This document shows positions 1-64,000 of a stretch of DNA of 64,000 bases, piece by piece. Source of the DNA: Roseburia sp. (GTDB taxonomy: Bacteria; Bacillota; Clostridia; Lachnospirales; Lachnospiraceae). The position numbers and the translations under genes were made by a program. The DNA is taken from assembly GCA_017937095.1 (NCBI GenBank), contig JAGBEG010000007.1:124001-188000 (forward strand), given 5' to 3'. Position 1 is the first letter of the stretch. Each line of letters starts with the position of its first letter. Under the pieces are notes generated by a model. It was not told the origin of the DNA. It made no database searches and worked only from the letters and a program-made list of their open reading frames with translations.

Positions 1-67
1 CGATTACTTTGAGACGCCGGAGTTTCTCGATGAACAGCTTGAGAAATATTCGAAAGAAAGCTTATAA
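1..67 (+). CDS. C-terminal end of an unidentified protein (partial)
   Basis: An open frame enters from the left edge (first full codon at base 2) and stops with TAA at 65-67, leaving only 21 residues, ending in LEKYSKESL. The fragment is acidic and polar, like an exposed C-terminal helix. It is followed 25 bases later by a strong hairpin with a U-tract, which supports it being the end of a real transcription unit on this strand. Too little remains to name a family. Confidence 0.6.
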   Translation, partial: DYFETPEFLDEQLEKYSKESL

Positions 68-91
68 GAGAATTTCATAAGAAGAGAAAAG

Positions 92-152
92 ACTGCCATG
101 GGAACAATAGGCTGCGTACAGCCCTGCTGTGTTGTTCCCGTGGCAGTTTTTT
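92..152 (+). terminator. Intrinsic terminator after the left-edge gene
   Basis: A 16-bp stem (92-107 with 132-147, one mismatch) is followed by a run of T residues at 147-152. It ends the plus-strand unit entering from the left. A second, perfect inverted repeat (149-213) begins inside its T-tract. Confidence 0.85.
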
Positions 153-213
153 ACTCTATAGGAAATACCGTGTTGCTGTAAAGTGTGAAAGCCATGATTC
201 CTATAGAGTAAAA
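149..213. repeat. Hairpin repeat element, copy 1 (post-terminator)
   Basis: A perfect 16-bp inverted repeat (149-164 and 198-213) encloses 33 bases. The left arm and loop closely resemble 61129-61168. Shared blocks are CTCTATAGGAAATA, CGTGTTG and TGTAAAG with scattered single changes. Both copies start directly behind the T-tract of an intrinsic terminator. The right arm overlaps the stop codon of the minus-strand sensor kinase, so this copy may also help end that transcript. Confidence 0.6.
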
Positions 214-1511
214 GTCCTGCCGGGCGGCAGTACGACCGAGAAGCAGGCGCCTCCGCCGGGGACGTCGGTCACAAAAATTTTGCCGTGATGCGCCGTCACG
301 ATCTCCTTTGCAATGCACAGACCAAGTCCGTAGTGTTCCTTGCTTGTGCGTGACTGCTCCGCCCGGTAGAACCGCTCGAAAATGAGTTTTTTGTCGCAGT
401 CGGGCACACCGCATCCGTTGTCCGATACGGTAAAGCAGACGTTCTTTGCGGCGGACAGGGAGAGGGTGACGGTTCCGCCCTCTGGCGTGTAGGATAGGGC
501 ATTGTCGACGAGGATGGAGAGCACCTGTCCGATGCGGTCGGCGTCTAAGGAGCAGCTTAAGGAGCTGTTCTCCGGCAGGACAATTTTCAGGGAAATTCCT
601 TTTCCGGCGGCGAGCAGTTCGTATTTCTCATATGCGGCAAGAAGCAGCTCGTCGGGCTGGCAGTCGGACATATGCAGGGCGAGCGAATGCGCGTCGGAGT
701 TCGTGAGCACGAGCATATCCGAGATCAGGCGCTGCATCCTGAGCCCCTCCTGCGTCAATATGGACATAAAATGGGAACGACAATCATCGCTGTCAGCTTT
801 CGCTAACGCCTCAAGCCCCGACTGCATCACGGCAAGCGGTGTGCGCAGCTCATGCGAAGCGGAGGCGACAAATTCAGACTGCCTCTTTATGTTCTCTTCG
901 AGCGGACGCAGCATAAACCCGGTAAATTTCCAGGAAAAGACACCAAGCAGGGAGAGCGCGGCAAGGTCGGCGGCAAGAAAGGCAAGCCGCTGCATAAGAA
1001 GCTGGCGTCCTCTGTCCGCAAGCGGATAAAAGAGCAGAAAAGAGAGTGTTCCGTGTGCCTTTGGAATGGTTCCGGCAGAGACATAATAGGAGCTGCCCGA
1101 AGCGTCGCGAAGCTCAAATTCGGTATGCGCTGAAAGCTGCCTGTCAGACGAAGCGAAAATGTCAAGACCGTAGGAAGCTGCGGCTGTGTCAATGGCAAGG
1201 CGAACGCAATCCTCACCGGGCGTCGTCTGTGTTCCGGCAAGATGGTACAGATAGAGCGGGGAACCGTTATCATAGCAAAGAAGCTCGAACTGCTTTTTCT
1301 CCGCGAGCTGATTTATCCACTGCAGTGAGACGGCGTCCTGCTGCTGCAGTTGTGTGAGAACGGAAGCTGCTTCATTTGAAAATGCAGCGTAGTTGTTCTC
1401 TTTCAGACTCCGTTCGGAAATAAAAAGGCAGAGAAAGGTCAAAAGTATAAGAATTGATCCGGTGACTGCCGTACAAAAAAGTGTCATTTGCAGATGAAAT
1501 TTATGAAACAT
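201..1511 (-). CDS. Membrane sensor histidine kinase
   Basis: Senses a signal outside the cell and phosphorylates the response regulator encoded just upstream. A membrane helix at about residues 9-31, an extracytoplasmic region of about 130 residues, a second helix near 172-200, a HisKA dimerisation helix with the acceptor His220 in SASHELRTPL, and an ATP-binding domain with N337, the DNGCGVP G1 box (364-370), FERFYRA and HYGLGLCIAKE are all visible. The ATG at 1511 is chosen because GGAG lies 9 bases upstream and it overlaps the regulator gene by only 11 bases; a longer frame to 1538 has no better site. The stop codon is TAG inside an inverted repeat. The sensor region has no recognised fold, so the ligand is unknown. 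The system probably controls the divergent 2343-8652 operon. Confidence 0.93.
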   Translation of the reverse strand: MFHKFHLQMTLFCTAVTGSILILLTFLCLFISERSLKENNYAAFSNEAASVLTQLQQQDAVSLQWINQLAEKKQFELLCYDNGSPLYLYHLAGTQTTPGEDCVRLAIDTAAASYGLDIFASSDRQLSAHTEFELRDASGSSYYVSAGTIPKAHGTLSFLLFYPLADRGRQLLMQRLAFLAADLAALSLLGVFSWKFTGFMLRPLEENIKRQSEFVASASHELRTPLAVMQSGLEALAKADSDDCRSHFMSILTQEGLRMQRLISDMLVLTNSDAHSLALHMSDCQPDELLLAAYEKYELLAAGKGISLKIVLPENSSLSCSLDADRIGQVLSILVDNALSYTPEGGTVTLSLSAAKNVCFTVSDNGCGVPDCDKKLIFERFYRAEQSRTSKEHYGLGLCIAKEIVTAHHGKIFVTDVPGGGACFSVVLPPGRTFTL

Positions 1512-2184
1512 GTGGATTCTCCAATCGGTAGCCCACACCGCGGATCGTGGAGAGGGCTAAGGCGCTGCCTACAGTGTCAAGGCGTTTGCGCAGAAAGTGG
1601 ATATAGGTGTCGAGGTTGCTCTCTTCCACGGCGGCGTCCGCGCCCCAGACGCGGGAGAGTAAGACCATGCGCCGCAGCACGGTATCCGGTTCCCGTAAGA
1701 AGACTTCGAGCAGACGTCCTTCGCGCCCGGAGAGCAGAAGACTTCCGGCAGGGCCGGTCAGCTCGCGCATGCCGGAATCGTAGGAGATATCGCCGAAGGA
1801 AAGCGCCTCGTGCGCTTCCCATTTGCCGCTGCGCCTTCCGAGCGAGCGGATGCGCGCCAGAAGCTCTTCAAAGGCAAAGGGCTTTACCATATAATCATCC
1901 GCGCCCATATCCAGTCCCTCGATGCGGTCGTAGAGTTCTCCGAGTGCGGTGATCAGGATGACCGGAGTTCTGACGCCCGCTTCCCTTGCTTTCTTAAGTA
2001 CAAGAAGACCGTTCATTGTCGGGAGCATCCGGTCTAAGAGCACGAGATCATACGCGTCCTGTACAAAGAGGTCAAGTCCGTCCCTGCCGTCATGGCAGAT
2101 ATCGATTTCGTGCTGTTCCTTTCTTAATTGGAATGAGAGCGTGTCGCAAAGATTTCTGTCGTCTTCTATCAGTAAAATTCTCAT
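1501..2184 (-). CDS. OmpR/PhoB-family response regulator
   Basis: DNA-binding partner of the adjacent sensor kinase. The receiver domain (about 1-115) has the acidic pair in IEDD (8-9), the phospho-acceptor Asp51 in LVLLDRMLP, Thr79 in LITA and Lys101 in MVKPF. The winged-helix output domain occupies about 130-223, with the typical ending TIRGVGYRLE. The 227-residue length is normal. The gene overlaps the kinase by 11 bases, so the two are translationally coupled. Upstream, between this gene and the divergent transporter operon, lie TTAAAG repeats at 11-12 bp spacing in both orientations, as expected for tandem binding of this family. Which process it regulates is inferred from position only. 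Confidence 0.95.
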   Translation of the reverse strand: MRILLIEDDRNLCDTLSFQLRKEQHEIDICHDGRDGLDLFVQDAYDLVLLDRMLPTMNGLLVLKKAREAGVRTPVILITALGELYDRIEGLDMGADDYMVKPFAFEELLARIRSLGRRSGKWEAHEALSFGDISYDSGMRELTGPAGSLLLSGREGRLLEVFLREPDTVLRRMVLLSRVWGADAAVEESNLDTYIHFLRKRLDTVGSALALSTIRGVGYRLENPHVS

Positions 2185-2227
2185 GATTTTTCTGTTTCCT
2201 TTCTAAGTGGTATCTTATCACAAATCC

Positions 2228-2286
2228 CTTTAAAAAATCTTTAAGACAAACAAAAAATTAAAGGCAGCCTTAAAGGAAGCTTAAAG
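2228..2286. promoter_or_regulatory. TTAAAG direct-repeat operator between TCS and transporter operon
   Basis: Three TTAAAG hexamers on the plus strand start at 2258, 2270 and 2281 (12 and 11 bp apart). Two more on the minus strand occupy 2228-2233 and 2239-2244 (11 bp apart). One-turn direct repeats are the usual target of OmpR-type regulators. The two sets point towards the two divergent transcription units, so the neighbouring response regulator is the likely binder. No clear sigma-A promoter was resolved here. Confidence 0.55.
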
Positions 2287-2342
2287 ATACTTCTGTTAAG
2301 ATAAAACCATACACAAAACAATGAATGGGAGATGGAGGTCAT

Positions 2343-4625
2343 ATGAGAAAAAGATGGATCGGGATCGTGCTTGCGGTCACAATGCTCATCGGCAGCGTAA
2401 GCGGCTGTGGAAAAAATGCAGATGCGTCCGGAAACGGTATGCCGGGGGCAGATGGTGCGCCAGATACGGAAAACGCGCAAGGCACTGCCGGAAGAGGGCG
2501 GTTTATGGAGTCGGAGGTTGCGCTCCCGGAGGGCGTAGAGAAAATCTATGCAATGGAACAGCTTGCAGACGGCAGCGTGAAACTCTTCGGAAGCGATGCA
2601 GATCAGATGCAGTTTGTTTCGGCGCAGACGGCAGATCTGGGCGGACATTGGGAAGTGCAGAGGGTTGCAGGCGGCGAACTTAATGAGGAGGGTTATATCG
2701 AGAGCTGTGCAATCGATAGAGAAGGGACGCTTGCATTACTTGTGAGCGCTCAGAACGAGGCGGATGAGATAGAAAACCGGGTAGGTTATGTGCAGGCGGA
2801 CGGAACGCTTCGCTGGCAGGAATTGTTTTCCGATGAGGCGGTCTATATGTGGGAATGCAGATTTGATGCTTCGGGTAATCTGCTCTGTCAGGGCGCTGGG
2901 GGAAATGTCTACAAAGTCGATTCCGCGACGGGAGAATGCACGCTGTATTGCGATACGGAAGGCGAGACTTCCTTCTATTTTGGGGTGGCGGACAATCTGG
3001 TGATTGTTGTGACAAGTCCGGGCGGAATTATGGTGTACGATGCGGCGGACGGCGGCAGGCAGACGGACGGCGCAGCATTAAATGAACTGCTGGCATCCGG
3101 CAGTATGATTTCTGACAGCACCAATGAATACAAGCATATTGTGTTTCATGGAGGTGCAAAGGAGGGACAGATCATCTATGTCTGCCATGACGGCATCTAT
3201 TGCTATACGCAGGGCGGAAGCGTCAGTGAACAGTTTGTGAACGGCTCGCTGACGACGCTGGGGGACACGACGGTGAACTTTGTCTGTGCACTGATGCCGG
3301 ATGAGGACCATTTCCTGGCTGCCATACGCGACGGAAACGGTCGGTATAAGCTTTTAAAATACTCCTATGACAAGGATGCGCTGGCAGTGCCGGAAAAGGA
3401 GTTAAAGGTCTATGCGCTCAGGGATTCCGCGTATCTGCGTCAGGTGGTGTCTGCTTACCAGCACACATACCAGGATGTGTACGTCAATCTGCAGATTGGG
3501 ATGTCGGGAGAGGACGGCATAACGGCGGAGGACGCGCTTCGGGTATTGAATACGGATATTCTTGCGGGAAACGGACCGGACGTGCTGATTCTGGACGGTA
3601 TGCCGGTGGACAGTTATGTGGAAAAGGAAATGCTCGCAGATCTTACGCCTTTGGCAGAAGAGCTGCGCGCAGGGGACGGATTGTTTGAAAATATTGTTTC
3701 TGCGTATGAGCAGGACGGAAAAATCTATGAGCTTCCGGCGCGGTTTTATCTGCCGATTATTGTAGGAAAACCGGAGGCAGTGGAGGCTGGCGCTGCACTT
3801 CCTGGCCTTTGCGATTACACAGAGGCGTTAAAGGAGAACGGCAGCACGAAGATATTGGGCGGGGCATCGGCGGAGAGCTTCCTTGAGACGCTTTATCTGG
3901 CGGATGCCGGAAGACTCCAAAAGAGTGACGGCACAGCAGACAGAGAAGAACTTGCGGCATGGCTTGCAGCAGCAAAGCGGCTGTATGATCTGGAAAATCA
4001 TGTGGATGATACGGTAGTCAGTTATGCAGGGGCGTCGGACCTTTCGCTGCAGGGCTCAGAAAATTCGTTTGGCATTCTGATGGGAGAGTGTGAGCTTTCC
4101 ATCGGAACGCTGACCGGCATGTCCATGCTTCCTACGCTGCTTGCAGTCGTCCATGAGGCGGGCGTTACGTATGATGTCGCAAACCGTGATCTGACAAGGA
4201 GCTTCATTCCTTATCAGAAGGTGGGGATTGTAAACGGTACGGGACAGATGGAAGAGGCGCAGAATTTTGTCCGGACGATGTTTGGCAGCGAGTGCGAACG
4301 CACACTGGAAAATGGTTTTCCGGTGAACCGCGCGGCGTACAACGGTATCTGTGAGGATGTGAAAGAGATGTTCGGCGATGGCGCAGGCATTGCTGTTTCT
4401 ACAGATGAAGGGGTCAGCCTGGAGGTAACGCTTACAAGCCCCACAGAGGAGGAACTTGCGGCGTTTACCGCCATACTTGAGAGCCTGAATACGGCGGCAG
4501 ATACGGACGAGGTGGTAAAAGAGCTTATCATAGAACAGGCGAAGAGCTGCCTGCTCGGGGAAAAATCGGTGGAGGATGCATGTGCGGAAATTGAGAAAAA
4601 GGTCAATCTGTATCTTGCGGAATAA
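2343..4625 (+). CDS. Large lipoprotein with C-terminal family-1 solute-binding domain
   Basis: Predicted cell-surface binding lipoprotein of an ABC-type importer. The signal peptide ends in a lipobox (SVSGC, acylated Cys22). The first half (about 50-360) is rich in short beta-strand repeats with aspartate and glycine turns, like a propeller. The second half, from about 360, resembles CUT1 sugar-binding proteins (LKVYALRDSAYLRQVV, then NGPDVLILDG). At 760 residues it is almost twice the family's usual 400-450, because of the N-terminal half. ATG 2343 is preferred to 2325 because GGAGG lies just before it, although the spacing (4 nt) is short. First gene of the 2343-8652 operon, followed by two permease genes. 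The ligand is unknown; a carbohydrate or peptidoglycan-like ligand is only a guess. Confidence 0.85.
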   Translation: MRKRWIGIVLAVTMLIGSVSGCGKNADASGNGMPGADGAPDTENAQGTAGRGRFMESEVALPEGVEKIYAMEQLADGSVKLFGSDADQMQFVSAQTADLGGHWEVQRVAGGELNEEGYIESCAIDREGTLALLVSAQNEADEIENRVGYVQADGTLRWQELFSDEAVYMWECRFDASGNLLCQGAGGNVYKVDSATGECTLYCDTEGETSFYFGVADNLVIVVTSPGGIMVYDAADGGRQTDGAALNELLASGSMISDSTNEYKHIVFHGGAKEGQIIYVCHDGIYCYTQGGSVSEQFVNGSLTTLGDTTVNFVCALMPDEDHFLAAIRDGNGRYKLLKYSYDKDALAVPEKELKVYALRDSAYLRQVVSAYQHTYQDVYVNLQIGMSGEDGITAEDALRVLNTDILAGNGPDVLILDGMPVDSYVEKEMLADLTPLAEELRAGDGLFENIVSAYEQDGKIYELPARFYLPIIVGKPEAVEAGAALPGLCDYTEALKENGSTKILGGASAESFLETLYLADAGRLQKSDGTADREELAAWLAAAKRLYDLENHVDDTVVSYAGASDLSLQGSENSFGILMGECELSIGTLTGMSMLPTLLAVVHEAGVTYDVANRDLTRSFIPYQKVGIVNGTGQMEEAQNFVRTMFGSECERTLENGFPVNRAAYNGICEDVKEMFGDGAGIAVSTDEGVSLEVTLTSPTEEELAAFTAILESLNTAADTDEVVKELIIEQAKSCLLGEKSVEDACAEIEKKVNLYLAE

Positions 4626-5466
4626 GCTGTCAAAAAGGCAGCTTGCGGGAATGCTCTTTGTGCTGCCGGGATTCTCTGGTGTCCTCGTGTTCTGCCTGAT
4701 TCCGTTCGGGGATGTGGTGAGGCGTTCTGTGGTGCGTTCCGACGGAAGCTTCTGCGGACTTATGAATTATAAAACGGTGCTCTCGAATGAGGCGTTCCTG
4801 CTTGCCGCGCGCAATACGCTCCGGTTTACGGCAGTCTGCATCCCGCTGCTCTTTGTAATCGCATTCGCGCTTGCCCTGCTTCTTGGGCAGGCGGGAGCGC
4901 GTGCAAAATGGTACAAAAGCGCGCTGCTCGTACCGTTTGCGGTTCCGGCGGCAAGTGTGGCGCTGCTCTGGCGCGTCCTCTTTGACACAAAGGGATTGAT
5001 AAACGGCGCGCTCGCAGCTTTTGGCAGGGCGGGCGTGGACTGGATGAATACGGGAAATGCATTTTATGTGCTTGTGGGAAGCTATCTCTGGAAAAATACC
5101 GGATATGTGGTGCTTCTGTTTCTGGCGGCGCTGGCGCAGATCCCGCAGACGATTTATGAGGCGGCGCGCATGGACGGCGCGGGGCGGATGGCGTGTTTTA
5201 GATATATCACACTGCCGGGCATCCGCTGTGCTTCATATACGATTCTGGTGATTTCCCTGCTGAACTCTTTTAAGGTGTTCCGGGAAGCTTATCTTGTCGC
5301 GGGGAGCTATCCGCAGGAGGACATTTATCTGTTGCAGCATGTGTTCAACAACTGGTTCGTTCGTATGGATGTCGGTAAGATGTCGGCAGGGGCGGTGCTT
5401 CTTGCGCTGGTTATCGGCGCGTGCATCGGAGGCTTGCAGAGGTTGTGGCAGGGGAAAGAGGCATGA
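4582..5466 (+). CDS. ABC importer permease, MalF/UgpA type
   Basis: Membrane channel subunit of a CUT1-type importer with about six hydrophobic segments. The EAA loop that contacts the ATPase is present near residue 193 (EAARMDGAGRMACFRYITLP). A GTG start at 4582 is chosen because GGAGG (4571-4575) is 6 bases upstream; the in-frame ATG at 4576 touches the Shine-Dalgarno sequence and cannot be used well. The frame overlaps the end of the binding-protein gene, and its stop overlaps the start of the second permease, so all three are coupled. No ATPase gene is nearby; a shared ATPase encoded elsewhere (MsmX-like) would be needed. Confidence 0.9.
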   Translation: MRKLRKRSICILRNKLSKRQLAGMLFVLPGFSGVLVFCLIPFGDVVRRSVVRSDGSFCGLMNYKTVLSNEAFLLAARNTLRFTAVCIPLLFVIAFALALLLGQAGARAKWYKSALLVPFAVPAASVALLWRVLFDTKGLINGALAAFGRAGVDWMNTGNAFYVLVGSYLWKNTGYVVLLFLAALAQIPQTIYEAARMDGAGRMACFRYITLPGIRCASYTILVISLLNSFKVFREAYLVAGSYPQEDIYLLQHVFNNWFVRMDVGKMSAGAVLLALVIGACIGGLQRLWQGKEA

Positions 5467-6419
5467 CGGGGGAAAAAACAGATATGACAGGGTGGAAAAT
5501 ATGTATGGACAAAGACGGGAAATATGAAATTACAAATACAGGAAAGAAATGTACATATAATGGGAGAGCAGGAAAATGCTTCGGAAAAGCTATGACAGAG
5601 CTTTGCCTTGCAGCGGCGGCGCTTTTTATGGTAAGCCCGGTCCTGTTTCTTGTGACCGGTAGTCTGATGGGCGATGGAGAGGCGAAGGCGTATCTCGGTC
5701 CTGTGCTCTTTGACGCGGAAGGGTTTGCGACATGGCGTCTGCTGCCGCGTTATCCGACCTTAAGAAATGTGGTCGGGCTGCTTTTGGATTCCCCGGAATT
5801 TTTTACAATGTTCTGGAATACGATGAAGCTTTCGACAGCGACAATTGTGGGACAGCTCGTCTTTGCCGTGCCGGGGGCGTGGGGGCTGGCGCGCTATGAG
5901 TTTCCCGGGAGGAAGCTCATCTATAAGCTTTATGTTATCCTGATGCTGCTGCCGTTTCAGGTCGTCATGCTCCCGGAGTATCTGGTGTTGGACAGGCTTG
6001 GGTTGATCGATACATTGGCGGCAATCGTGCTGCCTGCGGTATTTTCTACATTCTCGGTGTTTTTGATGTACCGGTTTTTTACAGAAATACCCGAGGAGAT
6101 CATTTGCGCGGCGCGTGTGGACGGAGCGGGAGAATTGCAGATTTGTGTGTGGATCGGTCTGCCGCTTGGCGCATCGGGAATTTTTTCGGCGCTTTTTCTG
6201 CAATTTCTGGAGTGCTGCAGCATGATCGAACAGCCTGTTGCATTTTTAAAGGAAAAAACGGCATGGCCGCTCGCCCTGTATCTGCCGGAGATCGATGCGT
6301 CGCAGGTCGGGCTTGCGTTTACGGCGTCGCTTGCGGCATTGCTGGCGCCGCTTCTTCTTTTCTGGATGGGGAAGGATTACCTCGAAGCGGGTATCACTGC
6401 GGCGGCGTTAAAGGAATAG
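5463..6419 (+). CDS. ABC importer permease, MalG/UgpE type
   Basis: Second channel subunit, pairing with the preceding permease. It begins at ATG 5463 in a four-base ATGA overlap with that gene's stop, behind GGAAAGAGG. Hydrophobic helices and an EAA-type loop near residue 215 (CAARVDGAGELQICVWIGLP) identify it. The first position of the EAA motif is Cys instead of Glu. The N-terminal 35 residues are polar and longer than usual before the first membrane segment. Length 318 residues. It belongs to the same operon and is followed 17 bases later by the adaptor gene. Confidence 0.9.
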   Translation: MTGEKTDMTGWKICMDKDGKYEITNTGKKCTYNGRAGKCFGKAMTELCLAAAALFMVSPVLFLVTGSLMGDGEAKAYLGPVLFDAEGFATWRLLPRYPTLRNVVGLLLDSPEFFTMFWNTMKLSTATIVGQLVFAVPGAWGLARYEFPGRKLIYKLYVILMLLPFQVVMLPEYLVLDRLGLIDTLAAIVLPAVFSTFSVFLMYRFFTEIPEEIICAARVDGAGELQICVWIGLPLGASGIFSALFLQFLECCSMIEQPVAFLKEKTAWPLALYLPEIDASQVGLAFTASLAALLAPLLLFWMGKDYLEAGITAAALKE

Positions 6420-6436
6420 AGCAAAGGGAGGAAGCT

Positions 6437-7810
6437 ATGAGCGGAAAGGAACAGAGCGCAGGCAGCCGGACGGCGGCAAGAGGACTGGCGCTGCTGCTGG
6501 TGGGAATGCTGGTCTTTACCATGATTTCAAGGGCGGCGGATGCACTTCTCGTGCCGCAGGTCGTGACAGAGCAGCCGTCTGCGAAGATCATAGAGCATGT
6601 GGTAAAGGCGGACGCGACCGTGGAGAAAACATCGGAGACTCCGGTTTTTACGGAAGAAGGACTGCTCGTCAACCGGGTGTATGTGGAGGAGGGCAGCCAT
6701 GTTATGGAGGGCGATGTGCTGGCGGAGGTACTTTCGGAGGCGCTTCGGGATAAAATCCGCGTGCTCTCCGACGAGATTACGGCGTTAAAGCTTACGAACG
6801 ATGCATTAGCGGCGAATGAAGCGGCGGCGAAAGCGGCACAGGAAAAGGAGGAAAAACGCGCCGTGGAGGATTACGACCGCACCATGCAGCAGCAGATGAA
6901 CGCGGTGGCGCTTGCGCAGTCCGATATGGACGCGGCGGAGAACGCCATTCATGAGATGGAAGCGCAGGACGCGGCGGGTGCGCTCGCAGATTTTACGGAG
7001 GAAGAAAAGAAGCAGAAATATGATGCGCTCTGGACGGATTTCTTTGCGAAGAAGGCGGCGTACGATACGGCTGTGCTTGCGGCGGGCAGCGCCGCAGAGG
7101 ATGCGAGCCGTGCGGTAGAGGATGCGCAGGCGGCGGAGAATACAGACCACACGGAGGAAATCAACGCACTTGCAATCGCGCAGAAGGAAGAGGCGTTGGA
7201 GAAGCTTCTGGCACTGCAGGCATGCGGAGGTCAGATTACGGCGCAGACGGCAGGAACGGTCACGGGCGTCTTTGTTTCGGTCGGACAGAAAACGCCGGAC
7301 ACCGCCGCGTTTACGGTGGCGCAGACAGGGGAAAACATCCGGCTTACGGCGCAGATTTCAAAGGAGGATGCAAAGTATGTCGCAGAGGGGGACGCGGCAA
7401 CGGCGCAGAAGGGCAGCGTAAAGCAGGAGGGTTTTACGATAAGCGCCATCCGGCAGAATGCGGATGGAAGCTGCGAAGTGACCTTTGTCTCTGAGGAGAC
7501 GGCAGAGGCGTTTGAAATCGGTGATGCGGTAACTGTCTCGGTCACAAAACAATCCGCGCGGTATTCTGCGGCGGTTCCGACGGCGGCGCTTCATGTGGAA
7601 CAGAACGGGACATATGTATATGTGATAGAGGAGCGCGATATGGTGCTTGGCACGGAGCTTTTCGCGCGGAAGGTACAGGTTGACGTGTTGGAGAAGAACA
7701 GCCAGTATGCGGCGGTGGAAGAGGGAGGTCTTGGCATGGAGGATAAGGTGATCGTTGATTCGGACCGTTATGTGGAGGAAGGCGATGTGGTGCGCCTTGT
7801 GGCGCAATGA
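6437..7810 (+). CDS. HlyD/MacA-like membrane adaptor protein
   Basis: A membrane-anchored periplasmic-adaptor-type protein, the kind that normally links an export pump to outer layers. One N-terminal membrane helix (about 17-35) precedes a biotinyl-lipoyl-like half-motif (LLVNRVYVEEGSHVMEGDVL). A long alanine- and glutamate-rich coiled-coil hairpin follows (about 100-245), then the second half-motif (TAGTVTGVFVSVGQ) and beta-barrel segments to the end. ATG 6437 follows GGGAGG at ideal spacing; the longer open frame upstream runs through the permease gene and is not used. Its presence beside importer permeases is unusual. In Gram-positive bacteria such adaptors usually accompany MacB/FtsX-type pumps, and the next gene has a related periplasmic domain. 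Confidence 0.82.
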   Translation: MSGKEQSAGSRTAARGLALLLVGMLVFTMISRAADALLVPQVVTEQPSAKIIEHVVKADATVEKTSETPVFTEEGLLVNRVYVEEGSHVMEGDVLAEVLSEALRDKIRVLSDEITALKLTNDALAANEAAAKAAQEKEEKRAVEDYDRTMQQQMNAVALAQSDMDAAENAIHEMEAQDAAGALADFTEEEKKQKYDALWTDFFAKKAAYDTAVLAAGSAAEDASRAVEDAQAAENTDHTEEINALAIAQKEEALEKLLALQACGGQITAQTAGTVTGVFVSVGQKTPDTAAFTVAQTGENIRLTAQISKEDAKYVAEGDAATAQKGSVKQEGFTISAIRQNADGSCEVTFVSEETAEAFEIGDAVTVSVTKQSARYSAAVPTAALHVEQNGTYVYVIEERDMVLGTELFARKVQVDVLEKNSQYAAVEEGGLGMEDKVIVDSDRYVEEGDVVRLVAQ

Positions 7811-8652
7811 GGAGGCGGTATCTGATTGAAATGTGCATTTTTCTTGCCGCGGCATGGCTTGGCGTCCTGGGGCTGACCGGAATACGGATTGTAAACGCCC
7901 GTTCCGGCGGCATTTTGCTCGCGGCGACAGAGGAATCGGACAGACCGGGAGCGGAGCAGATCCGGTCCGTGCGGGAACAGGAGGCAAAAGAGGAAGAGCC
8001 GATTGATTTTACGGCATGGAACGAGACAGAGGAAACGGTCACTGCACTTGACAACTGTCGGAGGGAAGAGACAACTGTAATCCGACTGTGCGGCTCTTCC
8101 GAGTACCTTATCCCTTATGGGGCAACTTTGCAGGACTGGGATTCTGAGGGCTGCTTAATCGGTGAGGAGACGGCGGAAGCATTGTTTGGAAGCCGCAAAG
8201 CGGAAGGGCTGACCGTCTCATGCGGCGGTCGGGAGTATGTCGTGCGCGGGGTGATTGCCTCCCCCGCAAAGCTCCTTATGATTGTGGATGATACGGGGGA
8301 GTTTGCCTGCGATTATATCGCGCTGGGGTATCGCGGCGGCAACCGCAGGGGCGTGGCGGAAGCGTTCCTTTTGCGGCACGGACTGTCGATGCGGCTTGCG
8401 GAGCAGACAGGGTTTAGGCGGACGCTTGCGGTGACGGAGCTGCTCCCCGGGAAGTGGTCGGATTTTGACGGGTGGAATAGGAATTTTATAGCATGGAGAG
8501 AAGGGAAAATCGCGCAGAAGAGCATTGCGCCAAGTGTTTTTGTGACAGAGGCGCAAGGAAAGAGAAACGCCGCAGCGGGTGAACTGGCGGCGGGGGTTTT
8601 GCTTTTTGCCGCCGGAATTTTTGAAACGAACCGTACGCGCCGGGATCTGTAA
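7807..8652 (+). CDS. FtsX/MacB-periplasmic-domain-like membrane protein
   Basis: Starts in an ATGA overlap with the adaptor gene. An N-terminal membrane helix (about 8-28) is followed by an extracellular domain. Segments such as GCLIGEETAEALFGS and GREYVVRGVI resemble the MacB_PCD domain of FtsX-family permeases. A single hydrophobic segment lies near the C-terminus (about 255-270). A real FtsX permease has four helices, so this 281-residue protein is either a stripped-down relative or an accessory subunit. It ends the operon. Neither an ATPase nor a full FtsX partner lies nearby. The homology is read by eye and is moderate. Confidence 0.6.
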   Translation: MRRRYLIEMCIFLAAAWLGVLGLTGIRIVNARSGGILLAATEESDRPGAEQIRSVREQEAKEEEPIDFTAWNETEETVTALDNCRREETTVIRLCGSSEYLIPYGATLQDWDSEGCLIGEETAEALFGSRKAEGLTVSCGGREYVVRGVIASPAKLLMIVDDTGEFACDYIALGYRGGNRRGVAEAFLLRHGLSMRLAEQTGFRRTLAVTELLPGKWSDFDGWNRNFIAWREGKIAQKSIAPSVFVTEAQGKRNAAAGELAAGVLLFAAGIFETNRTRRDL

Positions 8653-8689
8653 TGCCCGGCGTATGGTAACAAAATGTTTTCATGCCGTC

Positions 8690-8717
8690 TTTAGATTGGC
8701 GCCGATACAGCCGATAT
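8690..8717 (+). promoter_or_regulatory. Possible SigD (sigma-28)-type promoter
   Basis: The octamers GCCGATAC (8701-8708) and GCCGATAT (8710-8717) match the -10 element of flagellar sigma-D promoters. A weak TTTA (8690-8693; consensus TAAA) sits 16 bases before the second octamer. They lie about 90 bases before the DUF6033-like gene. The -35 match is poor, so this remains tentative. Confidence 0.35.
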
Positions 8718-8799
8718 AAAAAGTGATAAAAGGAATTATCAGACGGTTGCAGATGCAGGAAAATGCGTCTGCCAGAGAGGAAAGGACAGGGATGTAGCG

Positions 8800-9546
8800 A
8801 TGGGACAGTTGAGCAGTAACAGCGCCGTTGGAACTTATGCGGCAGATTATCAGTATCGTGCGAACAAGGCGGAGACGGAGAAGACAAAGGAAAGCGGCAG
8901 CGCCGAGAAGAAGAGCCGTGTGTATGGAAGAACGATCGGCACGCCGGAGCTTTCGGAGAAGGCAAAGAAGTATTATGAGAAGCTGAAAGCGAAATATTCC
9001 AATATGGATTTTATTCTGGTATCGCCGGACAAGAAGGAAGAGGCGGAGCGCAATAAGGGCATGTATGCAAGCTCAAAGGAGCTTCTGGTGCTGATTGACT
9101 CTGATAAGATTGAGAAGATGGCGGAGGATGAGGTGTATCGTTCCAAATATGAGGGCATCTTAAGCATGGCGTCGGCACAGGTGAACCAGATGAAGCAGGA
9201 GCTTGGATCGAAGGGAGATTCCGTCCGTTCCGTTGGCATGAGCTTCGACGACCACGGAAACGCATCGTTTTTTGCGGTGGTAGACAAGTCTCTGGCAAAG
9301 CAGCGCGAGCGTATCGAGGAGAAGCGCGCAGAGGCGAGAGAGGACAGGAAGGAAGCCGCGAAGAAAGCGGACGAGAAGGCAAAGGCGGATAAGACTGCTG
9401 GAAAAGGCGACGAGGTGACAGTCACAGCGTCCTCCTGGGAGGAGCTGCTCAAAAAGATCGACAGGGTCCTCTATGAGGAGCGTGCGGATTCCCTGATGAC
9501 GGACGCTGAGAAGAAGGTAGGCCAGTCCTTCGACTATACAATTTAA
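8800..9546 (+). CDS. DUF6033-like cytoplasmic protein
   Basis: Function unknown. The 248-residue protein has no signal peptide or membrane helix. A short polar N-terminus precedes a conserved-looking core (about 45-160, with YYEKLKAKYSNMDFILVSPD and SVGMSFDDHGNASFFAVVD). A highly charged Lys/Glu/Ala helical linker (about 165-210) is followed by a C-terminal tail. It resembles the DUF6033 proteins of Lachnospiraceae, recalled from memory and not searched. Monocistronic: a terminator follows at once and possible sigma-D -10 elements precede it, which would suit a motility-linked role. Confidence 0.65.
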   Translation: MGQLSSNSAVGTYAADYQYRANKAETEKTKESGSAEKKSRVYGRTIGTPELSEKAKKYYEKLKAKYSNMDFILVSPDKKEEAERNKGMYASSKELLVLIDSDKIEKMAEDEVYRSKYEGILSMASAQVNQMKQELGSKGDSVRSVGMSFDDHGNASFFAVVDKSLAKQRERIEEKRAEAREDRKEAAKKADEKAKADKTAGKGDEVTVTASSWEELLKKIDRVLYEERADSLMTDAEKKVGQSFDYTI

Positions 9547-9562
9547 GACAACAGCGCACAAA

Positions 9563-9606
9563 GGGCGTTCGGGAATGCAGAGCTGCATTTCCGGCGCCCC
9601 TTTTTT
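9563..9606 (+). terminator. Intrinsic terminator after the DUF6033-like gene
   Basis: A GC-rich stem (GGGCG..CGGGAATGCAG with GCTGCATTTCCGGCGCCC) is followed by TTTTTT at 9601-9606. It separates this gene from the Dlt-like cassette. Confidence 0.88.
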
Positions 9607-9663
9607 CGGGGAAATTCTTAAGAAAAATTAAGAATTTTGTCAACAAAAAATCACGAATCTCTA

Positions 9664-9692
9664 TTAAATAATAGAACACTCTATGATACAAT
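9664..9692 (+). promoter_or_regulatory. Extended -10 promoter of the Dlt-like cassette
   Basis: TGATACAAT (9684-9692) is an extended -10 (TG-N-TACAAT). A weak -35 (TTAAAT, 9664-9669) lies 17 bases upstream. The expected transcription start (about 9699-9700) coincides with the first base of the structured element, so the RNA would begin exactly with that fold. Confidence 0.55.
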
Positions 9693-9698
9693 ATGCGC

Positions 9699-9840
9699 GT
9701 GGATAATGAGCGGTGCCAAGACGTGAAGAAACAAATATCCGTGCTCGCACGGGAATATTTGTTTCTTTGCGGATTGATAGGGCGAACGCCCGTGAACGTG
9801 CGGGCTATGCCCGCACGTTCGCACTGCGGAGTAGAATGGT
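9699..9840 (+). ncRNA. Candidate structured leader RNA, copy 1
   Basis: The outer stem GCGGTGC (9710-9716) pairs with GCACTGC (9821-9827). Inside are a 19-bp hairpin (9726-9744 with 9747-9767, two-base bulge), the conserved block TTGATAGG (9775-9782), a mini-hairpin GGGC-GAAC-GCCC (9780-9791) and an 11-bp hairpin (9794-9804 with 9810-9820). The same layout with different stem sequences recurs at 22656-22790: GAxAATGAG before the stem, GTGCCAA inside it, TTGATAGG, the CGAA mini-hairpin, the third hairpin and the closing stem. None of the hairpins ends in a U-tract, so it is not a simple terminator. I cannot assign it to a known riboswitch class. Confidence 0.65.
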
Positions 9841-9892
9841 GAGAACTACCAGGGCGAATTGCCCAAGCGTCAGCGATGAAAGAGGGAAAAGT

Positions 9893-11419
9893 TTGAAAAG
9901 TGTATTAGAATATTTTGAGCAGACAGCCGCGCGCTGCGGCGGCAGGACCGCGGTGGACGATGGAGAGCGCTGTTATTCCTGGCAGGAGCTTCGGGAGATG
10001 GCGCAGAGGATCGCATCGTCGTTTGTAAAGCAGCAGGACTGGCGCAACAAGCCGGTCGGCATTGTGATGGACAAGAGTGTGGATGCAGTTGCGGCGTTCC
10101 TCGGCAGTATGTATGCCGGAGCGTTTTATGTACTGATTAATCCGGAATACCCGAATGTGCGCATCGAGAAGATTTTAGATACGCTTGGAACAGACCTTCT
10201 CCTTATCGAGGCAAAATATGAGGACAAGATCAGGGCATGCGGGTATCAGGGATCTCTGATGGATATAGAAGAGGCGAAGCGGTCAGAAGTGCGCGAAGAG
10301 GCGCTTGCTAAGGTGCGGCACAGTGCGATGGATACGGATCTGCTCTACGGTATTTTTACCTCCGGCTCGACCGGAATACCGAAGTGCGTGGTCGCAAGCC
10401 ATCGGGCGGTCAGTGATTTTATCGGGCATTTTGCCGAACTGTTCGGATTTACGGAAGAGGATATTATCGGCAATCAGGCGCCGCTGGACTTTGATGTGTC
10501 GGTCAAGGACCTTTATACGGCGCTGTTTACCGGGGCAACGCTGGTGCTGATACCGAAGCATATGTTCTCGATGCCGCCGTCGCTTTTGGATTTTCTTTGT
10601 GAAAAGCATGTGACTTCACTGACATGGGCAGTCTCGGCTCTGTGCATCGTGACGACCTTACGGGGGTTCGAATACCGGATTCCGAAAGAGGTGCGCCGGG
10701 TGCTCTTCAGCGGTGAAGTGATGCCCTATAAGCATCTTGCGGCATGGAGAGAGGCGCTGCCGGACGCGAAGTTCGTGAATCTGTACGGACCGACGGAGAT
10801 CATCTGCAACTGTACCTATTACCGGGTCACGGGAGAGGAGGCAGAGAGTGCGCCGCTTCCAATCGGAGCGGCATTTCCGAACCGGAGGGTGTTCCTGCTG
10901 GATGAGACGGGGCACGAGGTAAAAGAAGCGGGAAAGCCGGGAGAAATCTGCGCTGCAGGCACTTCTCTGGCATCGGGGTACTACAATAACCCGGAGGCAA
11001 CGGCAAAGAGCTTTATACAAAATCCCCTCAACCCTTATTATCCCGAGACGATTTACCGCACCGGGGACATCGGTTGCTACAATGAAGCGGGGATACTCTG
11101 CTTTATGGGACGGAAGGACTTTCAGATCAAGCGGATGGGACACCGCATCGAACTGGAGGAGATACAGCTTACGCTCGAGAAGGCGGAGGGCGTGGAGCGC
11201 GTCTGCTGCGTTTACGGGGAACAGGAGGGCAAGCTTGTGGCATTCTACGCCGGGGCTGCGGATAAGAAGGAACTGCGCCGGGCGGCAAGAGAGCAGATGC
11301 CGGGCTTTATGATTCCCGATACGTTTCTGCAGATGGAGCAGATGCCGCTCACGAAGAACGGCAAGATTGACAGAGCGGCGCTTTGGAGCCGATATAAGGA
11401 GGAGAAGAAGAAACGATGA
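9893..11419 (+). CDS. DltA-like amino-acid adenylation enzyme
   Basis: Activates an amino acid with ATP and loads it on a carrier protein. All adenylation motifs are readable: TSGSTGIPK (residues 156-164), FDVSVKDL with the amine-binding Asp201, NLYGPTE (297-302 region), YRTGD, GRKDFQIKRMGHRIELEEI and the catalytic lysine in LTKNGKID. At 508 residues it is the length of DltA, without condensation or thiolation domains. TTG 9893 with AGAGGG upstream is chosen; the longer open frame would translate the structured leader. Where DltA has a Cys just before GEVLP (Cys269 in Bacillus cereus, from memory), this protein has Ser273 (SGEVMP), so D-alanine specificity is not assured. It is first in a five-gene cassette and overlaps the decarboxylase gene by ATGA. 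Confidence 0.88.
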   Translation: MKSVLEYFEQTAARCGGRTAVDDGERCYSWQELREMAQRIASSFVKQQDWRNKPVGIVMDKSVDAVAAFLGSMYAGAFYVLINPEYPNVRIEKILDTLGTDLLLIEAKYEDKIRACGYQGSLMDIEEAKRSEVREEALAKVRHSAMDTDLLYGIFTSGSTGIPKCVVASHRAVSDFIGHFAELFGFTEEDIIGNQAPLDFDVSVKDLYTALFTGATLVLIPKHMFSMPPSLLDFLCEKHVTSLTWAVSALCIVTTLRGFEYRIPKEVRRVLFSGEVMPYKHLAAWREALPDAKFVNLYGPTEIICNCTYYRVTGEEAESAPLPIGAAFPNRRVFLLDETGHEVKEAGKPGEICAAGTSLASGYYNNPEATAKSFIQNPLNPYYPETIYRTGDIGCYNEAGILCFMGRKDFQIKRMGHRIELEEIQLTLEKAEGVERVCCVYGEQEGKLVAFYAGAADKKELRRAAREQMPGFMIPDTFLQMEQMPLTKNGKIDRAALWSRYKEEKKKR

Positions 11420-12630
11420 CGCAGGAACAGATAGAACGCATGACGGCAGAATTTGATACCCCGCTGTATCTGTTCGATCTCGACGTGCTCCGTGAGGATA
11501 TTGCCGCGATGAAAGAGGTGCTGCAAGATCATGTCTCGCTTTGCTTTGCAATGAAAGCGAACCCGTTTCTTGCAAAGGAGATGGCGGGGCATGTGGAACG
11601 AATCGAGGTGTGTTCTCCGGGCGAGCTCAGAATCTGTATGGCGCAGAATATTCCGATGTCCAAGGTGGTGCTCTCGGGTGTCCTAAAGGAAGAGCGCGAC
11701 ATCGAGGAACTTCTTTGCGGCGGCGAGCTCCCGCTCTTTACGGCGGAGTCAGGGGAGCAGGCGGAGCTGCTTCGCCGTCTGGCGAAAAAGCACGGCCGGA
11801 ATATTTCGGTTCTGCTCCGCCTTACCAGTGGAAATCAGTTCGGAATGGATGAGGCGGTGCTGCTTGACGAGGCGGAGGCGCTTTTGGACTGTCCTTTTAC
11901 GGAGTTCGCGGGTATTCATTTCTTCTCGGGAACGCAGAAACGCAAGAGTGAACAGATCAGGAAGGAACTGGAAATGTTAGACGGGCTGTGCGCACGCGTA
12001 AAGGAGCGCACGGGAAAGGCTGTTTCGCATCTGGAATACGGACCGGGCTTTGGCGTGGAGTATTTTAAGGGAACAAAGCCATGGGGCTGCAGGGAGGCGC
12101 TTGGCGCGCTTTCTGATGCGTGTGAATGCGCTAAAGCCCTCACGTTCGGCGGTACGGTTACCTTTGAGATGGGAAGATTTCTCACCGCGATGTGCGGCAG
12201 CTTCGTGACGCGCGTGCGTGAGGTGAAGGAAAACGGCGGCGTGCGGTATTGTCTGGTGGACGGAGGAATGCACCACATCAATTATGACGGACAGGTCATG
12301 GCGATGAAGACGCCGCACTGCACACAGTTCCCGGCGAGGATGGACGAGGAGGAAGCGGACTACTGCATCTGCGGGGCGCTGTGTACGGCGAACGATATTC
12401 TGATCCGCAAATATCCGCTGCGGGGAATCGGACCCGGCGATCTGCTGGTGTTCGAGCGGACGGGCGCTTATTCCATGACCGAGGGAATGTCGCTTTTCTT
12501 AAGCCGGAATCTTCCTGCTGTGGTGTGCTATAGCAAAGACGGCGGTTATGAGGCGCTCCGGAAACAGACGCCGAGCTATCCGCTCAATATGCGGATGCCG
12601 GAGAATAAGGCAAATGCAGGGAAAACATGA
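11416..12630 (+). CDS. Fold-type III PLP decarboxylase (LysA/ornithine decarboxylase-like) in the Dlt-like cassette
   Basis: Predicted PLP-dependent amino-acid decarboxylase of the alanine-racemase-fold superfamily. Visible residues are the PLP lysine Lys47 (FAMKANP), His168 in IHFFSGTQ, the phosphate-binding GPGFG (209-213), EMGR (251-254), the catalytic Cys323 in CGALCTANDIL, and GAY (350-352). This set matches diaminopimelate/ornithine-type decarboxylases more than alanine racemase. It is 404 residues, complete, and translationally coupled to the adenylation enzyme. Canonical dlt operons have no such gene. It may make the amino acid that is activated, for example lysine from meso-diaminopimelate or an omega-amino acid from an acidic one, or it may act on a carrier-bound substrate. 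The substrate is not visible in the sequence. Confidence 0.85.
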   Translation: MTQEQIERMTAEFDTPLYLFDLDVLREDIAAMKEVLQDHVSLCFAMKANPFLAKEMAGHVERIEVCSPGELRICMAQNIPMSKVVLSGVLKEERDIEELLCGGELPLFTAESGEQAELLRRLAKKHGRNISVLLRLTSGNQFGMDEAVLLDEAEALLDCPFTEFAGIHFFSGTQKRKSEQIRKELEMLDGLCARVKERTGKAVSHLEYGPGFGVEYFKGTKPWGCREALGALSDACECAKALTFGGTVTFEMGRFLTAMCGSFVTRVREVKENGGVRYCLVDGGMHHINYDGQVMAMKTPHCTQFPARMDEEEADYCICGALCTANDILIRKYPLRGIGPGDLLVFERTGAYSMTEGMSLFLSRNLPAVVCYSKDGGYEALRKQTPSYPLNMRMPENKANAGKT

Positions 12631-12689
12631 AAAAGCAAGATGACGGCTATAATTCATAGAATCAGTTAAGAAAGAGGGAGATTAAGATT

Positions 12690-12920
12690 ATGGAAGAATT
12701 ACTTGAGATTTTAGAGGAAATTAACCCGGATGTAGATTACGAGACATGTACGACATTGATTGACGACCATATTCTGGATTCGTTTGCGATTTTATCGCTT
12801 GTATCTGAGCTGGAGGACGCATTCGATGTGCAGGTGTCGCCGGGCGATATGGTCGCGGAGAATTTTAACTCGGCAGAAGCAATCTGGAATATGGTAAAGA
12901 GACTGGAGGAAGAGGGCTGA
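12690..12920 (+). CDS. DltC-like acyl/aminoacyl carrier protein
   Basis: A 76-residue acidic four-helix carrier that would hold the activated amino acid on a phosphopantetheine arm. The attachment serine is Ser31 in HILDSFAILSLV, matching the DSM/DSL signature of carrier proteins. GAGGGAG precedes the ATG. It lies 59 bases after the decarboxylase and one base before the MBOAT gene, so it is dedicated to this cassette. Confidence 0.9.
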   Translation: MEELLEILEEINPDVDYETCTTLIDDHILDSFAILSLVSELEDAFDVQVSPGDMVAENFNSAEAIWNMVKRLEEEG

Positions 12921-12921
12921 T

Positions 12922-14511
12922 ATGGCTTATCACACATTACTGTTTCTGCTGGTGTTTCTGCCGCTCGTGCTGCTCATTTACCAGATTATGCCCAGGAAGT
13001 TCCGCCCGGCGGTACTTCTTGCCGCAGGGTATGCGTTCTTTTTTTCATTCAGCAGATTCCTCTTTGTATACCTGATCGGTGCAACAATCGTGATGTATGC
13101 GGCGGGGCTGCTGGTAGACAGGATGCAGCAGCGCTTTAAGGAACAGAAAAAGGGAATGGAACGCGCCGCTGTTAAGACGCTGAAAAAGCGTGTGACGGCG
13201 AGAGAGCGCTGGGTCGTGGCAGGGGGCGTGGTGCTTCTTGTAGGGGTGCTCGCGGTTGTCAAATATTATAATTTCTTTGCGCAGAATCTGACGGAGCTTC
13301 TGCATCTGTTTTCTATAGAGGGAGGCTTAAAGACGGTCACGTTTCTGCAGCCGATCGGAATCTCGTTCTACACGCTTCAGGCGGTAAGCTACATCGTGGA
13401 CGTCTACGAGGGGAAAATCCGGGCGGACCGCAATTTCGGAAGAGTCGCTTTGTATATGGCGTTTTTCCCGCAGATTATGGAAGGGCCGATTGCCAGATAT
13501 GAGCAGACGGCTGCGGCTCTCTGGCAGGGAGCGCCGCTTTCCTACCGAAATGTGTCGATGGGAGCGCAGCGCATCCTCTGGGGCCTGTTCAAGAAAATCG
13601 TGATTGCAGACCGCCTCAATGTGGTGGTCGCTGACATTTTTACTTATTATCAGAACTACGACGGCGCGATTCTGGCGCTTGGCGCGGTGGCATATACGAC
13701 GCAGCTTTACAATGAATTTTCCGGCTGTATGGATATTGTCATCGGAACGGCGGAGATGTTCGGCGTCACGCTGCCGGAGAATTTCAGACAGCCGTTTCTG
13801 TCAAAGAACGTATCGGAGTTCTGGCGCAGATGGCATGTGACGCTCGGCGCATGGCTTAAGGATTATATCTTTTATCCCGTCTCGCTTTCCGGCTGGGTGA
13901 AAAAGCTCGGAAACCGCACAAAGGAGCGGTTTGGAAAGCACGGCGCGAAGATCGTGGTCTCCGCCGCGGCGCTGTTTCCGGTCTGGCTGATCAACGGTCT
14001 GTGGCATGGTCCGCAGTGGAGTTATATTTTCTTTGGAATGTACTATTTTGTACTGATCATGGCGGGAATTGTATTTGAGCCGCTGACTGCGCGCTTCCAT
14101 GAGCGTCATCAGAATCTGGCTGCGCACAAAGGATTTATGGTATTCCAGATTGTCCGCACGACGATACTTGTCGTTATCGGAGAATTGTTCTTCCGGGCGC
14201 CCGGTCCCAGACAGGGACTTGTGATGTTAAAGCAGATTCTTACAAACTTCCACATCAGTGCGCTTTTTAGCGCGCCGATGGCGGAGCTGGGGCTTGACAT
14301 ACATGACGCGGTGCTCATTTTTGCGGCGGTCGCCATTGTGTTTGTTGTTGGACTGCTTCATGAGAAGGGTGTCCATATCAGGGAGCGCATCGAAAAGTTT
14401 CCGACGCCCCTTCGGTGGTGCAGTTACTACGCGCTGATCCTGGGCAATCTGATATTCGGCGCATACGGAGACGGCTATCTGGAAGTCGATCTGATCTATG
14501 CAAACTTTTAG
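12922..14511 (+). CDS. MBOAT O-acyltransferase, AlgI/DltB type
   Basis: Polytopic membrane enzyme expected to move the carrier-bound amino acid across the membrane onto an extracytoplasmic hydroxyl. The MBOAT signature EFWRRWHVTLGAWLKDYIFY (residues 299-318) and the catalytic His362 in LINGLWHGPQWS are intact. At 529 residues with about a dozen hydrophobic segments it matches AlgI/PatB-type enzymes better than the ~400-residue DltB. A charged cytoplasmic loop (about 67-97) separates early helices. It starts one base after the carrier-protein stop, behind GAGGAAGAGGG. The acceptor (teichoic acid, polysaccharide or lipid) is not indicated. Confidence 0.9.
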   Translation: MAYHTLLFLLVFLPLVLLIYQIMPRKFRPAVLLAAGYAFFFSFSRFLFVYLIGATIVMYAAGLLVDRMQQRFKEQKKGMERAAVKTLKKRVTARERWVVAGGVVLLVGVLAVVKYYNFFAQNLTELLHLFSIEGGLKTVTFLQPIGISFYTLQAVSYIVDVYEGKIRADRNFGRVALYMAFFPQIMEGPIARYEQTAAALWQGAPLSYRNVSMGAQRILWGLFKKIVIADRLNVVVADIFTYYQNYDGAILALGAVAYTTQLYNEFSGCMDIVIGTAEMFGVTLPENFRQPFLSKNVSEFWRRWHVTLGAWLKDYIFYPVSLSGWVKKLGNRTKERFGKHGAKIVVSAAALFPVWLINGLWHGPQWSYIFFGMYYFVLIMAGIVFEPLTARFHERHQNLAAHKGFMVFQIVRTTILVVIGELFFRAPGPRQGLVMLKQILTNFHISALFSAPMAELGLDIHDAVLIFAAVAIVFVVGLLHEKGVHIRERIEKFPTPLRWCSYYALILGNLIFGAYGDGYLEVDLIYANF

Positions 14512-14635
14512 CGCAGCAACGAGCAGAACCGAAGGTTCTGGAGTCTGCCCGTGGAAGGCTCAGTCGTCTGCCCCGTGGAAGGAAGAACAATGCAATATAG
14601 ATTTTTGCAAGCCTGCTTGCAAAGAAAGGAAAAAG
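14512..14635 (+). repeat. Intra-cassette spacer with hairpins and a 23-base-period duplication
   Basis: The 124-base gap between the MBOAT and SGNH genes holds a hairpin (CAGAACC 14524-14530 with GGTTCTG 14534-14540). It also holds a near-perfect duplication of GTCTGCCCGTGGAAGG (14543-14558 and 14566-14582, one inserted C) and a GCAAG/CTTGC hairpin (about 14607-14620). No U-tract follows, so it does not look like a terminator. The gene downstream starts behind AAAGGAAAAAG. Confidence 0.5.
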
Positions 14636-15595
14636 ATGAAAAGGGAAAGTAAGCTGGTAAGGTGTTTCCTGTTTTTTGGAATATTTGCGGTGATACTTGC
14701 GGTGCTCTCGGTGCTATTCTACCCCAAGAGCAATACGATAGAGGCGGGCGTTCCGGAGCGCGACGTGAAGCTATCCGGTATTTTCGGTGCGCCGGAGAAC
14801 TCTGTGGACGTCGTTGTGCTGGGGGACAGCGTGAGCTATACGTCGATTGCCCCGCTGCAGATGTGGGATGAGCAGGGGATTACTTCTTATGTCTGTGCAC
14901 AGTCCGGACAGAAGGTGACGGAAGCCTACTACTGGCTCAAGAAGATTTATGAACAGCAGACGCCGGAGCTCCTCGTGCTCGAGGCGAATATTCTCTATAA
15001 TTATGAGAGCTTCGAGAAGGAGACAAACGCCGCGCTGGAGACGCATCTCGGCTATTATATACCGATTTTTAAATATCACAACCGCTGGAAGAACCTGAAC
15101 GCGGATGACTTCCTTCTGAAATTTGAGAAGGTGGGAAGGGATTTCGCGCGCGGTTATGTCGAGAAGACCGGAGCGCAGCCGTATTCCGGCGGGTCCTATA
15201 TGAAGCAGGGACGCAAGGTCGATGAAATCGACGAAGTGGCGGAGTTTTATCTTGAGGAGATCAGAAAGCTCTGCGAGAAGCACGGAACTACACTTGTGCT
15301 TGTGAGCATTCCGTCTCCGCGCAACTGGAATTATGCGCGCCATAACGGAGTCATGGCATATGCAAAGGAGCAGAATCTTAACTATCTGGACATGAATCTG
15401 CACACGAAGGAGATGGGAATCGACTGGCGGCTGGATACGCTGGATGCCGGAGATCACATGAATGAGGCGGGGGCAGAGAAGGTTACCGGGTATCTGGGAG
15501 CATACCTGAAGGAGGAATTTGCACTGGAAGATCACCGGTCGGACCCGGCATATGAGATCTGGAATGAAAATGCGGATGATTTCGAGGAACAGTAA
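14636..15595 (+). CDS. Membrane-anchored SGNH-hydrolase-like protein (DltD/AlgX-like role)
   Basis: Probably the extracytoplasmic partner of the MBOAT enzyme. A membrane anchor (about residues 8-29) is followed by an outward domain with the SGNH block I VVVLGDSVSYTS (Ser65) and a late Asp-X-X-His block (GDHMNEAGAEKV). This matches DltD/AlgX-type proteins that complete acyl transfer outside the membrane. The ATG at 14636 (MKRESKLVR) gives a clean anchor; the longer open frame reads through the repeat spacer and is rejected. Length 319 residues. Last gene of the cassette. Overall similarity to DltD is weak, so the call rests on motifs and position. Confidence 0.78.
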   Translation: MKRESKLVRCFLFFGIFAVILAVLSVLFYPKSNTIEAGVPERDVKLSGIFGAPENSVDVVVLGDSVSYTSIAPLQMWDEQGITSYVCAQSGQKVTEAYYWLKKIYEQQTPELLVLEANILYNYESFEKETNAALETHLGYYIPIFKYHNRWKNLNADDFLLKFEKVGRDFARGYVEKTGAQPYSGGSYMKQGRKVDEIDEVAEFYLEEIRKLCEKHGTTLVLVSIPSPRNWNYARHNGVMAYAKEQNLNYLDMNLHTKEMGIDWRLDTLDAGDHMNEAGAEKVTGYLGAYLKEEFALEDHRSDPAYEIWNENADDFEEQ

Positions 15596-15631
15596 CCGGC
15601 AGGCGTGATTTGAGAAATCCGAAATTATTTC

Positions 15632-15661
15632 TTAACAAATAAAGGCAATTCGTGTTATATT
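15632..15661 (+). promoter_or_regulatory. Sigma-A promoter of glnS
   Basis: TTAACA (15632-15637) and TATATT (15656-15661) are 18 bases apart. The transcript would carry a leader of about 110 bases before the glnS start, with GAGGAGG close to the ATG. Confidence 0.7.
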
Positions 15662-15781
15662 ATACTTGCACCTTGCGGGCGTATCATGTATGATATTTCA
15701 TGAGTTGCTTTCTTTATTTGTAGGAGGCAAAGCTACGGCAGTCATTTTGACGGCATTGGAATTGAGGAGGATACAGACATT

Positions 15782-17470
15782 ATGGAAAATGAAAATGTCT
15801 CAAAGAATTTTATTGAACAGATGATTGATAAGGACATAGAGGAGGGGCATTGCAAAGTCGTTCACACCAGATTTCCGCCGGAACCGAATGGCTATCTGCA
15901 CATTGGACATGCGAAGTCCATTCTTTTGAATTACGGGCTGGCGCAGAAGTATGGCGGAAAGTTCAATCTCAGATTTGACGATACGAACCCGACGAAGGAG
16001 AAGACGGAATTTGTCGAGGCGATTATCGAGGATATCAAGTGGCTTGGAGCGGACTGGGAGGACAGGCTCTTTTTTGCATCGGATTATTTCGACCAGATGT
16101 ATGAGGGAGCGGTAAAGCTTATCAAAAAGGGCAAGGCGTATGTATCCGATCTCTCTGCGGACGAGATCAGAGAGTATCGCGGAACGCTCACTGAGCCGGG
16201 AAAGGAAGACCCTTACAGCACGAGGAGCATCGAAGAGAACCTAAAGCTTTTCGAGGAAATGAAGGACGGAAAGTATGCGGACGGCGAGAAGGTGCTCCGC
16301 GCCAGAATCGACATGGCGTCTTCCAATATCAATATGAGAGATCCGGTCATCTACCGTGTGGCGCATATGACGCATCACAGAACCGGAGACAAATGGTGCA
16401 TTTACCCGATGTACGATTATGCGCATCCCATCGAGGATGCGATTGAGGGAGTGACGCATTCGATCTGTACGCTGGAGTTTGAGGATCACAGACCGCTCTA
16501 CGACTGGGTGATTGCTGAGGTCGGCGCGGATATGCGTCCGGATAAGGACGATATGGCGCCAAGGCAGATTGAGTTCGCAAAGCTTTATCTTACTAACGTA
16601 GTAACCGGAAAGCGCTATATCAAGCGTCTGGTGGAGGAAGGCATCGTAGACGGCTGGGACGATCCGCGTCTGGTATCGATCGCTGCGCTTCGCAGAAGAG
16701 GCTTTACGCCGGAGTCGCTTAAGCTGTTCGTGGATCTGTGTGGTATCTCCAAGGCGAACAGTTCCGTGGATTATGCGATGCTTGAGTACTGTATCCGCGA
16801 GGATCTTAAGATGAAGAAATCCCGCATGATGGCAGTGCTTGACCCGGTGAAGGTCATCATTGACAATTATCCCGAGGGGCAGACGGAATATCTTCCGGTC
16901 GTCAACAACCTCGAGAACGAGGCGCTTGGCACGCGTGAGGTCCCGTTTTCCAGAGAGCTTTATATCGAGAGAGAGGATTTCATGGAGGAGCCGCCGAAGA
17001 AGTATTTCCGTATGTTCCCGGGCAATGAAGTGCGCCTGATGAATGCATATTTTGTGACCTGCAACAGCTTTGAGAAGGATGAGAACGGTAAGGTGACGGT
17101 CATCCATTGTACCTACGATCCGGCGTCGAAGGGCGGCAACAGCCCGGACGGCAGAAAGGTAAAGGGCACGATTCACTGGGTGGATGCGGCGCACGCGATC
17201 AATGCGACCGTGCGGCTGTATGAGAATATCGTGGATGAGGAGAAGGGTGTATACAATGAGGACGGCAGCCTGAATCTGAATCCCAATTCGCTTACGGTAC
17301 TTGAGAATTGTATGGTGGAGGAGAACCTTGCGGGAGCGAAGGCATATGACAGCTTCCAGTTCGTGAGACAGGGCTTCTTTAATGTGGATGCGAAGGATTC
17401 TGCGCCGGAGCATCTGGTGTTCAACCGGATTGTCTCGCTGAAGAGTTCCTTCAAACTGCCAACAGCGTAA
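15782..17470 (+). CDS. glnS: Glutaminyl-tRNA synthetase
   Basis: Charges tRNA-Gln with glutamine in the cytoplasm. A class I synthetase: the HIGH motif is in [12 protein letters not shown] (about residues 35-46). The catalytic Rossmann fold with [10 protein letters not shown] follows, then the beta-barrel anticodon-binding domains (about 350-555). The 562-residue length is usual for bacterial GlnRS, without the YqeY fusion seen in some relatives. The KMSKS loop is degenerate: where the E. coli enzyme has VMSKRK this one has VTGKRY, keeping the Lys-Arg pair. It starts behind a strong GAGGAGG and is followed 40 bases later by the DUF2225 gene. Confidence 0.96.
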
Positions 17471-17510
17471 GCCGCTTATACATTTCGGGAGAAGACAAGG
17501 AGGAATATCT

Positions 17511-18359
17511 ATGAATTTATTATCTGGATTGGAAAAATTCGGTTTAAAGGCGGAGGATACGACGAACCTTTTTGAGGAAGAGAAGAAGACGACGGTGGCT
17601 GCTGACGGAACGAAGAAGGAGGCGGTGCAGGACGAGAACAGCTTTCTTCTGGACAAGGCAATCCGCTGTACCGTATGTGATAAAGTATTCAAGGCGAAGA
17701 TGATCAAGAGCGGACGCCTTAAGAGACTGGAATCTGACCGGGATCTGCGCCCGCGTTATGACGGAATCGACACACTGAAATACAGCGTCATTTCCTGCCC
17801 GTATTGCGGTTATACGGCAATCAACCGCTATTTTGAGCATCTTTCTTCTATGCAGGTGAAGATGATCAAGGAGCAGGTCTGCATGAAGTTCAAGCCGGAC
17901 GGAAGTGTGGAACCGACGCTGATCGATTATGATACGGCGATCGAGCGCTATAAGCTGTCTCTTTTTAATACGATTGTAAAGAAGGGCAAGACGAGTGAGA
18001 AGGCGTATACCTGTCTGAATCTTGCATGGCTTTTCCGCGGCAAGGCAGAGACTTTGGATCCGTCGGCGGAACAGGAGATCAAGGAGTGTAAGGAGCAGGA
18101 GGAAGCATTCTACGCGCAGGCGTTTGAAGGGCTTACCAAGGCAGTCTCCACTGAGACTTATCCGATTTGCGGTATGGATGAGTGCACGATGGACTATCTG
18201 CTTGCAACGATGGCATATCATTATAAGAAATATGATGTGGCGTCAAAATGTATCGCACGAATCATGCAGTCGGCAGCGGCGTCCAAGAAGATGAAGGACC
18301 GCGCATACGAATTGAAGGAACAGATCGTAGCAGAGATTAAGAAGACCAAGCAGCAGTAA
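17511..18359 (+). CDS. DUF2225 family zinc-ribbon protein
   Basis: Cytoplasmic protein of unknown function found widely in Firmicutes. The 282-residue chain has a zinc-ribbon-like pair of cysteine knuckles, CTVCDKVF (about 53-60) and CPYCGY (about 97-102). These are followed by an all-helical, TPR-like second half (about 140-280) with helix pairs such as AYTCLNLAWLFRGKAE. AAGGAGGAATATCT precedes the ATG. It lies between glnS and the MocR gene on the same strand, and its stop shares a base with that gene's start. The sequence gives no clue to its substrate. Confidence 0.85.
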   Translation: MNLLSGLEKFGLKAEDTTNLFEEEKKTTVAADGTKKEAVQDENSFLLDKAIRCTVCDKVFKAKMIKSGRLKRLESDRDLRPRYDGIDTLKYSVISCPYCGYTAINRYFEHLSSMQVKMIKEQVCMKFKPDGSVEPTLIDYDTAIERYKLSLFNTIVKKGKTSEKAYTCLNLAWLFRGKAETLDPSAEQEIKECKEQEEAFYAQAFEGLTKAVSTETYPICGMDECTMDYLLATMAYHYKKYDVASKCIARIMQSAAASKKMKDRAYELKEQIVAEIKKTKQQ

Positions 18360-19867
18360 TGATAGAGATAATGATTGATTTGCAGGGGGGAGCGAAAGCT
18401 CCCCTCTATGAGAAAATATATGAACATATCAAGCGTGAAATTGTGGGGGGCAAGATTGCAACGGGAGAAAAACTGCCCTCCACACGCCGTTTGGCGGGAA
18501 ATCTCGCGGTGAGCAGAAGCACCGTAGAGATGGCTTATGACCAGCTCCTGGCAGAGGGGTATATTCAGTCCCAACCCTGTCGGGGGTTTTTTGTATGCGA
18601 TATTGCACAGTTATATCGTCTCGGGACAGCGGATATGCAGACTCCGGCAGAAGAGGAGCGGGAGAGCGGGGAAGCCTGTGAGGTGGATTTTTCCCCGTAT
18701 GCCATCGACACAGGAAGCTTTCCGTATAACATCTGGCGCAAGATCAGCAGAAATGTACTGATGGATGACAGGGAGGAATTGCTCCTCGCCGGGGACGGAC
18801 AGGGAGAATACGGGCTGCGCAGTGAGATTGCAGGCTATCTTCATCAGGCGCGCGGCGTCAACTGTAGTCCATCCGATGTGATTCTTGGGGCGGGAAATGA
18901 ATATCTGGAAATTCTGCTCGCACAGCTTCTGGGAGGAGAGCGGACGATACTGATGGAGAATCCGGGATATCCGCAGGCATACCGTACCTTTTGCAATATG
19001 GGGTATCAGGTGAAGACGGTCGCCGCCACGGAGCAGGGATTAAATGTGCAGACTGTGCGTGACGTATCGCCGGAGCTTGTCTATATCATGCCTTCGCATC
19101 AGTTCCCGCTGGGGTCGGTCATGCCGCTTAAGGCGCGTCTGGAACTGCTTGCATGGGCGGCAGAGAAACCAGAGCGTTATCTGATCGAGGACGACCACGA
19201 CAGTGAGTACCGTTACCGCGGAAAGCCGATCCCGTCGCTTCAAAGCGTGGATGGGCAGGGCAAGGTGATTTATCTGGGGACTTTTTCCAAGAGCATTGCG
19301 CCTTCGCTTCGTATCAGCTACATGGTGTTGCCGCCGCAGTTGATGGAGCGTTACCGGGAAAATTGCGGTTTCTATTCGACGACGGTGCCGCGTATGCTTC
19401 AGGACATCCTGAAGGAATTTATCCGGGACGGACATTTTGAACGTCATCTGAATAAGATGAGAGGCGTTTACCGCAGCCGTCACGATTTCCTGCTCGGGGA
19501 ATTAAAAAAACGCGGCTGGGTCAGGAAGGTCAGCGGCGATCATGCAGGATTGCATGTGCTGGTGGAGGTGGATACGACGCTTACAGAGGAAGAACTCTGC
19601 AAAAGGGCGCGCATGCAGGGCGTCGCGGTTTCGGGCTTGAAGGAATATGAACTGGAACGTGCCAAGGCAGATACGGAAGTTGTTTTAGAAAGAACGCAGA
19701 TAAGCGGGGAAGCGGCTGCCAAAAGAGGAGCGGGAAGCAAAGAGGGGGGAAGGAGCGGAGGCTTTCCGGTGCTTCTGCTCGGATACGGAAAGCTCACAGA
19801 GCCGGAGATCGCGAAGGGACTTGAGGTGCTGGATGCTGTCTGCGACAGCCGCCATGCGGACTTTTGA
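18359..19867 (+). CDS. MocR/PdxR-type GntR regulator with aminotransferase domain
   Basis: Transcription regulator built from an N-terminal GntR winged helix (about 10-80: PLYEKIYEHIKREIVGG, LPSTRRLAGNLAVSRSTVE) and a C-terminal fold-I aminotransferase domain. The PLP lysine is in YLGTFSKSIAPSLR. Family members sense PLP or amino compounds such as GABA and switch vitamin B6 or amino-acid genes. The start (ATG at 18359, one base inside the previous stop) has no good Shine-Dalgarno sequence, so translation may depend on coupling; ATG 18371 is an alternative. A Lys/Gly/Ser-rich insertion (ISGEAAAKRGAGSKEGG) interrupts the C-terminal subdomain. Its targets are not evident nearby. Confidence 0.9.
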   Translation: MIEIMIDLQGGAKAPLYEKIYEHIKREIVGGKIATGEKLPSTRRLAGNLAVSRSTVEMAYDQLLAEGYIQSQPCRGFFVCDIAQLYRLGTADMQTPAEEERESGEACEVDFSPYAIDTGSFPYNIWRKISRNVLMDDREELLLAGDGQGEYGLRSEIAGYLHQARGVNCSPSDVILGAGNEYLEILLAQLLGGERTILMENPGYPQAYRTFCNMGYQVKTVAATEQGLNVQTVRDVSPELVYIMPSHQFPLGSVMPLKARLELLAWAAEKPERYLIEDDHDSEYRYRGKPIPSLQSVDGQGKVIYLGTFSKSIAPSLRISYMVLPPQLMERYRENCGFYSTTVPRMLQDILKEFIRDGHFERHLNKMRGVYRSRHDFLLGELKKRGWVRKVSGDHAGLHVLVEVDTTLTEEELCKRARMQGVAVSGLKEYELERAKADTEVVLERTQISGEAAAKRGAGSKEGGRSGGFPVLLLGYGKLTEPEIAKGLEVLDAVCDSRHADF

Positions 19868-19923
19868 TTCCGTAGGAAGCATTGCTTTGATATGTTACAA
19901 CAACATGACATTTTCTGCAGAGT

Positions 19924-19960
19924 AAAAACTCCGGATCGTTTGAGACGAACCGGAGTTTTG
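19924..19960. terminator. Bidirectional terminator between MocR gene and argG
   Basis: The hairpin ACTCCGG..TCGT with ACGA..CCGGAGT is flanked by AAAAA on the left and TTTT on the right. It can serve the plus-strand MocR gene and the minus-strand argG gene that ends at 19992. Confidence 0.8.
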
Positions 19961-19991
19961 TGTACTTTGTTATTGTGCAAAAAGCGGTGAT

Positions 19992-21221
19992 TTATTCGTA
20001 CTTATTCTTCTCGCCGATTTCCTGCATACGCATTGCACGGACCTTAAGCGGCAGACCGAACAGGGTGATAAATCCGGCTGCGTCGTGGTGATCGTAGAGA
20101 TCTCCGGTCGTAAAGCTTGCTAAGGACTCGCTGTAGAGTGAGTACGGGGAAGTTGTGCCTGCCTTGATGATGTTGCCCTTGTAGAGCTTGAACTTTACTT
20201 CGCCGGTCACATATTCCTGTGTGGAGGTTACGAAAGCTCTCACTGCGTCGCAGAGCGGCGTGTACCATTTTCCTTCGTAGACGATCTGCGCGAGCTTGTT
20301 GCCCATATCCTTCTTGACCTCCATGGTAGCGCGGTCTAATACCAGCTCCTCGAGCTGCTGATGCGCCTCCATGAGGATTGTTCCGCCCGGAGTCTCATAA
20401 ACGCCGCGGGACTTCATTCCGACAACACGGTTCTCAACGATGTCGATGATGCCGATGCCGTGCTTGCCGCCGAGGCGGTTCAGCTCGCGGATGATATCGG
20501 AGACCTTCATCTTCTTGCCGTTGACGGAGGTAGGAACACCCTTCTCAAAGGTCATGGTCACATACTCGCCCTCTTCCGGAGCTTTCTCCGGGGATACGCC
20601 AAGGACTAACAGATGATCGTAATTCGGTTCGCATGCCGGATCTTCAAGCTCAAGACCTTCATGGCTGATGTGCCAGATGTTGCGGTCGCGGCTGTAGCTG
20701 GAGTCTGCGGAGAACGGAAGATCGATGCCGTGCGCCTTGCAGTATGCAATCTCGGACTCGCGGGAATCCATCGTCCACTTGTCGTCTCTCCATGCTGCGA
20801 TGATCTTAAGATCAGGAGCAAGAGCCTTGATGGCAAGCTCGAAGCGAATCTGGTCATTTCCTTTTCCGGTAGCGCCGTGGCAGATTGCGGTAGCGCCTTC
20901 TTTTCTTGCAATCTCGACCAGCTTCTTGCCGATTAACGGGCGTGCCATGGAGGTACCGAGCAGATACTTGTTCTCGTATACGGCATTTGCCTGAACGCAC
21001 GGCATAATGTAATCCTCGCAGAATTCGTCGATAATGTCTACGATGTATAACTTGGAAGCGCCGCAGGAGATGGCTCTCTCCTCAAGACCGTCCAGTTCCT
21101 CCTCCTGACCGCAGTCGATACAGCAGCAGATAACTTCGTAATCGTAATTCTCCTTTAACCATGGGATGATGGCGGTCGTGTCCAGTCCGCCGGAGTAAGC
21201 TAAGATAACTTTTTCTTTCAT
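19992..21221 (-). CDS. argG: Argininosuccinate synthase
   Basis: Joins citrulline and aspartate with ATP to make argininosuccinate, the penultimate step of arginine synthesis. The N-terminal ATP-pyrophosphatase loop [15 protein letters not shown] (about 8-22) and the family blocks [14 protein letters not shown] and [14 protein letters not shown] are present. At 409 residues it has standard length. ATG 21221 follows AAAGGAC; the longer open frame to 21281 has no support. It is transcribed away from the argC operon, with a sigma-A promoter at 21306-21334 and an ArgR-box-like operator about 20 bases upstream of its -35. No argH lies beside it in this window. Confidence 0.97.
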
Positions 21222-21305
21222 GGGAAACGTCCTTTCTTTGTATAATTGCGGTTCGTACCGGCACAATCTGTCGCAGTGCACGCGTCCGAATCACTGACTG
21301 CAATC

Positions 21306-21334
21306 AATATACAACAAATGCCGTGGAAAAGCAA
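21306..21334 (-). promoter_or_regulatory. Sigma-A promoter of argG
   Basis: On the minus strand TTGCTT (21334-21329) and TATATT (21311-21306) are separated by exactly 17 bases. It drives argG, which starts about 85 bases downstream. Confidence 0.65.
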
Positions 21335-21356
21335 GTGAAAAAATATACATATTTGG

Positions 21357-21370
21357 TGAATGAAAATGCA
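21357..21370. promoter_or_regulatory. ArgR-box-like operator 1
   Basis: TGAATGAAAATGCA matches 12 of 14 positions of the ArgR consensus TGAATWWWWATTCA. It sits upstream of both arginine promoters. Confidence 0.55.
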
Positions 21371-21474
21371 CAAACATGTGCAAAGATGACAGAAGCGGTC
21401 TGCAGCGGGCATATAATATAGGGAATAGAAAATTATATTTCGGGAAAATCTTTGTATAAAAAGAAAAACAGGTA

Positions 21475-21503
21475 TTGCATAAAAAGATGAATGGATGTAT
21501 AAT
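21475..21503 (+). promoter_or_regulatory. Sigma-A promoter of the argC operon
   Basis: TTGCAT (21475-21480) and a perfect TATAAT (21498-21503) are 17 bases apart. The hexamers fall inside an inverted repeat (TTGCATAA 21475-21482 with TTATGCAA 21503-21510). Confidence 0.75.
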
Positions 21504-21509
21504 TATGCA
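21496..21509. promoter_or_regulatory. ArgR-box-like operator 2, overlapping the -10
   Basis: TGTATAATTATGCA matches 12 of 14 positions of the ArgR consensus and contains the argC -10 hexamer, so binding would block RNA polymerase directly. Confidence 0.6.
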
Positions 21510-21602
21510 AAAATATTTCCCGGAAATTTACAAAAAGGGCTTTACTATGGCAGAGAGGTAGACTAATATAATAAGGATAGAATACGAAAGGCGGATGAAA
21601 CG

Positions 21603-22658
21603 ATGATAAAAGCAGGAATTATCGGCGCGACCGGATATGCAGGCAATGAGCTGGTGCGTCTTCTGATGGGACATAAAGAGGTAGAGATTAAATGGTACGG
21701 TTCGAGAAGCTACATTGATGAGAAGTATGCCAATGTTTACCGGAATATGTTTGAGATTGTGGACGGCGTGTGTCTGGATGACAATATGGAAGCTCTGGCA
21801 GAGCAGGTGGATGTCATTTTCACGGCGACGCCGCAGGGCTTTTTGGCAGGCGTGCTGACAGAGGAGATTTTACAGAAGACGAAGATCATCGATCTGTCCG
21901 CGGATTTCCGCATCAAGGATGTGGCTACATATGAGAAGTGGTATAAGCTTGAGCACAAGAGCCCGCAGTTCATTGAGGAAGCGGTCTACGGGCTCTGCGA
22001 GGTGAACCGGGAGAAGGTGCGGGGCGCGCGTCTGGTGGCAAATCCGGGCTGTTATACGACCTGTTCGATTCTGACAGCATATCCGCTTGTTGCGGAGGGG
22101 CTGATCGATCCGAATACATTGATTATCGATGCAAAGTCGGGCACTTCAGGCGCGGGGCGCGGCGCGAAGCTGCCGAACCTCTTCTGCGAGGTCAACGAGA
22201 ATATGAAGGCTTACGGCGTGACGAACCACAGACATACGCCGGAGATCGAGGAACAGCTTGGCTACGCGGCGGGGAAAGAGGTCACGATCAATTTCACGCC
22301 GCATCTGGTGCCGATGAACCGAGGAATCTTAGCGACAGAGTATGCGGCGCTTGTCCGCAAGGCGGATGGAAGCCTTCCGGCTTATGAGGAAGTAAAGGCG
22401 GTCTATGACAAATATTACGCGAAAGAGAAGTTCGTCCGCGTATTGGAGAAGGACGTCTGCCCGGAGACGAAGTGGGTCGAGGGAAGCAACTATGTGGATA
22501 TCGGCTTTAAGATTGATGAGCGCACCGGAAGAATCGTTATGATGGGAGCGCTGGACAATCTCGTGAAGGGAGCCGCAGGACAGGCGGTGCAGAACATGAA
22601 TCTGCTGTTCGGCTTTGACGAGGCAGAAGGACTGAACCTTGTACCGATGTTCCCGTAG
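21603..22658 (+). CDS. argC: N-acetyl-gamma-glutamyl-phosphate reductase
   Basis: Reduces N-acetylglutamyl phosphate to the semialdehyde with NADPH, the third step of ornithine/arginine synthesis. The N-terminal dinucleotide-binding loop GIIGATGYAGNEL (about 5-17), the catalytic cysteine in VANPGCYTTCS (about 150) and the late histidine in GVTNHRHTPEIEE identify it. The 351-residue length is typical of the long form. AAAGGCGG precedes the ATG. It is the first gene of the argC-GNAT-argJ-argB-argD operon, and its stop codon lies at the very edge of the structured element at 22656-22790. Confidence 0.97.
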   Translation: MIKAGIIGATGYAGNELVRLLMGHKEVEIKWYGSRSYIDEKYANVYRNMFEIVDGVCLDDNMEALAEQVDVIFTATPQGFLAGVLTEEILQKTKIIDLSADFRIKDVATYEKWYKLEHKSPQFIEEAVYGLCEVNREKVRGARLVANPGCYTTCSILTAYPLVAEGLIDPNTLIIDAKSGTSGAGRGAKLPNLFCEVNENMKAYGVTNHRHTPEIEEQLGYAAGKEVTINFTPHLVPMNRGILATEYAALVRKADGSLPAYEEVKAVYDKYYAKEKFVRVLEKDVCPETKWVEGSNYVDIGFKIDERTGRIVMMGALDNLVKGAAGQAVQNMNLLFGFDEAEGLNLVPMFP

Positions 22659-22790
22659 ACAATGAGTCGTGCCAAAGCAGTGGGAAACAGACCGGCTGCT
22701 TGCAGACGAGGCTGGTTCTGGCTGTTTTGATAGGACGAAGTCCGGGAGCAAGAGAGCATAGCTCCCTCGCGTGCACGACAGCAATAGTTA
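22656..22790 (+). ncRNA. Candidate structured RNA, copy 2
   Basis: The outer stem GTCGTGC (22666-22672) pairs perfectly with GCACGAC (22773-22779). Inside are a long imperfect hairpin (AAACAG 22685-22690 with CTGTTT 22722-22727, ACCGGC with GCTGGT), the block TTGATAGG (22727-22734), the mini-hairpin GGAC-GAA-GTCC (22733-22743) and GGGAGC (22744-22749) pairing with GCTCCC (22761-22766). The order, the shared single-stranded blocks and the differing but still paired stems match copy 1 at 9699-9840. Here it is intra-operonic, filling the gap between argC and the GNAT gene, with no promoter evident just upstream. Confidence 0.65.
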
Positions 22791-22813
22791 ATTACATAGA
22801 AAAGGGATTAGAG

Positions 22814-23275
22814 ATGGAAAATCAGGAAGTAATCATCCGTGTGATGACAATGGAGGATTTTGACGAGGTACATGCGCTCTGGATGGAGATTCATGGATTT
22901 GGAATACGAAGCATCGACGACTCAAGAGAGGGCGTGGAGCGTTTCATAAAGCGCAATCCTACGACGAGCATGGCGGCGGTCGCAGACGGCAGGATCGTGG
23001 GAGCGATTCTCTGCGGACACGATGGCAGACGCGGCTGTCTCTATCATGTCTGCGTGAAGGAGGAGTACCGCAAGCACGGAATCGGGCAGAAGCTGGTGTG
23101 CGCGTGTCTTGAAGCGTTAAAAAGCGAGCATATCAATAAGGTCAACCTGATCGCATTTAAGAAGAACGAGGTCGGGAACCGCTTCTGGCAGGGACTTGGC
23201 TGGACGTTCCGCGAAGATGTCAATTACTACGAATACATCACGAACGAAGAGAACGTGACGACTTATAACCCATAG
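22814..23275 (+). CDS. GNAT-family N-acetyltransferase in the arginine operon
   Basis: A 153-residue acetyl-CoA-dependent transferase of the GNAT fold. The acetyl-CoA loop lies in VKEEYRKHGIGQKLV (Arg/Gln-x-x-Gly-x-Gly/Ala pattern), with a following helix and the C-terminal FWQGLGWTFREDVNYYEY. It resembles small YpeA/RimI-like proteins. The ATG at 22814 follows AAGGGATTAG; longer open reading into the structured RNA is rejected. Its place between argC and argJ raises the possibility of an N-acetylglutamate-synthase-like role, although ArgJ can supply N-acetylglutamate itself. The substrate is unproven. Confidence 0.85.
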   Translation: MENQEVIIRVMTMEDFDEVHALWMEIHGFGIRSIDDSREGVERFIKRNPTTSMAAVADGRIVGAILCGHDGRRGCLYHVCVKEEYRKHGIGQKLVCACLEALKSEHINKVNLIAFKKNEVGNRFWQGLGWTFREDVNYYEYITNEENVTTYNP

Positions 23276-23299
23276 AAACGATGGAGGAACAAATCTTTT

Positions 23300-24523
23300 A
23301 TGAAACAGATCAAAGGCGGCGTGACCGCGGCAAAGGGTTTTAAAGCAGCCAGTACGGCGGCAGGAATCAAGTATCAGAACAGGCAGGATATGGCGATGAT
23401 CTACAGTGAGGTTCCCTGTGACGTGGCGGGGACTTTTACGAAGAATCTTGTAAAGGCTGCCCCGGTCAAATGGGACCAGCGCGTGGTATATGAGAGCAAA
23501 AAGGCACAGGCAGTCGTTGTCAACGCGGGAATCGCAAACGCGTGCACCGGAGAGGAAGGCATGGGCTACTGTAAGCAGACGGCAGAGAAGGTCGGCGAAC
23601 TCCTTGGCGTGCCGGAGGAACAGGTGCTTGTGGCGTCGACCGGAGTCATCGGCAAGCAGCTTCCCATCGACCGCATCTGCGCGGGAATTGAGGTAATGAT
23701 ACCTGCACTTCTCGGCGGCTATGAGAGCGGTCATGCGGCGGCGAAAGCCATCATGACGACTGACACGCATGAGAAGGAGGTCGCAGTGGAGGTCGAGCTT
23801 GGCGGTGCGACCGTGACGATTGGCGGCATGTGCAAGGGCTCGGGCATGATCCACCCGAATATGTGCACGATGTTAAGCTTTGTGACGACAGATGCGGCGA
23901 TTTCACAGGAGCTTTTGCTTGAGGCGCTGCAGGCGGATGTGGAGGACACCTACAACATGATTTCCGTGGACGGAGATACCTCGACGAACGATACCTGCGT
24001 GCTTCTGGCAAACGGCATGGCGGGCAATGCGAAGATCACAGAGAAGAATGAAGACTATGCGGCGTTCTGCAAAGCCCTGAATTTCATCAATGAGAGCCTT
24101 GCAAAGCAGATGGCGGGCGACGGAGAGGGTGCGACAGCGCTTTTTGAGGTAAAGGTCATCGGCGCAGAGACAAAGGAGCAGGCGAAGATTCTTAGCAAAT
24201 CCGTGATCACTTCCAGCCTCACGAAGGCGGCAATCTACGGACATGACGCGAACTGGGGAAGAATCCTTTGCGCCATGGGATATTCCGGCGCGTCTTTCGA
24301 CCCGGAGAAGGTCGATCTGTTCTTTGCGAGCGCGGCAGGAAAAATGCAGATTATAAAGGATGGCGTTGCGCTCGATTACAGCGAGGAAGAGGCGACGAAG
24401 ATTTTATCCGAGCCGGAAGTGACGGCAATCGCCGACGTTAAGATGGGCGACGCCACAGCGACGGCATGGGGCTGCGATCTGACGTATGACTACGTGAAAA
24501 TCAACGCAGATTATCGGTCATAG
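23300..24523 (+). CDS. argJ: Ornithine acetyltransferase / N-acetylglutamate synthase
   Basis: Transfers the acetyl group from N-acetylornithine to glutamate, recycling it, and in many bacteria also makes N-acetylglutamate from acetyl-CoA. The self-cleavage site and nucleophilic threonine lie in KAIMTTDTHEKEV (about residues 149-161), so the precursor should split into two chains. NAGIANACTGEEG and GNDTNDT-like ISVDGDTSTNDT blocks are present. The 407-residue length is normal. GATGGAGGAAC precedes the ATG at 23300. It stands between the GNAT and argB genes. Confidence 0.97.
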   Translation: MKQIKGGVTAAKGFKAASTAAGIKYQNRQDMAMIYSEVPCDVAGTFTKNLVKAAPVKWDQRVVYESKKAQAVVVNAGIANACTGEEGMGYCKQTAEKVGELLGVPEEQVLVASTGVIGKQLPIDRICAGIEVMIPALLGGYESGHAAAKAIMTTDTHEKEVAVEVELGGATVTIGGMCKGSGMIHPNMCTMLSFVTTDAAISQELLLEALQADVEDTYNMISVDGDTSTNDTCVLLANGMAGNAKITEKNEDYAAFCKALNFINESLAKQMAGDGEGATALFEVKVIGAETKEQAKILSKSVITSSLTKAAIYGHDANWGRILCAMGYSGASFDPEKVDLFFASAAGKMQIIKDGVALDYSEEEATKILSEPEVTAIADVKMGDATATAWGCDLTYDYVKINADYRS

Positions 24524-24568
24524 GGTGAGAATGTGAGCACTGCTTACAATGACAAGGAGATTAGAATT

Positions 24569-25468
24569 ATGGAAGAGAAAAATATGCAGGAAGTTTTACA
24601 AAAGGCGGAGGTGCTGATCGAGGCGCTCCCATACATCCAGCGGTTCAACCGCAAGATCATCGTAGTGAAATACGGCGGAAGCGCGATGGTGGACGAGGAG
24701 TTAAAGCGCCACGTTATTCAGGATGTGACGCTGCTGAAGCTGGTAGGCTTTAAGCCGATCATCGTGCACGGCGGCGGCAAGGAAATCAGCCGGTGGGTCG
24801 GCAAAGTCGGCATGGAGCCGGTATTTGTCAACGGTCTTAGAAAGACGGACGAGGCGACGATGGAGATCGCGGAGATGGTCTTAAATAAAGTCAACAAATC
24901 CCTTGTAAAGCTTGTGCAGGAGCTCGGCGTCAACGCGGTCGGCATCAGCGGAAAGGACGGCGGACTTTTAAAGGTGGAAAAGAAGTATTCGAACGGGGAG
25001 GATATCGGCTTTGTCGGTGAGATTACCGAGGTAAATCCGAAGATTCTCTACGATATGCTTGAGAAGGATTTCCTCCCAATCGTATGTCCGGTCGGAATGG
25101 ACGACGAGTACAACAGCTACAATATCAACGCGGATGACGCGGCGTGTGCGATTGCGAAGGCGGTCAGCGCGGAGAAGCTTGCATTTCTGACGGATATTGA
25201 GGGCGTGTATAAGGATCCGTCCGATAAGAGCACGCTGATTTCAGAGCTTTCAATTGAAGAGGCGCGCGAACTGATCGGGGACGGCTTCATTGGGGGCGGT
25301 ATGCTTCCGAAGCTCAACAACTGCATCGACGCGATCGAGAACGGCGTATCGAGAGTACATATTCTGGACGGAAGAATCGCGCACTGCCTGCTCCTTGAAA
25401 TCTTTACGAACAAGGGAATCGGAACAGCGATTTTAGGCGAGAAAGAAAAGAGGTATTACCATGAGTAA
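24569..25468 (+). CDS. argB: Acetylglutamate kinase
   Basis: Phosphorylates N-acetylglutamate with ATP, the second and usually feedback-controlled step of arginine synthesis. Amino-acid-kinase-fold motifs are clear: VVKYGGSAM (about 34-42), [11 protein letters not shown] (about 66-76), [13 protein letters not shown] and a C-terminal [15 protein letters not shown] 24569 is chosen for its AAGGAG about 10 bases upstream and the usual 299-residue length; GTG 24533 would add 12 residues. The N-terminal helix preceding the kinase core ([17 protein letters not shown]) is the type seen in arginine-inhibited, hexameric enzymes. The stop overlaps the argD start by 8 bases. Confidence 0.96.
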
Positions 25469-26654
25469 GGAATCCTATATCAGGGATGCCGAGGAGAGCA
25501 TCCTTCATACATACAACCGTTTTCAGGTCGTGTTAGATCACGGGGAGGGCGTCTACCTCTATGACACGGACGGCAAGGAATATCTGGACTTTGCGGCGGG
25601 AATCGCTGTGCAGGCGTTCGGGTATCATAACAGGGAGTACTGCGAGGCGCTAAAGGCGCAGGTGGATAAGCTGATGCATACCTCCAATCTGTACTACAAT
25701 GAGCCGATCATAAATGCGGCGAAGCGCGCCCTAAAGGCGAGCCGGATGGACCGCATTTTCTTTACGAACAGCGGTACGGAGGCAATCGAGGGAGCAATCA
25801 AGGCGGCGAAGAAATATGCCTACACAAGAGACGGTCATGCGGGTCATGAGATCATCGCGATGAACCATTCTTTTCACGGAAGAAGCTTAGGGGCGTTGTC
25901 CGTGACCGGAAACGCGCACTATCAGGAGCCGTTCGAGCCGCTGCTGCCGGGCGTGCGTTTCGCGGAATTTAATCAGCTTGACAGTGTAAAAGCTTTGATT
26001 AATGAGAAGACCTGTGCTATTATTTTGGAGACAGTACAGGGCGAGGGTGGAATCTATCCTGCGACGAAGGAATTCTTAGAGGGCGTTCGCGCACTCTGCG
26101 ACGAGCACGATATACTTCTGATTCTGGATGAGATTCAGTGCGGCATGGGGCGTACCGGAGAGATGTTTGCATGGCAGCACTACGGTGTGAAGCCAGACAT
26201 CATGACAAGTGCGAAGGCGCTTGGCTGCGGTGTTCCGGTCGGCGCATTTTTCCTCACAGAGCGTGTGGCGGAGAAGTCATTGGCGCCGGGTGACCACGGA
26301 ACGACCTACGGCGGTAATCCATTCGTGGGCGCGGCGGTCGATAAGGTCTTAGAAATGATGGAGCGGGATGACATCACCGGACATGTGAAGGAGATTGCGC
26401 CTTATCTGGAACAGAAGTTAGACGGACTGGTCGCGAAATATGATTTTCTGACCGCGCGCAGAGGTATGGGGCTGATGCAGGGCGTGGTATGTGAAAAGCC
26501 GGTCGGACAGGTCGCAGCGAAAGCGCTGGAGAAAGGACTGATTGTGATTACCGCGGGTTCTGATGTGCTTCGTTTTGTGCCGCCGCTGATTATCGGGAAG
26601 GAGCATGTGGATGAGATGGCAGCAAAGCTCGACGCCGTCTTGGCAGAACTCTGA
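25461..26654 (+). CDS. argD: Acetylornithine aminotransferase
   Basis: PLP enzyme converting N-acetylglutamate semialdehyde and glutamate to N-acetylornithine and 2-oxoglutarate. Class III aminotransferase landmarks are [17 protein letters not shown] (about 97-113), [29 protein letters not shown] and the PLP lysine in [14 protein letters not shown]. The 397-residue length is typical. It overlaps argB (ATGAGTAA) and closes the arginine operon. The next gene follows after 43 bases without a visible terminator. Confidence 0.96.
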
Positions 26655-26697
26655 TTCCCTGATGATGAGAATATAAGAATGGATTAAGGGAATAAGA

Positions 26698-27978
26698 ATG
26701 AAAGCATTACACAAGAAATTGTTATCCGTGTTACTGGTATGTGCGCTGCTGATTGGCGGAGCTGTGATGGTAAGTAAGGGAGTTTCCTCCGCTACAGAGA
26801 CGCCGGAAAACGCATCCACAGATGCAGAAGGCTTTGCGGAGAGCGGGGAGGCGCAGGAGGCGGAAAAATCAGCTTCCACAGACACAGACAGCGCTGCAGA
26901 TAGCGGGCAGGAGATAGCGGGGCAGCAGGAGGCGTATGAGAGCGCTGCGGCGGATCTCATTTTCTGGTATGAGGACGCTTCCTACACCGCGTTTTTTGAG
27001 GAGGCTGCAGTGCGCTATTTTGCGCAGACCGGGATCAAGGTCTCGGTCGAATGCCAGAGCACGCTTGATTATATCGGCGATATTTATGATAAGACCATGC
27101 AGGATGATGCATTTCCGGACGTATACCTCATACCGGGGGATAATCTGGAGGAGGCATACCTCTATGGTCTTGTTTCCGTGAATGAAAAGGGAACGGCAGA
27201 TACCAGGGCAGTGGAAAAGGCGGTTGCGGCATCGACCTATGGAGACAAGCTGCTCGGCTATCCGCTTGCTTTTAACACCTGTGTATTTATCTACCAGCCG
27301 GACTACTTTGGCGCCAGACCGGAGTCCTTGCAGTCGATCATTGATTATTCGAATGAGAATGAACCGGGCGAGAATGTAGAATATCTGCTGGAGTGGGATG
27401 TGAACGATGCATTCTATGATTTCCCGTTCATCGGAAACAGCGTGACGTTCGAGAAGAACGAGACGGACGTTATGAACGTCATTTATAATGAGGAGCTGTA
27501 TCAGCAGGATCTGGAATACTTTGATACGATTCTTGCATCTTTTTCTGTGGATGCGGCGCAGGTGTCCGAGGAACATATTATCGAGAATTTTCTTGCGGGC
27601 AGGACGCTCTCGGCGATCATTGACACGGATTCGCTCTACAGACTGGAGGATTATCGCTATGAGCTGATGAAGATGCCGAATTTAAACGAGACGCTTCCGA
27701 CGGTGACCTGTGCTACAACGGACATGCTGGTCGTAAATGATTTTACCGAAAAGCCGGATGCGGCGGCGGAGTTCGCCCGGTTTGTGACGGTCACAATGGC
27801 GGATGAACTTTATGAGTGCAGCGGTCATTTTTCCGTGATCCCGTCAGAGCAGCCGCAGGCGGCGGAGCAGACGGCGTTTGACGCGTATGAGGCGTCGGTG
27901 CTTGTGCCGGATTCCAAGGATGCGAGAGATTTCTGGGTAAATCTGCAGGAGACGATTTTGAAATATTTTGATTCATAA
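26698..27978 (+). CDS. Orphan membrane-anchored solute-binding protein
   Basis: Resembles family-1 extracellular solute-binding proteins. An N-terminal hydrophobic segment (about 8-28) lacks a lipobox cysteine, so it is an anchor or ordinary signal peptide. An acidic Ser/Thr/Glu-rich linker (about 30-80) follows, then a binding-protein fold (LIFWYEDASYTAFFEEAAVRY, FPDVYLIPGDNLEEAY, DMLVVNDFTEKPDAAAEFA). Length 426 residues. No permease or ATPase lies nearby; it sits between argD and comEA. It could serve a transporter encoded elsewhere or act as a sensor partner. The ligand is unknown. Confidence 0.8.
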   Translation: MKALHKKLLSVLLVCALLIGGAVMVSKGVSSATETPENASTDAEGFAESGEAQEAEKSASTDTDSAADSGQEIAGQQEAYESAAADLIFWYEDASYTAFFEEAAVRYFAQTGIKVSVECQSTLDYIGDIYDKTMQDDAFPDVYLIPGDNLEEAYLYGLVSVNEKGTADTRAVEKAVAASTYGDKLLGYPLAFNTCVFIYQPDYFGARPESLQSIIDYSNENEPGENVEYLLEWDVNDAFYDFPFIGNSVTFEKNETDVMNVIYNEELYQQDLEYFDTILASFSVDAAQVSEEHIIENFLAGRTLSAIIDTDSLYRLEDYRYELMKMPNLNETLPTVTCATTDMLVVNDFTEKPDAAAEFARFVTVTMADELYECSGHFSVIPSEQPQAAEQTAFDAYEASVLVPDSKDARDFWVNLQETILKYFDS

Positions 27979-28020
27979 TACACTTCTGAAAAAAGCTTTC
28001 TAAAAAAAGCGGAATGCCCC

Positions 28021-28049
28021 TTGTCATAGTTCAAAAAGTCCGTTAAAAT
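28021..28049 (+). promoter_or_regulatory. Sigma-A promoter of the comEA unit
   Basis: TTGTCA (28021-28026) and TAAAAT (28044-28049) with a 17-base spacer, about 50 bases before the comEA start. Confidence 0.75.
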
Positions 28050-28103
28050 AAAGGCATCGGGCATTGAGGACTCCTTCATTCGCAGGAAAGAAGGAGAATG
28101 CTT

Positions 28104-28871
28104 ATGATGTATACAAGAAAAGGCTTTTTGACAGCCGCATTTCTGCTTTGCCTTATGGCGGGATGCGGAACAGAACATACAGTATATCTGGAGCAGACGA
28201 CCGCTGCGACAGAGCAGATGGAAGACGGCGGAGATACCGCAGAGGCAGAGGAACAGGCGCAGGACGCCGCAGGCGGCGAAGCGCCGGAAGACGCTGCCGG
28301 CGGGAAGAATGCGGTCCGGACGGCGGCGGAACAGGCGGCTGCTGCCGGAGCAAAGAACGATTTGAACGGGACAGAGGCGGACGACGCAGGAGAAGAGCGG
28401 CAGGAGTGCTGTGTCTATGTGTGCGGCGCAGTCCGCTCGCCGGGAGTCTACATCTTAGACGCCGGGGCGCGTATTTATGAGGCGATTGCGCTTGCCGGAG
28501 GACTTGCGGAGAACGCGGGGCTTACGGCGGTAAATCAGGCGCAGGAGATCTGCGACGGACAGATGATCTATATTCCGACGAAGGAGGAGGCTGCGGCATA
28601 TCCGGCGGCTTCACAGACTGCGGCAGGCAGCGCGTCTGAGCAGACGGCGCAGGCTGCGGGGGAGCAGGAAGCGGACGGTCGTGTGAATTTGAACACGGCG
28701 TCGGAAGCGGAACTGATGACGCTTTCCGGTATCGGGCAGAGCAAGGCGGAGGCGATACTTTTGTATCGCGAGACGCACGGCGGATTTTCTTCCGTAGAGG
28801 AAATTATGAATGTCGATGGAATCAAAGAGGGGTCTTATAATCGGATCAAGGACAGTATAAAGGTGAAGTAA
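28104..28871 (+). CDS. comEA: ComEA-like DNA-binding lipoprotein
   Basis: Binds incoming double-stranded DNA at the cell surface during transformation. An N-terminal lipobox (CLMAGC) predicts a lipid anchor instead of the usual single membrane helix. Then come a low-complexity Ala/Glu/Gln linker, an SLBB domain (VYVCGAVRSPGVYIL) and a C-terminal helix-hairpin-helix DNA-binding domain (VNLNTASEAELMTLSGIG, VDGIKEGSYNRIKDSI). ATG 28104 lies 7 bases after AAGGAG; two neighbouring ATGs (28098, 28107) are less well placed. It directly precedes a two-component system and shares the region with comEC. Confidence 0.88.
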   Translation: MMYTRKGFLTAAFLLCLMAGCGTEHTVYLEQTTAATEQMEDGGDTAEAEEQAQDAAGGEAPEDAAGGKNAVRTAAEQAAAAGAKNDLNGTEADDAGEERQECCVYVCGAVRSPGVYILDAGARIYEAIALAGGLAENAGLTAVNQAQEICDGQMIYIPTKEEAAAYPAASQTAAGSASEQTAQAAGEQEADGRVNLNTASEAELMTLSGIGQSKAEAILLYRETHGGFSSVEEIMNVDGIKEGSYNRIKDSIKVK

Positions 28872-28872
28872 G

Positions 28873-29565
28873 ATGGCAAAAAAAGTGCTTGTTGTAGATG
28901 ATGAAAAGTTAATTGTAAAAGGAATCCGTTTTAGCTTAGAGCAGGACGGGATGGAAGTGGACTGTGCATACGATGGGGAAGAGGCGCTTAAGATGGCGAC
29001 AGAGAATGCGTATGACATGATACTGCTCGACATCATGCTGCCGAAGATGGACGGTTTTGAGGTGTGCCAGCAGATCAGGGAGTTTTCCAACACGCCGATC
29101 GTCATGCTCACGGCAAAGGGCGATGATATGGACAAGATTCTCGGACTGGAATACGGGGCGGACGACTATATCACGAAGCCGTTCAATATTCTTGAGGTCA
29201 AGGCGCGCATCAAGGCGATTATGCGGAGAACCTCTGCGGGACAGCCGAAGAAGGAGGATTCCAAGGTGATCGAGGCGGGGGATTTAAAGCTGGACTGCGA
29301 GAGCAGGCGGCTGTTCATTCTCGGCAAAGAGGTCAATCTTACCGCAAAGGAATTTGACCTGCTGGAGCTGCTTGTCAACAATCCGGGCAAGGTGTACGGC
29401 AGGGAGAATCTTTTGAACCTCGTGTGGGGGTATGAGTACCCGGGGGATGTGAGAACCGTGGATGTACATGTAAGACGTCTTCGGGAGAAGATCGAGAGTA
29501 ACCCGAGCGAGCCGAAGTATGTTCATACCAAGTGGGGCGTCGGGTATTACTATTCACAGAATTAA
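28873..29565 (+). CDS. OmpR-family response regulator (WalR/RegX-like)
   Basis: Receiver domain with acidic residues in VVDDE (8-10), phospho-acceptor Asp in MILLDIMLP (about residue 54), Thr in MLTA and Lys in ITKPF. A winged-helix output domain ends in HTKWGVGYYYSQ. The 230-residue chain is closest by eye to the WalR/YycF type that governs cell-wall turnover. It begins one base after the comEA stop and is followed at once by its kinase and a GerMN lipoprotein. The target genes are not visible. Confidence 0.94.
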   Translation: MAKKVLVVDDEKLIVKGIRFSLEQDGMEVDCAYDGEEALKMATENAYDMILLDIMLPKMDGFEVCQQIREFSNTPIVMLTAKGDDMDKILGLEYGADDYITKPFNILEVKARIKAIMRRTSAGQPKKEDSKVIEAGDLKLDCESRRLFILGKEVNLTAKEFDLLELLVNNPGKVYGRENLLNLVWGYEYPGDVRTVDVHVRRLREKIESNPSEPKYVHTKWGVGYYYSQN

Positions 29566-29577
29566 CAGGTGCTTACA

Positions 29578-31023
29578 ATGTCTAAATTAAAAAGATTAAC
29601 AGATTTTCTAAAAAGTCTTAAATGCAGATTGTTCCTTTTCTGCATTCTGATCGGAACGTTACCGGGCATCCTGCTTCGAGCCGGGATGCTCGGGTCTTAT
29701 GAGAACCGTGCAGTGTCGATCCGCACAAGCGAGATTCTAAGCCAGGCGAAGATTCTGGCGAATCAGATTGTTTCCAACGATTATTTTAATAATGAGGATG
29801 CGGCGTCCATTATCGACGTGCAGTTGAATCAGCTTTCAACGATTTATGACGGGCGTGTGATGGTGATTGATGAGAGCTTTCATATTGTGAGGGACAGCTA
29901 TGACCTTGACACCGGAAAGACGATTATTTCCGAGGAGGTTATCAAGAGCTTTTACGGGGAAGAAATCAGTAAGTACGACTCCGAGAACCGCTATATTGAA
30001 ATGACGATTCCGCTCGTGCACACGGAGCCGGGGACAGAGAATAAAAGGACGATCGGCGTTGTCATGGTCAGCGTATCGACGGACAGCATCCATCTGAATC
30101 TCGAGTATCTGGCGCGCAGCACATTAGTCATGGAGCTGTTCTGTGTATTTGCAGTTATTCTTATTTCCTATATTGTTGCGGCGAGGCTTGTCAGACCGTT
30201 CCACAAGATGGCGAAGTCGATCGAAGAGATTCAGACAGGTTACGGAGACGATGCACTGACGGTGGACGACTACACGGAGACGAAGCAGATCTGTGAAAAG
30301 TTCAATAAGATGCTGGGGCGTATGAAGGTTCTGGATGAATCCAGACAGGAATTTGTATCCAACGTCTCTCATGAGCTGAAAACGCCGCTTACGTCAATGA
30401 AGGTGCTGGCGGATTCTATTGGAAGCATGGAGAATGCGCCGATTGAGCTGTATCAGGAATTTATGGCGGATATCGGAAACGAGGTTGACCGTGAGACGAA
30501 GATCATCAACGATCTGCTGTCACTGGTTAAGATGGATAAGTCGGCGGCAGACCTTAATATCACGAATGTGAATATCAATGAGCTTTTAGAGCAGATTCTA
30601 AAGCGGTTAAAGCCGATCGCAGAGAAGCAGAATGTGGAGCTGGTGCTCGAGAGCTTCCGCCCGGTGAGTGCGGATGTGGATGAGGTGAAGATCACGCTCG
30701 CATTTACGAACCTGATTGAGAATGCAATCAAATATAACCGGCAGGACGGCTGGGTACATGTCTCCTTAAACGCAGACCACCAGTATTTTTATCTGAAGGT
30801 GGAGGACTGCGGTATCGGCATCCCGGAGGAGTCGCTCGAGCATATTTACGAGCGTTTTTACCGGGTCGACAAGTCGCATTCGAGAGAGATCGGCGGAACG
30901 GGCTTAGGCCTTGCAATCACGCGAAGCGCCGTTCTGATGCACCGCGGTGCGATTAAGGTGTTCAGTACGTTGGGAGAGGGAACCATTTTTAACGTGAGGA
31001 TTCCTCTGAACTATATTTCTTAG
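29578..31023 (+). CDS. WalK-like sensor histidine kinase
   Basis: Partner of the preceding regulator. Two membrane helices (about 16-36 and 183-203) enclose an extracellular sensor domain of about 145 residues. A HAMP linker follows, then HisKA with the acceptor histidine in SNVSHELKTPLTSMK (about 262), and the ATPase domain (NLIENAIKYN, EDCGIGIP, ERFYRVDKSHS, GGTGLGLAITRS). ATG 29578 is preferred over GTG 29569 because AGG is 8 bases upstream. Length 481 residues. No PAS domain was noticed, unlike classical WalK. Confidence 0.93.
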   Translation: MSKLKRLTDFLKSLKCRLFLFCILIGTLPGILLRAGMLGSYENRAVSIRTSEILSQAKILANQIVSNDYFNNEDAASIIDVQLNQLSTIYDGRVMVIDESFHIVRDSYDLDTGKTIISEEVIKSFYGEEISKYDSENRYIEMTIPLVHTEPGTENKRTIGVVMVSVSTDSIHLNLEYLARSTLVMELFCVFAVILISYIVAARLVRPFHKMAKSIEEIQTGYGDDALTVDDYTETKQICEKFNKMLGRMKVLDESRQEFVSNVSHELKTPLTSMKVLADSIGSMENAPIELYQEFMADIGNEVDRETKIINDLLSLVKMDKSAADLNITNVNINELLEQILKRLKPIAEKQNVELVLESFRPVSADVDEVKITLAFTNLIENAIKYNRQDGWVHVSLNADHQYFYLKVEDCGIGIPEESLEHIYERFYRVDKSHSREIGGTGLGLAITRSAVLMHRGAIKVFSTLGEGTIFNVRIPLNYIS

Positions 31024-31124
31024 GGGAGGAAAATCCTGCACAGCTTGCTGGGCGTTGCTCCATGCAATGGCAAATTTTGCAGGCAAAATTTGCATTTTCC
31101 TTCGGAAAACAAGGAGGATTAATT
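31024..31124 (+). repeat. Palindrome-rich gap before the GerMN gene
   Basis: This 101-base spacer contains a perfect 10-bp inverted repeat (GCAAATTTTG / CAAAATTTGC, about 31068-31091) and a TTTTCC/GGAAAA hairpin next to the Shine-Dalgarno AAGGAGG. It has no U-tract, so it may modulate translation or mRNA stability of the downstream lipoprotein instead of ending transcription. Confidence 0.45.
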
Positions 31125-32102
31125 ATGAGCCGGAAGGTAAAGCGGATGAAGCAGAAATGTATCGCTTTTTTCCTTCTTCTGGCGGCTGTTCTGGCGTATG
31201 CCATAACAGGCTGCGGGAATGAGAAGGAGGAGAGCGCATACCATATTGAATATCTGAATAAGGATAGGAATCGTCTGGTAGAGGTAGCGTATCAGCCTGC
31301 AGCGACAGATACGGATGGGCTGATCCGGGAATTTCTCGCAGTCTTATGTTCGGATTCGGACAATGTCGAATACCGCAAACCGATTCCGAACGATGTGGAG
31401 GTGACAAGCTATTCGCTGGACGGGGCGCTTCTGACGATTCATTTTGACGAGGACTACAGCAAAATGGATACGGTCGCGGAGGTGCTCTGCCGCGCGGCGG
31501 TGGTTCGCACAATGACGCAGATTAAGGGAATCGACTGTGTCGCTTTTTATATTGCGGATGCGCCGCTGACGGACGGCAGGGGAAATCTGGTCGGGAGTAT
31601 GAATCAGGACAGCTTCGTCGAGAATCCCGGGGAACAGATCAACTCCATACAGAATACGACGCTGACGCTCTACTTTTCCAATGAGAACGGGGATGGGCTT
31701 GTCAAGGAGGTTCGCGAGGACGTCTACTACAGCAGTAATATTTCCATGGAGAAGCTGATTATGGAACAGCTTCTCGAGGGACCAAAGACCAGCGGGGCAA
31801 AGTCTGCGATTCCGGAGGGCACGAAGCTTGTGTCTGTCTCTGTGGTAGACGGTGTCTGCTATGTCAGCCTCGACGAAGCGTTTAAGAATCAGGATTATAA
31901 GGTGAACGAGGCGATTGTAATCTATTCGATTGTAGATTCACTCTCGGAACTGTCGACCATCAATAAGGTTCAGATATCCGTCAACGGTGATACGAGCGGC
32001 GTCTATCGCGACAATTTCAAGCTTGCAGAAATGTATGACCGGAATATGGATTATGTTGGCGGAACAGCGGAAACGGTGACGGAGACGGTGACTGAGGAGT
32101 AG
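31125..32102 (+). CDS. GerMN-domain lipoprotein
   Basis: Cell-surface lipoprotein with a lipobox (AYAITGC, Cys at about residue 30) and two tandem GerMN-type domains (about 45-165 and 190-305), each with the VxVxDGVxYVSLDEAF-like core. Spore germination protein GerM and the actinobacterial LpqB carry this domain, and LpqB sits beside the MtrAB two-component system as this gene sits beside a WalRK-like one. AAGGAGG precedes the ATG. It may modulate the kinase from outside; this is inferred from gene order. Confidence 0.85.
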   Translation: MSRKVKRMKQKCIAFFLLLAAVLAYAITGCGNEKEESAYHIEYLNKDRNRLVEVAYQPAATDTDGLIREFLAVLCSDSDNVEYRKPIPNDVEVTSYSLDGALLTIHFDEDYSKMDTVAEVLCRAAVVRTMTQIKGIDCVAFYIADAPLTDGRGNLVGSMNQDSFVENPGEQINSIQNTTLTLYFSNENGDGLVKEVREDVYYSSNISMEKLIMEQLLEGPKTSGAKSAIPEGTKLVSVSVVDGVCYVSLDEAFKNQDYKVNEAIVIYSIVDSLSELSTINKVQISVNGDTSGVYRDNFKLAEMYDRNMDYVGGTAETVTETVTEE

Positions 32103-32123
32103 ACAAAAGGAGGGATAAAGCGA

Positions 32124-34856
32124 TTGAAAAGACCGTTGTGTATTCTGGCGGCGTCTTTTCTCTCAGGGATTCTGGCGGCGGCTTATGGAGGAACATTTCC
32201 CATGCTGCCTGCCATAGCTATCCTGCTTGCTGTGGTGGTAGTGGGGGCAGTGCTGGGAGCATTCCTGCGGCGCATTGCCCCGGAGAGAGAAAGAAAATAC
32301 GGCGGCAGATTTTTCGTACTGCTCTTGCTCGGTGCGCTGGCGTTTTGCGCGGGGAGCGGAAAGTATCAGCGGGAGGAACAGAACAAAGCGGCTTATCTGC
32401 CCGCGCTTGTCGATGGGATGCGGCTTTCGGTGCAGGGAACGCTTGCGGGAAAGCAGATTCGTAACGACCAATATATCTATGAATTAACGTCCTGTATCAT
32501 AGGACCAGATCAAAATAACAGCATGTCAAAAGAGCCGGTTCCCTGTAACCGGATTCTGGTGTATTCTGACTCCGATTCATATTCGATCGGGCAAATCCTT
32601 ATATTAGACGGAACAGTGAAATTATGGAAAGATGCAACAAATGAGGGAAGCTTTGACGAGGAGGCTTTCTATCGGTCGCTAAAATATGATTTTGGCTTAA
32701 AAGATGTCGCGGTTCGCGCGTCATACGGCAAAAGCGGCGGCATCCGCGAGAAGCTGTGGCAGCTTCGCTGCCGTTTGAAGATGGTCTATCAGGAGACGAT
32801 GGACGAAGAGAAAGCGGGAATCATCACGACGATGGCAGCAGGCGATAAGGAGCTTTTGGACACGGAGATAAAGCGTCTCTATCAGGTGGGAGGACTTTCG
32901 CATATCCTGGCAATTTCCGGTCTGCACATCTCGATCATCGGGATGACGCTCTATCGGCTTTTAAGAAAAATGGGACTGGGATTTGGGACAGCAGGGATTT
33001 TCGCCGGAAGCGTGATGTATGCCTATGGCGTGATGGCGGGCGGGAGCGTCTCGGTACGACGGTCGGTGCTCATGTTCCTGCTTTTTCTTGGCGCACAGGT
33101 GCTCGGGCGCAGCTATGACAGCCTGAGCGCGCTCGGCGCGGCGGCGCTTTTCCTGCTGTGGGACAATCCCTATCTTCTGTGGAATGCAGGATTTCTGTTC
33201 TCTTTTGCCGCGGTAATCGGCGTTGTATGGGTGGGCGGCTGCGTGCCGTTTGACACGAAAACGCGTGCGGGAAAGTGGGCGGGAAACCTCTTTACTGCCG
33301 CGGCAATCCAGCTTACCACGCTGCCGCTCGTGGCATGGAATTACTATGAAATACCGGTTTATGCGCTTCTTGTCAACCTTGTGGTGCTTCCGTGCGTTGG
33401 TGTGCTACTTAAATGCGGAGTGCTTGGCGGTCTGGTCGGAATCGGCTGGCTTCCCGCTGCGAAGGTCATCCTGTTTCCTTGTCAGCTTCTGCTTTCCGTT
33501 ATCAATCATCTTTGTGCGTTTGCAGAAAAGCTGCCGGGGGCAATGCGGATTACCGGGCAGCCGGACGCGTGGCGGATGGCAGTGTATTATGGTGTGCTCG
33601 CTGCGTGTACGGTGTGCGCGTATCGCAGGAAGCGTTGGGGGAAGCCGCAGAAAACTGCCGGGGAGACGGGAGAACAAAGCGGACGGCGTAAATTGTCGGA
33701 GCTTTCTGCCGGAGAGAAAGAAGAGCGAAGCAGACGGCGCAAATTGTCGGAGCTTTCTGCCGGAAGGATGGGAGAGCGGAACGTGCCGGAAAAGGATGCT
33801 GCCGGAAAGAAAATGATGTGCCAACAGGTAATCCGGGCGGTGGCGGTGGGAGCATTGCTCTTGTGTATTCTGTGCATCCCGGCAAAGGGCGGCTTTGAAC
33901 TGGATGTCCTTGATGTTGGGCAGGGAGACGGCTGTTTTCTTCGGACAGCGGACGGCTATACCGTTTTCGTGGACGGCGGGAGCTCGGATGTCGGAAAGGT
34001 CGGAACGTACCGGATTCTGCCCTTTTTAAAATATAACGGCGTGCGGCGGATTGACTGCTGGATCGTGTCGCACACGGATGAGGATCACATTTCTGGTCTA
34101 AAGGAAATACTTGCGGAGGGATATCCCGTAGGGCGTCTTGTTCTTGCACGCGGAATCGTGCGGGATGAGGCGTGGGAGGAACTGGTGAGCCTCGCGGCGG
34201 AAGCGGAAACAGAGGTGGTGTATATGGACGGCGGGGATGTCATGCATCTCGGAGAAGCGGCGCTTACGGCGTTATATCCGGTCGGAGGAGGCAAGGCGGA
34301 CGGATGGAGCAAAGCGGAAACGGCAGCGGGGAATGAAATGATTGGCAGGAGCGCGGAAAGCATGACGGGAGCAGCGGGAACATCCGGGGAGGTCGACAAA
34401 AATGCAATGTCACTTGTAATATGGTATCAAGATGACAAGTTCACCGGGATTTTCACAGGAGATATCGGAAGCGCACAGGAGCAGGAGATGATAAAGCGGC
34501 TGCGGGAGGCGGAGAATATCACAGGAGAGGCAGACGAGTCAGGAGAAGCAGACGGCATTGAAAAAGCAGATGCAGCAGGCTGTCATAAGGTGGATTTCTA
34601 CAAGGCTGCGCATCACGGTTCGCGCTATTCAAATTCTGAGGAGTTCTTGCAGATGCTTGCGCCGCGCGTGTCCGTCGTCTCGTGCAGTGCCACGAACCGC
34701 TATGGACATCCCGCCGGGGAAGCCGTCATGCATATGGAGGAAGCGGGAAGCGCGGTGTTCTATACGATGGAGGCGGGGCAGATTACGATTACTGTGGAAA
34801 ATGAAGAACTTCGGATAAGGAAATATGGCGAGCCGGGGAAGGTGTATGTGAGGTAG
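32124..34856 (+). CDS. comEC: ComEC/Rec2 DNA-uptake channel
   Basis: Polytopic membrane protein that carries single-stranded DNA into the cell. N-terminal membrane helices and an OB-like DUF4131 region (about 85-200) lead to the Competence domain (LSHILAISGLHISIIGM and following helices, about 255-500). A C-terminal metallo-beta-lactamase-like nuclease domain has DVGQGDGCFLRT, HTDEDHISG and AAHHGSRYSNS. The start is TTG 32124 with GGAGGG 9 bases upstream. Between helices and nuclease domain is a charged linker with a 17-codon tandem duplication. Full length (910 residues) and intact, so uptake may be functional. Confidence 0.93.
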   Translation: MKRPLCILAASFLSGILAAAYGGTFPMLPAIAILLAVVVVGAVLGAFLRRIAPERERKYGGRFFVLLLLGALAFCAGSGKYQREEQNKAAYLPALVDGMRLSVQGTLAGKQIRNDQYIYELTSCIIGPDQNNSMSKEPVPCNRILVYSDSDSYSIGQILILDGTVKLWKDATNEGSFDEEAFYRSLKYDFGLKDVAVRASYGKSGGIREKLWQLRCRLKMVYQETMDEEKAGIITTMAAGDKELLDTEIKRLYQVGGLSHILAISGLHISIIGMTLYRLLRKMGLGFGTAGIFAGSVMYAYGVMAGGSVSVRRSVLMFLLFLGAQVLGRSYDSLSALGAAALFLLWDNPYLLWNAGFLFSFAAVIGVVWVGGCVPFDTKTRAGKWAGNLFTAAAIQLTTLPLVAWNYYEIPVYALLVNLVVLPCVGVLLKCGVLGGLVGIGWLPAAKVILFPCQLLLSVINHLCAFAEKLPGAMRITGQPDAWRMAVYYGVLAACTVCAYRRKRWGKPQKTAGETGEQSGRRKLSELSAGEKEERSRRRKLSELSAGRMGERNVPEKDAAGKKMMCQQVIRAVAVGALLLCILCIPAKGGFELDVLDVGQGDGCFLRTADGYTVFVDGGSSDVGKVGTYRILPFLKYNGVRRIDCWIVSHTDEDHISGLKEILAEGYPVGRLVLARGIVRDEAWEELVSLAAEAETEVVYMDGGDVMHLGEAALTALYPVGGGKADGWSKAETAAGNEMIGRSAESMTGAAGTSGEVDKNAMSLVIWYQDDKFTGIFTGDIGSAQEQEMIKRLREAENITGEADESGEADGIEKADAAGCHKVDFYKAAHHGSRYSNSEEFLQMLAPRVSVVSCSATNRYGHPAGEAVMHMEEAGSAVFYTMEAGQITITVENEELRIRKYGEPGKVYVR
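33678..33779 (+). repeat. 51-base tandem duplication inside comEC
   Basis: Two adjacent 51-base units (33678-33728 and 33729-33779) encode the repeated peptide RRKLSELSAG in the cytoplasmic linker. The reading frame is kept. Confidence 0.8.
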
Positions 34857-34906
34857 GGGGAGCATTTGGCAGAACGCGCTGGAAATTTCCGGGATACCAG
34901 GCATGC

Positions 34907-34935
34907 TTGTAACCCTGCCTGTGGTATGCTACAAT
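34907..34935 (+). promoter_or_regulatory. Promoter of the CmpB-like membrane protein gene
   Basis: TTGTAA (34907-34912) and TACAAT (34930-34935) are 17 bases apart, with TG one base before the -10 (extended -10). Confidence 0.75.
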
Positions 34936-34994
34936 CAATTCATATTGTCCGGTGCGCGTGGACATGCAAAAGAGGAGCTTTGGAGGAAGAGATC

Positions 34995-36281
34995 ATGCTT
35001 TGTAGAATGCTGTGGCTGTTTATTATTTATTCGTTTATGGGATGGGTCGCTGAGACGATAGCGGCTGCCCTCCAGCAGAAGCGTTTTGCCAACCGGGGGA
35101 TGATTAACGGACCATTCTGCGTTATTTATGGATTTGGCGCGCTGGCGATCACGTTTTCCGTGAGCGAGCTTGGAGGCGTGTGGCTGTTTGTCGGAAGTCT
35201 GATCGTTGCGACGGTCGTCGAGTGGGTGGCGGGACATCTCATCGAGAAATGGTATCATGAGCGCTGGTGGGACTACCGCAATTTCAAATGGAATCTGGAC
35301 GGCTATATCAGTGCGCCGACCTCCTGTGTCTGGGGACTGGCGGGCTTCGCCACGATCCGGTGGGGCAATCCGTTATTCATCCGGGTCTACGAGGCAGTTC
35401 CGGTTCTGGTGGGCCAGCTTGCCGTGCTCATCATCAGCGGCGTGATTGCCATAGATGCACTGGCTTCGATGATCGTTCTGGCGGGGCGCAGCAAGAATAT
35501 ACGGAAATGGCAGGAAACGGATGAAAGAATCGATTCGGTGACAAGAAAGCTGAATGGAAAGATTTATGACTTTGTCGACAGGCGAATCCGGAAGGCGTAT
35601 CCGCAGGAGAAGCCGATCGAGGCAGAGGAGAGAAATGCTGCAATTTTTGCCGATGGATGCAGCTTCTATAAGATTGCAATGTTGTTTTTTATCGGTGCGT
35701 TTCTGGGGGATATCACGGAGACGATTTTCTGCAGGATCACGGCAGGGGTGTGGATGAGCCGCAGCAGTGTTGTGTGGGGACCGTTCAGTATCGTCTGGGG
35801 ACTGGCAATCGCGTGTGTGACGGCGCTTTTGTACCGCTACCGCAGCAGGTCGGATTCCTTTCTCTTCTGGATGGGAACGTTTCTCGGCGGAGCGTACGAG
35901 TACATATGCAGCGTCTTTACGGAGCTTGTATTCGGGACAGTTTTCTGGGATTACAGCCAGATGCCGTTTAACCTCGGCGGGCGGATCAATCTGCTCTACT
36001 GTTTTTTCTGGGGGATTGCGGCAGTGGTGTGGTTCAAGGCGCTCTATCCGCGCGTTTCTTCGGCAATCGAGAAGCTGCCTGTCAAGGCGGGGAAGCTTCT
36101 TACCTGGGCGCTGCTTGTGTTCATGACGGTTGATGTAGCCGTCTCGAGCGCGGCTCTGGTGCGGTACGGGGCACGGAGCGAGGGAATCGCAGCGGAGACG
36201 GAACTGGAAAGCTGGATCGACGACCATTTTGATGATGCGCGGATGGAGCGGATCTATCCGAATGCGCTGAAGGTAGAATAA
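34995..36281 (+). CDS. Duplicated CmpB-type (ABC_trans_CmpB) membrane protein
   Basis: Polytopic inner-membrane protein of unknown function. Two homologous halves are visible. The first begins LWLFIIYSFMGWVAETIAAA and has GMINGPFCVIYGFGA; the second begins IAMLFFIGAFLGDITETIFC and has SSVVWGPFSIVWGLA. This pattern fits the family annotated as putative ABC transporter permease (CmpB-like), here as a tandem pair of 428 residues. A charged cytoplasmic linker (about 155-220) joins the halves. ATG 34995 follows GGAGG by 8 bases; the longer open frame covers the promoter and is rejected. No ATPase is adjacent. Confidence 0.82.
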   Translation: MLCRMLWLFIIYSFMGWVAETIAAALQQKRFANRGMINGPFCVIYGFGALAITFSVSELGGVWLFVGSLIVATVVEWVAGHLIEKWYHERWWDYRNFKWNLDGYISAPTSCVWGLAGFATIRWGNPLFIRVYEAVPVLVGQLAVLIISGVIAIDALASMIVLAGRSKNIRKWQETDERIDSVTRKLNGKIYDFVDRRIRKAYPQEKPIEAEERNAAIFADGCSFYKIAMLFFIGAFLGDITETIFCRITAGVWMSRSSVVWGPFSIVWGLAIACVTALLYRYRSRSDSFLFWMGTFLGGAYEYICSVFTELVFGTVFWDYSQMPFNLGGRINLLYCFFWGIAAVVWFKALYPRVSSAIEKLPVKAGKLLTWALLVFMTVDVAVSSAALVRYGARSEGIAAETELESWIDDHFDDARMERIYPNALKVE

Positions 36282-36323
36282 GCAGACTTGCGGCGGATTG
36301 CCGCTTTGTGATAGAATAACTTC

Positions 36324-37346
36324 ATGAAAACAATCGACGAAGATATCAAATCAGGAAATTACAAACAGATCTATCTTCTGTACGGGACAGAGGATTATTT
36401 GAAGCGGCAGTACCGCGACAAGCTGAAAGCCGGGCTGACCCAGGCGGGGGAGGACTCCCCGATGGGCGGGATGCTCTCGGGCGGCGGGGATATGAACTTC
36501 AACCGTTTTGAGGGCAAGGACATCAATCCCAAAGAGGTGATCGATCTGGCGGAGACGCTTCCGTTCTTTGCGGAGCGCAGGGTCATACTGATTGAGAACA
36601 GCGGCTTTTTTAAGAGCTCATGCGAGGAGCTTGCGGAGTACTTAAGCGAGCCGGCACCGTCTGTCTGCTTTCTCTTTGTGGAGGAGGAGGTCGACAAGCG
36701 TTCGAAGATGTATAAGACCGTCAAGAACAAGGGCAGGGTCGTAGAATTTGCCGTGCAGAACGAAGAACTTCTGACGCGCTGGATTTTATCGCGTCTTAAG
36801 AAGGAGGGGAAGAACATCACCGGGTCTGTGATGCAGCTCTTCCTCAGTAAGACGGGTACGGATATGGGAAATATCGACCGGGAGTTAGAGAAGCTTATCT
36901 GCTATACGATGGATAAGGACGTCATCGAGGCGAAGGATGTGGAGGCGATTGCCACCGAGCAGACATCGAACCGCATTTTTGAGATGATCAATGCCATCGC
37001 GGAGCATAACCAGCGTAAGGCACTAGACCTCTATTACGATCTTCTGACGTTAAAAGAACCGCCGATGCGCATTATGTATCTGCTTACAAGGCAGTTTCAG
37101 ATTCTGTTTAATTTAAAGGATATGGCGGGCAGGGGCTTTGACAATCAGACGATGGCGCAGAAAGCGGGGATTCCGCCGTTTGCGGTCAAGAGAAACCTCT
37201 CACAGGCAAAGGGCTTTACTGCGGCGCAGGTAAAGGGGGCGCTCCTTGACGGCGCGGAGTTAGAGGAAGCGGTAAAGACAGGAAGGATGAACGATCAGAT
37301 GGCGGTGGAGCTTTTTATCATGAAGTATAGCGCCGCCGCGAAATAA
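36324..37346 (+). CDS. holA: DNA polymerase III delta subunit
   Basis: Clamp-loader subunit that opens the sliding clamp. The 340-residue chain opens with KQIYLLYGTEDYLKRQYRD, the AAA+-like domain of delta, and has VILIENSGFF and a helical collar domain at the C-terminus (about 215-335). It lacks a functional Walker A motif, as expected for delta. The gene precedes rpsT (on the opposite strand), a pairing common in Firmicutes where holA and rpsT are neighbours. The start has only a weak Shine-Dalgarno sequence. Confidence 0.93.
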   Translation: MKTIDEDIKSGNYKQIYLLYGTEDYLKRQYRDKLKAGLTQAGEDSPMGGMLSGGGDMNFNRFEGKDINPKEVIDLAETLPFFAERRVILIENSGFFKSSCEELAEYLSEPAPSVCFLFVEEEVDKRSKMYKTVKNKGRVVEFAVQNEELLTRWILSRLKKEGKNITGSVMQLFLSKTGTDMGNIDRELEKLICYTMDKDVIEAKDVEAIATEQTSNRIFEMINAIAEHNQRKALDLYYDLLTLKEPPMRIMYLLTRQFQILFNLKDMAGRGFDNQTMAQKAGIPPFAVKRNLSQAKGFTAAQVKGALLDGAELEEAVKTGRMNDQMAVELFIMKYSAAAK

Positions 37347-37362
37347 ATGCAAAAGAAAGGCA

Positions 37363-37398
37363 ACAAAAAACACCAGTATGACGGTACTGGTGTTTTTT
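37363..37398. terminator. Bidirectional terminator between holA and rpsT
   Basis: ACACCAGTA..TACTGGTGT stem flanked by AAAAAA on the left and TTTTTT on the right, so it works for both convergent genes. Confidence 0.9.
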
Positions 37399-37442
37399 CA
37401 CGACTGGGTTAAGGTCGTGTTCTGATGCTATCTATTCTTCAA

Positions 37443-37706
37443 TTAAGCCACTGTGTTCACAAGCTTGGTCAAGCGGGAAACTTTTCTGGCAGCGTTGTTC
37501 TTGTGGTAAACGCCCTTGGAAGCAGCGCTCTCAATCGTAGAAATTGCGTTGGTAAGCGCAGCCTTCGCAGCCTCCTGGTCCTTAGCAGCAACAGCAGCCT
37601 CGACCTTCTTGGTAGCGGTCTTCACTGCGCTCTTAATGGACTTGTTTCTAGCAGCCTTTGTCTCTGTTACTAAAATTCTCTTCTTAGCAGATTTAATGTT
37701 AGCCAA
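37443..37706 (-). CDS. rpsT: Ribosomal protein S20
   Basis: Small-subunit protein binding the 5' domain of 16S rRNA. The 87-residue sequence begins ANIKSAKKRILVTET and is lysine/alanine rich throughout, with helices typical of S20. The start is TTG at 37706 with GGAGGTG upstream; no closer ATG exists. A TTG start is also used by S20 genes elsewhere and allows autoregulation of initiation. It is transcribed from a near-consensus promoter (37818-37846) through a leader of about 105 bases. Confidence 0.96.
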   Translation of the reverse strand: MANIKSAKKRILVTETKAARNKSIKSAVKTATKKVEAAVAAKDQEAAKAALTNAISTIESAASKGVYHKNNAARKVSRLTKLVNTVA

Positions 37707-37817
37707 TCTGTACACCTCCAATTTTATAATGATTGTTCGAATCGGCAACGCGCTTGCGTCGCTGTGAAATGTACATCGAAGCCGGACACGGACAGTTCAA
37801 TGTAAACATACTATAGT

Positions 37818-37846
37818 AGTATAGGCGATTCTTTTTCTGCTGTCAA
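37818..37846 (-). promoter_or_regulatory. Strong sigma-A promoter of rpsT
   Basis: On the minus strand a perfect TTGACA (37846-37841), a 17-base spacer and TATACT (37823-37818). Confidence 0.85.
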
Positions 37847-37901
37847 GACAAATCGCTAAATTTTGTCAGAAATCGGCGGATATTTTTTCGCGGGAAAGAG
37901 A

Positions 37902-37932
37902 AAATAAGGGTACGGAAAGAAAATACATTCTT
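37902..37932 (+). promoter_or_regulatory. Possible forespore (SigG/SigF-like) promoter of gpr
   Basis: AAATA (37902-37906) and CATTCTT (37926-37932) loosely match the GHATR / CATNMTA elements of forespore sigma factors, with a 19-base spacer that is slightly long. No good sigma-A promoter is present upstream of gpr on this strand, and GPR is forespore-expressed in known spore formers. Confidence 0.3.
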
Positions 37933-37963
37933 ATTGCGGGAATGGTAGAAAATGGAGGAGCTT

Positions 37964-38932
37964 ATGTATCAGATTCGTACCGACCTTGCATTAGAGACAC
38001 AGGAGAAAATGCAGGAAGACCATGTGGAGTTGAAGGGAGTCAGATTTCTGGAGCAGAAGATTGACAAAAACCTGACGATCAGCACGGTAGTGATTGAGAC
38101 AGAAAACGGCGCAAAAGCGATGGGGAAGCCCAAGGGAACCTACATCACGATCGAGGCGCTTACGATGGATGAGGAGGATGAGGATTATCACAGGGAGATT
38201 TCCGTACAGCTTGCAGAGGTCATAAAAAAGCTTGTGCCGTTAGAGAAGGAGGATGTATCGGTGCTCGTCGTGGGGCTTGGCAACCGCGAGGTGACGCCGG
38301 ACGCGCTCGGACCGCGCGTGGCGGACAACCTTTTTATCACGCGGCATATCATAAAGGAATACGGCAAATATGCCTTTGGGGAAGATACGGTGAACCGGAT
38401 CAGCAGCATCGTGCCGGGGGTCATGGCGCAGACCGGAATGGAGACGCAGGAGATTATCCGCGGGGTGATAAAAGAGACAAAGCCGGACCTTGTCGTGGCG
38501 GTGGACGCGCTCGCGGCGCGCAGTACGAAGCGTCTGAACCGGACCATCCAGGTGACGGACACCGGAATCAACCCGGGGAGCGGCGTCGGGAATCACAGAC
38601 ATGGGCTGAATGAGAAAACCCTCGGCGTGCCCGTGATCTCGATCGGGATTCCAACGGTCGTGGACGCAGCTACAATTGTAAACGACACAATGTACAACCT
38701 TGTCACGGCACTCACGCAGAGCGAGGCATTTTCGGCAATCGGCAGTTCTTTAGATACACTTGGGGATGCGGAGAAATACGAGCTGATCCGGGAGCTTCTA
38801 TCGCCCAATCTCAATACGATGTTCGTCACGCCGAAGGATATCGACGAGTCGGTGAAGCGTCTGAGCTTTACGATTTCGGAGGGGCTGAATATCGCGTTCG
38901 GGGGCGGCATAATGGAGAGCGGTCGCGCATAA
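37964..38932 (+). CDS. gpr: GPR spore endopeptidase
   Basis: Germination protease that cleaves small acid-soluble spore proteins. The start of the proenzyme (MYQIRTDLALET), VGLGNREVTPDALGPRV, the VPGVMAQTGMETQEI stretch and NPGSGVGNHRHGLNE are family landmarks. ATG 37964 with GGAGG 5 bases upstream is preferred over ATG 37952, which lies in the Shine-Dalgarno itself. Length 322 residues. The propeptide is removed as the spore matures. It pairs with spoIIP downstream, the same order as in Bacillus, and shows that the organism makes endospores. Confidence 0.95.
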   Translation: MYQIRTDLALETQEKMQEDHVELKGVRFLEQKIDKNLTISTVVIETENGAKAMGKPKGTYITIEALTMDEEDEDYHREISVQLAEVIKKLVPLEKEDVSVLVVGLGNREVTPDALGPRVADNLFITRHIIKEYGKYAFGEDTVNRISSIVPGVMAQTGMETQEIIRGVIKETKPDLVVAVDALAARSTKRLNRTIQVTDTGINPGSGVGNHRHGLNEKTLGVPVISIGIPTVVDAATIVNDTMYNLVTALTQSEAFSAIGSSLDTLGDAEKYELIRELLSPNLNTMFVTPKDIDESVKRLSFTISEGLNIAFGGGIMESGRA

Positions 38933-38940
38933 AGTTAGTT

Positions 38941-40278
38941 ATGCGTATTTATAGAAGAAAGTATCGGAATCAATATAAGAGTCAATACAGAAAGAAAAAA
39001 AGAAAAAAGGCGCTGCCGGCTGTCCTTGCAGCGGCAGCGGCTGCCTTGCTGCTGCTCTTTGGAAGAGACGAGAGGCTTGGAGGAGAGCTTGCGCGGGAAG
39101 TGGGACAGACATGTTATAGGGATATGCTGGAGTTTTTTATGCCGGGAGTCTGCTTTGGCAGTGAGAAGACGGACGGGACGGTGGCGGAGGAGGTATTATC
39201 CCACTTTTTTCTGCTTGCGGAAGAGGAAACGGAAAAAACGGATTACCCGACGCAGGTGGAGAGCGAATTGTCTTACGAGGCGATTCTCGCAAGAGAGGCA
39301 CAGGATGAGAATTATGTGGATGAAAAGACCGGGGAAGTGGTGTTTGCGGGAGAAAGTGGTACAGGCTTATCCGGAGATGAGAACGCGCAGGCTTCCGGCG
39401 AAACTGCCGCGGCACAGGCGGAGGGTGCAGCGCAGGCAGAGGATGCGGCGCAGACGGCAGCGGGGGTTGCCGGACAGACGGATCTGTTGTCCGGAGCGGG
39501 GGACGGCAAGGTCGTCAGCTATCCGAGGGAGAAGTTAAATGACTTTGATTATCTGATTCAGAATTTTTATCAGGTGGACAGTACAACGACAATCGATGGG
39601 AGCCAGCTCAATGCGGACGCGCTGCTGGGAAAGGATATGCGTCTGACGCATGACGCCTCTACGCCGCAGATTCTTATATACCACACGCATTCGCAGGAGG
39701 GTTACGCGGATTCCGTACCGGGAGATCCTTCGATGAGTGTCGTCGGCGTCGGGGATTACCTCACAAAGCTTCTGACGGAAAAGTACGGCTTTAACGTCAT
39801 TCATCATACGGGAGAGTACGATGTGGGTGACCGTGATCACGCCTATTCCAAAGCTGCGCCTGCGCTCGAGCAGGTACTTGCGGAGAATCCGAGCATCGAG
39901 GTGGTCATCGATCTGCACAGGGACGGCGTGGCGGAGGGAACAAGGCTTGTCACGACCCAGAACGGGAAAGAGATGGCGCAGGTCATGTTCTTCAATGGCT
40001 TAAGCCGCACGACCAGCACGGGCGACATTGACTATCTCTACAATCCCTACATAGAAGATAATCTGGCAATTTCCTTTCAGATGCAGCTTAAGGCGGCGGA
40101 ATACTACCCGGATTTTACGAGACGGATTTACTTAAAGGGCTACCGCTATAATATGCATTACTGTCCAAAGACCCTTCTGATCGAGGTCGGTGCGCAGACA
40201 AATACGCTGCAGGAGGCGATGAATTCGATGGAGCCGCTCGCGGATATTTTGAACAAGGTGCTGACGGGGCAGCAGTGA
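38941..40278 (+). CDS. spoIIP: Stage II sporulation protein P
   Basis: Peptidoglycan amidase/endopeptidase that helps the mother cell engulf the forespore with SpoIID and SpoIIM. A basic N-terminus and one membrane helix (about 24-41) anchor it. A long low-complexity Ala/Glu/Gln stretch (about 115-180) leads to the amidase domain with its metal ligands in ILIYHTHSQEGY, IDLHRDGV and LIEVGAQTNTLQEA. Length 445 residues. It follows gpr by 8 bases. Confidence 0.95.
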   Translation: MRIYRRKYRNQYKSQYRKKKRKKALPAVLAAAAAALLLLFGRDERLGGELAREVGQTCYRDMLEFFMPGVCFGSEKTDGTVAEEVLSHFFLLAEEETEKTDYPTQVESELSYEAILAREAQDENYVDEKTGEVVFAGESGTGLSGDENAQASGETAAAQAEGAAQAEDAAQTAAGVAGQTDLLSGAGDGKVVSYPREKLNDFDYLIQNFYQVDSTTTIDGSQLNADALLGKDMRLTHDASTPQILIYHTHSQEGYADSVPGDPSMSVVGVGDYLTKLLTEKYGFNVIHHTGEYDVGDRDHAYSKAAPALEQVLAENPSIEVVIDLHRDGVAEGTRLVTTQNGKEMAQVMFFNGLSRTTSTGDIDYLYNPYIEDNLAISFQMQLKAAEYYPDFTRRIYLKGYRYNMHYCPKTLLIEVGAQTNTLQEAMNSMEPLADILNKVLTGQQ

Positions 40279-40320
40279 TGAGAAGCTAAGACTTGCGGAA
40301 TTGAGAAGCTAAGACTTGCG
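40279..40320 (+). repeat. Two-copy 19-base direct repeat after spoIIP
   Basis: TGAGAAGCTAAGACTTGCG occurs at 40279-40297 and again at 40302-40320, a 23-base period. It lies directly after the spoIIP stop codon, with no hairpin or U-tract. Confidence 0.7.
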
Positions 40321-40450
40321 AAATCCCCTGTCATTTTTGGTTCAGGTGTAGTAAAATATAGGAATCGATGAGGAAGGAAGCGTTCATTTATTTTACGAAG
40401 GAAGCTTCGTTTGAATGTGCATCGGCATATCAGAGAAGGGGGAAAGCAGC

Positions 40451-41014
40451 ATGGAAGAGTTTTTGGTTCATCTGGAGGGACCGATTCTGCTGTGGATACA
40501 GGAGTATGTCAGAAATGACTTTTTAACGCCCGTTGTGACCTTTATCACACATCTGGGAGACGCCGGATTTATCTGGATCGCGCTCACATTGGCGTGTCTG
40601 GTGTTTGCAAAGACGAGGCGGACGGGAGTACTGCTGACGTTTTCCCTGCTGCTTAATTTTCTCGCCAATAATCTGATCTTAAAAAATCTGGTTGCGCGCA
40701 CCAGACCCTACGAGGCGGTGGAGGGATTACATAGAATCATCGAGGCACAGAGCGATTTTTCATTTCCCTCGGGGCATACCGGATGCTCGTTTGCGGCGGC
40801 GGTCGTGCTGCTTATCATGTGCCCGCGCAAGGTCGGGATTCCGGCGATGGTGCTGGCGGTGTTTATCGCATTGTCGAGACTTTATGTGGGGGTACACTTT
40901 CCTACGGATGTGATTGGCGGAGCGATCATCGGAACGGCGGCAGCGCTTTTGGTATGCTGGATTTATAAAAAGAAGTGTGACCAGGTACAAAATGCTATGA
41001 AGAGGAGAGTGTAA
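40451..41014 (+). CDS. PAP2-family membrane phosphatase
   Basis: Membrane acid phosphatase acting on a lipid phosphate such as undecaprenyl pyrophosphate or phosphatidic acid. All three signature blocks are present: KNLVARTRP, FPSGHTG and SRLYVGVHFPTD, with the catalytic histidines. Five to six membrane helices fit in 188 residues. GGGGGAAAG precedes ATG 40451. The position after spoIIP and before a small unknown gene suggests cell-envelope work, but the substrate cannot be read from the sequence. Confidence 0.9.
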   Translation: MEEFLVHLEGPILLWIQEYVRNDFLTPVVTFITHLGDAGFIWIALTLACLVFAKTRRTGVLLTFSLLLNFLANNLILKNLVARTRPYEAVEGLHRIIEAQSDFSFPSGHTGCSFAAAVVLLIMCPRKVGIPAMVLAVFIALSRLYVGVHFPTDVIGGAIIGTAAALLVCWIYKKKCDQVQNAMKRRV

Positions 41015-41015
41015 A

Positions 41016-41237
41016 ATGAGAATTTTATATCGCAATGAAGAAGGCTTTTTGGCAACGGTAAATGTATATTATGCTGCGTACAGTGAGGACGATGGCGAGA
41101 AGGGGCTGTATATCCTTACGGAGGATGACGATGAACTGGAATTTTGGGGAATCGACAGAAGCATATGTGAATCATTGATTTTGGAACTGTATCGGGAGGG
41201 AAAGGTGGACTTGTCCGTTTACCGGGTGACCGGGTGA
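41016..41237 (+). CDS. Small acidic protein of unknown function
   Basis: A 73-residue protein beginning one base after the PAP2 stop, behind GAGGAGAG. It is acidic (EDDGEKG, EDDDELEFWG) with alternating beta-strand-like segments and no membrane helix. No family is recognised. Tight linkage and a following terminator argue that it is real and co-transcribed with the PAP2 gene. Confidence 0.7.
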   Translation: MRILYRNEEGFLATVNVYYAAYSEDDGEKGLYILTEDDDELEFWGIDRSICESLILELYREGKVDLSVYRVTG

Positions 41238-41281
41238 GCGTGAGAGTAAGGAATTAGCGCCGGAAATGCCGCATGTAAGAG

Positions 41282-41327
41282 AGGCTATCGCGAAATTGCA
41301 GATGTGTAATTTCGCGATAGCCTTTTT
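41282..41327 (+). terminator. Intrinsic terminator after the small gene
   Basis: A perfect 16-bp stem (41282-41297 with 41308-41323) followed by TTTTT. It faces the minus-strand asnB end 34 bases away and may also slow that transcript, although the minus-strand U-tract is poor. Confidence 0.92.
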
Positions 41328-41360
41328 CCGGCTCTAAGGCGCACGATAGCGGCGAACGCG

Positions 41361-43208
41361 CTATACCGACAGATGATATTTTTCCATCCAGTAATTGATC
41401 TGGATAAAGTATGCGGCGAGCTGCGGACCCGCCATGAGCTGTCCGAACCATGGCTTGCCGAGATCTCCGGGCGCGGCGAGAAAGTCAAGCGCCTTCTTTT
41501 TGTCGATCAGAGGCGCAATCGGCGCGCCCGGGTCGTTTATAATTTCGGTGAGACGTTCTGCGAGCAGCTTCTCATATCCCGGATGATAAGTCTTGGGATA
41601 AGGGCTTTTCTTGCGGCAAAGCAGCTCCGCAGGCAGCAGGTCCGCGCAGGCGTCGCGCAGCAGCGTCTTTTCTACGCCGTTCTGGTATTTCATTTCCCAG
41701 GGAACATTGAATACATATTCCATGATGCGGTGATCCGCAAAGGGGACTCTTGCCTCCAGACCGGAATACATGCTGGTGCGGTCCATGCGGTCGAGAAGCG
41801 TCTGCATGAACCATTTGATATTCAGATAACCGATGGCGCGCCGTCTCGCTTCCTCTTCGGATTCGCCGGAGCGTTTGGGGGCTCTGGCGAGCGTTTCCTC
41901 GTAGCGCGCGTGGGAATAACCGGAGAGATCGAGCGACGCCTTGATATCGTCGGAGAGAAAGACCGTGCGCGCGCTAAGGTCGGCGGACCACGGAAAGCCG
42001 TCGCGGTTCATCAGTTCGCTCCGGTAGAACCACGGATAACCGCCGAAAATCTCATCGGCGCATTCTCCGGTCAGCGCGACCTTGTTGTGTTCTGCGACAA
42101 GGGAACAGAAGTAGAGCAGAGACGCGTCCACGTCCGTCATCCCGGGGAGGTCTTTTGCGTCGACCGCGTCAAAGAGCGAATGAAAAAGCGTGGTCTGGCT
42201 GCATTCCAGATATGTGTGGTGCGTGCGGCAGCGCTTGAGCATGATATTGACATAGGGAAGGTCGCGCTCCGGCTGGAAGGCGTTCGACTGAAAATATTTA
42301 TCATTTTCTGTAAAATCAAAGGAGAATGTATTTAAAGTGTTTCCCTGTTCCCGCATATAGTCGGCGGCAATCATCGTCACGATTGAGGAATCGATACCGC
42401 CGGAGAGAAAGGTGCAGACCGGGACATCGGACACCATCTGCCGTCTTACGGCGTCGCGCACGAGAAAGGAAACTTTTTCTACCGTCTCGGGATAAGAATC
42501 CGTGTGCTCTGCGCAGGTCAGGTCCCAATAGAGCGTATCGTATACGCCGATTCTTGAAACCGTCAGGTAATGTCCCGGAACGACCTCATGCATCCCGCAA
42601 AAGACGCCGTTTCCGGAGGTTCGCGCCGGACCGATGGAGAGCAGTTCCAAAAGACTGTTCTGATCGATGGCGGGGTGGACATCCGGGTGGACAAACAGCG
42701 CCTTTGGCTCAGAACTGAAGACGAGGGCGTTTCCTGTCTGTGTATAAAAGAGCGGTTTCGTGCCGGCGCGGTCGCGGTAGAGCAGCAGCTCTTCTTTTGC
42801 GTTGTCCCAGATGGCGAAGGCGAAAATACCGTTTAACCTGTTTACAAAGTCGCTGCCGTAGTGCATATAGGCGTAGAGAATGACCTCGGTATCCGAAGTG
42901 GTTTCAAATGTGTATCCGGCGGCATTTAATTCGGGGACAAGCTCATCCGTATTGTAGATTTCGCCGTTGTAGACGATTCCACAGGTTCTGCCGTCGCGTG
43001 TTCTAAGCATCGGCTGTCTGCCGCAGGCAATGTCGCGGATGGAAAGCCTTGCATGCGACAGCCCGATGTGAGCGTCAAGATAAGTTCCGGCGGCGTCGCT
43101 CCCGCGGTGGGCGAGTGTTTTATGCATATCGGTCAGTATATTTTCCCAGAGGGGATGTTTATCCAGAAAATTTTGAGAAAAATCGCAGAAACCAGAGATT
43201 CCGCACAT
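41361..43208 (-). CDS. asnB: Asparagine synthetase B (glutamine-hydrolysing)
   Basis: Makes asparagine from aspartate, glutamine and ATP. The mature N-terminal Cys2 (MCGISGF) is the glutaminase nucleophile, and the amidotransferase half has NGEIYN and AIWDNAKEEL. The synthetase half has the PP-loop FLSGGIDSSIVT and the later ALTGECADEIFGGYPW. ATG 43208 with GGAAAGGAG upstream places Cys at position 2, as the mechanism demands; the open frame continues upstream to 43445 but cannot be the start. Length 615 residues. Confidence 0.96.
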   Translation of the reverse strand: MCGISGFCDFSQNFLDKHPLWENILTDMHKTLAHRGSDAAGTYLDAHIGLSHARLSIRDIACGRQPMLRTRDGRTCGIVYNGEIYNTDELVPELNAAGYTFETTSDTEVILYAYMHYGSDFVNRLNGIFAFAIWDNAKEELLLYRDRAGTKPLFYTQTGNALVFSSEPKALFVHPDVHPAIDQNSLLELLSIGPARTSGNGVFCGMHEVVPGHYLTVSRIGVYDTLYWDLTCAEHTDSYPETVEKVSFLVRDAVRRQMVSDVPVCTFLSGGIDSSIVTMIAADYMREQGNTLNTFSFDFTENDKYFQSNAFQPERDLPYVNIMLKRCRTHHTYLECSQTTLFHSLFDAVDAKDLPGMTDVDASLLYFCSLVAEHNKVALTGECADEIFGGYPWFYRSELMNRDGFPWSADLSARTVFLSDDIKASLDLSGYSHARYEETLARAPKRSGESEEEARRRAIGYLNIKWFMQTLLDRMDRTSMYSGLEARVPFADHRIMEYVFNVPWEMKYQNGVEKTLLRDACADLLPAELLCRKKSPYPKTYHPGYEKLLAERLTEIINDPGAPIAPLIDKKKALDFLAAPGDLGKPWFGQLMAGPQLAAYFIQINYWMEKYHLSV

Positions 43209-43317
43209 AAGATGTACTCCTTTCCAATCAGAAAACGGGCATACCGGGCCTGCCGGATGCCCATAGGCTAGAGATAGTATATGCATTTGGGGCGCAGAAG
43301 ATGAGAAAAATGGGATA

Positions 43318-43346
43318 TTAACATCCGGCAGAGGAAGCGGTATAAT
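43318..43346 (+). promoter_or_regulatory. Sigma-A promoter of the DUF1275 gene
   Basis: TTAACA (43318-43323), 17-base spacer, perfect TATAAT (43341-43346), about 50 bases before the start codon. Confidence 0.8.
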
Positions 43347-43398
43347 GTCCGGGGAGATAATGCGCATTGCGCAAATCTGATAGAAAAGAGGAAACAGA

Positions 43399-44076
43399 AT
43401 GAGTGAGAAAAAGAAAGAAATCCAGATGTCGGAAGCTTTTATCAACAGCGTATTTCTGGCGGTATCGGGAGGTTTTCAGGACGCTTATACATATAACACC
43501 AGAGAGGAGGTATTTTCGAATGCCCAGACCGGAAATGTCGTGCTGATGAGCCAGAATTTTATGGCGGGCAGGTGGATGGACGGACTGCGGTATCTGCTGC
43601 CGCTCTTTGCATTTGCGCTTGGCGTGTTCTTTGCGGAGCGCATACAGGGGAGATTTAAGTATGCGAAAAGGCTGCACTGGAGACAGGGAATCCTTCTGCT
43701 TGAAATCGTGATTCTGCTTGTGGTGGGACTTATTCCGCAGGATTATAACATGGCGGCAACGGTGCTCGTTTCCTTTGCCTGTGCAATGCAGGTGCAGGCG
43801 TTCCGCAAGGTCAAGGGGTATTCCTATGCGAGTACCATGTGCATCGGGAATTTAAGGAGCGGCACGGCGGCATTTTCCATGTATCTGCGCGATAAAAAGA
43901 AGGAGCAGTTAGAGCAGGCGCTTTACTATTTTGGGATTATCCTGTTTTTTGCAGTCGGTGCGGGAATCGGAGGGAATCTCTCCATGCATTACGGAATCCG
44001 CATGATATGGGTTTCAGCGGCGTGTCTTACCGTGAGCTTTTTTATGATGTTTTTTGCGCAGGAAAAACGCATATAA
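43399..44076 (+). CDS. YoaK-type DUF1275 membrane protein
   Basis: Polytopic membrane protein of about six helices and unknown function. The family signature is in AVSGGFQDAYTY and SNAQTGNVVLMSQNF, followed by RYLLPLFAFALGVFFAERI and a C-terminal GIGGNLSMHYG. Its relatives are annotated as YoaK/DUF1275 transporter-like proteins. GAGGAAACAGA precedes the ATG. Length 225 residues. The subtilase gene follows after 31 bases, so the two may be one unit, though no functional link is evident. Confidence 0.9.
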   Translation: MSEKKKEIQMSEAFINSVFLAVSGGFQDAYTYNTREEVFSNAQTGNVVLMSQNFMAGRWMDGLRYLLPLFAFALGVFFAERIQGRFKYAKRLHWRQGILLLEIVILLVVGLIPQDYNMAATVLVSFACAMQVQAFRKVKGYSYASTMCIGNLRSGTAAFSMYLRDKKKEQLEQALYYFGIILFFAVGAGIGGNLSMHYGIRMIWVSAACLTVSFFMMFFAQEKRI

Positions 44077-44107
44077 TATATGGAAATTGTCTCTGCGGAG
44101 AAAATAT

Positions 44108-46207
44108 ATGCCGAATGAAAAAATCGAAAATCTGCTCAATCTGGCGCTTGACGCCACCGAGGAGGAACGGGAGAAATCCATAGAGCTTGACGTCGGGTAC
44201 GACCGCACGGAAAACACATGGGAGGTCATTGTGAAATTCGGGGGCACGACGGAGGAGCTGGATGTGATTCTGCGTGAAAATTTCGGGGAGCAGTACGCGC
44301 GCATCCGCATGACAAATCTGCAGAATGAATATGCGATCTTAACGCTTCCGGAGAGTCTGATCGAAGCGGTAGCGCTGCTGCCCGAAATTGAGTATATGGA
44401 AAAGCCAAAGCTTTTGTTTTTCGCAGTGAACAACGGAAAACGGGCGTCCTGCATCACGCCGCTGCAGACTGCGGGCACTGCCGTGCCGGGAGGCGGTCAA
44501 TCCGGAAGCGCTGCCGTGACAGGAGGAGGGGGAGCCGGGAGTACTGCCGTGCCGGGAGGCAGTCAGCCGGGAGTGCCTGACCGCAGCAGAAATCGTCTCA
44601 GCGGGGCGGGGGTTCTTGTGGCGGTCATCGATTCGGGAATCGATTATGCGCATCCCGATTTCCGCAATGCGGACGGAACAACGCGCATTCTCGCGCTTTG
44701 GGATCAGACGATTCCGTCGGGGAGCGTGGCGGCGCCGGAATTTGGGGAGAAAGCAGAAAGCGCGCCGGAGCGGGCGGAAACGGCAGTTCCGGGAACAGAG
44801 GCGGAGGGCGCGCCGGAGCAGGCGGAGGCGGCAGTTCCGGGAACAGAGGCAGAGGGCGCGCCGGAGCGGGCGGAAACGGCAGTTCCGGGAACAGAGGCGG
44901 AGGGCGCGCCGGGGCAGGAAGCGCCCGCGGCGGGATATCTGTATGCTCCGGCGGGTTACTATCTTGGAACGGAATTTCCCCGGGAGGTCATCGACCGCGC
45001 CTTAGAACAGCCCACGGAGCAGCAGCGCTATGCGATCTGTCCGAGCCGCGACAGTTCCGGTCACGGAACGCATGTCGCGGGGATTGCGGCGGGAAACGGA
45101 AGGGCGTCGCAGGGCAGGTACCGCGGTGTGGCATATGCGGGGAGCATGGTGATCGTAAAGCTTGGAACGCCTGGGGAAGGCGCATTTCCGCGGACGACAG
45201 AACTGATGCAGGCGGTTGATTACTGTGTGAGAAAGGCAGAAGAATATGGCATGCCGCTGGCGTTAAATCTCAGCTTTGGAAATAACTACGGAAGTCATTC
45301 GGGAACGTCGCTGATCGAGACATATCTCGACGATATGGCGAATTACTGGCGCAGCTCCATTGTGATCGGAAGCGGGAACGAGGGCGCTTCCGCAGCGCAT
45401 ACCGCGGGACGGATGCAGGCGGGCAGGACAGAGAATGTCCAGCTTTCGGTAAGCCCTTATGAGCGTGCGTTAAACCTTCAGATCTGGAAATCCTATGCGG
45501 ATGAAATTTCGGTGTCGCTCGTGCATCCGAATGGGACGGTGGTAGGACCCATCCGGCAGGTACAGGGAACACAGCGATTTACGGTGGGAACGACGGAGAT
45601 ACTCCTCTACTATGGGGAGCCGAGCCCGTACAGCCCGTATCAGGAGATTTATTTTGAACTGCTTCCGGCAGGGGACTATATAGATGCGGGAATATGGGAG
45701 ATCCGGCTCGTGCCGCAGAAAATTGTGACCGGGAATTATGATATGTGGCTCCCGGCGGGCGGCATCCTAAACGAGGGAACGGGATTTCTCTATCCGAGCG
45801 AGGAGACGACGCTCACGATTCCGTCTACCGCCGGAAGGGTCATCACGGTCGGCGCTTATGACGCGCGATTTAATCAGCTCGCGTCTTTTTCCGGCAGGGG
45901 ATATATGAGAGAGACGAATCAGGTGAAGCCGGATATCGCCGCTCCCGGCGTGGAGATTACCTCCTGTGCGCCGGGCGGCGGCTACACCGCGCGCACCGGG
46001 ACCTCCATGGCGACGCCGTTTGTGACGGGGAGCGCGGCGCTTCTGATGGAGTGGGGCATTGTAAACGGAAACGATAGGTATCTCTACGGCGAGAAGATGA
46101 AAGCGTATTTCATCCGCGGGGCGCGCAGGCTTCCGATTCTGCGGGAATATCCGAACCCGCAGCTCGGCTGGGGCGTGCTGTGTACGGCGGATAGTCTTCC
46201 GGAATGA
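44108..46207 (+). CDS. Subtilisin-family (S8) serine protease with repetitive insert
   Basis: The intact catalytic triad is visible: Asp near residue 175 (VAVIDSGIDYAHPDF), His near 321 (SGHGTHVAGIAAGNG) and Ser near 633 (GTSMATPFVTG). A prodomain-like N-terminus (about 1-120) and a beta-rich domain inserted between His and Ser (about 430-560) recall the Csp-type clostridial subtilases that act in spore germination. No signal peptide is present. ATG 44108 has GGAG 9 bases upstream. A low-complexity Gly/Pro segment (about 125-160) and three 16-residue tandem repeats (about 219-266) separate prodomain, Asp and His. Its substrate is unknown. Confidence 0.88.
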   Translation: MPNEKIENLLNLALDATEEEREKSIELDVGYDRTENTWEVIVKFGGTTEELDVILRENFGEQYARIRMTNLQNEYAILTLPESLIEAVALLPEIEYMEKPKLLFFAVNNGKRASCITPLQTAGTAVPGGGQSGSAAVTGGGGAGSTAVPGGSQPGVPDRSRNRLSGAGVLVAVIDSGIDYAHPDFRNADGTTRILALWDQTIPSGSVAAPEFGEKAESAPERAETAVPGTEAEGAPEQAEAAVPGTEAEGAPERAETAVPGTEAEGAPGQEAPAAGYLYAPAGYYLGTEFPREVIDRALEQPTEQQRYAICPSRDSSGHGTHVAGIAAGNGRASQGRYRGVAYAGSMVIVKLGTPGEGAFPRTTELMQAVDYCVRKAEEYGMPLALNLSFGNNYGSHSGTSLIETYLDDMANYWRSSIVIGSGNEGASAAHTAGRMQAGRTENVQLSVSPYERALNLQIWKSYADEISVSLVHPNGTVVGPIRQVQGTQRFTVGTTEILLYYGEPSPYSPYQEIYFELLPAGDYIDAGIWEIRLVPQKIVTGNYDMWLPAGGILNEGTGFLYPSEETTLTIPSTAGRVITVGAYDARFNQLASFSGRGYMRETNQVKPDIAAPGVEITSCAPGGGYTARTGTSMATPFVTGSAALLMEWGIVNGNDRYLYGEKMKAYFIRGARRLPILREYPNPQLGWGVLCTADSLPE
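44762..44915 (+). repeat. 48-base tandem repeats in the subtilase gene
   Basis: Three nearly identical 48-base units (44762-44809, 44810-44857, 44858-44905) plus the start of a fourth encode RAETAVPGTEAEGAPE. The insert lies between the catalytic Asp and His blocks. Unit number is likely to vary between strains. Confidence 0.85.
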
Positions 46208-46229
46208 CCGGATACGAGTCAGGTTCCTG

Positions 46230-47579
46230 TTACGTTTTATCACAGCTTCCGGCAGCTATTTTACGATAATAATATATTGCCAGGATTCCGGTAACCACAA
46301 CAGAGACGCCGTCTGCCGCCGGATAGGCAGCGGCAAGTCCTTCCAGCCCGTGCAGCCCGTTCAGCAGGTACAGCAGCGGAATCAGAAGAAGTCCCTGCCG
46401 GAGTGCGGAAGCGACGGAAGCGCCGGGCGCATTGCCGCTGGCCTGTAAAAAGTTCGTGGCAAGATAATAAATCCCGATGAACGGTCCCATGACGATCTGA
46501 TAAGTGACCAGATGCGCGCCAAGGGAGATGACAGCGCTATCCTTGATGAACAGACCGATGACCCATTCCCTGCCGAAGTAAATAAAGAATGTCAGCACCA
46601 TTCCGACGCCCACTGTGAGAAACAGAACCTTTTGCAGGATCTCTTTTAGTTTTGCATAATCGTTTCCCCCATAGCAGTAAGCCAGCAACGGCTGGATTCC
46701 CATACAGATGCCCATCTGTATCATTGTAACCAGCATAATCGCTTTTCCGGCGGCAGCCATCGCGGCGACTGCCTGTGTGCCGTAACCCACCAGGATCTGG
46801 TTGCTGAAGGTCCCCGCAAAGCCGCTTAAAATGCTGCTGATGGCATTGGGCAGACCGAGGGCGAGGACGCCTCCTAAGGCTTTTATGTCATGCGCATAGG
46901 AGGGGCGTACTTCAATGATGCAGCGGGTTTTACTTTTTGCCTTATAGAGGAAATAATAGATGAGCGCGATCACATTGCCAAGGACAGTGGCGATGGCAGC
47001 CCCGCTGACGCCGAGCTTTAACACGATAATAAAGAGCGGGTCCAGCAGAATATTGGCAAATGTTGCGAGCATTCCGCCCAGCATTCCCGCCTTGATCTCG
47101 CCTTCTCCCCGCAGTGCTCCGCCGATGCTGTGGTTCAATAAGATTGCGGGAGCGCCTGCCGCCAGAATGAGAAGGTAGGATCTGGTATAGTCCCACATCT
47201 CTTCATTGGCGCCCAGGAACTTTAACAGGGGCGTGCAGAAAAGAAAGCAGAACACCGCAAACAAAATACCGAACAAGATACTTGACCAGACGCACAGGGC
47301 GCTGTAGCTGCGCACCTGCTGTTCGTTGTGCTGTCCCAATGCCTGGGCGATTTTCGTGCAGCCGCCGTTTCCGATCATGGTGCTGATCGCCATGAGAATG
47401 GAATAGACCGGCATGGCGAGGGAGACGGCGGCAACCTGCGCGTAGTCGCCGATCCATCCTACAAAATACATGTCCGCCATGTTGTAGAGCATCATCACTG
47501 CGATAGAGATGAGGGACGGGATGCTCAGGGAAAAAATCGCTCGCCATGCTGACTTCTGAAAAATAGCTTCGTTCTGCAT
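46230..47579 (-). CDS. MATE-family efflux transporter
   Basis: Cation-coupled multidrug/metabolite exporter with twelve membrane helices in 449 residues. Family features are PSLISIAVMMLYNMADMYFV at the start, IGNGGCTKIAQALGQ, and the repeated half beginning GLPNAISSILSG with NQILVGYG. ATG 47579 is chosen for GGAGGG at good spacing; TTG 47594 lies in front of it. It is divergent from a TetR gene with overlapping promoters, so the regulator probably controls this pump. Confidence 0.93.
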   Translation of the reverse strand: MQNEAIFQKSAWRAIFSLSIPSLISIAVMMLYNMADMYFVGWIGDYAQVAAVSLAMPVYSILMAISTMIGNGGCTKIAQALGQHNEQQVRSYSALCVWSSILFGILFAVFCFLFCTPLLKFLGANEEMWDYTRSYLLILAAGAPAILLNHSIGGALRGEGEIKAGMLGGMLATFANILLDPLFIIVLKLGVSGAAIATVLGNVIALIYYFLYKAKSKTRCIIEVRPSYAHDIKALGGVLALGLPNAISSILSGFAGTFSNQILVGYGTQAVAAMAAAGKAIMLVTMIQMGICMGIQPLLAYCYGGNDYAKLKEILQKVLFLTVGVGMVLTFFIYFGREWVIGLFIKDSAVISLGAHLVTYQIVMGPFIGIYYLATNFLQASGNAPGASVASALRQGLLLIPLLYLLNGLHGLEGLAAAYPAADGVSVVVTGILAIYYYRKIAAGSCDKT

Positions 47580-47608
47580 AAATTTACCCTCCAAATAAAC
47601 AACAAACG

Positions 47609-47658
47609 TTGATTTTCTTTCATATTTCTATTATAATTTGGGAAAAAAGGGAAAACAA
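47609..47658. promoter_or_regulatory. Interlocked divergent promoters of the MATE and TetR genes
   Basis: Plus strand: TTGATT (47609-47614), 17-base spacer, TATAAT (47632-47637), driving the TetR gene. Minus strand: TTGTTT (47658-47653), 17-base spacer, TATAAT (47635-47630), driving the MATE gene. The two -10 hexamers overlap, so only one polymerase can bind at a time. Confidence 0.7.
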
Positions 47659-47687
47659 CCATCAATAGATGGAAGAGTGAAAGATAA

Positions 47688-47712
47688 GCAACAGTTTGTA
47701 AAAAAGTGTTGC
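47688..47712. promoter_or_regulatory. Possible TetR operator
   Basis: The inverted repeat GCAACA-N13-TGTTGC (47688-47693, 47707-47712) lies in the TetR leader. CAAC-N4-GTTG (47600-47611) and CCATC-N4-GATGG (about 47659-47672) are further small palindromes near the promoters. Which of them is bound cannot be decided from sequence. Confidence 0.4.
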
Positions 47713-47766
47713 CGAAAAAGAAAAAGTGAGGGAACGAAAAAAAGGTGCCGGAAGGGGGAGACCAGA

Positions 47767-48330
47767 ATGAAGACGGATGCGAGAGTGAGATATACGAGAA
47801 TGAGAATACGGGAGGCTTTTTTTGCGTGCTTAGAGGAAAAGCCGGTGAATAAGATCACGGTCAAGGAAATCTGCGACCTTGCGGAGATTAACCGCGCCAC
47901 CTTTTATAAGCATTATGCGGACCCCTTTGATCTGATGCAGAAGCTGGAGGAGGAAGTGATCGAAGGAATGCAGAAAAGCATTGAAAGCAGCGGTGGGGAC
48001 TCGTCACACAGCCTGCTGCTTTCAATCATCAAAGGCATGATGAATAAGGAAAATTCGTATGCGTTACTCACCTCGCCGAATGGCGACCCGGGATTTGCAT
48101 CACGTATTTCCGAATTATTCTATGAGGGATGCAGACCGCGTCTGGGAGAGCATATGTCCGGGTGTACCGAAGCGGAAAAAGACGCTGCATATCTGTTCAT
48201 TGCAGGCGGCTGCGGAAATTTGCTTTCTGCATGGGTGAAGGATGGCATGCAGGCTTCGCCGGAGCAGGTCGCAGACACACTGAGAACCATCTGTTCTGTC
48301 TTCATGGAGTCTTACATCCGGCGAAAATGA
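47767..48330 (+). CDS. TetR/AcrR-family repressor
   Basis: A 187-residue regulator with an N-terminal helix-turn-helix (RIREAFFACLEEKPVNKITV, ICDLAEINRATFYKHYADP) and an all-helical ligand domain. ATG 47767 follows GGGGGAG. The gene is divergent from the MATE efflux gene and shares overlapping promoters with it, the usual arrangement for a drug- or metabolite-sensing repressor of its own pump. It ends two bases before the convergent phosphotriesterase-like gene. Confidence 0.9.
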   Translation: MKTDARVRYTRMRIREAFFACLEEKPVNKITVKEICDLAEINRATFYKHYADPFDLMQKLEEEVIEGMQKSIESSGGDSSHSLLLSIIKGMMNKENSYALLTSPNGDPGFASRISELFYEGCRPRLGEHMSGCTEAEKDAAYLFIAGGCGNLLSAWVKDGMQASPEQVADTLRTICSVFMESYIRRK

Positions 48331-48332
48331 TT

Positions 48333-49421
48333 TCAATATTCCAGAATCCGCGCAGGATTGTCACAGACCAGTTTCTGCGCTTCCGCTTCCAGACCATTCT
48401 CCTTTAGAACCGGAAGAACGTTGCGGATGAAATCCGTAAATCCGGTATAGCCGTAGGAAACACCTCTTGATTTGTCGGTGATATCGTGTCCTAAGACGAT
48501 CTGGCTGCCATAGCCTCTGCGAAGCAGCTCCACGAGCGCTTTGTTCATGTCATTGTTGTCCGGCAGGGTAGGGGTCAGGGAACCATAGCTGTCAAAGCCG
48601 ATATTGATGCCCTGATCCAGTAATCTTAACTGCATATCGATATTAACGGTCTTGACGGAAGAAAAATCTTTTACATAGTCCTGATTCGTGCGGGGTGTCC
48701 TCACAAAAGAGCCCATATGGAGCATGAGCAGCTTTTCCGGCTTTACGTCAAGGTCAAGGACCATTTTCGCGACGGGAAGGATATGTTCCGCCGTCAGCGG
48801 AAACGCATTGTGGATATGGATGGAGCGCCCTGTCTCAGCGGCAGCTTTTGCACAGGCACGGACCGCCTTAAGTTCACAGGGGGCAATCTGCCCGTTTTCA
48901 TCCAGTGTGTTGATGGCACATTTGAGAAAGCCCGCCTTGACGCCGCTCTCGTCGATTCCCTCATAGATTCCCTTTTTGAATACGGTGACCAGTTCATCCT
49001 CCGGCATATTGCGGTATTCCTCCGGCTGTGCGTCCTGAATATAAAGTCCGGTGCAGGTGACAATCTTAACGCCGGAACGCCCGGAGGCTTCCTTAAGACC
49101 GGACAGATTGTGGGGCATACCTAAGGGCGAGGCGTCCACAATGGCATTTCCGCCCATCCTTTTAAAATAGTTCAATTCGTCTACGGTATAATCAAGCGCA
49201 TCTATGGTGCAGCAATCATTTGAAAAAGCTGAGATCCCGCCCCTTAAGTCTGCAAGGTTCGGCATGGAGAGGACCAGCGCCTCCTTTGGCATTTTCGCGG
49301 AATACATTTTCAGTACAGGACCGAGGGCGGGGCTGGTATCACACATCAGATGTTCATGCATGGAGGTAAGACCAAGCTCGCCAGCGTCAATTTCCCCGGT
49401 AACGGTCATAATTTTTCCCAT
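48333..49421 (-). CDS. Phosphotriesterase-homology amidohydrolase
   Basis: TIM-barrel metal hydrolase of the amidohydrolase superfamily. The first metal ligands are His22 and His24 in TSMHEHL, the bridging lysine is in GFLKCAIN (about residue 167), later histidines are in IHIHNAF and LLMLHMG, and the final aspartate is in VLGHDIT. Family members act as lactonases or esterases, not necessarily on phosphotriesters. Length 362 residues; AAGGAG precedes the ATG. It is divergent from the AraC gene, and its promoter carries the same box as the glycosidase genes. A sugar-lactone or acyl-sugar hydrolase role is plausible but inferred. Confidence 0.88.
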   Translation of the reverse strand: MGKIMTVTGEIDAGELGLTSMHEHLMCDTSPALGPVLKMYSAKMPKEALVLSMPNLADLRGGISAFSNDCCTIDALDYTVDELNYFKRMGGNAIVDASPLGMPHNLSGLKEASGRSGVKIVTCTGLYIQDAQPEEYRNMPEDELVTVFKKGIYEGIDESGVKAGFLKCAINTLDENGQIAPCELKAVRACAKAAAETGRSIHIHNAFPLTAEHILPVAKMVLDLDVKPEKLLMLHMGSFVRTPRTNQDYVKDFSSVKTVNIDMQLRLLDQGINIGFDSYGSLTPTLPDNNDMNKALVELLRRGYGSQIVLGHDITDKSRGVSYGYTGFTDFIRNVLPVLKENGLEAEAQKLVCDNPARILEY

Positions 49422-49453
49422 GATTGTATCACTCCTTAATTTTTGATATAATC

Positions 49454-49509
49454 ATCATACGAGTAATTGACATGGAATTTTTAGAATAATTTTTTTGGAA
49501 ATTAGCACG
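49454..49509 (-). promoter_or_regulatory. AraC-type box 1 with -10, before the phosphotriesterase-like gene
   Basis: On the minus strand CGTGCTAATTT (from 49509) and ATTCTAAAA (49487-49479) form a box matching the two at 50791 and 59410. A TATGAT -10 (49459-49454) begins 19 bases after the box. No separate -35 hexamer is evident, as in activator-dependent promoters. The box also lies just upstream of the AraC gene, which could be autoregulated. Confidence 0.7.
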
Positions 49510-49539
49510 ATTTTTGTGATTGCTCACAGGGGGATTTGT

Positions 49540-50769
49540 ATGCAGATAGATCTTATGAGACAATTAGAAGAACTGGTAAAAGCATTTGGCATCAGCGTCA
49601 TGTATTTGAGCAGCCAGATGAATCCTGACACCGAGTATGACCAGGGACTTCGCCGGTTTCTGCAATATCCCCATGATATTTTGGGCGAGATCCGGAATAT
49701 GGAGCAGTGGTATGAGGAAAAAATGCTCTATATCGCACGGGATTCCTTTGAAGAGTATTATATGAGCTTTCTGATTCCGGAAGCATACCGGAAGGGAACG
49801 GAAAAGGAATTTTTCCTGATAGGGCCATATATTATGAAAGAACCGGAGTATATTGTAGAGAAGTTAAGGGACCGGGACCAGTTTCCGGTATATCTGGTAA
49901 ATGAGCTGAAGGAATACTACTACAGTGTCCCGCTGCTGGTCAATTCGGATGCGCTCGAGGGTATTGTGCTGACACAGATGGGCTATCTCTTTGGGGACAG
50001 GGAAGGCTTGGAAATCAGAAGATTTGAGGAGCCTTATATGAACAAGCGCACGATTGAAGAAATGAAGCTGGAGCAGGAACACGGGCTGTCGATGGCGGCG
50101 ATTGAAGAGCGTTATCTCTATGAGGAGCAGATGCTGGACGCAGTGCGGGCAGGAGATATGGAAAAGGTGATTGAGGTCGAGAAAAAGTTCAAGCATTACC
50201 GGTTAAAGCCCAGGGGCGAGGATACGCTGCGTAATGTGAAGAATCTTATGATCGTCTGGAACACGCTCCTGCGCAAGGCGGTGCAGCAGGCGGATGTGCA
50301 CCCGGCGCATATTGACCGTGTCTCGGAGAATTTTGCCAGAAAAATTGAGAATTGCACGCATGTCAATGAACTGGAGGCGGTAAGTCAGGAAATGAAGCAC
50401 AAGTACTGCCTTCTGGTCCAGAATCACTCGCTGAAGGGACATTCGCCGATGGTGCGGGACGCACTCAACTACATTGACTTTCATATCCGGGAGCCGTTGT
50501 CCTTAAAGCTGATCTCGGAGCAGGTCAATGTGAGTGCAAGCTATCTGTCCACCCAGTTTAAAAAGGAGACGGGCAAGACACTGACGGATTATATCAATGA
50601 AAAGCGGATTCATGATTCTCTGGTACTGTTAGCTGCCACAGAGCTGCCAATCCAGGAGGTGGCGGAGCGGGTCGGCATATATGATGAGAATTATTACGCG
50701 CGCCTGTTCAAGAAATATCAGAACCAGACAGCAGGGCAGTACCGCAATATGATGAAGCTTACGATGTAG
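49540..50769 (+). CDS. AraC-family transcription regulator of the glycan locus
   Basis: A 409-residue regulator with a large N-terminal sensing region (about 1-300, no recognised fold, with SFLIPEAYRKG and FLIGPYI). A C-terminal pair of AraC helix-turn-helix motifs (about 305-405) follows: SLKLISEQVNVSASYLSTQ and QEVAERVGIYDENYYARLF, ending KYQNQTAGQYRN. ATG 49540 follows GGGGG. No signal or membrane helix. It is the only regulator in the locus, and three identical boxes before neighbouring operons fit it as activator. The inducer would be a sugar or oligosaccharide released from the imported glycan. Confidence 0.92.
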   Translation: MQIDLMRQLEELVKAFGISVMYLSSQMNPDTEYDQGLRRFLQYPHDILGEIRNMEQWYEEKMLYIARDSFEEYYMSFLIPEAYRKGTEKEFFLIGPYIMKEPEYIVEKLRDRDQFPVYLVNELKEYYYSVPLLVNSDALEGIVLTQMGYLFGDREGLEIRRFEEPYMNKRTIEEMKLEQEHGLSMAAIEERYLYEEQMLDAVRAGDMEKVIEVEKKFKHYRLKPRGEDTLRNVKNLMIVWNTLLRKAVQQADVHPAHIDRVSENFARKIENCTHVNELEAVSQEMKHKYCLLVQNHSLKGHSPMVRDALNYIDFHIREPLSLKLISEQVNVSASYLSTQFKKETGKTLTDYINEKRIHDSLVLLAATELPIQEVAERVGIYDENYYARLFKKYQNQTAGQYRNMMKLTM

Positions 50770-50790
50770 AAGCAGATACAAAAAGTAAAT

Positions 50791-50847
50791 TTGTGCTAGT
50801 TTTCTGAAAAATTATTCTAAAGAAAAAAAGACAATATTTCTTATAAT
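50791..50847 (+). promoter_or_regulatory. AraC-type box 2 with -10, before the first GH2 gene
   Basis: TTGTGCTAG (50791-50799) and ATTCTAAAG (50814-50822) are followed after 19 bases by a perfect TATAAT (50842-50847). The position of a -35 is occupied by AAAGAA, not a sigma-A hexamer. Confidence 0.75.
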
Positions 50848-50890
50848 AATCCTATAAAACGGCGGAAAATTCCGCAGGAACGGAGGAAGT

Positions 50891-53209
50891 ATGAGAGATA
50901 TTGTTTTTTTTATGGAAAACTGGAAGTTTGTAAAGAAGGATACAGGTGCAGAACAGGCGCAGCAGGTGCTAGGGGAGATAGTCGATCTGCCCCACACATG
51001 GAACGCAAAGGACGGACAGGACGGTGGAAATGATTACTACCGGGGGACCTGTTGGTATATCAAGGAATTTGACAGACCGGATTTTTCACAGGAAGAAGAG
51101 GTGTGGATTGAATTTTCCGGCGTGGCAATGCGGGCGGCGGTCTATGTGAACGGAACGCTGTTAAAGAGCCATGACGGCGGATATTCGACCTTCCGGGTAA
51201 ATGTCACGGAGCATCTGCAGGAAAAAAATGTGATCGCGGTTTTGGTGGATAATTCCGAAAACCGCGAGGTATATCCCCAGAAAGCGGATTTTACATTCTA
51301 CGGGGGCATATACCGGGACGTGAAGCTGCTTATCGTGCCGAAGGCTCATTTTGCGCTGGACTACTATGGAGGCTGCGGAATCAGGGTGACGCCGGAGCTT
51401 GTGGATTCTGAGGGAAAGACCGTGACTGAGGAGGAGATGGAGCAGGCGGCAGTCAGAAGCTATGATGCAAAGGTCTGCGTGGAGGCGTGGACAGAGCAGA
51501 CGCCGGATGGCAGTACCGTGGAACTTGAGATTCTGGATGCGGACGGAAATAAGGTGGCGGAACAGACCGTGACCGTGCGGGAAAATCATGGGAAGGAATC
51601 TCTTTTAATTTCCAATGCACATCTCTGGAACGGAAAGAAAGACCCTTATTTATATACGCTGCGGGCGAAATTATACGGCGCGGGCAAGGCGGAGGCAGAC
51701 AGGGCGGATGAGGCGGAAGTCCGGTTCGGCTGCCGGAATTTCCGCATTGATCCGGAAAAGGGATTTTATTTGAACGGGGAATCCTATCCCCTTTGCGGCG
51801 CCGCCCGCCATCAGGACAGATGGGGCGTCGGCAATGCGCTGACAAAGGAAATGCACGAAGAAGACATGAAGATCATGCTGGAGATGGGGGCAAACACCGT
51901 CCGCATGGCGCATTACCAGCACGACCAGTATTTTTATAATCTGGCTGACCGTTACGGCATGATCGTATGGGCGGAAATCCCGTACATTACCGAGCATATG
52001 GAAGGCTCTGGGAAAGCGCGGGAAAATACGATTTCCCAGATGACGGAACTGGTTGTCCAGAATTATCACCATCCTTCCATTATCTGCTGGGCGCTCTCCA
52101 ATGAGATTACCGTGACCGGGGGTGTGACGGAAGACCTGGTGGAGAATCACAGAATCTTAAACGATCTGTGCCATCGTCTGGATTCCACCAGACTGACCGC
52201 CATGGCACATGCATTTATGCTGGGAACGGAGGAGGAAATCGTGACCCTGCCGGATATCCGCTCCTACAATCTCTACTACGGCTGGTATGTGGGAGAACTG
52301 GAGGAGAACGACGAGTGGTTCGACCGCTACCATGCGAAGCACCCCGATTGGGTCATCGGACTTTCAGAATACGGCGCGGACGCAAATCCCCAGTACCAGA
52401 CCGCAAAGCCGGAAAAAGGAGATTACACGGAGACCTATCAGGCGCTCTATCACGAGCATATGCTTGCAATGTGGAAGAAGCGCCCGTACATCTGGGCAAT
52501 GCATGTGTGGAACATGTTCGATTTTGCAGCGGATGGAAGGGAAGAGGGCGGAAAGCCGGGACAGAACCAGAAGGGGCTTGTGACCTTTGACCGGAAGATC
52601 AAAAAGGATGCCTTTTATATTTATAAAGCTTACCTGTCGGATGAGCCTTTTGTACATCTCTGCGGAAGACGTTATGTGGACCGGACGGAGGAGGAGACGG
52701 AGATTAAGGTCTACTCCAATCAGAGCACGGTGGAGCTTTATGTGGACGGAGAGAAAGCGGGAGAATCACATGGGGATAAGGTATTTGTGTTCCGCATCCC
52801 GATTCACGGAGAGCACCGGATCGAGGCAAAAAGCGGTTCGCTTTCCGATGTGATGACGATCCGTCATGTGGAGCAGGCGAACAAGGCATATATCTGTCCG
52901 GGCAGAGAGGTCGTGAACTGGTTCGACAGAGAGGACATGCAGGTGCGGGATGGATATTTTTCCATCAAGGACAGTGCGGCAGCCATCAAGGCGGTGCCGG
53001 AGGCAGCGGCGCTCTTTGCGGCATTGATGGAAAAGGTGGTGGCTTCCTACGGGGATGTGGCGAAAAATGTGCAGATGCCGGAGGAAATGCAGCGGAAGAT
53101 GGACGCCATGCCGATTGAAATGTCCTTAAAACAGGCGGGAAAAGCGGTGACACCGGAGATGGTGGTGGAACTGAACCGCGAATTAAATAAAATCAAAAAA
53201 CCGGAATAG
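50891..53209 (+). CDS. Cytoplasmic GH2 glycosidase with C-terminal helical tail
   Basis: Glycoside hydrolase family 2 (beta-galactosidase / beta-glucuronidase type). The sugar-binding, immunoglobulin-like and TIM-barrel domains are in order; acid/base Glu405 is in ALSNEIT and the nucleophile Glu493 in GLSEYGADAN. Absence of a signal peptide places it in the cytoplasm. The last 80-90 residues (from about 690) form an Ala/Met/Glu-rich helical extension ending in ELNRELNKI, similar in layout to the tail of the GH78 enzyme at 61205. The start at 50891 has GGAGG upstream. First gene of a unit with the second GH2 and the GH35/42-like gene. Exact sugar specificity is not readable. Confidence 0.92.
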   Translation: MRDIVFFMENWKFVKKDTGAEQAQQVLGEIVDLPHTWNAKDGQDGGNDYYRGTCWYIKEFDRPDFSQEEEVWIEFSGVAMRAAVYVNGTLLKSHDGGYSTFRVNVTEHLQEKNVIAVLVDNSENREVYPQKADFTFYGGIYRDVKLLIVPKAHFALDYYGGCGIRVTPELVDSEGKTVTEEEMEQAAVRSYDAKVCVEAWTEQTPDGSTVELEILDADGNKVAEQTVTVRENHGKESLLISNAHLWNGKKDPYLYTLRAKLYGAGKAEADRADEAEVRFGCRNFRIDPEKGFYLNGESYPLCGAARHQDRWGVGNALTKEMHEEDMKIMLEMGANTVRMAHYQHDQYFYNLADRYGMIVWAEIPYITEHMEGSGKARENTISQMTELVVQNYHHPSIICWALSNEITVTGGVTEDLVENHRILNDLCHRLDSTRLTAMAHAFMLGTEEEIVTLPDIRSYNLYYGWYVGELEENDEWFDRYHAKHPDWVIGLSEYGADANPQYQTAKPEKGDYTETYQALYHEHMLAMWKKRPYIWAMHVWNMFDFAADGREEGGKPGQNQKGLVTFDRKIKKDAFYIYKAYLSDEPFVHLCGRRYVDRTEEETEIKVYSNQSTVELYVDGEKAGESHGDKVFVFRIPIHGEHRIEAKSGSLSDVMTIRHVEQANKAYICPGREVVNWFDREDMQVRDGYFSIKDSAAAIKAVPEAAALFAALMEKVVASYGDVAKNVQMPEEMQRKMDAMPIEMSLKQAGKAVTPEMVVELNRELNKIKKPE

Positions 53210-53250
53210 AAATCTAAAAGTCAATGAACCAGAGAAAGGAATGAAGAGAT

Positions 53251-55821
53251 ATGAAACGGACACAGATAGACAGAGCGTGGGAAATTATGAAGGGGGAACC
53301 CTCCAATATGCCGGGAATGTCAGCGGAGAAAAAACCGGTCGATCTGCCCCACGATTTTATGATAGAAACGGATGTGACGCCGGATTCCGTAAACGGACCG
53401 AATACAGGCTTCTATAACGGCGGGACTGCCACCTACACAAAGTATATCGACGCGCCGGGGGAATGGGCGGATAAGAGAATCCTGGTCTCCTTTGACGGGG
53501 TATTCGGGGCAGTCAAGGTGATCTTAAACGGACATGTCATGGGAAGACATCACTATGGATATACACCGTTTACGGTGGATCTGACAAGAGAGATAAAACC
53601 GGGAAAGAAGAACCGTCTTGCGGTGGTGGTGAGCAATTCGGATGAACAGAACTGCCGCTGGTATTCGGGGGCGGGTATTTACCGCCATGTGAACCTGCTC
53701 ACCGCGCCGAAGCTGCACATTGCGCCGGATGGCATTTTTGCCCATACCGACCATATCGTGGGGGAGGACGCCTTTGTCGTTGTGGAGACAACGGTGGAAA
53801 ACCATACGGCGGAGGATGAGGACGTCTGGGTGGCGCTGGAATTTCAACGGCTTCGTGAGAACGGGGAGCGGGAACTGATTCCGGAAGATGGCGCAGCGGC
53901 ATGCGGAGCCATCAAGGTACATGTGCCGGCGGGCAGCAGTGAAACGGCAAGAACACAGATCATGGTGGAGCAGGCGGCTCTTTGGGATATCGACCATCCC
54001 GACCTGTATCAGGTCACGGCGAAGCTGGTCACAAAGCGCCCTGTTTTCGGTAAAAAACCTTGCGCAGACGTTATAAACGCCGGGGCTGCGGATGCAGGAG
54101 TTACAGACGCAGAGATTTTAGATACAGAGACGACCCGGTTCGGCATCCGCACCATTTCTGTGGATTCTAAGAACGGATTTATGTTAAACGGCAGGAGCGT
54201 GAAGTTAAAGGGCGGCTGTATTCATCATGACAACGGCATCCTTGGGGCGGCGTCCTTTAGGGATAGCGAATACCGCAAGGTGATGCTTCATAAGAAAAAC
54301 GGGTATAACGCCCTTCGCTTTGCCCACAATCCGGTGTCCTCCGATATGCTTGACGCCTGTGACAGACTGGGTATCGTCGTCATCGACGAAGTCTTTGATA
54401 CCTGGAATATGTCCAAGAATTATTTTGATTTTTCCCAGTATTTTGAGCAGGAGTGGCAGCAGGAACTGACGAACTTTGTCGTTCGGGACAGAAATCATCC
54501 TTCCGTGGTGTTCTGGTCGATCGGAAATGAGCTGCCGGAGCAGGGGGGATTATCCGACGGCTATCACACCTCCGCAAAGCTGGCGGAGCATGTGAGGAAA
54601 CTGGACTCCACCCGCTTTGTGGCAGGGGCATTGTGTTCCCTTTCGAACGGCCTGGATGACGAAGATACAGGAAAATTCTGGCAGTCTCTGATGGGAGAAG
54701 TTCAGAAAAACGGCGGCGTTGTCAACAATCTGGATGGAAAATACGGGCGTGATATCTGGAATGACTACACAGAAAGCTTTGTGGCGCCCTGGGATGTGGT
54801 GGGTTACAACTACCTGAATTATCATTACGAGGAGGCGGGAGAGCTGTTCCCGAACCGTGTCATCTGCTGTACGGAGAGCAAGCCCCGTGAGATGGAAAGC
54901 TATTGGGCGGATGTGGAGAAATATCCGTACCTGATCGGCGATTTTGAGTGGACCAGCCATGATTATATCGGGGAGGCGGGAATCGGAAAGAAAATTTATG
55001 CAGAGCCGGAGAATGCAGCGTCCGCGGCACAGGCATCCTATCAGACCGGGTATCCGTGGCGGCTGGCAGGAGCAGGGGAGTTTGACCTGTGCGGATTTGA
55101 AAAGCCGCAGCTTGCATACCGCCGTATTATCTGGGGCTCGAAGGAGACATATATCGCCTGCCACAACCCGGAAAACTATGGAAAGGTTGAAATTCTCGGC
55201 CGTTATGGATGGAGCGACTGCGCCAATAGCTGGACCTGGCGGGTGGAGGAAGGAAGCCCCGTGAAGGTGGAGGTCTATTCCGCGGCGGAGGAAGTAGAGC
55301 TTGTGTTAAACGGCAGAAGTATCGGCAGACAGGCGGCAGGAAAAGAAAATCACAGCCGCACTGTGTTTGAACTGGAGTACGAGCGGGGAACGCTGGAAGC
55401 AGTCAGCTATACAGCCGGAAAAGAGGTCTCCCGGGACTGCGTGAAATCCGCAGGAAAGCCGGCGGGCATTTTGATCACGCAGGAGAAAATCGGAAATGAC
55501 GGAACGAAGCTTTTCGCAGACGGGCAATCCCTTGTCTTTGCCAGAGTAGAGATTGTGGATGACGAAGGAAATCTCATCCCTTACGCAGAGGAAGAGCTTA
55601 CCGCGGAGGCAGAGGGGGCGGCGACACTGGCAGCCTTTGGCAGTGCAAGACCAATGACCGAAGAGAACTACACCATCGGAAGGACGATCACCTATCAGGG
55701 AAGGGTGCTTGCAATCCTGCGTGCAGGCTATGAGCCGGGAGAGGCAAAGCTTACGGTACGGGCAGAGGGCGTACCGGAGGCTGTACTTACGCTTGTGTTT
55801 GAGCCGAACGGTCAGCAGTAA
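53251..55821 (+). CDS. GH2 beta-galactosidase-like enzyme with DUF4982-type C-terminus
   Basis: A second, divergent GH2 enzyme (856 residues). N-terminal jelly-roll (about 30-160, DLPHDFMIETD, GRHHYGYTPFTVD), immunoglobulin-like domain, TIM barrel with acid/base Glu427 in WSIGNELPEQ and nucleophile Glu542 in CCTESKPRE, then DUF4982-like and further beta domains (about 640-855). This architecture is typical of gut-bacterial beta-galactosidases acting on pectic or host glycans. No signal peptide. It lies 41 bases after the first GH2 gene, with AAAGGA upstream of the ATG, and is probably co-transcribed from box 2. Confidence 0.92.
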   Translation: MKRTQIDRAWEIMKGEPSNMPGMSAEKKPVDLPHDFMIETDVTPDSVNGPNTGFYNGGTATYTKYIDAPGEWADKRILVSFDGVFGAVKVILNGHVMGRHHYGYTPFTVDLTREIKPGKKNRLAVVVSNSDEQNCRWYSGAGIYRHVNLLTAPKLHIAPDGIFAHTDHIVGEDAFVVVETTVENHTAEDEDVWVALEFQRLRENGERELIPEDGAAACGAIKVHVPAGSSETARTQIMVEQAALWDIDHPDLYQVTAKLVTKRPVFGKKPCADVINAGAADAGVTDAEILDTETTRFGIRTISVDSKNGFMLNGRSVKLKGGCIHHDNGILGAASFRDSEYRKVMLHKKNGYNALRFAHNPVSSDMLDACDRLGIVVIDEVFDTWNMSKNYFDFSQYFEQEWQQELTNFVVRDRNHPSVVFWSIGNELPEQGGLSDGYHTSAKLAEHVRKLDSTRFVAGALCSLSNGLDDEDTGKFWQSLMGEVQKNGGVVNNLDGKYGRDIWNDYTESFVAPWDVVGYNYLNYHYEEAGELFPNRVICCTESKPREMESYWADVEKYPYLIGDFEWTSHDYIGEAGIGKKIYAEPENAASAAQASYQTGYPWRLAGAGEFDLCGFEKPQLAYRRIIWGSKETYIACHNPENYGKVEILGRYGWSDCANSWTWRVEEGSPVKVEVYSAAEEVELVLNGRSIGRQAAGKENHSRTVFELEYERGTLEAVSYTAGKEVSRDCVKSAGKPAGILITQEKIGNDGTKLFADGQSLVFARVEIVDDEGNLIPYAEEELTAEAEGAATLAAFGSARPMTEENYTIGRTITYQGRVLAILRAGYEPGEAKLTVRAEGVPEAVLTLVFEPNGQQ

Positions 55822-55867
55822 ACAGCGGTCAAAATTATTTCGAAAAGGAAGGGAGAAGTCAGACAGG

Positions 55868-57469
55868 ATGAGCAGCACATATATCACAGAACAAAACGGA
55901 AAGAAGATGCTGATGGTGGGGGAGAAGCCCTTTATCATGCTTGCGGGCGAAGTTCACAACTCCAATTCCTCTTCCGTGGAATACATGGAACAGGTCTATG
56001 ACAAGGCGGATGCACTGGGGCTTAACAGTCTGCTGATTCCGGTGACATGGGAGCTTGTGGAGCCTAAGGAGGGGGAATTTGATTTCTCTCTGGTGGACGG
56101 ACTGATTGCTCAGGCGAAAAGGCGTGGAAAAAAGCTCGGGCTTTTGTGGTTTGGCGCGTGGAAAAATGCCCAGTGCTACTATGCGCCGGAATGGGTGAAG
56201 ACCGATCTGGAGCGTTTTAAACGCGCGCAGGTGGAAAAAGGAAAGAATTTCATCCGCAGGCAGGATTTCTACGGAATGCCCTATACGACGCTCTCCTATC
56301 TGTGCGAGGAGACGAAGCAGGCGGATGCGAGAGCCTTTTCTGCGCTGATGCGTCATATCAGAGAAATCGATTGTGAAAGTCAGACGGTGATTACGGTTCA
56401 GGTGGAGAATGAGACCGGACTTATGGCTTCGGCGAGGGAACATTCAGACGAGGCGGATACGCTTTTTTCGTCGAAAGTACCTCAGGAGTTCGTTATTTAC
56501 ATGAAGCTGCACACAGATACCATGGTGCCGGATGTGAAACAGGCGGTGGAAAACGGCGCTGCCGAGGGAACCTGGGAAGAGGTATTCGGAGACTGCGCCG
56601 GGGAAATTTTCAGCGCGTATTATACGGCTGCCTATGTAAATACAGTGGCGGCGGCAGGAAAAAAAGAATATTCCCTTCCAATGACGGCGAACTGCTGGCT
56701 TGACAAGGGCGGAGCGCCCGGAACCTATCCCACCGGGGGTCCGGTGTCGCGGATGATGGAAGTATGGTCCTACTGCGCGCCGGAGATCGACGTCATTGCG
56801 CCGGACATCTATGTGCAGAATTTTCTGGAAATCTGCGACGAATATACCAGAAGAAATACGCCGCTGTTCATTCCGGAATGTGCGACCCACAGCTATGCGG
56901 GACCGAGAGAGGTGTACTGTATCGGGCATTATCATGCGCTCTGCTATTCGCCCTTCGGGTTCGAGGATATGGGAGAGCCGTTTTCCGCTACGCAGTCCTA
57001 TCTGTTCGGGGTGGATGTGGAGGACCCGGCATTGAAAACGCCGATGGATGTGGAGGAGTACCGCTGGTATACCCGCACGCTGCACGAGATGATGCCGCTG
57101 CTTGCGGAAAAGTACGGGACTTCTGACCTGCAGGCGGTGTCCTGTGAGCGCAAAGAGGAGGATAAGATGCTGTTTGGAACCTTCGGTTTTCAGATCGCCC
57201 TCGATTCCCCGGTCGTTGCCAGAAAGGACGGCGTATGCCTGATTTTAAAGGAGTCGGAGGACACCTTTTATCTTCTGATCCATGCGGGAGCGTTTGGGTA
57301 CTTTTCCACGGATGCAGACCGCCCCAATGTGGATGTGCTTTCCTTTGAGGAGGGTCATTTTGAACAGGGAGCCTGGATGATGGAGCGCAGATTGAACGGG
57401 GACGAGGTGGTCAACACCATGTATCAGGAGCCGACGCTGTTAAAGATCAGGTTATTTGCATATCGATAG
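55868..57469 (+). CDS. GH35/GH42-like beta-galactosidase with DUF5597-type C-terminus
   Basis: TIM-barrel beta-galactosidase of clan GH-A. The family feature AGEVHNSNSSSVEYME is near the start. The acid/base is likely Glu182 in VQVENETGL and the nucleophile Glu337 in FIPECATHSY. The C-terminal third resembles DUF5597 domains attached to such enzymes. ATG 55868 follows AAGGGAGAAG; the longer open frame overlaps the previous gene and is rejected. Length 533 residues, cytoplasmic. It is separated from the second GH2 gene by 46 bases. Whether it belongs to GH35 or GH42 cannot be settled by eye. Confidence 0.85.
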   Translation: MSSTYITEQNGKKMLMVGEKPFIMLAGEVHNSNSSSVEYMEQVYDKADALGLNSLLIPVTWELVEPKEGEFDFSLVDGLIAQAKRRGKKLGLLWFGAWKNAQCYYAPEWVKTDLERFKRAQVEKGKNFIRRQDFYGMPYTTLSYLCEETKQADARAFSALMRHIREIDCESQTVITVQVENETGLMASAREHSDEADTLFSSKVPQEFVIYMKLHTDTMVPDVKQAVENGAAEGTWEEVFGDCAGEIFSAYYTAAYVNTVAAAGKKEYSLPMTANCWLDKGGAPGTYPTGGPVSRMMEVWSYCAPEIDVIAPDIYVQNFLEICDEYTRRNTPLFIPECATHSYAGPREVYCIGHYHALCYSPFGFEDMGEPFSATQSYLFGVDVEDPALKTPMDVEEYRWYTRTLHEMMPLLAEKYGTSDLQAVSCERKEEDKMLFGTFGFQIALDSPVVARKDGVCLILKESEDTFYLLIHAGAFGYFSTDADRPNVDVLSFEEGHFEQGAWMMERRLNGDEVVNTMYQEPTLLKIRLFAYR

Positions 57470-57586
57470 AATCGTGCAATATAGAACTTTGAAAATGTTT
57501 TGCCATAAGGTGAAACGCTAGAAAGTTTGAAAGCTCACACAGGAAATGTAACGAATAGATAGAAACGAATAAAGGAGAAACATCAT

Positions 57587-59407
57587 ATGAAACATCAGAC
57601 ATTCTGTAACCCGTTGGATCTGTCCTACCGCTATCAGCATATGCTGATTCAGGGAGAGCGCAGTGCGTTCCGGGAGGGAGCGGATCCGACCCTGATTTTT
57701 TATAAGGGAACTTATTATGTGTTCGTATCCATGGCGTCCGGTTTCTGGTACAGCGAGGATTTGCTGGACTGGAAATTTCACGGAAATAAGGACCTTCTGA
57801 TCTATGACTATGCGCCGGATGTAAGACAGGTAGGGGATTATCTGTACTTCTGCGCTTCCAGAAGAGGCAGGAACTGCCCGATTCTGCGCTCCGCCGATCC
57901 GCTTTCGGACGACTTCGAGGAGGTGTCCGCACCCTTCGATTTCTGGGACCCGGATATGTTCTGTGACGATGACGGACGGGTATATTTTTACTGGGGCTGC
58001 AGCAATATGGACCCGATCTTCGGCGTGGAGATGGACCCGGAGACGATGACGCCCATGGGAGATCCGGTGCCTTTGATGGAAGGACATGAGGATGAACTGG
58101 GATATGAGCGCGGCGGTGAGAACGGCGTGGTGATAAGGGAAGGCGGGCTTTTCGAGTTTATCGAAAGCTGTACGAATCCTAAGACCGGGGAGTTCGAGCT
58201 GCCGGAGCACATGCCGGATACGGCGGGCTTTACCAGGGAGCGGCTTCTGCGGATGGTAAAAGCCGCAGGCCGTCCCTATATTGAAGGGGCGTTCATGACG
58301 AAGCACAACGGAAAATATTATCTCCAGTATGCGGTTCCGGGAACCCAGTACAACACCTATGCGGACGGCGTCTATGTGTCGGACGGGCCGCTTGGACCAT
58401 TTACGCGGCAGTCCAGCAACCCGTATTCCAGCAAGCCGGGCGGATTTATCCATGCGGCAGGTCATGGCAGTACGATCGCGGATGCCTATGGAAATTACTG
58501 GCATGCTTCTACCATGCGAATCAGCGTCAACCACAATTTTGAGCGCAGGATCGGTCTGTTTCCGGCGGGCTTTGACGAGGACGGAATCCTGTTCTGCAAC
58601 CAGAATTTTGCGGATTATCCGGTGCGGATTCCGGAGGGAAAATTCGACCCGTGGTCGGTAAAGCCGGAGTGGATGCTTTTATCCTATAAAAAGCCTGCGA
58701 CAGCTTCCTCCACGGCAGAGGGCAGCGATGTGAAGCTGGCGGTGGATGAGGATATCCGGACATGGTGGAGCGCAGCGACCAATGACGAGGCAGAGTGGTA
58801 CTGTGTGGATCTGGAAAAAGAGTCCGAAATACATGCGATCCAGGTGAATCTGGCAGACGAAAATCTCTCGGTGGAATATCCGGAGGAACTCTATGGTGGA
58901 AGTCTTGGTGAGGGGCGTTACATCGAGCAGGAGCCGGTGATTTCTACATACCGGATCGAAACCAGTGCGGATGGTGAGAACTGGACGGTCTTAGAGGAAG
59001 TGTCGAGGGAATGCTCTAATGGCTATTATGAGTATGCAGAGGGTATCACGGCGCGTTATATCCGCATCACCGGAGCAAAGCTTCCTTATGACCAGCCGCT
59101 GCGCATCAGCGGACTGCGTATCTTTGGAATCTCTGACGGACCAAAGCCCGCAAAGGCGAAAGCCACAGCCGTCCGCAAAGGAGATCTGGACGCACTTGTA
59201 AGCTGGGAGCCGCTGGAAGGAGCGCAGGGGTGCAACGTGCGCTACGGAATCGCACCGGACAAGCTCTACTGCAGTTGGATGGTATATGGGGAGACAGAGG
59301 TGAATCTGTCAACGCTCATCAAGGGGCAGGAGTACTATATCTGCGTAGACAGCTTTAATGAGAACGGAATCACGGAGGGCGATGTCATCCGGCTCGCGCG
59401 GGAATAA
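57587..59407 (+). CDS. GH43 glycosidase with CBM32 and FN3 domains
   Basis: Five-bladed beta-propeller hydrolase acting on arabinose, xylose or galactose linkages. Catalytic residues are Asp33 (EGADPTL), Asp121/123 (FWDPDMF) and Glu233 (YIEGAFM). A discoidin/CBM32-like carbohydrate-binding domain follows (about 365-520, ATASSTAEG, ITARYIRITG), then an FN3 module (about 525-605). No signal peptide, so it works inside the cell on imported oligosaccharides, although CBM32-FN3 tails are commoner on exported enzymes. AAAGGAG precedes the ATG. It is 117 bases after the GH35/42-like gene and no separate AraC box was found there. Confidence 0.9.
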   Translation: MKHQTFCNPLDLSYRYQHMLIQGERSAFREGADPTLIFYKGTYYVFVSMASGFWYSEDLLDWKFHGNKDLLIYDYAPDVRQVGDYLYFCASRRGRNCPILRSADPLSDDFEEVSAPFDFWDPDMFCDDDGRVYFYWGCSNMDPIFGVEMDPETMTPMGDPVPLMEGHEDELGYERGGENGVVIREGGLFEFIESCTNPKTGEFELPEHMPDTAGFTRERLLRMVKAAGRPYIEGAFMTKHNGKYYLQYAVPGTQYNTYADGVYVSDGPLGPFTRQSSNPYSSKPGGFIHAAGHGSTIADAYGNYWHASTMRISVNHNFERRIGLFPAGFDEDGILFCNQNFADYPVRIPEGKFDPWSVKPEWMLLSYKKPATASSTAEGSDVKLAVDEDIRTWWSAATNDEAEWYCVDLEKESEIHAIQVNLADENLSVEYPEELYGGSLGEGRYIEQEPVISTYRIETSADGENWTVLEEVSRECSNGYYEYAEGITARYIRITGAKLPYDQPLRISGLRIFGISDGPKPAKAKATAVRKGDLDALVSWEPLEGAQGCNVRYGIAPDKLYCSWMVYGETEVNLSTLIKGQEYYICVDSFNENGITEGDVIRLARE

Positions 59408-59409
59408 AA

Positions 59410-59465
59410 TTGTGCTAGTTTTCAAAAAAATCATTCTAAAGAAACAGCGGAAAAGAACTTAAAAT
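59410..59465 (+). promoter_or_regulatory. AraC-type box 3 with -10, before the GPH transporter
   Basis: TTGTGCTAG (59410-59418) and ATTCTAAAG (59433-59441) match box 2 closely. TAAAAT (59460-59465) begins 18 bases after the box. It starts three bases after the GH43 stop codon. Confidence 0.72.
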
Positions 59466-59486
59466 AAAGATAACAAAGTTGAGAGG

Positions 59487-59544
59487 AAAGGAGCGTATGG
59501 ATGTATCGGTAGCCATACATCCATACAAAAGAAAAGATGGGTAA
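59487..59544 (+). promoter_or_regulatory. Translational leader: SD, perfect hairpin and possible 15-codon leader ORF
   Basis: AAAGGAG (59487-59493) is separated from the transporter ATG (59537) by a perfect 12-bp hairpin (59495-59506 with 59515-59526). If folded, the hairpin brings the Shine-Dalgarno to about 10 bases from the start. Alternatively ATG 59497 begins a 15-residue peptide (MDVSVAIHPYKRKDG) whose stop at 59542-59544 overlaps the transporter start, giving coupling. Confidence 0.5.
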
Positions 59545-61018
59545 AAATAAGGTATCACGTTCTGAACTGGATGGCGTCCAGTACAGACGTGCAAAAACAT
59601 GGCAGATTGCCTTCGCAATGCTGTCTACCGCCGCGCCAATGTGTTTCTATATTCTGATGACCTATGCGACCTATATTGGCAACAGTAATTTTGGTATTCT
59701 GGTGGCTGTTACCGGTGTCATTATGACAGTGACGCGTGTTTTCGACGGCATCACCGATCCGATCTGTGCGTATGTGATTGAGCGTGTGAATCCGAAATGC
59801 GGTAAGATCCGGCTTTTTATGTTTGCAGGCTGGGCAGTGATGGCGCTTGCCACGACGGCAATGTGTAACTGGGGCGCCGGTCATTTGGACGGCGCTGCCG
59901 GGCTGGTGTTCTTTATCGTATGTTATATGGTCTATATTGTCGGCTATACCCTGACCGGTGTTTCCACAGGTCTGATCGGACCGATCATCACGAACGATCC
60001 CGTACAGCGTCCCGCGCTCAGCGTATGGCAGACGGTATATTCTTATCTGACCCCGATGGTGCTTTCCATGGTTGCATATGTTGTCCTTCTTCCGAAGTTC
60101 AACAATGAAATCGGCACACCATTTCTGGCAGCATTGAATATTTTTACAATCGTAGCGTCTCTGGTGCTTTTTGCGATATCCTGTATCGGTATCGCGCCGT
60201 TTGACAAGCCGGAGAATTTTGAAGGCGTGAAAGTCGGACCGGATAAAGACAACAAGCCTACCATGAAAGATATGCTCAGTGTAATCAAGGATAACAAAGA
60301 GCTTCAGAGATATATGGTGGCGGGATGCTCGGATAAGCTGGCGCAGACCGTCGGCGGCGCTTCTGTTATCATGACGATGCTATATGGTATTCTGATTGGA
60401 AATATGTCGATTTCCACAATTCTTTCCACGGTTGCGATGCTTCCGTCGATTGTTTTCGCAATCATCGGAGCGAGAATTGCAGGAAAACAGGGAAATAAAA
60501 AGACCATGGTTCAGTGGACCTGGGTCTGCGTTATCTGGAATGCAATTTTTGCTGTATTTTTACTGGTTTCCGATACGACGTCCATCACCGTTGCAGCGGT
60601 TCCGACCGTACTTTTCTTTATTTTCATGCTCGGAAACAATGCGACAAAGATGGTGGTTTCATCCGCTACGAATGCGATGCGAATGGACGTCATCGACTAT
60701 GAACTGTATCGTTCTGGAAATTATGTGCCAGCTACGGTATCCGCAGCATACAGTTTTATCGATAAGTTGATTTCTTCGGTTGCGCCTACCATTGCAACAT
60801 TGTTAATCGGTCTTGTGGGATATACGACGACCACACCGCAGCAGGGCGATCCGCTGACGACCGGAGTGCGTGTCATGACGGTGGTTCTGTACTGTGGATT
60901 CCCGATCCTTGGATGGGTGTGCACGATTCTGGCAATGAAGAATTTCTCATTGACCAGAGAGAAGATGGTAGAGATTCAGAAAGAGATTGGAGCAAAGAAA
61001 GAGGCTGCACAGCAGTAA
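59537..61018 (+). CDS. GPH-family (MelB-type) sugar:cation symporter
   Basis: Twelve-helix sodium- or proton-coupled transporter for glycosides, pentosides or hexuronides. Landmarks are TRVFDGITDPICAYVIERV in the second helix-loop (acidic cation/sugar site), the central loop with FEGVKVGPDKDNKPTMKD and the second-half DVIDYELYRSGNY. Length 493 residues. It is under AraC-type box 3 and is followed by the GH78 rhamnosidase after a terminator. As the only transporter of the locus it is the likely entry route for the oligosaccharides split by the five cytoplasmic glycosidases. The 5' leader has unusual structure. Confidence 0.93.
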   Translation: MGKNKVSRSELDGVQYRRAKTWQIAFAMLSTAAPMCFYILMTYATYIGNSNFGILVAVTGVIMTVTRVFDGITDPICAYVIERVNPKCGKIRLFMFAGWAVMALATTAMCNWGAGHLDGAAGLVFFIVCYMVYIVGYTLTGVSTGLIGPIITNDPVQRPALSVWQTVYSYLTPMVLSMVAYVVLLPKFNNEIGTPFLAALNIFTIVASLVLFAISCIGIAPFDKPENFEGVKVGPDKDNKPTMKDMLSVIKDNKELQRYMVAGCSDKLAQTVGGASVIMTMLYGILIGNMSISTILSTVAMLPSIVFAIIGARIAGKQGNKKTMVQWTWVCVIWNAIFAVFLLVSDTTSITVAAVPTVLFFIFMLGNNATKMVVSSATNAMRMDVIDYELYRSGNYVPATVSAAYSFIDKLISSVAPTIATLLIGLVGYTTTTPQQGDPLTTGVRVMTVVLYCGFPILGWVCTILAMKNFSLTREKMVEIQKEIGAKKEAAQQ

Positions 61019-61041
61019 AAAAGAAAAAGGCTTAACAAGAA

Positions 61042-61128
61042 ACGAGACAGGACTGTTTTTTCATAAGCCGGCAGGCGGAGCGAATCGTTCGCTGCCTGCC
61101 GGAGGAGAAAGCAGCCTGTCCTGTTTTT
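61042..61128 (+). terminator. Nested terminator after the GPH transporter
   Basis: An inner hairpin (CCGGCAGGC..AGCGAA with TTCGCT..GCCTGCCGG, 61067-61102) lies inside an outer ACAGGA/TCCTGT stem, followed by TTTTT at 61124-61128. It would reduce read-through into the rhamnosidase gene. Confidence 0.8.
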
Positions 61129-61190
61129 GCTCTATAGGAAATATCGTGTTGTTGTAAAGCATGAAAGTGTTTCTCTCTAAAAACGGAAAG
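61129..61190. repeat. Hairpin repeat element, copy 2 (post-terminator)
   Basis: Begins right after the terminator U-tract and matches the left arm and loop of the element at 149-213 over about 40 bases (GCTCTATAGGAAATATC, GTGTTG, TGTAAAG, ATGAAAG). The right arm is degenerate (TTTCTCTCTAAAAA versus TTCCTATAGAGTAAAA), so this copy no longer forms the perfect hairpin. It occupies the 5' leader of the rhamnosidase gene. Confidence 0.6.
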
Positions 61191-61204
61191 GTACGGTTAT
61201 AAAT

Positions 61205-63991
61205 ATGCAGATTGTAGATTTGACCACAGAATATCAGAAAAATCCGATCGGGTTTGACGCAGTGCCCCGCTTTTCCTGGAAGCTGGAAAGCGGGCAGAAC
61301 AATACGATGCAGCAGAGCTATCAGATTCTTGTAAGAGACGGCGACAGAACCGTGTGGGACTCGGGACGGGTGGAAAGCGACAGGTCGCTGTTCGTGGAAT
61401 ACCGGGGGGAAGAACTGACCCCATATACGGTCTATCTGGTGGAGGTCTGCGTCTGGGATAACCATGGAGAAATGAACCGGACGCAGGGATTTTTCGAGAC
61501 GGGACTGCTTGTGCAGAAGAACTGGCAGGCGGAGTGGATCACCCATTCCCTGCCCCGGGAGGAAGAGGTATGCCCGGTCTTTATGCAGGAATTTTTTACG
61601 GAAAAGAAAAAGATTGTCCGCGCCAGGGCGTATGTGACCTGCTGCGGCGTCTATGAGCTGAAGGTGAATGGAACGAAAGCGGGAGATGTGTTTCTGGCTC
61701 CGGGCTGGACTTCCTATTACAACAGACTGCAGTATCAGACCTACGATATCACAGAGCTGCTTACTCCTGTCCATGAGGACGGAAGCCGGACGCAGGAGCG
61801 CAGCAGCGGGCAGCGGGCAGAGATCACAGTCGGAAACGGCTGGTACAAGGGATATCTGAACGGAGAGGGGGAGAACTGCTTCTATGGGGACCGGACCGCA
61901 GTGCTTGCCATGCTGCGGATTGTCTATGAGGATGGCTCGGTACAGGTGATCGGGACAGACACGGACTGGAAAGTCACCACCGGAATCATTCGCTCCAGTG
62001 AGCTGTACCACGGGGAAAAACAGGATTTTTCCTATGAGAGCCCCCGCGAGGGACAGGTGCAGCAGGCGGTTCCGTTTGCACAGGCAGAGCGGCTTTCCAA
62101 GATCGTGGCACAGCAGTGCGAGCCGATCCGCATCACAAAAAGGCTGCCTGCCCGGGGAAAAATCATAACGCCAAAGGGTGAGCTTGTCATCGATTTCGGA
62201 CAGAATCTTGCGGGCTTTGTGGAGGTAAGGCTGCCGCGTCTGACCGGGGAAGCTCTGGTGATTTCCCATGCGGAGACGCTGGATAAAGAAGGCAATTTCT
62301 ACACAGACAACTTAAGAACTGCAAAAAGCACGGATACATATATCTACACGGAGCAGGAGACTGGCAGAGTTGTGCATCCGCATTTTACTTATCATGGCTT
62401 CCGCTACATAAGACTGGAGGGTGTGGATGAAAATGTAGACATCAGTTGTTTTACGGCGTGCGTGCTGCATACGGATATGGAGCAGACGGGACATTTTACC
62501 TGTGACCACGAGCTGGTTTCCAGACTGCAGAGCAATATCGAGTGGGGACAGCGCGGCAACTTTGTCGATATCCCGACGGATTGTCCCCAGAGGGATGAAC
62601 GGCTGGGCTGGACCGGGGATGCGCAGATTTTCTGCCGGACCGCCATGTATCAGTTCAACACCGCATTGTTCTATAAAAAATGGCTCCGGGATATGGCGGC
62701 AGAATCGGACGAGGTACAGGGGATTCCGCAGGTAGTGCCCAATTTTATGGGAGCCTCTCAGGGAACCTCCGTGTGGGGCGACAGCGCAACGATCGTTCCA
62801 TGGACATTGTATCAGGTATACGGCGATGAGGCGGTGCTGCGGGAGCAATATCCGAATATGCGGCTGTGGGTGGATTACATTTCCAATGCCTGCGGGGAGG
62901 ACGTCCTCTGGATGAACGGATTCCAGCGGGGAGACTGGCTGGGGCTGGACGGCGACGAGAGCCTGCACTCCATGTCCGGCGGGACGGATAAGAACCTTGT
63001 GGCAAACGCGTATTATGCATATTCCTGCCGTATCGTGCGGGACGCCGCAAAAATACTGGGCGAGAAAGAGGATGCGGAAAAATACGGAGCGCTTTACGAT
63101 CGTATTGTAACAGCGTTGAATGAGGAATATGTGACGCCAAAGGGACGGCTGGTGTCGGAGACCCAGACTGCCTGTGTGCTGCTCCTGCACTTTGACCTGA
63201 TCAAAGAGGAACACCGGGAGAGAGTGATACAGACTTTGGAGGAGAATCTGAACCGTCATCACGGGCATCTGACCACAGGATTTGTTGGAACCGCATATTT
63301 ATGCAATGCACTGACGGAGAACGGAAAACATGATCTTGCGGGGAACATCCTTTTGACGGAGGATTATCCCGGATGGCTCTATGCGGTGAAAAAGGGCGCG
63401 ACCACGGTCTGGGAGCGTTGGGATTCCATATATCCGAACGGAGATTTCGACGAATCGGGAATGAACTCCCTGAATCACTATTCCTACGGCGCGATCGGGG
63501 ACTGGCTCTACCGCAAGGTGGCGGGAATCAATCCGTTGGAGAGCGGATATAAGCGGATATTGATAAAACCGTATTTGACGAAGGGGCTGTCCGAGGTGAA
63601 GGCTTCCTATCAATCCATGTACGGGGAGATTTCCAGTCATATGAGCTGCAAAGACGGCAGGATAACGGTGGACGTGGTGATTCCGGCAAATACCACAGCG
63701 GTACTGGAACTGCCGGAGCGCGGGGAAAAAACAGAGGTCGGTTCGGGAAGATGGCATTATGAGTACGCCACAGACATCAGTCTTAAGCTTGGAGCTTATT
63801 CTTTGAACTCTACGTTTGGGGAGATACTGGAATCGGAGGAGGCGGCAGCAGTTCTGGAAAAATATATGCCGGATGTTGCCCACAGCCAGATGATGGCGTT
63901 TATCCGTGGAAAGACCCTGAATGAAATGATCGCGATGGCGCCGCAGCAGAGAGGGCAGATGGAAGCCATGCTTGCGGAATTGAATCGCTGA
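61205..63991 (+). CDS. GH78 alpha-L-rhamnosidase
   Basis: Removes terminal alpha-L-rhamnose from pectic oligosaccharides or plant glycosides by inversion. N-terminal beta domains (about 1-330) precede the (alpha/alpha)6 barrel, with the catalytic acid region DIPTDCPQRDERLGWTGD (Asp464/Glu465 region) and the base-containing TTVWERWDSIYP. A C-terminal beta domain follows, then a short helical tail (about 865-928) ending in EAMLAELNR. No signal peptide. Length 928 residues. The gene is complete, ending 9 bases before the right edge, and shares the locus with beta-galactosidases and a GH43 enzyme. AGGTACGG precedes the ATG only weakly. Confidence 0.94.
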   Translation: MQIVDLTTEYQKNPIGFDAVPRFSWKLESGQNNTMQQSYQILVRDGDRTVWDSGRVESDRSLFVEYRGEELTPYTVYLVEVCVWDNHGEMNRTQGFFETGLLVQKNWQAEWITHSLPREEEVCPVFMQEFFTEKKKIVRARAYVTCCGVYELKVNGTKAGDVFLAPGWTSYYNRLQYQTYDITELLTPVHEDGSRTQERSSGQRAEITVGNGWYKGYLNGEGENCFYGDRTAVLAMLRIVYEDGSVQVIGTDTDWKVTTGIIRSSELYHGEKQDFSYESPREGQVQQAVPFAQAERLSKIVAQQCEPIRITKRLPARGKIITPKGELVIDFGQNLAGFVEVRLPRLTGEALVISHAETLDKEGNFYTDNLRTAKSTDTYIYTEQETGRVVHPHFTYHGFRYIRLEGVDENVDISCFTACVLHTDMEQTGHFTCDHELVSRLQSNIEWGQRGNFVDIPTDCPQRDERLGWTGDAQIFCRTAMYQFNTALFYKKWLRDMAAESDEVQGIPQVVPNFMGASQGTSVWGDSATIVPWTLYQVYGDEAVLREQYPNMRLWVDYISNACGEDVLWMNGFQRGDWLGLDGDESLHSMSGGTDKNLVANAYYAYSCRIVRDAAKILGEKEDAEKYGALYDRIVTALNEEYVTPKGRLVSETQTACVLLLHFDLIKEEHRERVIQTLEENLNRHHGHLTTGFVGTAYLCNALTENGKHDLAGNILLTEDYPGWLYAVKKGATTVWERWDSIYPNGDFDESGMNSLNHYSYGAIGDWLYRKVAGINPLESGYKRILIKPYLTKGLSEVKASYQSMYGEISSHMSCKDGRITVDVVIPANTTAVLELPERGEKTEVGSGRWHYEYATDISLKLGAYSLNSTFGEILESEEAAAVLEKYMPDVAHSQMMAFIRGKTLNEMIAMAPQQRGQMEAMLAELNR

Positions 63992-64000
63992 AAATCTCCA

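Follow-up and report, generated by a model that had tools for sequence, protein, structure and literature searches.

Clostridiales-1 RNA (RF01699) is typed in Rfam as 'Gene; sRNA', with function unknown, and was listed in 2010 as not cis-regulatory. In PMC3049150, the BOX elements of Streptococcus pneumoniae are described as small interspersed, modular repeats whose inner parts vary in number, which fold when transcribed and are thought to affect co-transcribed genes. The same source describes ERIC, BIME/REP and Correia elements as intergenic palindromic repeats that are reported to alter attenuation, decay or cleavage of host transcripts.

Two copies of a structured RNA in a Roseburia contig

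The window, by which we mean the whole 64,000-nucleotide stretch of Roseburia sp. DNA analysed here, carries two copies of a structured RNA at the places where an earlier note had put them, as seen both by reading the sequence and with covariance model R2 (Table 1). Other R2 matches in the window at E<=5 were both weak (635-737, 16.7 bits; 41261-41419, 14.5 bits). Elements of the family are 130-150 nt long and consist of a closing stem (P1), a long hairpin with a GCUUGC-type loop (P2), a mini-hairpin (P3) and a further hairpin (P4). The shared sequence blocks and the compensatory differences in closing stem and mini-hairpin, on which the earlier note had rested its case, are real in both copies.

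The proposed contexts of the two copies also held. Copy 1 is the leader of a Dlt-like cassette, in agreement with the order of the genes that follow (an AMP-binding enzyme, then a PLP-decarboxylase-like protein, then an MBOAT protein). The spacing of its extended -10 element is common to most promoter-class copies, and transcription is predicted to start near 9699. Copy 2 fills a gap inside the arginine operon, between argC (a name we infer from domains and operon context) and a GNAT gene, with argJ next. Relatives lacking the element retain TTYCC at the position of the 5' box.

Table 1. Features of the two element copies and their surroundings in the window
Feature	Position	Strand	Basis and remarks
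Extended -10 promoter element TG..TACAAT	9684..9692	+	Upstream of copy 1, adjoining; sequence
Copy 1, 5' box CGC	9696..9698	+	Proposed partner linker 9792-9794, one G-U; register scan, 114 copies
RNA element copy 1	9701..9829	+	Extent by covariance model R2, 125.8 bits
Copy 1, P1 5' strand GCGGTGC	9710..9716	+	3' strand GCACTGC 9821-9827; fold and covariation
Copy 1, P2 long hairpin	9717..9776	+	TGCTTGCA-type loop, here TGCTCGCA; GA/GA internal loop
Copy 1, P3 mini-hairpin GGGC-GAAC-GCCC	9780..9791	+	Fold and covariation
Copy 1, P4 hairpin, variable	9794..9820	+	Fold and covariation
AMP-binding enzyme gene, DltA-like, 3' of copy 1	9896..11419	+	9896 in frame; start codon approximate
argC (N-acetyl-gamma-glutamyl-phosphate reductase), 5' of copy 2	21603..22658	+	Pfam semialdehyde dehydrogenase domains
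Copy 2, 5' box CCC, within final argC codons	22652..22654	+	Complementary to linker GGG 22744-22746; sequence
RNA element copy 2	22657..22781	+	R2 extent, 92.9 bits; begins within argC stop codon
Copy 2, P1 5' strand GTCGTGC	22666..22672	+	3' strand GCACGAC 22773-22779; fold and covariation
Copy 2, P2 hairpin, TGCTTGCA loop	22673..22729	+	Fold and R2 alignment
Copy 2, P3 mini-hairpin GGAC-GAA-GTCC	22733..22743	+	Fold and R2 alignment
Copy 2, P4 hairpin	22746..22772	+	R2 alignment; paired differently in the single-sequence fold
GNAT acetyltransferase gene, 3' of copy 2	22814..23275	+	Followed by argJ

The family is large and widespread

Two copies turned out to be far too few. The pattern GTGCCAA-N(30,60)-TTGATAGG has eight exact matches in the genome, including both copies (reversed control: 0), and the covariance model finds 30 rows at E<=1e-5, both window copies among them; since two rows are tandem neighbours, these amount to ~28 separate sites. 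In a sample of 250 Lachnospiraceae genomes, one per genus, the model detected this RNA in 149. The list drawn from the 122 rows of the R1 search leaves out P2 matches on the antisense strand, loci already present and some of the weak rows; tandem copies (three at L047, two each at L190 and L212) were counted separately in three analyses. Among the matches listed by a pattern scan of genome contigs, most looked like chance; two of the listed loci were tried with R1, of which L087 matched and L089 did not. A pattern scan of viral contigs for the element gave no match.

Covariation and strand-specific selection

The folds of both copies beat all 200 shuffles (z -8.6 for copy 1, z -4.0 for copy 2), and 44 of 46 pairs vary on both sides in the covariance alignments. 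Among 79 genus-level copies (alignment A5, rows at E<=3e-8; A5, like A6, had been fitted to the structure of the model), 92.1% of positions were paired as against 35-48% when slid, with a covariation score of 0.568 versus <=0.100. The 49 wider rows behaved alike (93.3% paired; 0.802 versus <=0.115). In strand-symmetric alignments of P2, G-U exceeded A-C by 57:19 (50 copies) and 23:10 (41 copies), and G-A exceeded C-T by 91:3 and 60:4, respectively. Because G-U outnumbers A-C in this variable stem, it is the sense RNA that is under selection. Two-sided change together with this strand-specific G-U excess upholds the claim of a selected RNA structure.

One could suppose that the similarity is due to chance, or that inverted-repeat correction at the DNA level mimics RNA covariation. 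Copying of one arm could keep long P2 palindromes perfect, and the G-U count falls under expectation in both alignments. We consider this highly improbable: covariation also occurs in P1, P3 and P4, which are separated strands of a junction, and neither that nor the strand skew nor the occurrence in so many genera fits such an origin.

A conserved small ORF, running from the ATG of AATGAG to TGATAG, was also considered. Of the 58 distinct copies having both motifs, 48 keep it in frame; a conserved peptide was rejected because the other 10 do not, many copies contain internal stops and the frame in which the GCTTGC loop would be read varies.

Kinship with Clostridiales-1 RNA

The earlier note had called the RNA unrecognised. 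This stands insofar as no Rfam 15 family matched the window at gathering score, and is qualified insofar as sister copies point to a sub-threshold relative, RF01699. Against the RF01699 cut-off of 48 bits, copy 1 scored 19.8 bits and copy 2 gave nothing at E<=5; the best sister copies, L351 (44.3 bits) and L018 (41.6 bits), were both below threshold. L018 aligned across model positions 1-166, and every row seen was on the sense strand. In the reverse direction, R2 run on 31 RF01699 loci gave 22 rows at E<=1 (best 31.2 bits), mostly amplified copies of one genome (G026), and found nothing at E<=1 in the strongest RF01699 members.

Both families have a seven-pair closing stem and three hairpins, the first of them long with a GCUUGC loop. 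They differ in the second hairpin, which in RF01699 is long with a UGAGcA/GGAaUGCGAA internal loop and in the window family is short (P3, GGGC-GAAN-GCCC). The 42 model positions of this hairpin in RF01699 are represented in L018 by no more than a short counterpart; P3 has four pairs in the listed copies. RF01699 also reaches many copies in some genomes, and 14 of 17 of its genus copies examined lie at a -10 box, a stop codon or a T-run, as copies of the window family do, which changes how Clostridiales-1 is to be read. From these comparisons we read the window family as a new sister group of Clostridiales-1, not a member. The earlier note's view of the RNA as unrecognised is mostly supported. 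With no threshold match to Rfam 15 in the window and 149 of 250 genera carrying the RNA, many Lachnospiraceae leaders and gene junctions hold an RNA that has gone unexplained.

Most copies sit at the edges of untranslated segments

Directly 3' of a -10 hexamer we found 71 of 136 copies (random positions, 2.2%), and 37 of 136 lie at a stop codon (random positions, 2.4%); 'transcription start' here means a prediction from -10 hexamers. Some copies follow a terminator or tRNA-like or 5S-like ends. Of 63 copies, 42 have a hexamer-to-box gap of exactly 3 nt. Hidden promoters 5' of stop-class copies found no support: the mean -10 match at the promoter-class offset was 2.38 of 6, compared with ~1 to 2.4 elsewhere and with a far stronger 4.18 of 6 for the promoter class.

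The longest downstream ORF is co-directional for 112 of 137 copies and on the opposite strand for 21, so the element is not always a leader. Every copy might instead be the gene or precursor of a discrete, trans-acting small RNA, an idea that suits the compact fold and well-defined ends, the copies that lie behind tRNA-like or 5S-like ends or have an ORF on the other strand facing them, and the Rfam type of RF01699. We regard it as quite unlikely given that no terminator was seen directly 3' of the element in the copies read, that co-directional downstream ORFs prevail, and that ~28 copies with differing P2 in a single genome would be unusual for one small RNA.

No common function was found among 24 proteins encoded downstream of own-genome sites, which include MutS-like, sulphite reductase, Sua5, ArgS, EPSP synthase, AddB, NrdD, UvrD, acetolactate synthase small subunit, TruA-like, SpoVAC/SpoVAEB, NlpC/P60 and LytTR products. 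Since the downstream genes show no theme, a riboswitch is unlikely, and on account of these unrelated genes we rejected one with a single ligand. More broadly, the position in leaders, the conserved blocks that stay unpaired and the probable pseudoknot would suit a riboswitch or protein-controlled attenuator answering one ligand or signal; we give it very little credence, because no expression platform was seen and because stop codons and tRNA ends carry copies too. Control by a global RNA-binding protein is conceivable.

A probable short pseudoknot

The 5' box and the P3-P4 linker probably form a short pseudoknot. Their pairing was the best of 153 registers, with 31 of 114 Watson-Crick triples versus 11.2 expected and a maximum of 21 in 300 shuffles, relatedness being ignored; the scan covered 114 of 136 copies, the rest being without clear anchor or P3. 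With G-U allowed, the promoter class gave 34 of 63 versus 30.0 expected (p 0.046). In this class the box would fall just 5' of +1, and its pairing there could therefore not be at the RNA level alone. In the fold of copy 1, the third linker base doubles as the first base of P4.

Box/linker pairing also suggested an IS200/IS605 guide-target mechanism. This was rejected: Y1 transposase (PF01797) had no match in the own genome (94.57% complete) and was detected in 5 of 14 controls. Complementarity of left flank and internal linker was seen, and an RNA pseudoknot accounts for it equally well. In the ABC-transporter copy of the nearest species, G020, the linker is altered to match the host box, a change that seems to fit later coevolution better than a guide-target mechanism.

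Turnover between species

Nine sites are common to our genome and G020, and 13 other checked sites have no intact copy there. R2 found no intact copy at 12 loci of G020 that are the orthologues of sites in our genome; the upstream part was unreadable in two of the alignments (L011, L021), and whole loci were then searched. At the G020 sites missing the element, the upstream promoter sequence is still there. R2 likewise found no match at 22 argC loci of relatives. In 7 of 10 orthologous pairs (12 tried, P2 extractable for 10), P2 resembles a paralogue more than its orthologue, and near-identical P2 recurs at several own-genome sites, with partial tandem duplications too. The earlier note had set a mobile palindromic repeat against RNA structure. 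The strong covariation speaks for structure, yet the element is interspersed and gained or lost between species as a repeat would be.

The element could be a small mobile repeat of the MITE, REP or BOX kind that is wholly selfish and whose fold serves only its own spread, the position rule reflecting where insertions happen or are tolerated. Copy number, near-identical P2, tandem duplications and the turnover just described all favour this, as do the amplified RF01699 copies of G026, of which 8 out of 12 show transposon-like GTAA ends with target duplications of 8 bp (swapped control 0 of 132; of 13 loci, L234 was omitted because it lies at the end of a contig); just 4 of these 12 lie at boundaries of the kind listed above. 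We nevertheless hold it to be somewhat unlikely. Both strand skews imply selection on the sense RNA, one -10 spacing prevails, promoter sequence persists at sites lacking the element, the own genome yielded no Y1 transposase, and argC, the sole window-family site inspected closely (by eye), showed no clear target duplication.

A more speculative possibility, and a doubtful one, is a SINE-like, RNA-mediated bacterial mobile element that inserts at transcription-unit edges and is transcribed from adjacent host signals. The landing edges would be start site, terminator U-run, tRNA end and stop codon; the long hairpin would be exchanged between copies; and the landing site would be recognised by linker/box pairing (CGC/GCG, CAC/GTG and, at argC, CCC/GGG).

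Proposed role

Our preferred reading, to which we give a probability of about 0.5, is an interspersed RNA repeat that borders untranslated segments on their upstream side and probably serves as a decay or processing barrier. Copies come and go like small mobile repeats, but selection acts on the sense RNA. Most copies stand at the 5' end of an untranslated stretch: behind a -10 box, on a stop codon or, in some cases, past a terminator or tRNA. There the rigid fold would block 5'-to-3' decay or mark a processing boundary, and the RNA downstream would be protected. Structure, family, spread, position rule, turnover and strand-specific selection were computed directly; from them we infer the function, which is probably that of such a barrier. 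The elements may in this way influence processing or stability of neighbouring mRNAs.

Comparison with known repeats

ERIC, BIME/REP and Correia elements belong to other lineages. GTAA ends with 8-bp duplications, as in the G026 copies of RF01699, are presumably of the type of MITEs mobilised by IS66-like elements, a likeness seen in those RF01699 copies. The window family resembles BOX elements by their description in the source cited above, and adds to them strong covariation and a prevailing fixed promoter spacing. As ERIC, BIME/REP and Correia elements are portrayed there, it is set apart from them by its promoter and stop-codon boundary rule and by its multi-helix junction.

Two copies of a structured element and their relatives

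Both structured elements that the earlier note had picked out are present in the window. Copy 1 leads a Dlt-like operon; copy 2 (the argC copy) lies at the argC stop codon, before a GNAT gene. Both folded better than 200 out of 200 dinucleotide shuffles (z of -8.6 and -4.0). Searching the whole genome for two of the conserved blocks as an exact pattern gave eight hits, against none for a reversed control. A covariance model built from six copies (R1) returned 30 rows at E ≤ 1e-5 in the source genome, corresponding to about 28 separate sites. A second model, R2, gave no other clear match in the window, the next best being likely chance or decayed copies.

Matches to R2 in the window
Feature	Position	Score (bits)	E	Reading
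Copy 1	9701-9829	125.8		Element
Copy 2 (argC copy)	22657-22781	92.9		Element
Weak match	635-737	16.7	0.036	Likely chance or decayed copy
Weak match	41261-41419	14.5	0.13	Likely chance or decayed copy

Matches at E ≤ 0.01 occur in 19 of 60 relatives (source genome included), from two of 25 genera. With one genome per genus, R2 at E ≤ 1e-4 matches 149 of 250 genomes of the family Lachnospiraceae, or 122 of 202 when only good genomes are kept. A class-wide draw of 391 genomes yielded 26 with a match: 14 from the same family, one from the same order (34 bits, weak), and 11 from other families of the class. Few candidates were scored in the large searches, so the per-genome counts there are lower bounds.

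Consensus structure and covariation

Read 5' to 3', the consensus consists of a short 5' box (CGCG or CACG), RGCAATGAGC, a closing stem of seven pairs (P1), a long hairpin (P2; loop of the TGCTTGCA type, with a GA/GA internal loop towards its base), GATA, a mini-hairpin (P3; GGGC-GAAN-GCCC), a short linker reading GTGA or GCGA, a last hairpin (P4), the 3' strand of P1, and GG. The stems covary, as the earlier note had claimed: among 79 genus-level copies, substitutions occur in both partners of 44 of the 46 pairs, and the number is the same in 49 rows representing other genera and other families. Standard pairs fill 92.1% of cells in the first alignment and 93.3% in the second, with covariation scores of 0.568 (≤0.100 with partners slid) and 0.802 (≤0.115); both alignments were fitted to the model, and these figures lean towards it, but fitting would be expected to account for far less than the observed excess over the slid controls. 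Pairing is poorest at the base of P4 (76.1%, helix 9 of the 79-copy alignment; 81.1%, helix 8 of the 49-row alignment).

Selection on the sense strand

We aligned each P2 to its own reverse complement using strand-symmetric scores, the rationale being that a palindrome kept perfect at the DNA level should show equal G-T and A-C mismatches. In 50 non-redundant copies from the genus, G-U outnumbered A-C by 57:19 (p = 1.5e-5), and in 41 wider copies by 23:10 (p = 0.035); for G-A and C-T the counts were 91:3 and 60:4, in the same order. Selection in P2 therefore acts on the sense strand, as it would on an RNA. Against this, the G-U count was under expectation in both alignments; the stems are thus nearly perfectly Watson-Crick, a state that some DNA-level copying between arms may have helped to maintain.

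Position relative to promoters and stop codons

We compared the positions of 136 copies (90 from the genus, 46 wider) with 2329 random positions. A -10 hexamer lies directly upstream of 71 copies (2.2% of random positions), and 37 begin at the stop codon of an ORF of at least 100 codons (2.4%). T-runs precede 14 (10% vs. 6.3%, a weak excess), tRNAs called by ARAGORN precede two (background near 0), and 21 fall in no class. In the promoter class, the copies just after a -10 hexamer, 42 of 63 have precisely 3 nt between the hexamer and the 5' box. Of 137 copies, 112 point the same way as their longest downstream ORF, 21 the opposite way, and four have no such ORF; a scan of 24 proteins downstream of source-genome sites (two without a Pfam match) found no common pathway.

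Several individual loci were noted. Some of the unclassed copies (L378, L379, L384) appear by eye to come after tRNA-like or 5S-like ends. A SAM riboswitch (74 bits, over the cut-off) precedes L348, and a T-box match under the cut-off (76.3 of 93 bits, E = 1e-14) precedes L361, each with a T-run between. At an ABC-transporter 3' end common to five species (L212 in G020, the nearest species compared, and L024, L046, L196, and L211), the element supplies the stop codon; the linker of L212 is CCG, matching the host box CGG, and the other four have GCG.

A probable pseudoknot

A scan of 153 registers in 114 copies placed the best pairing between bases 10 to 8 before ATGAG and the first three linker bases after P3, with Watson-Crick triples in 31 copies, where 11.2 were expected and 300 shuffles gave no more than 21. 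The box/linker combinations included CGC/GCG (15), CAC/GTG (13), and CGC/GTG (12), with no CAC/GCG among the matches listed. The count was 21 of 63 in the promoter class (11.2 expected) and 10 of 51 in the others (2.2 expected), neither reached in 5000 shuffles, although these shuffles ignore relatedness and the variation is mostly at one position; with G-U allowed, the promoter class was marginal (p = 0.046). In the fold, the third linker base doubles as part of the closing pair of P4. The argC copy fell outside the scanned set, its P1 having missed the anchor pattern; it reads CCC in the box and GGG in the linker. A pseudoknot between 5' box and linker is probable from these sequence comparisons. 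The promoter-class box would lie just upstream of a normal start, so pairing there would be at the DNA level, or the starts would be unusual.

A proposed sister group of Clostridiales-1 RNA

The earlier note had called the RNA unrecognised, and indeed no Rfam 15 family reaches gathering score anywhere in the window; when the whole of it was scanned permissively (E ≤ 0.3), a single place came up, unrelated to the element. RF01699, the Clostridiales-1 RNA (cut-off 48 bits), scored 19.8 bits on copy 1 when a short stretch was scanned, 41.6, 39.9, and 30.3 bits on three of 19 loci, and 44.3 to 30.7 bits on six of 20 family-level loci, all sub-threshold. On the sister copies the matches span the full model, and every one of these rows is on the sense strand, with no antisense match to the same hairpins among those listed. 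True RF01699 members are common in the genus, exceeding the cut-off in 19 of 60 genomes, at one place in the source genome. On RF01699 loci the R2 scores did not go above 31 bits, with no match at E ≤ 1 on the strongest, and P3 differs in kind. From these results we infer that the window element belongs to a sister group of RF01699 and is not a member.

Weinberg and colleagues place Clostridiales-1 among the likely RNAs and enter 'n' under both cis-regulatory and switch (PMC2864571). Of the listed papers that name this family, that one alone reports the motif, judged by title and start of abstract; among the papers listed in wider literature searches, none describes the window element on the same criteria. 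A human-microbiome set of 3161 candidate RNAs may contain it in its tables (PMC8040213).

Gain and loss of copies and possible exchange of P2

At E ≤ 0.1, R2 matched none of the argC loci taken from 22 relatives, so the copy at argC is seen in the source genome only. Among 23 relatives with a close argS, one has a leader element there, G020, with two tandem copies; its ArgC and ArgS proteins are 96% identical to those of the source genome. Judged by flanking proteins, nine source-genome sites are common to G020. Its loci for 12 other sites hold no intact element (0/12), the sole R2 match being an 18-bit remnant of window copy 1 that retains only about the first 26 bases. Out of ten alignable loci, four are cleanly empty, four hold pieces, and two have unrelated sequence in place of the element; what lies upstream can still be recognised as far as the -10 region. 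P2 is closer to another source-genome copy than to its orthologue (from G020, G035, G002, or G006) in seven of ten pairs, with one tie and two opposite, so it seems to have been exchanged between copies or rewritten fast.

Other repeats occur nearby. Several elements have behind them incomplete tandem copies of their 3' half (P2 3' arm, P3, P4, and P1 3' strand) together with additional hairpins of the form GGGCGAAT(T)GCCC-AAGCGTCAGC, as noted downstream of L005 and L007 in the source genome and at 9860-9875 of the window. A separate palindromic repeat, TATAATGTCGTYAGACATTATA, stands in 5' leaders after the element or in its place (downstream of L021; L333, G020). Genome G017 has a further long repeat, partly inverted, both downstream of argC and upstream of argS (L271 and L298). 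In G022 (L258), the argC-GNAT gap is occupied by tandem hairpins of yet another kind (CGATTTGCGGCGCAAAAACAGCGCC...); repeats thus gather in this gap.

Possible role

An untranslated stretch that opens with a rigid fold, the sense-strand selection, and the use after both promoters and stop codons suggest that the element may block 5'-to-3' decay or mark a border for processing. RNase J and RNase Y are the Firmicute decay enzymes behind the decay-barrier idea. Not far behind is a selfish repeat without a host role. The cousin family does show a transposon-like fate: the near-identical 140-nt RF01699 copies of G026 (L235-L246), with GTAACAGTTCAG/CTGAACTGTTAC ends, are flanked by perfect 8-bp direct repeats (target duplications) in eight of 12 cases, against 0 of 132 swapped pairs, and are a Clostridiales-1 RNA turned transposon-like. 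The position rule described here is obeyed by 14 of 17 RF01699 copies in the genus, several of them near-identical, but by only four of these 12 amplified copies. For the window element, putatively a decay barrier or processing border, the nearest working analogue is the pneumococcal BOX elements, folded interspersed repeats thought to affect co-transcribed genes (PMC3049150).
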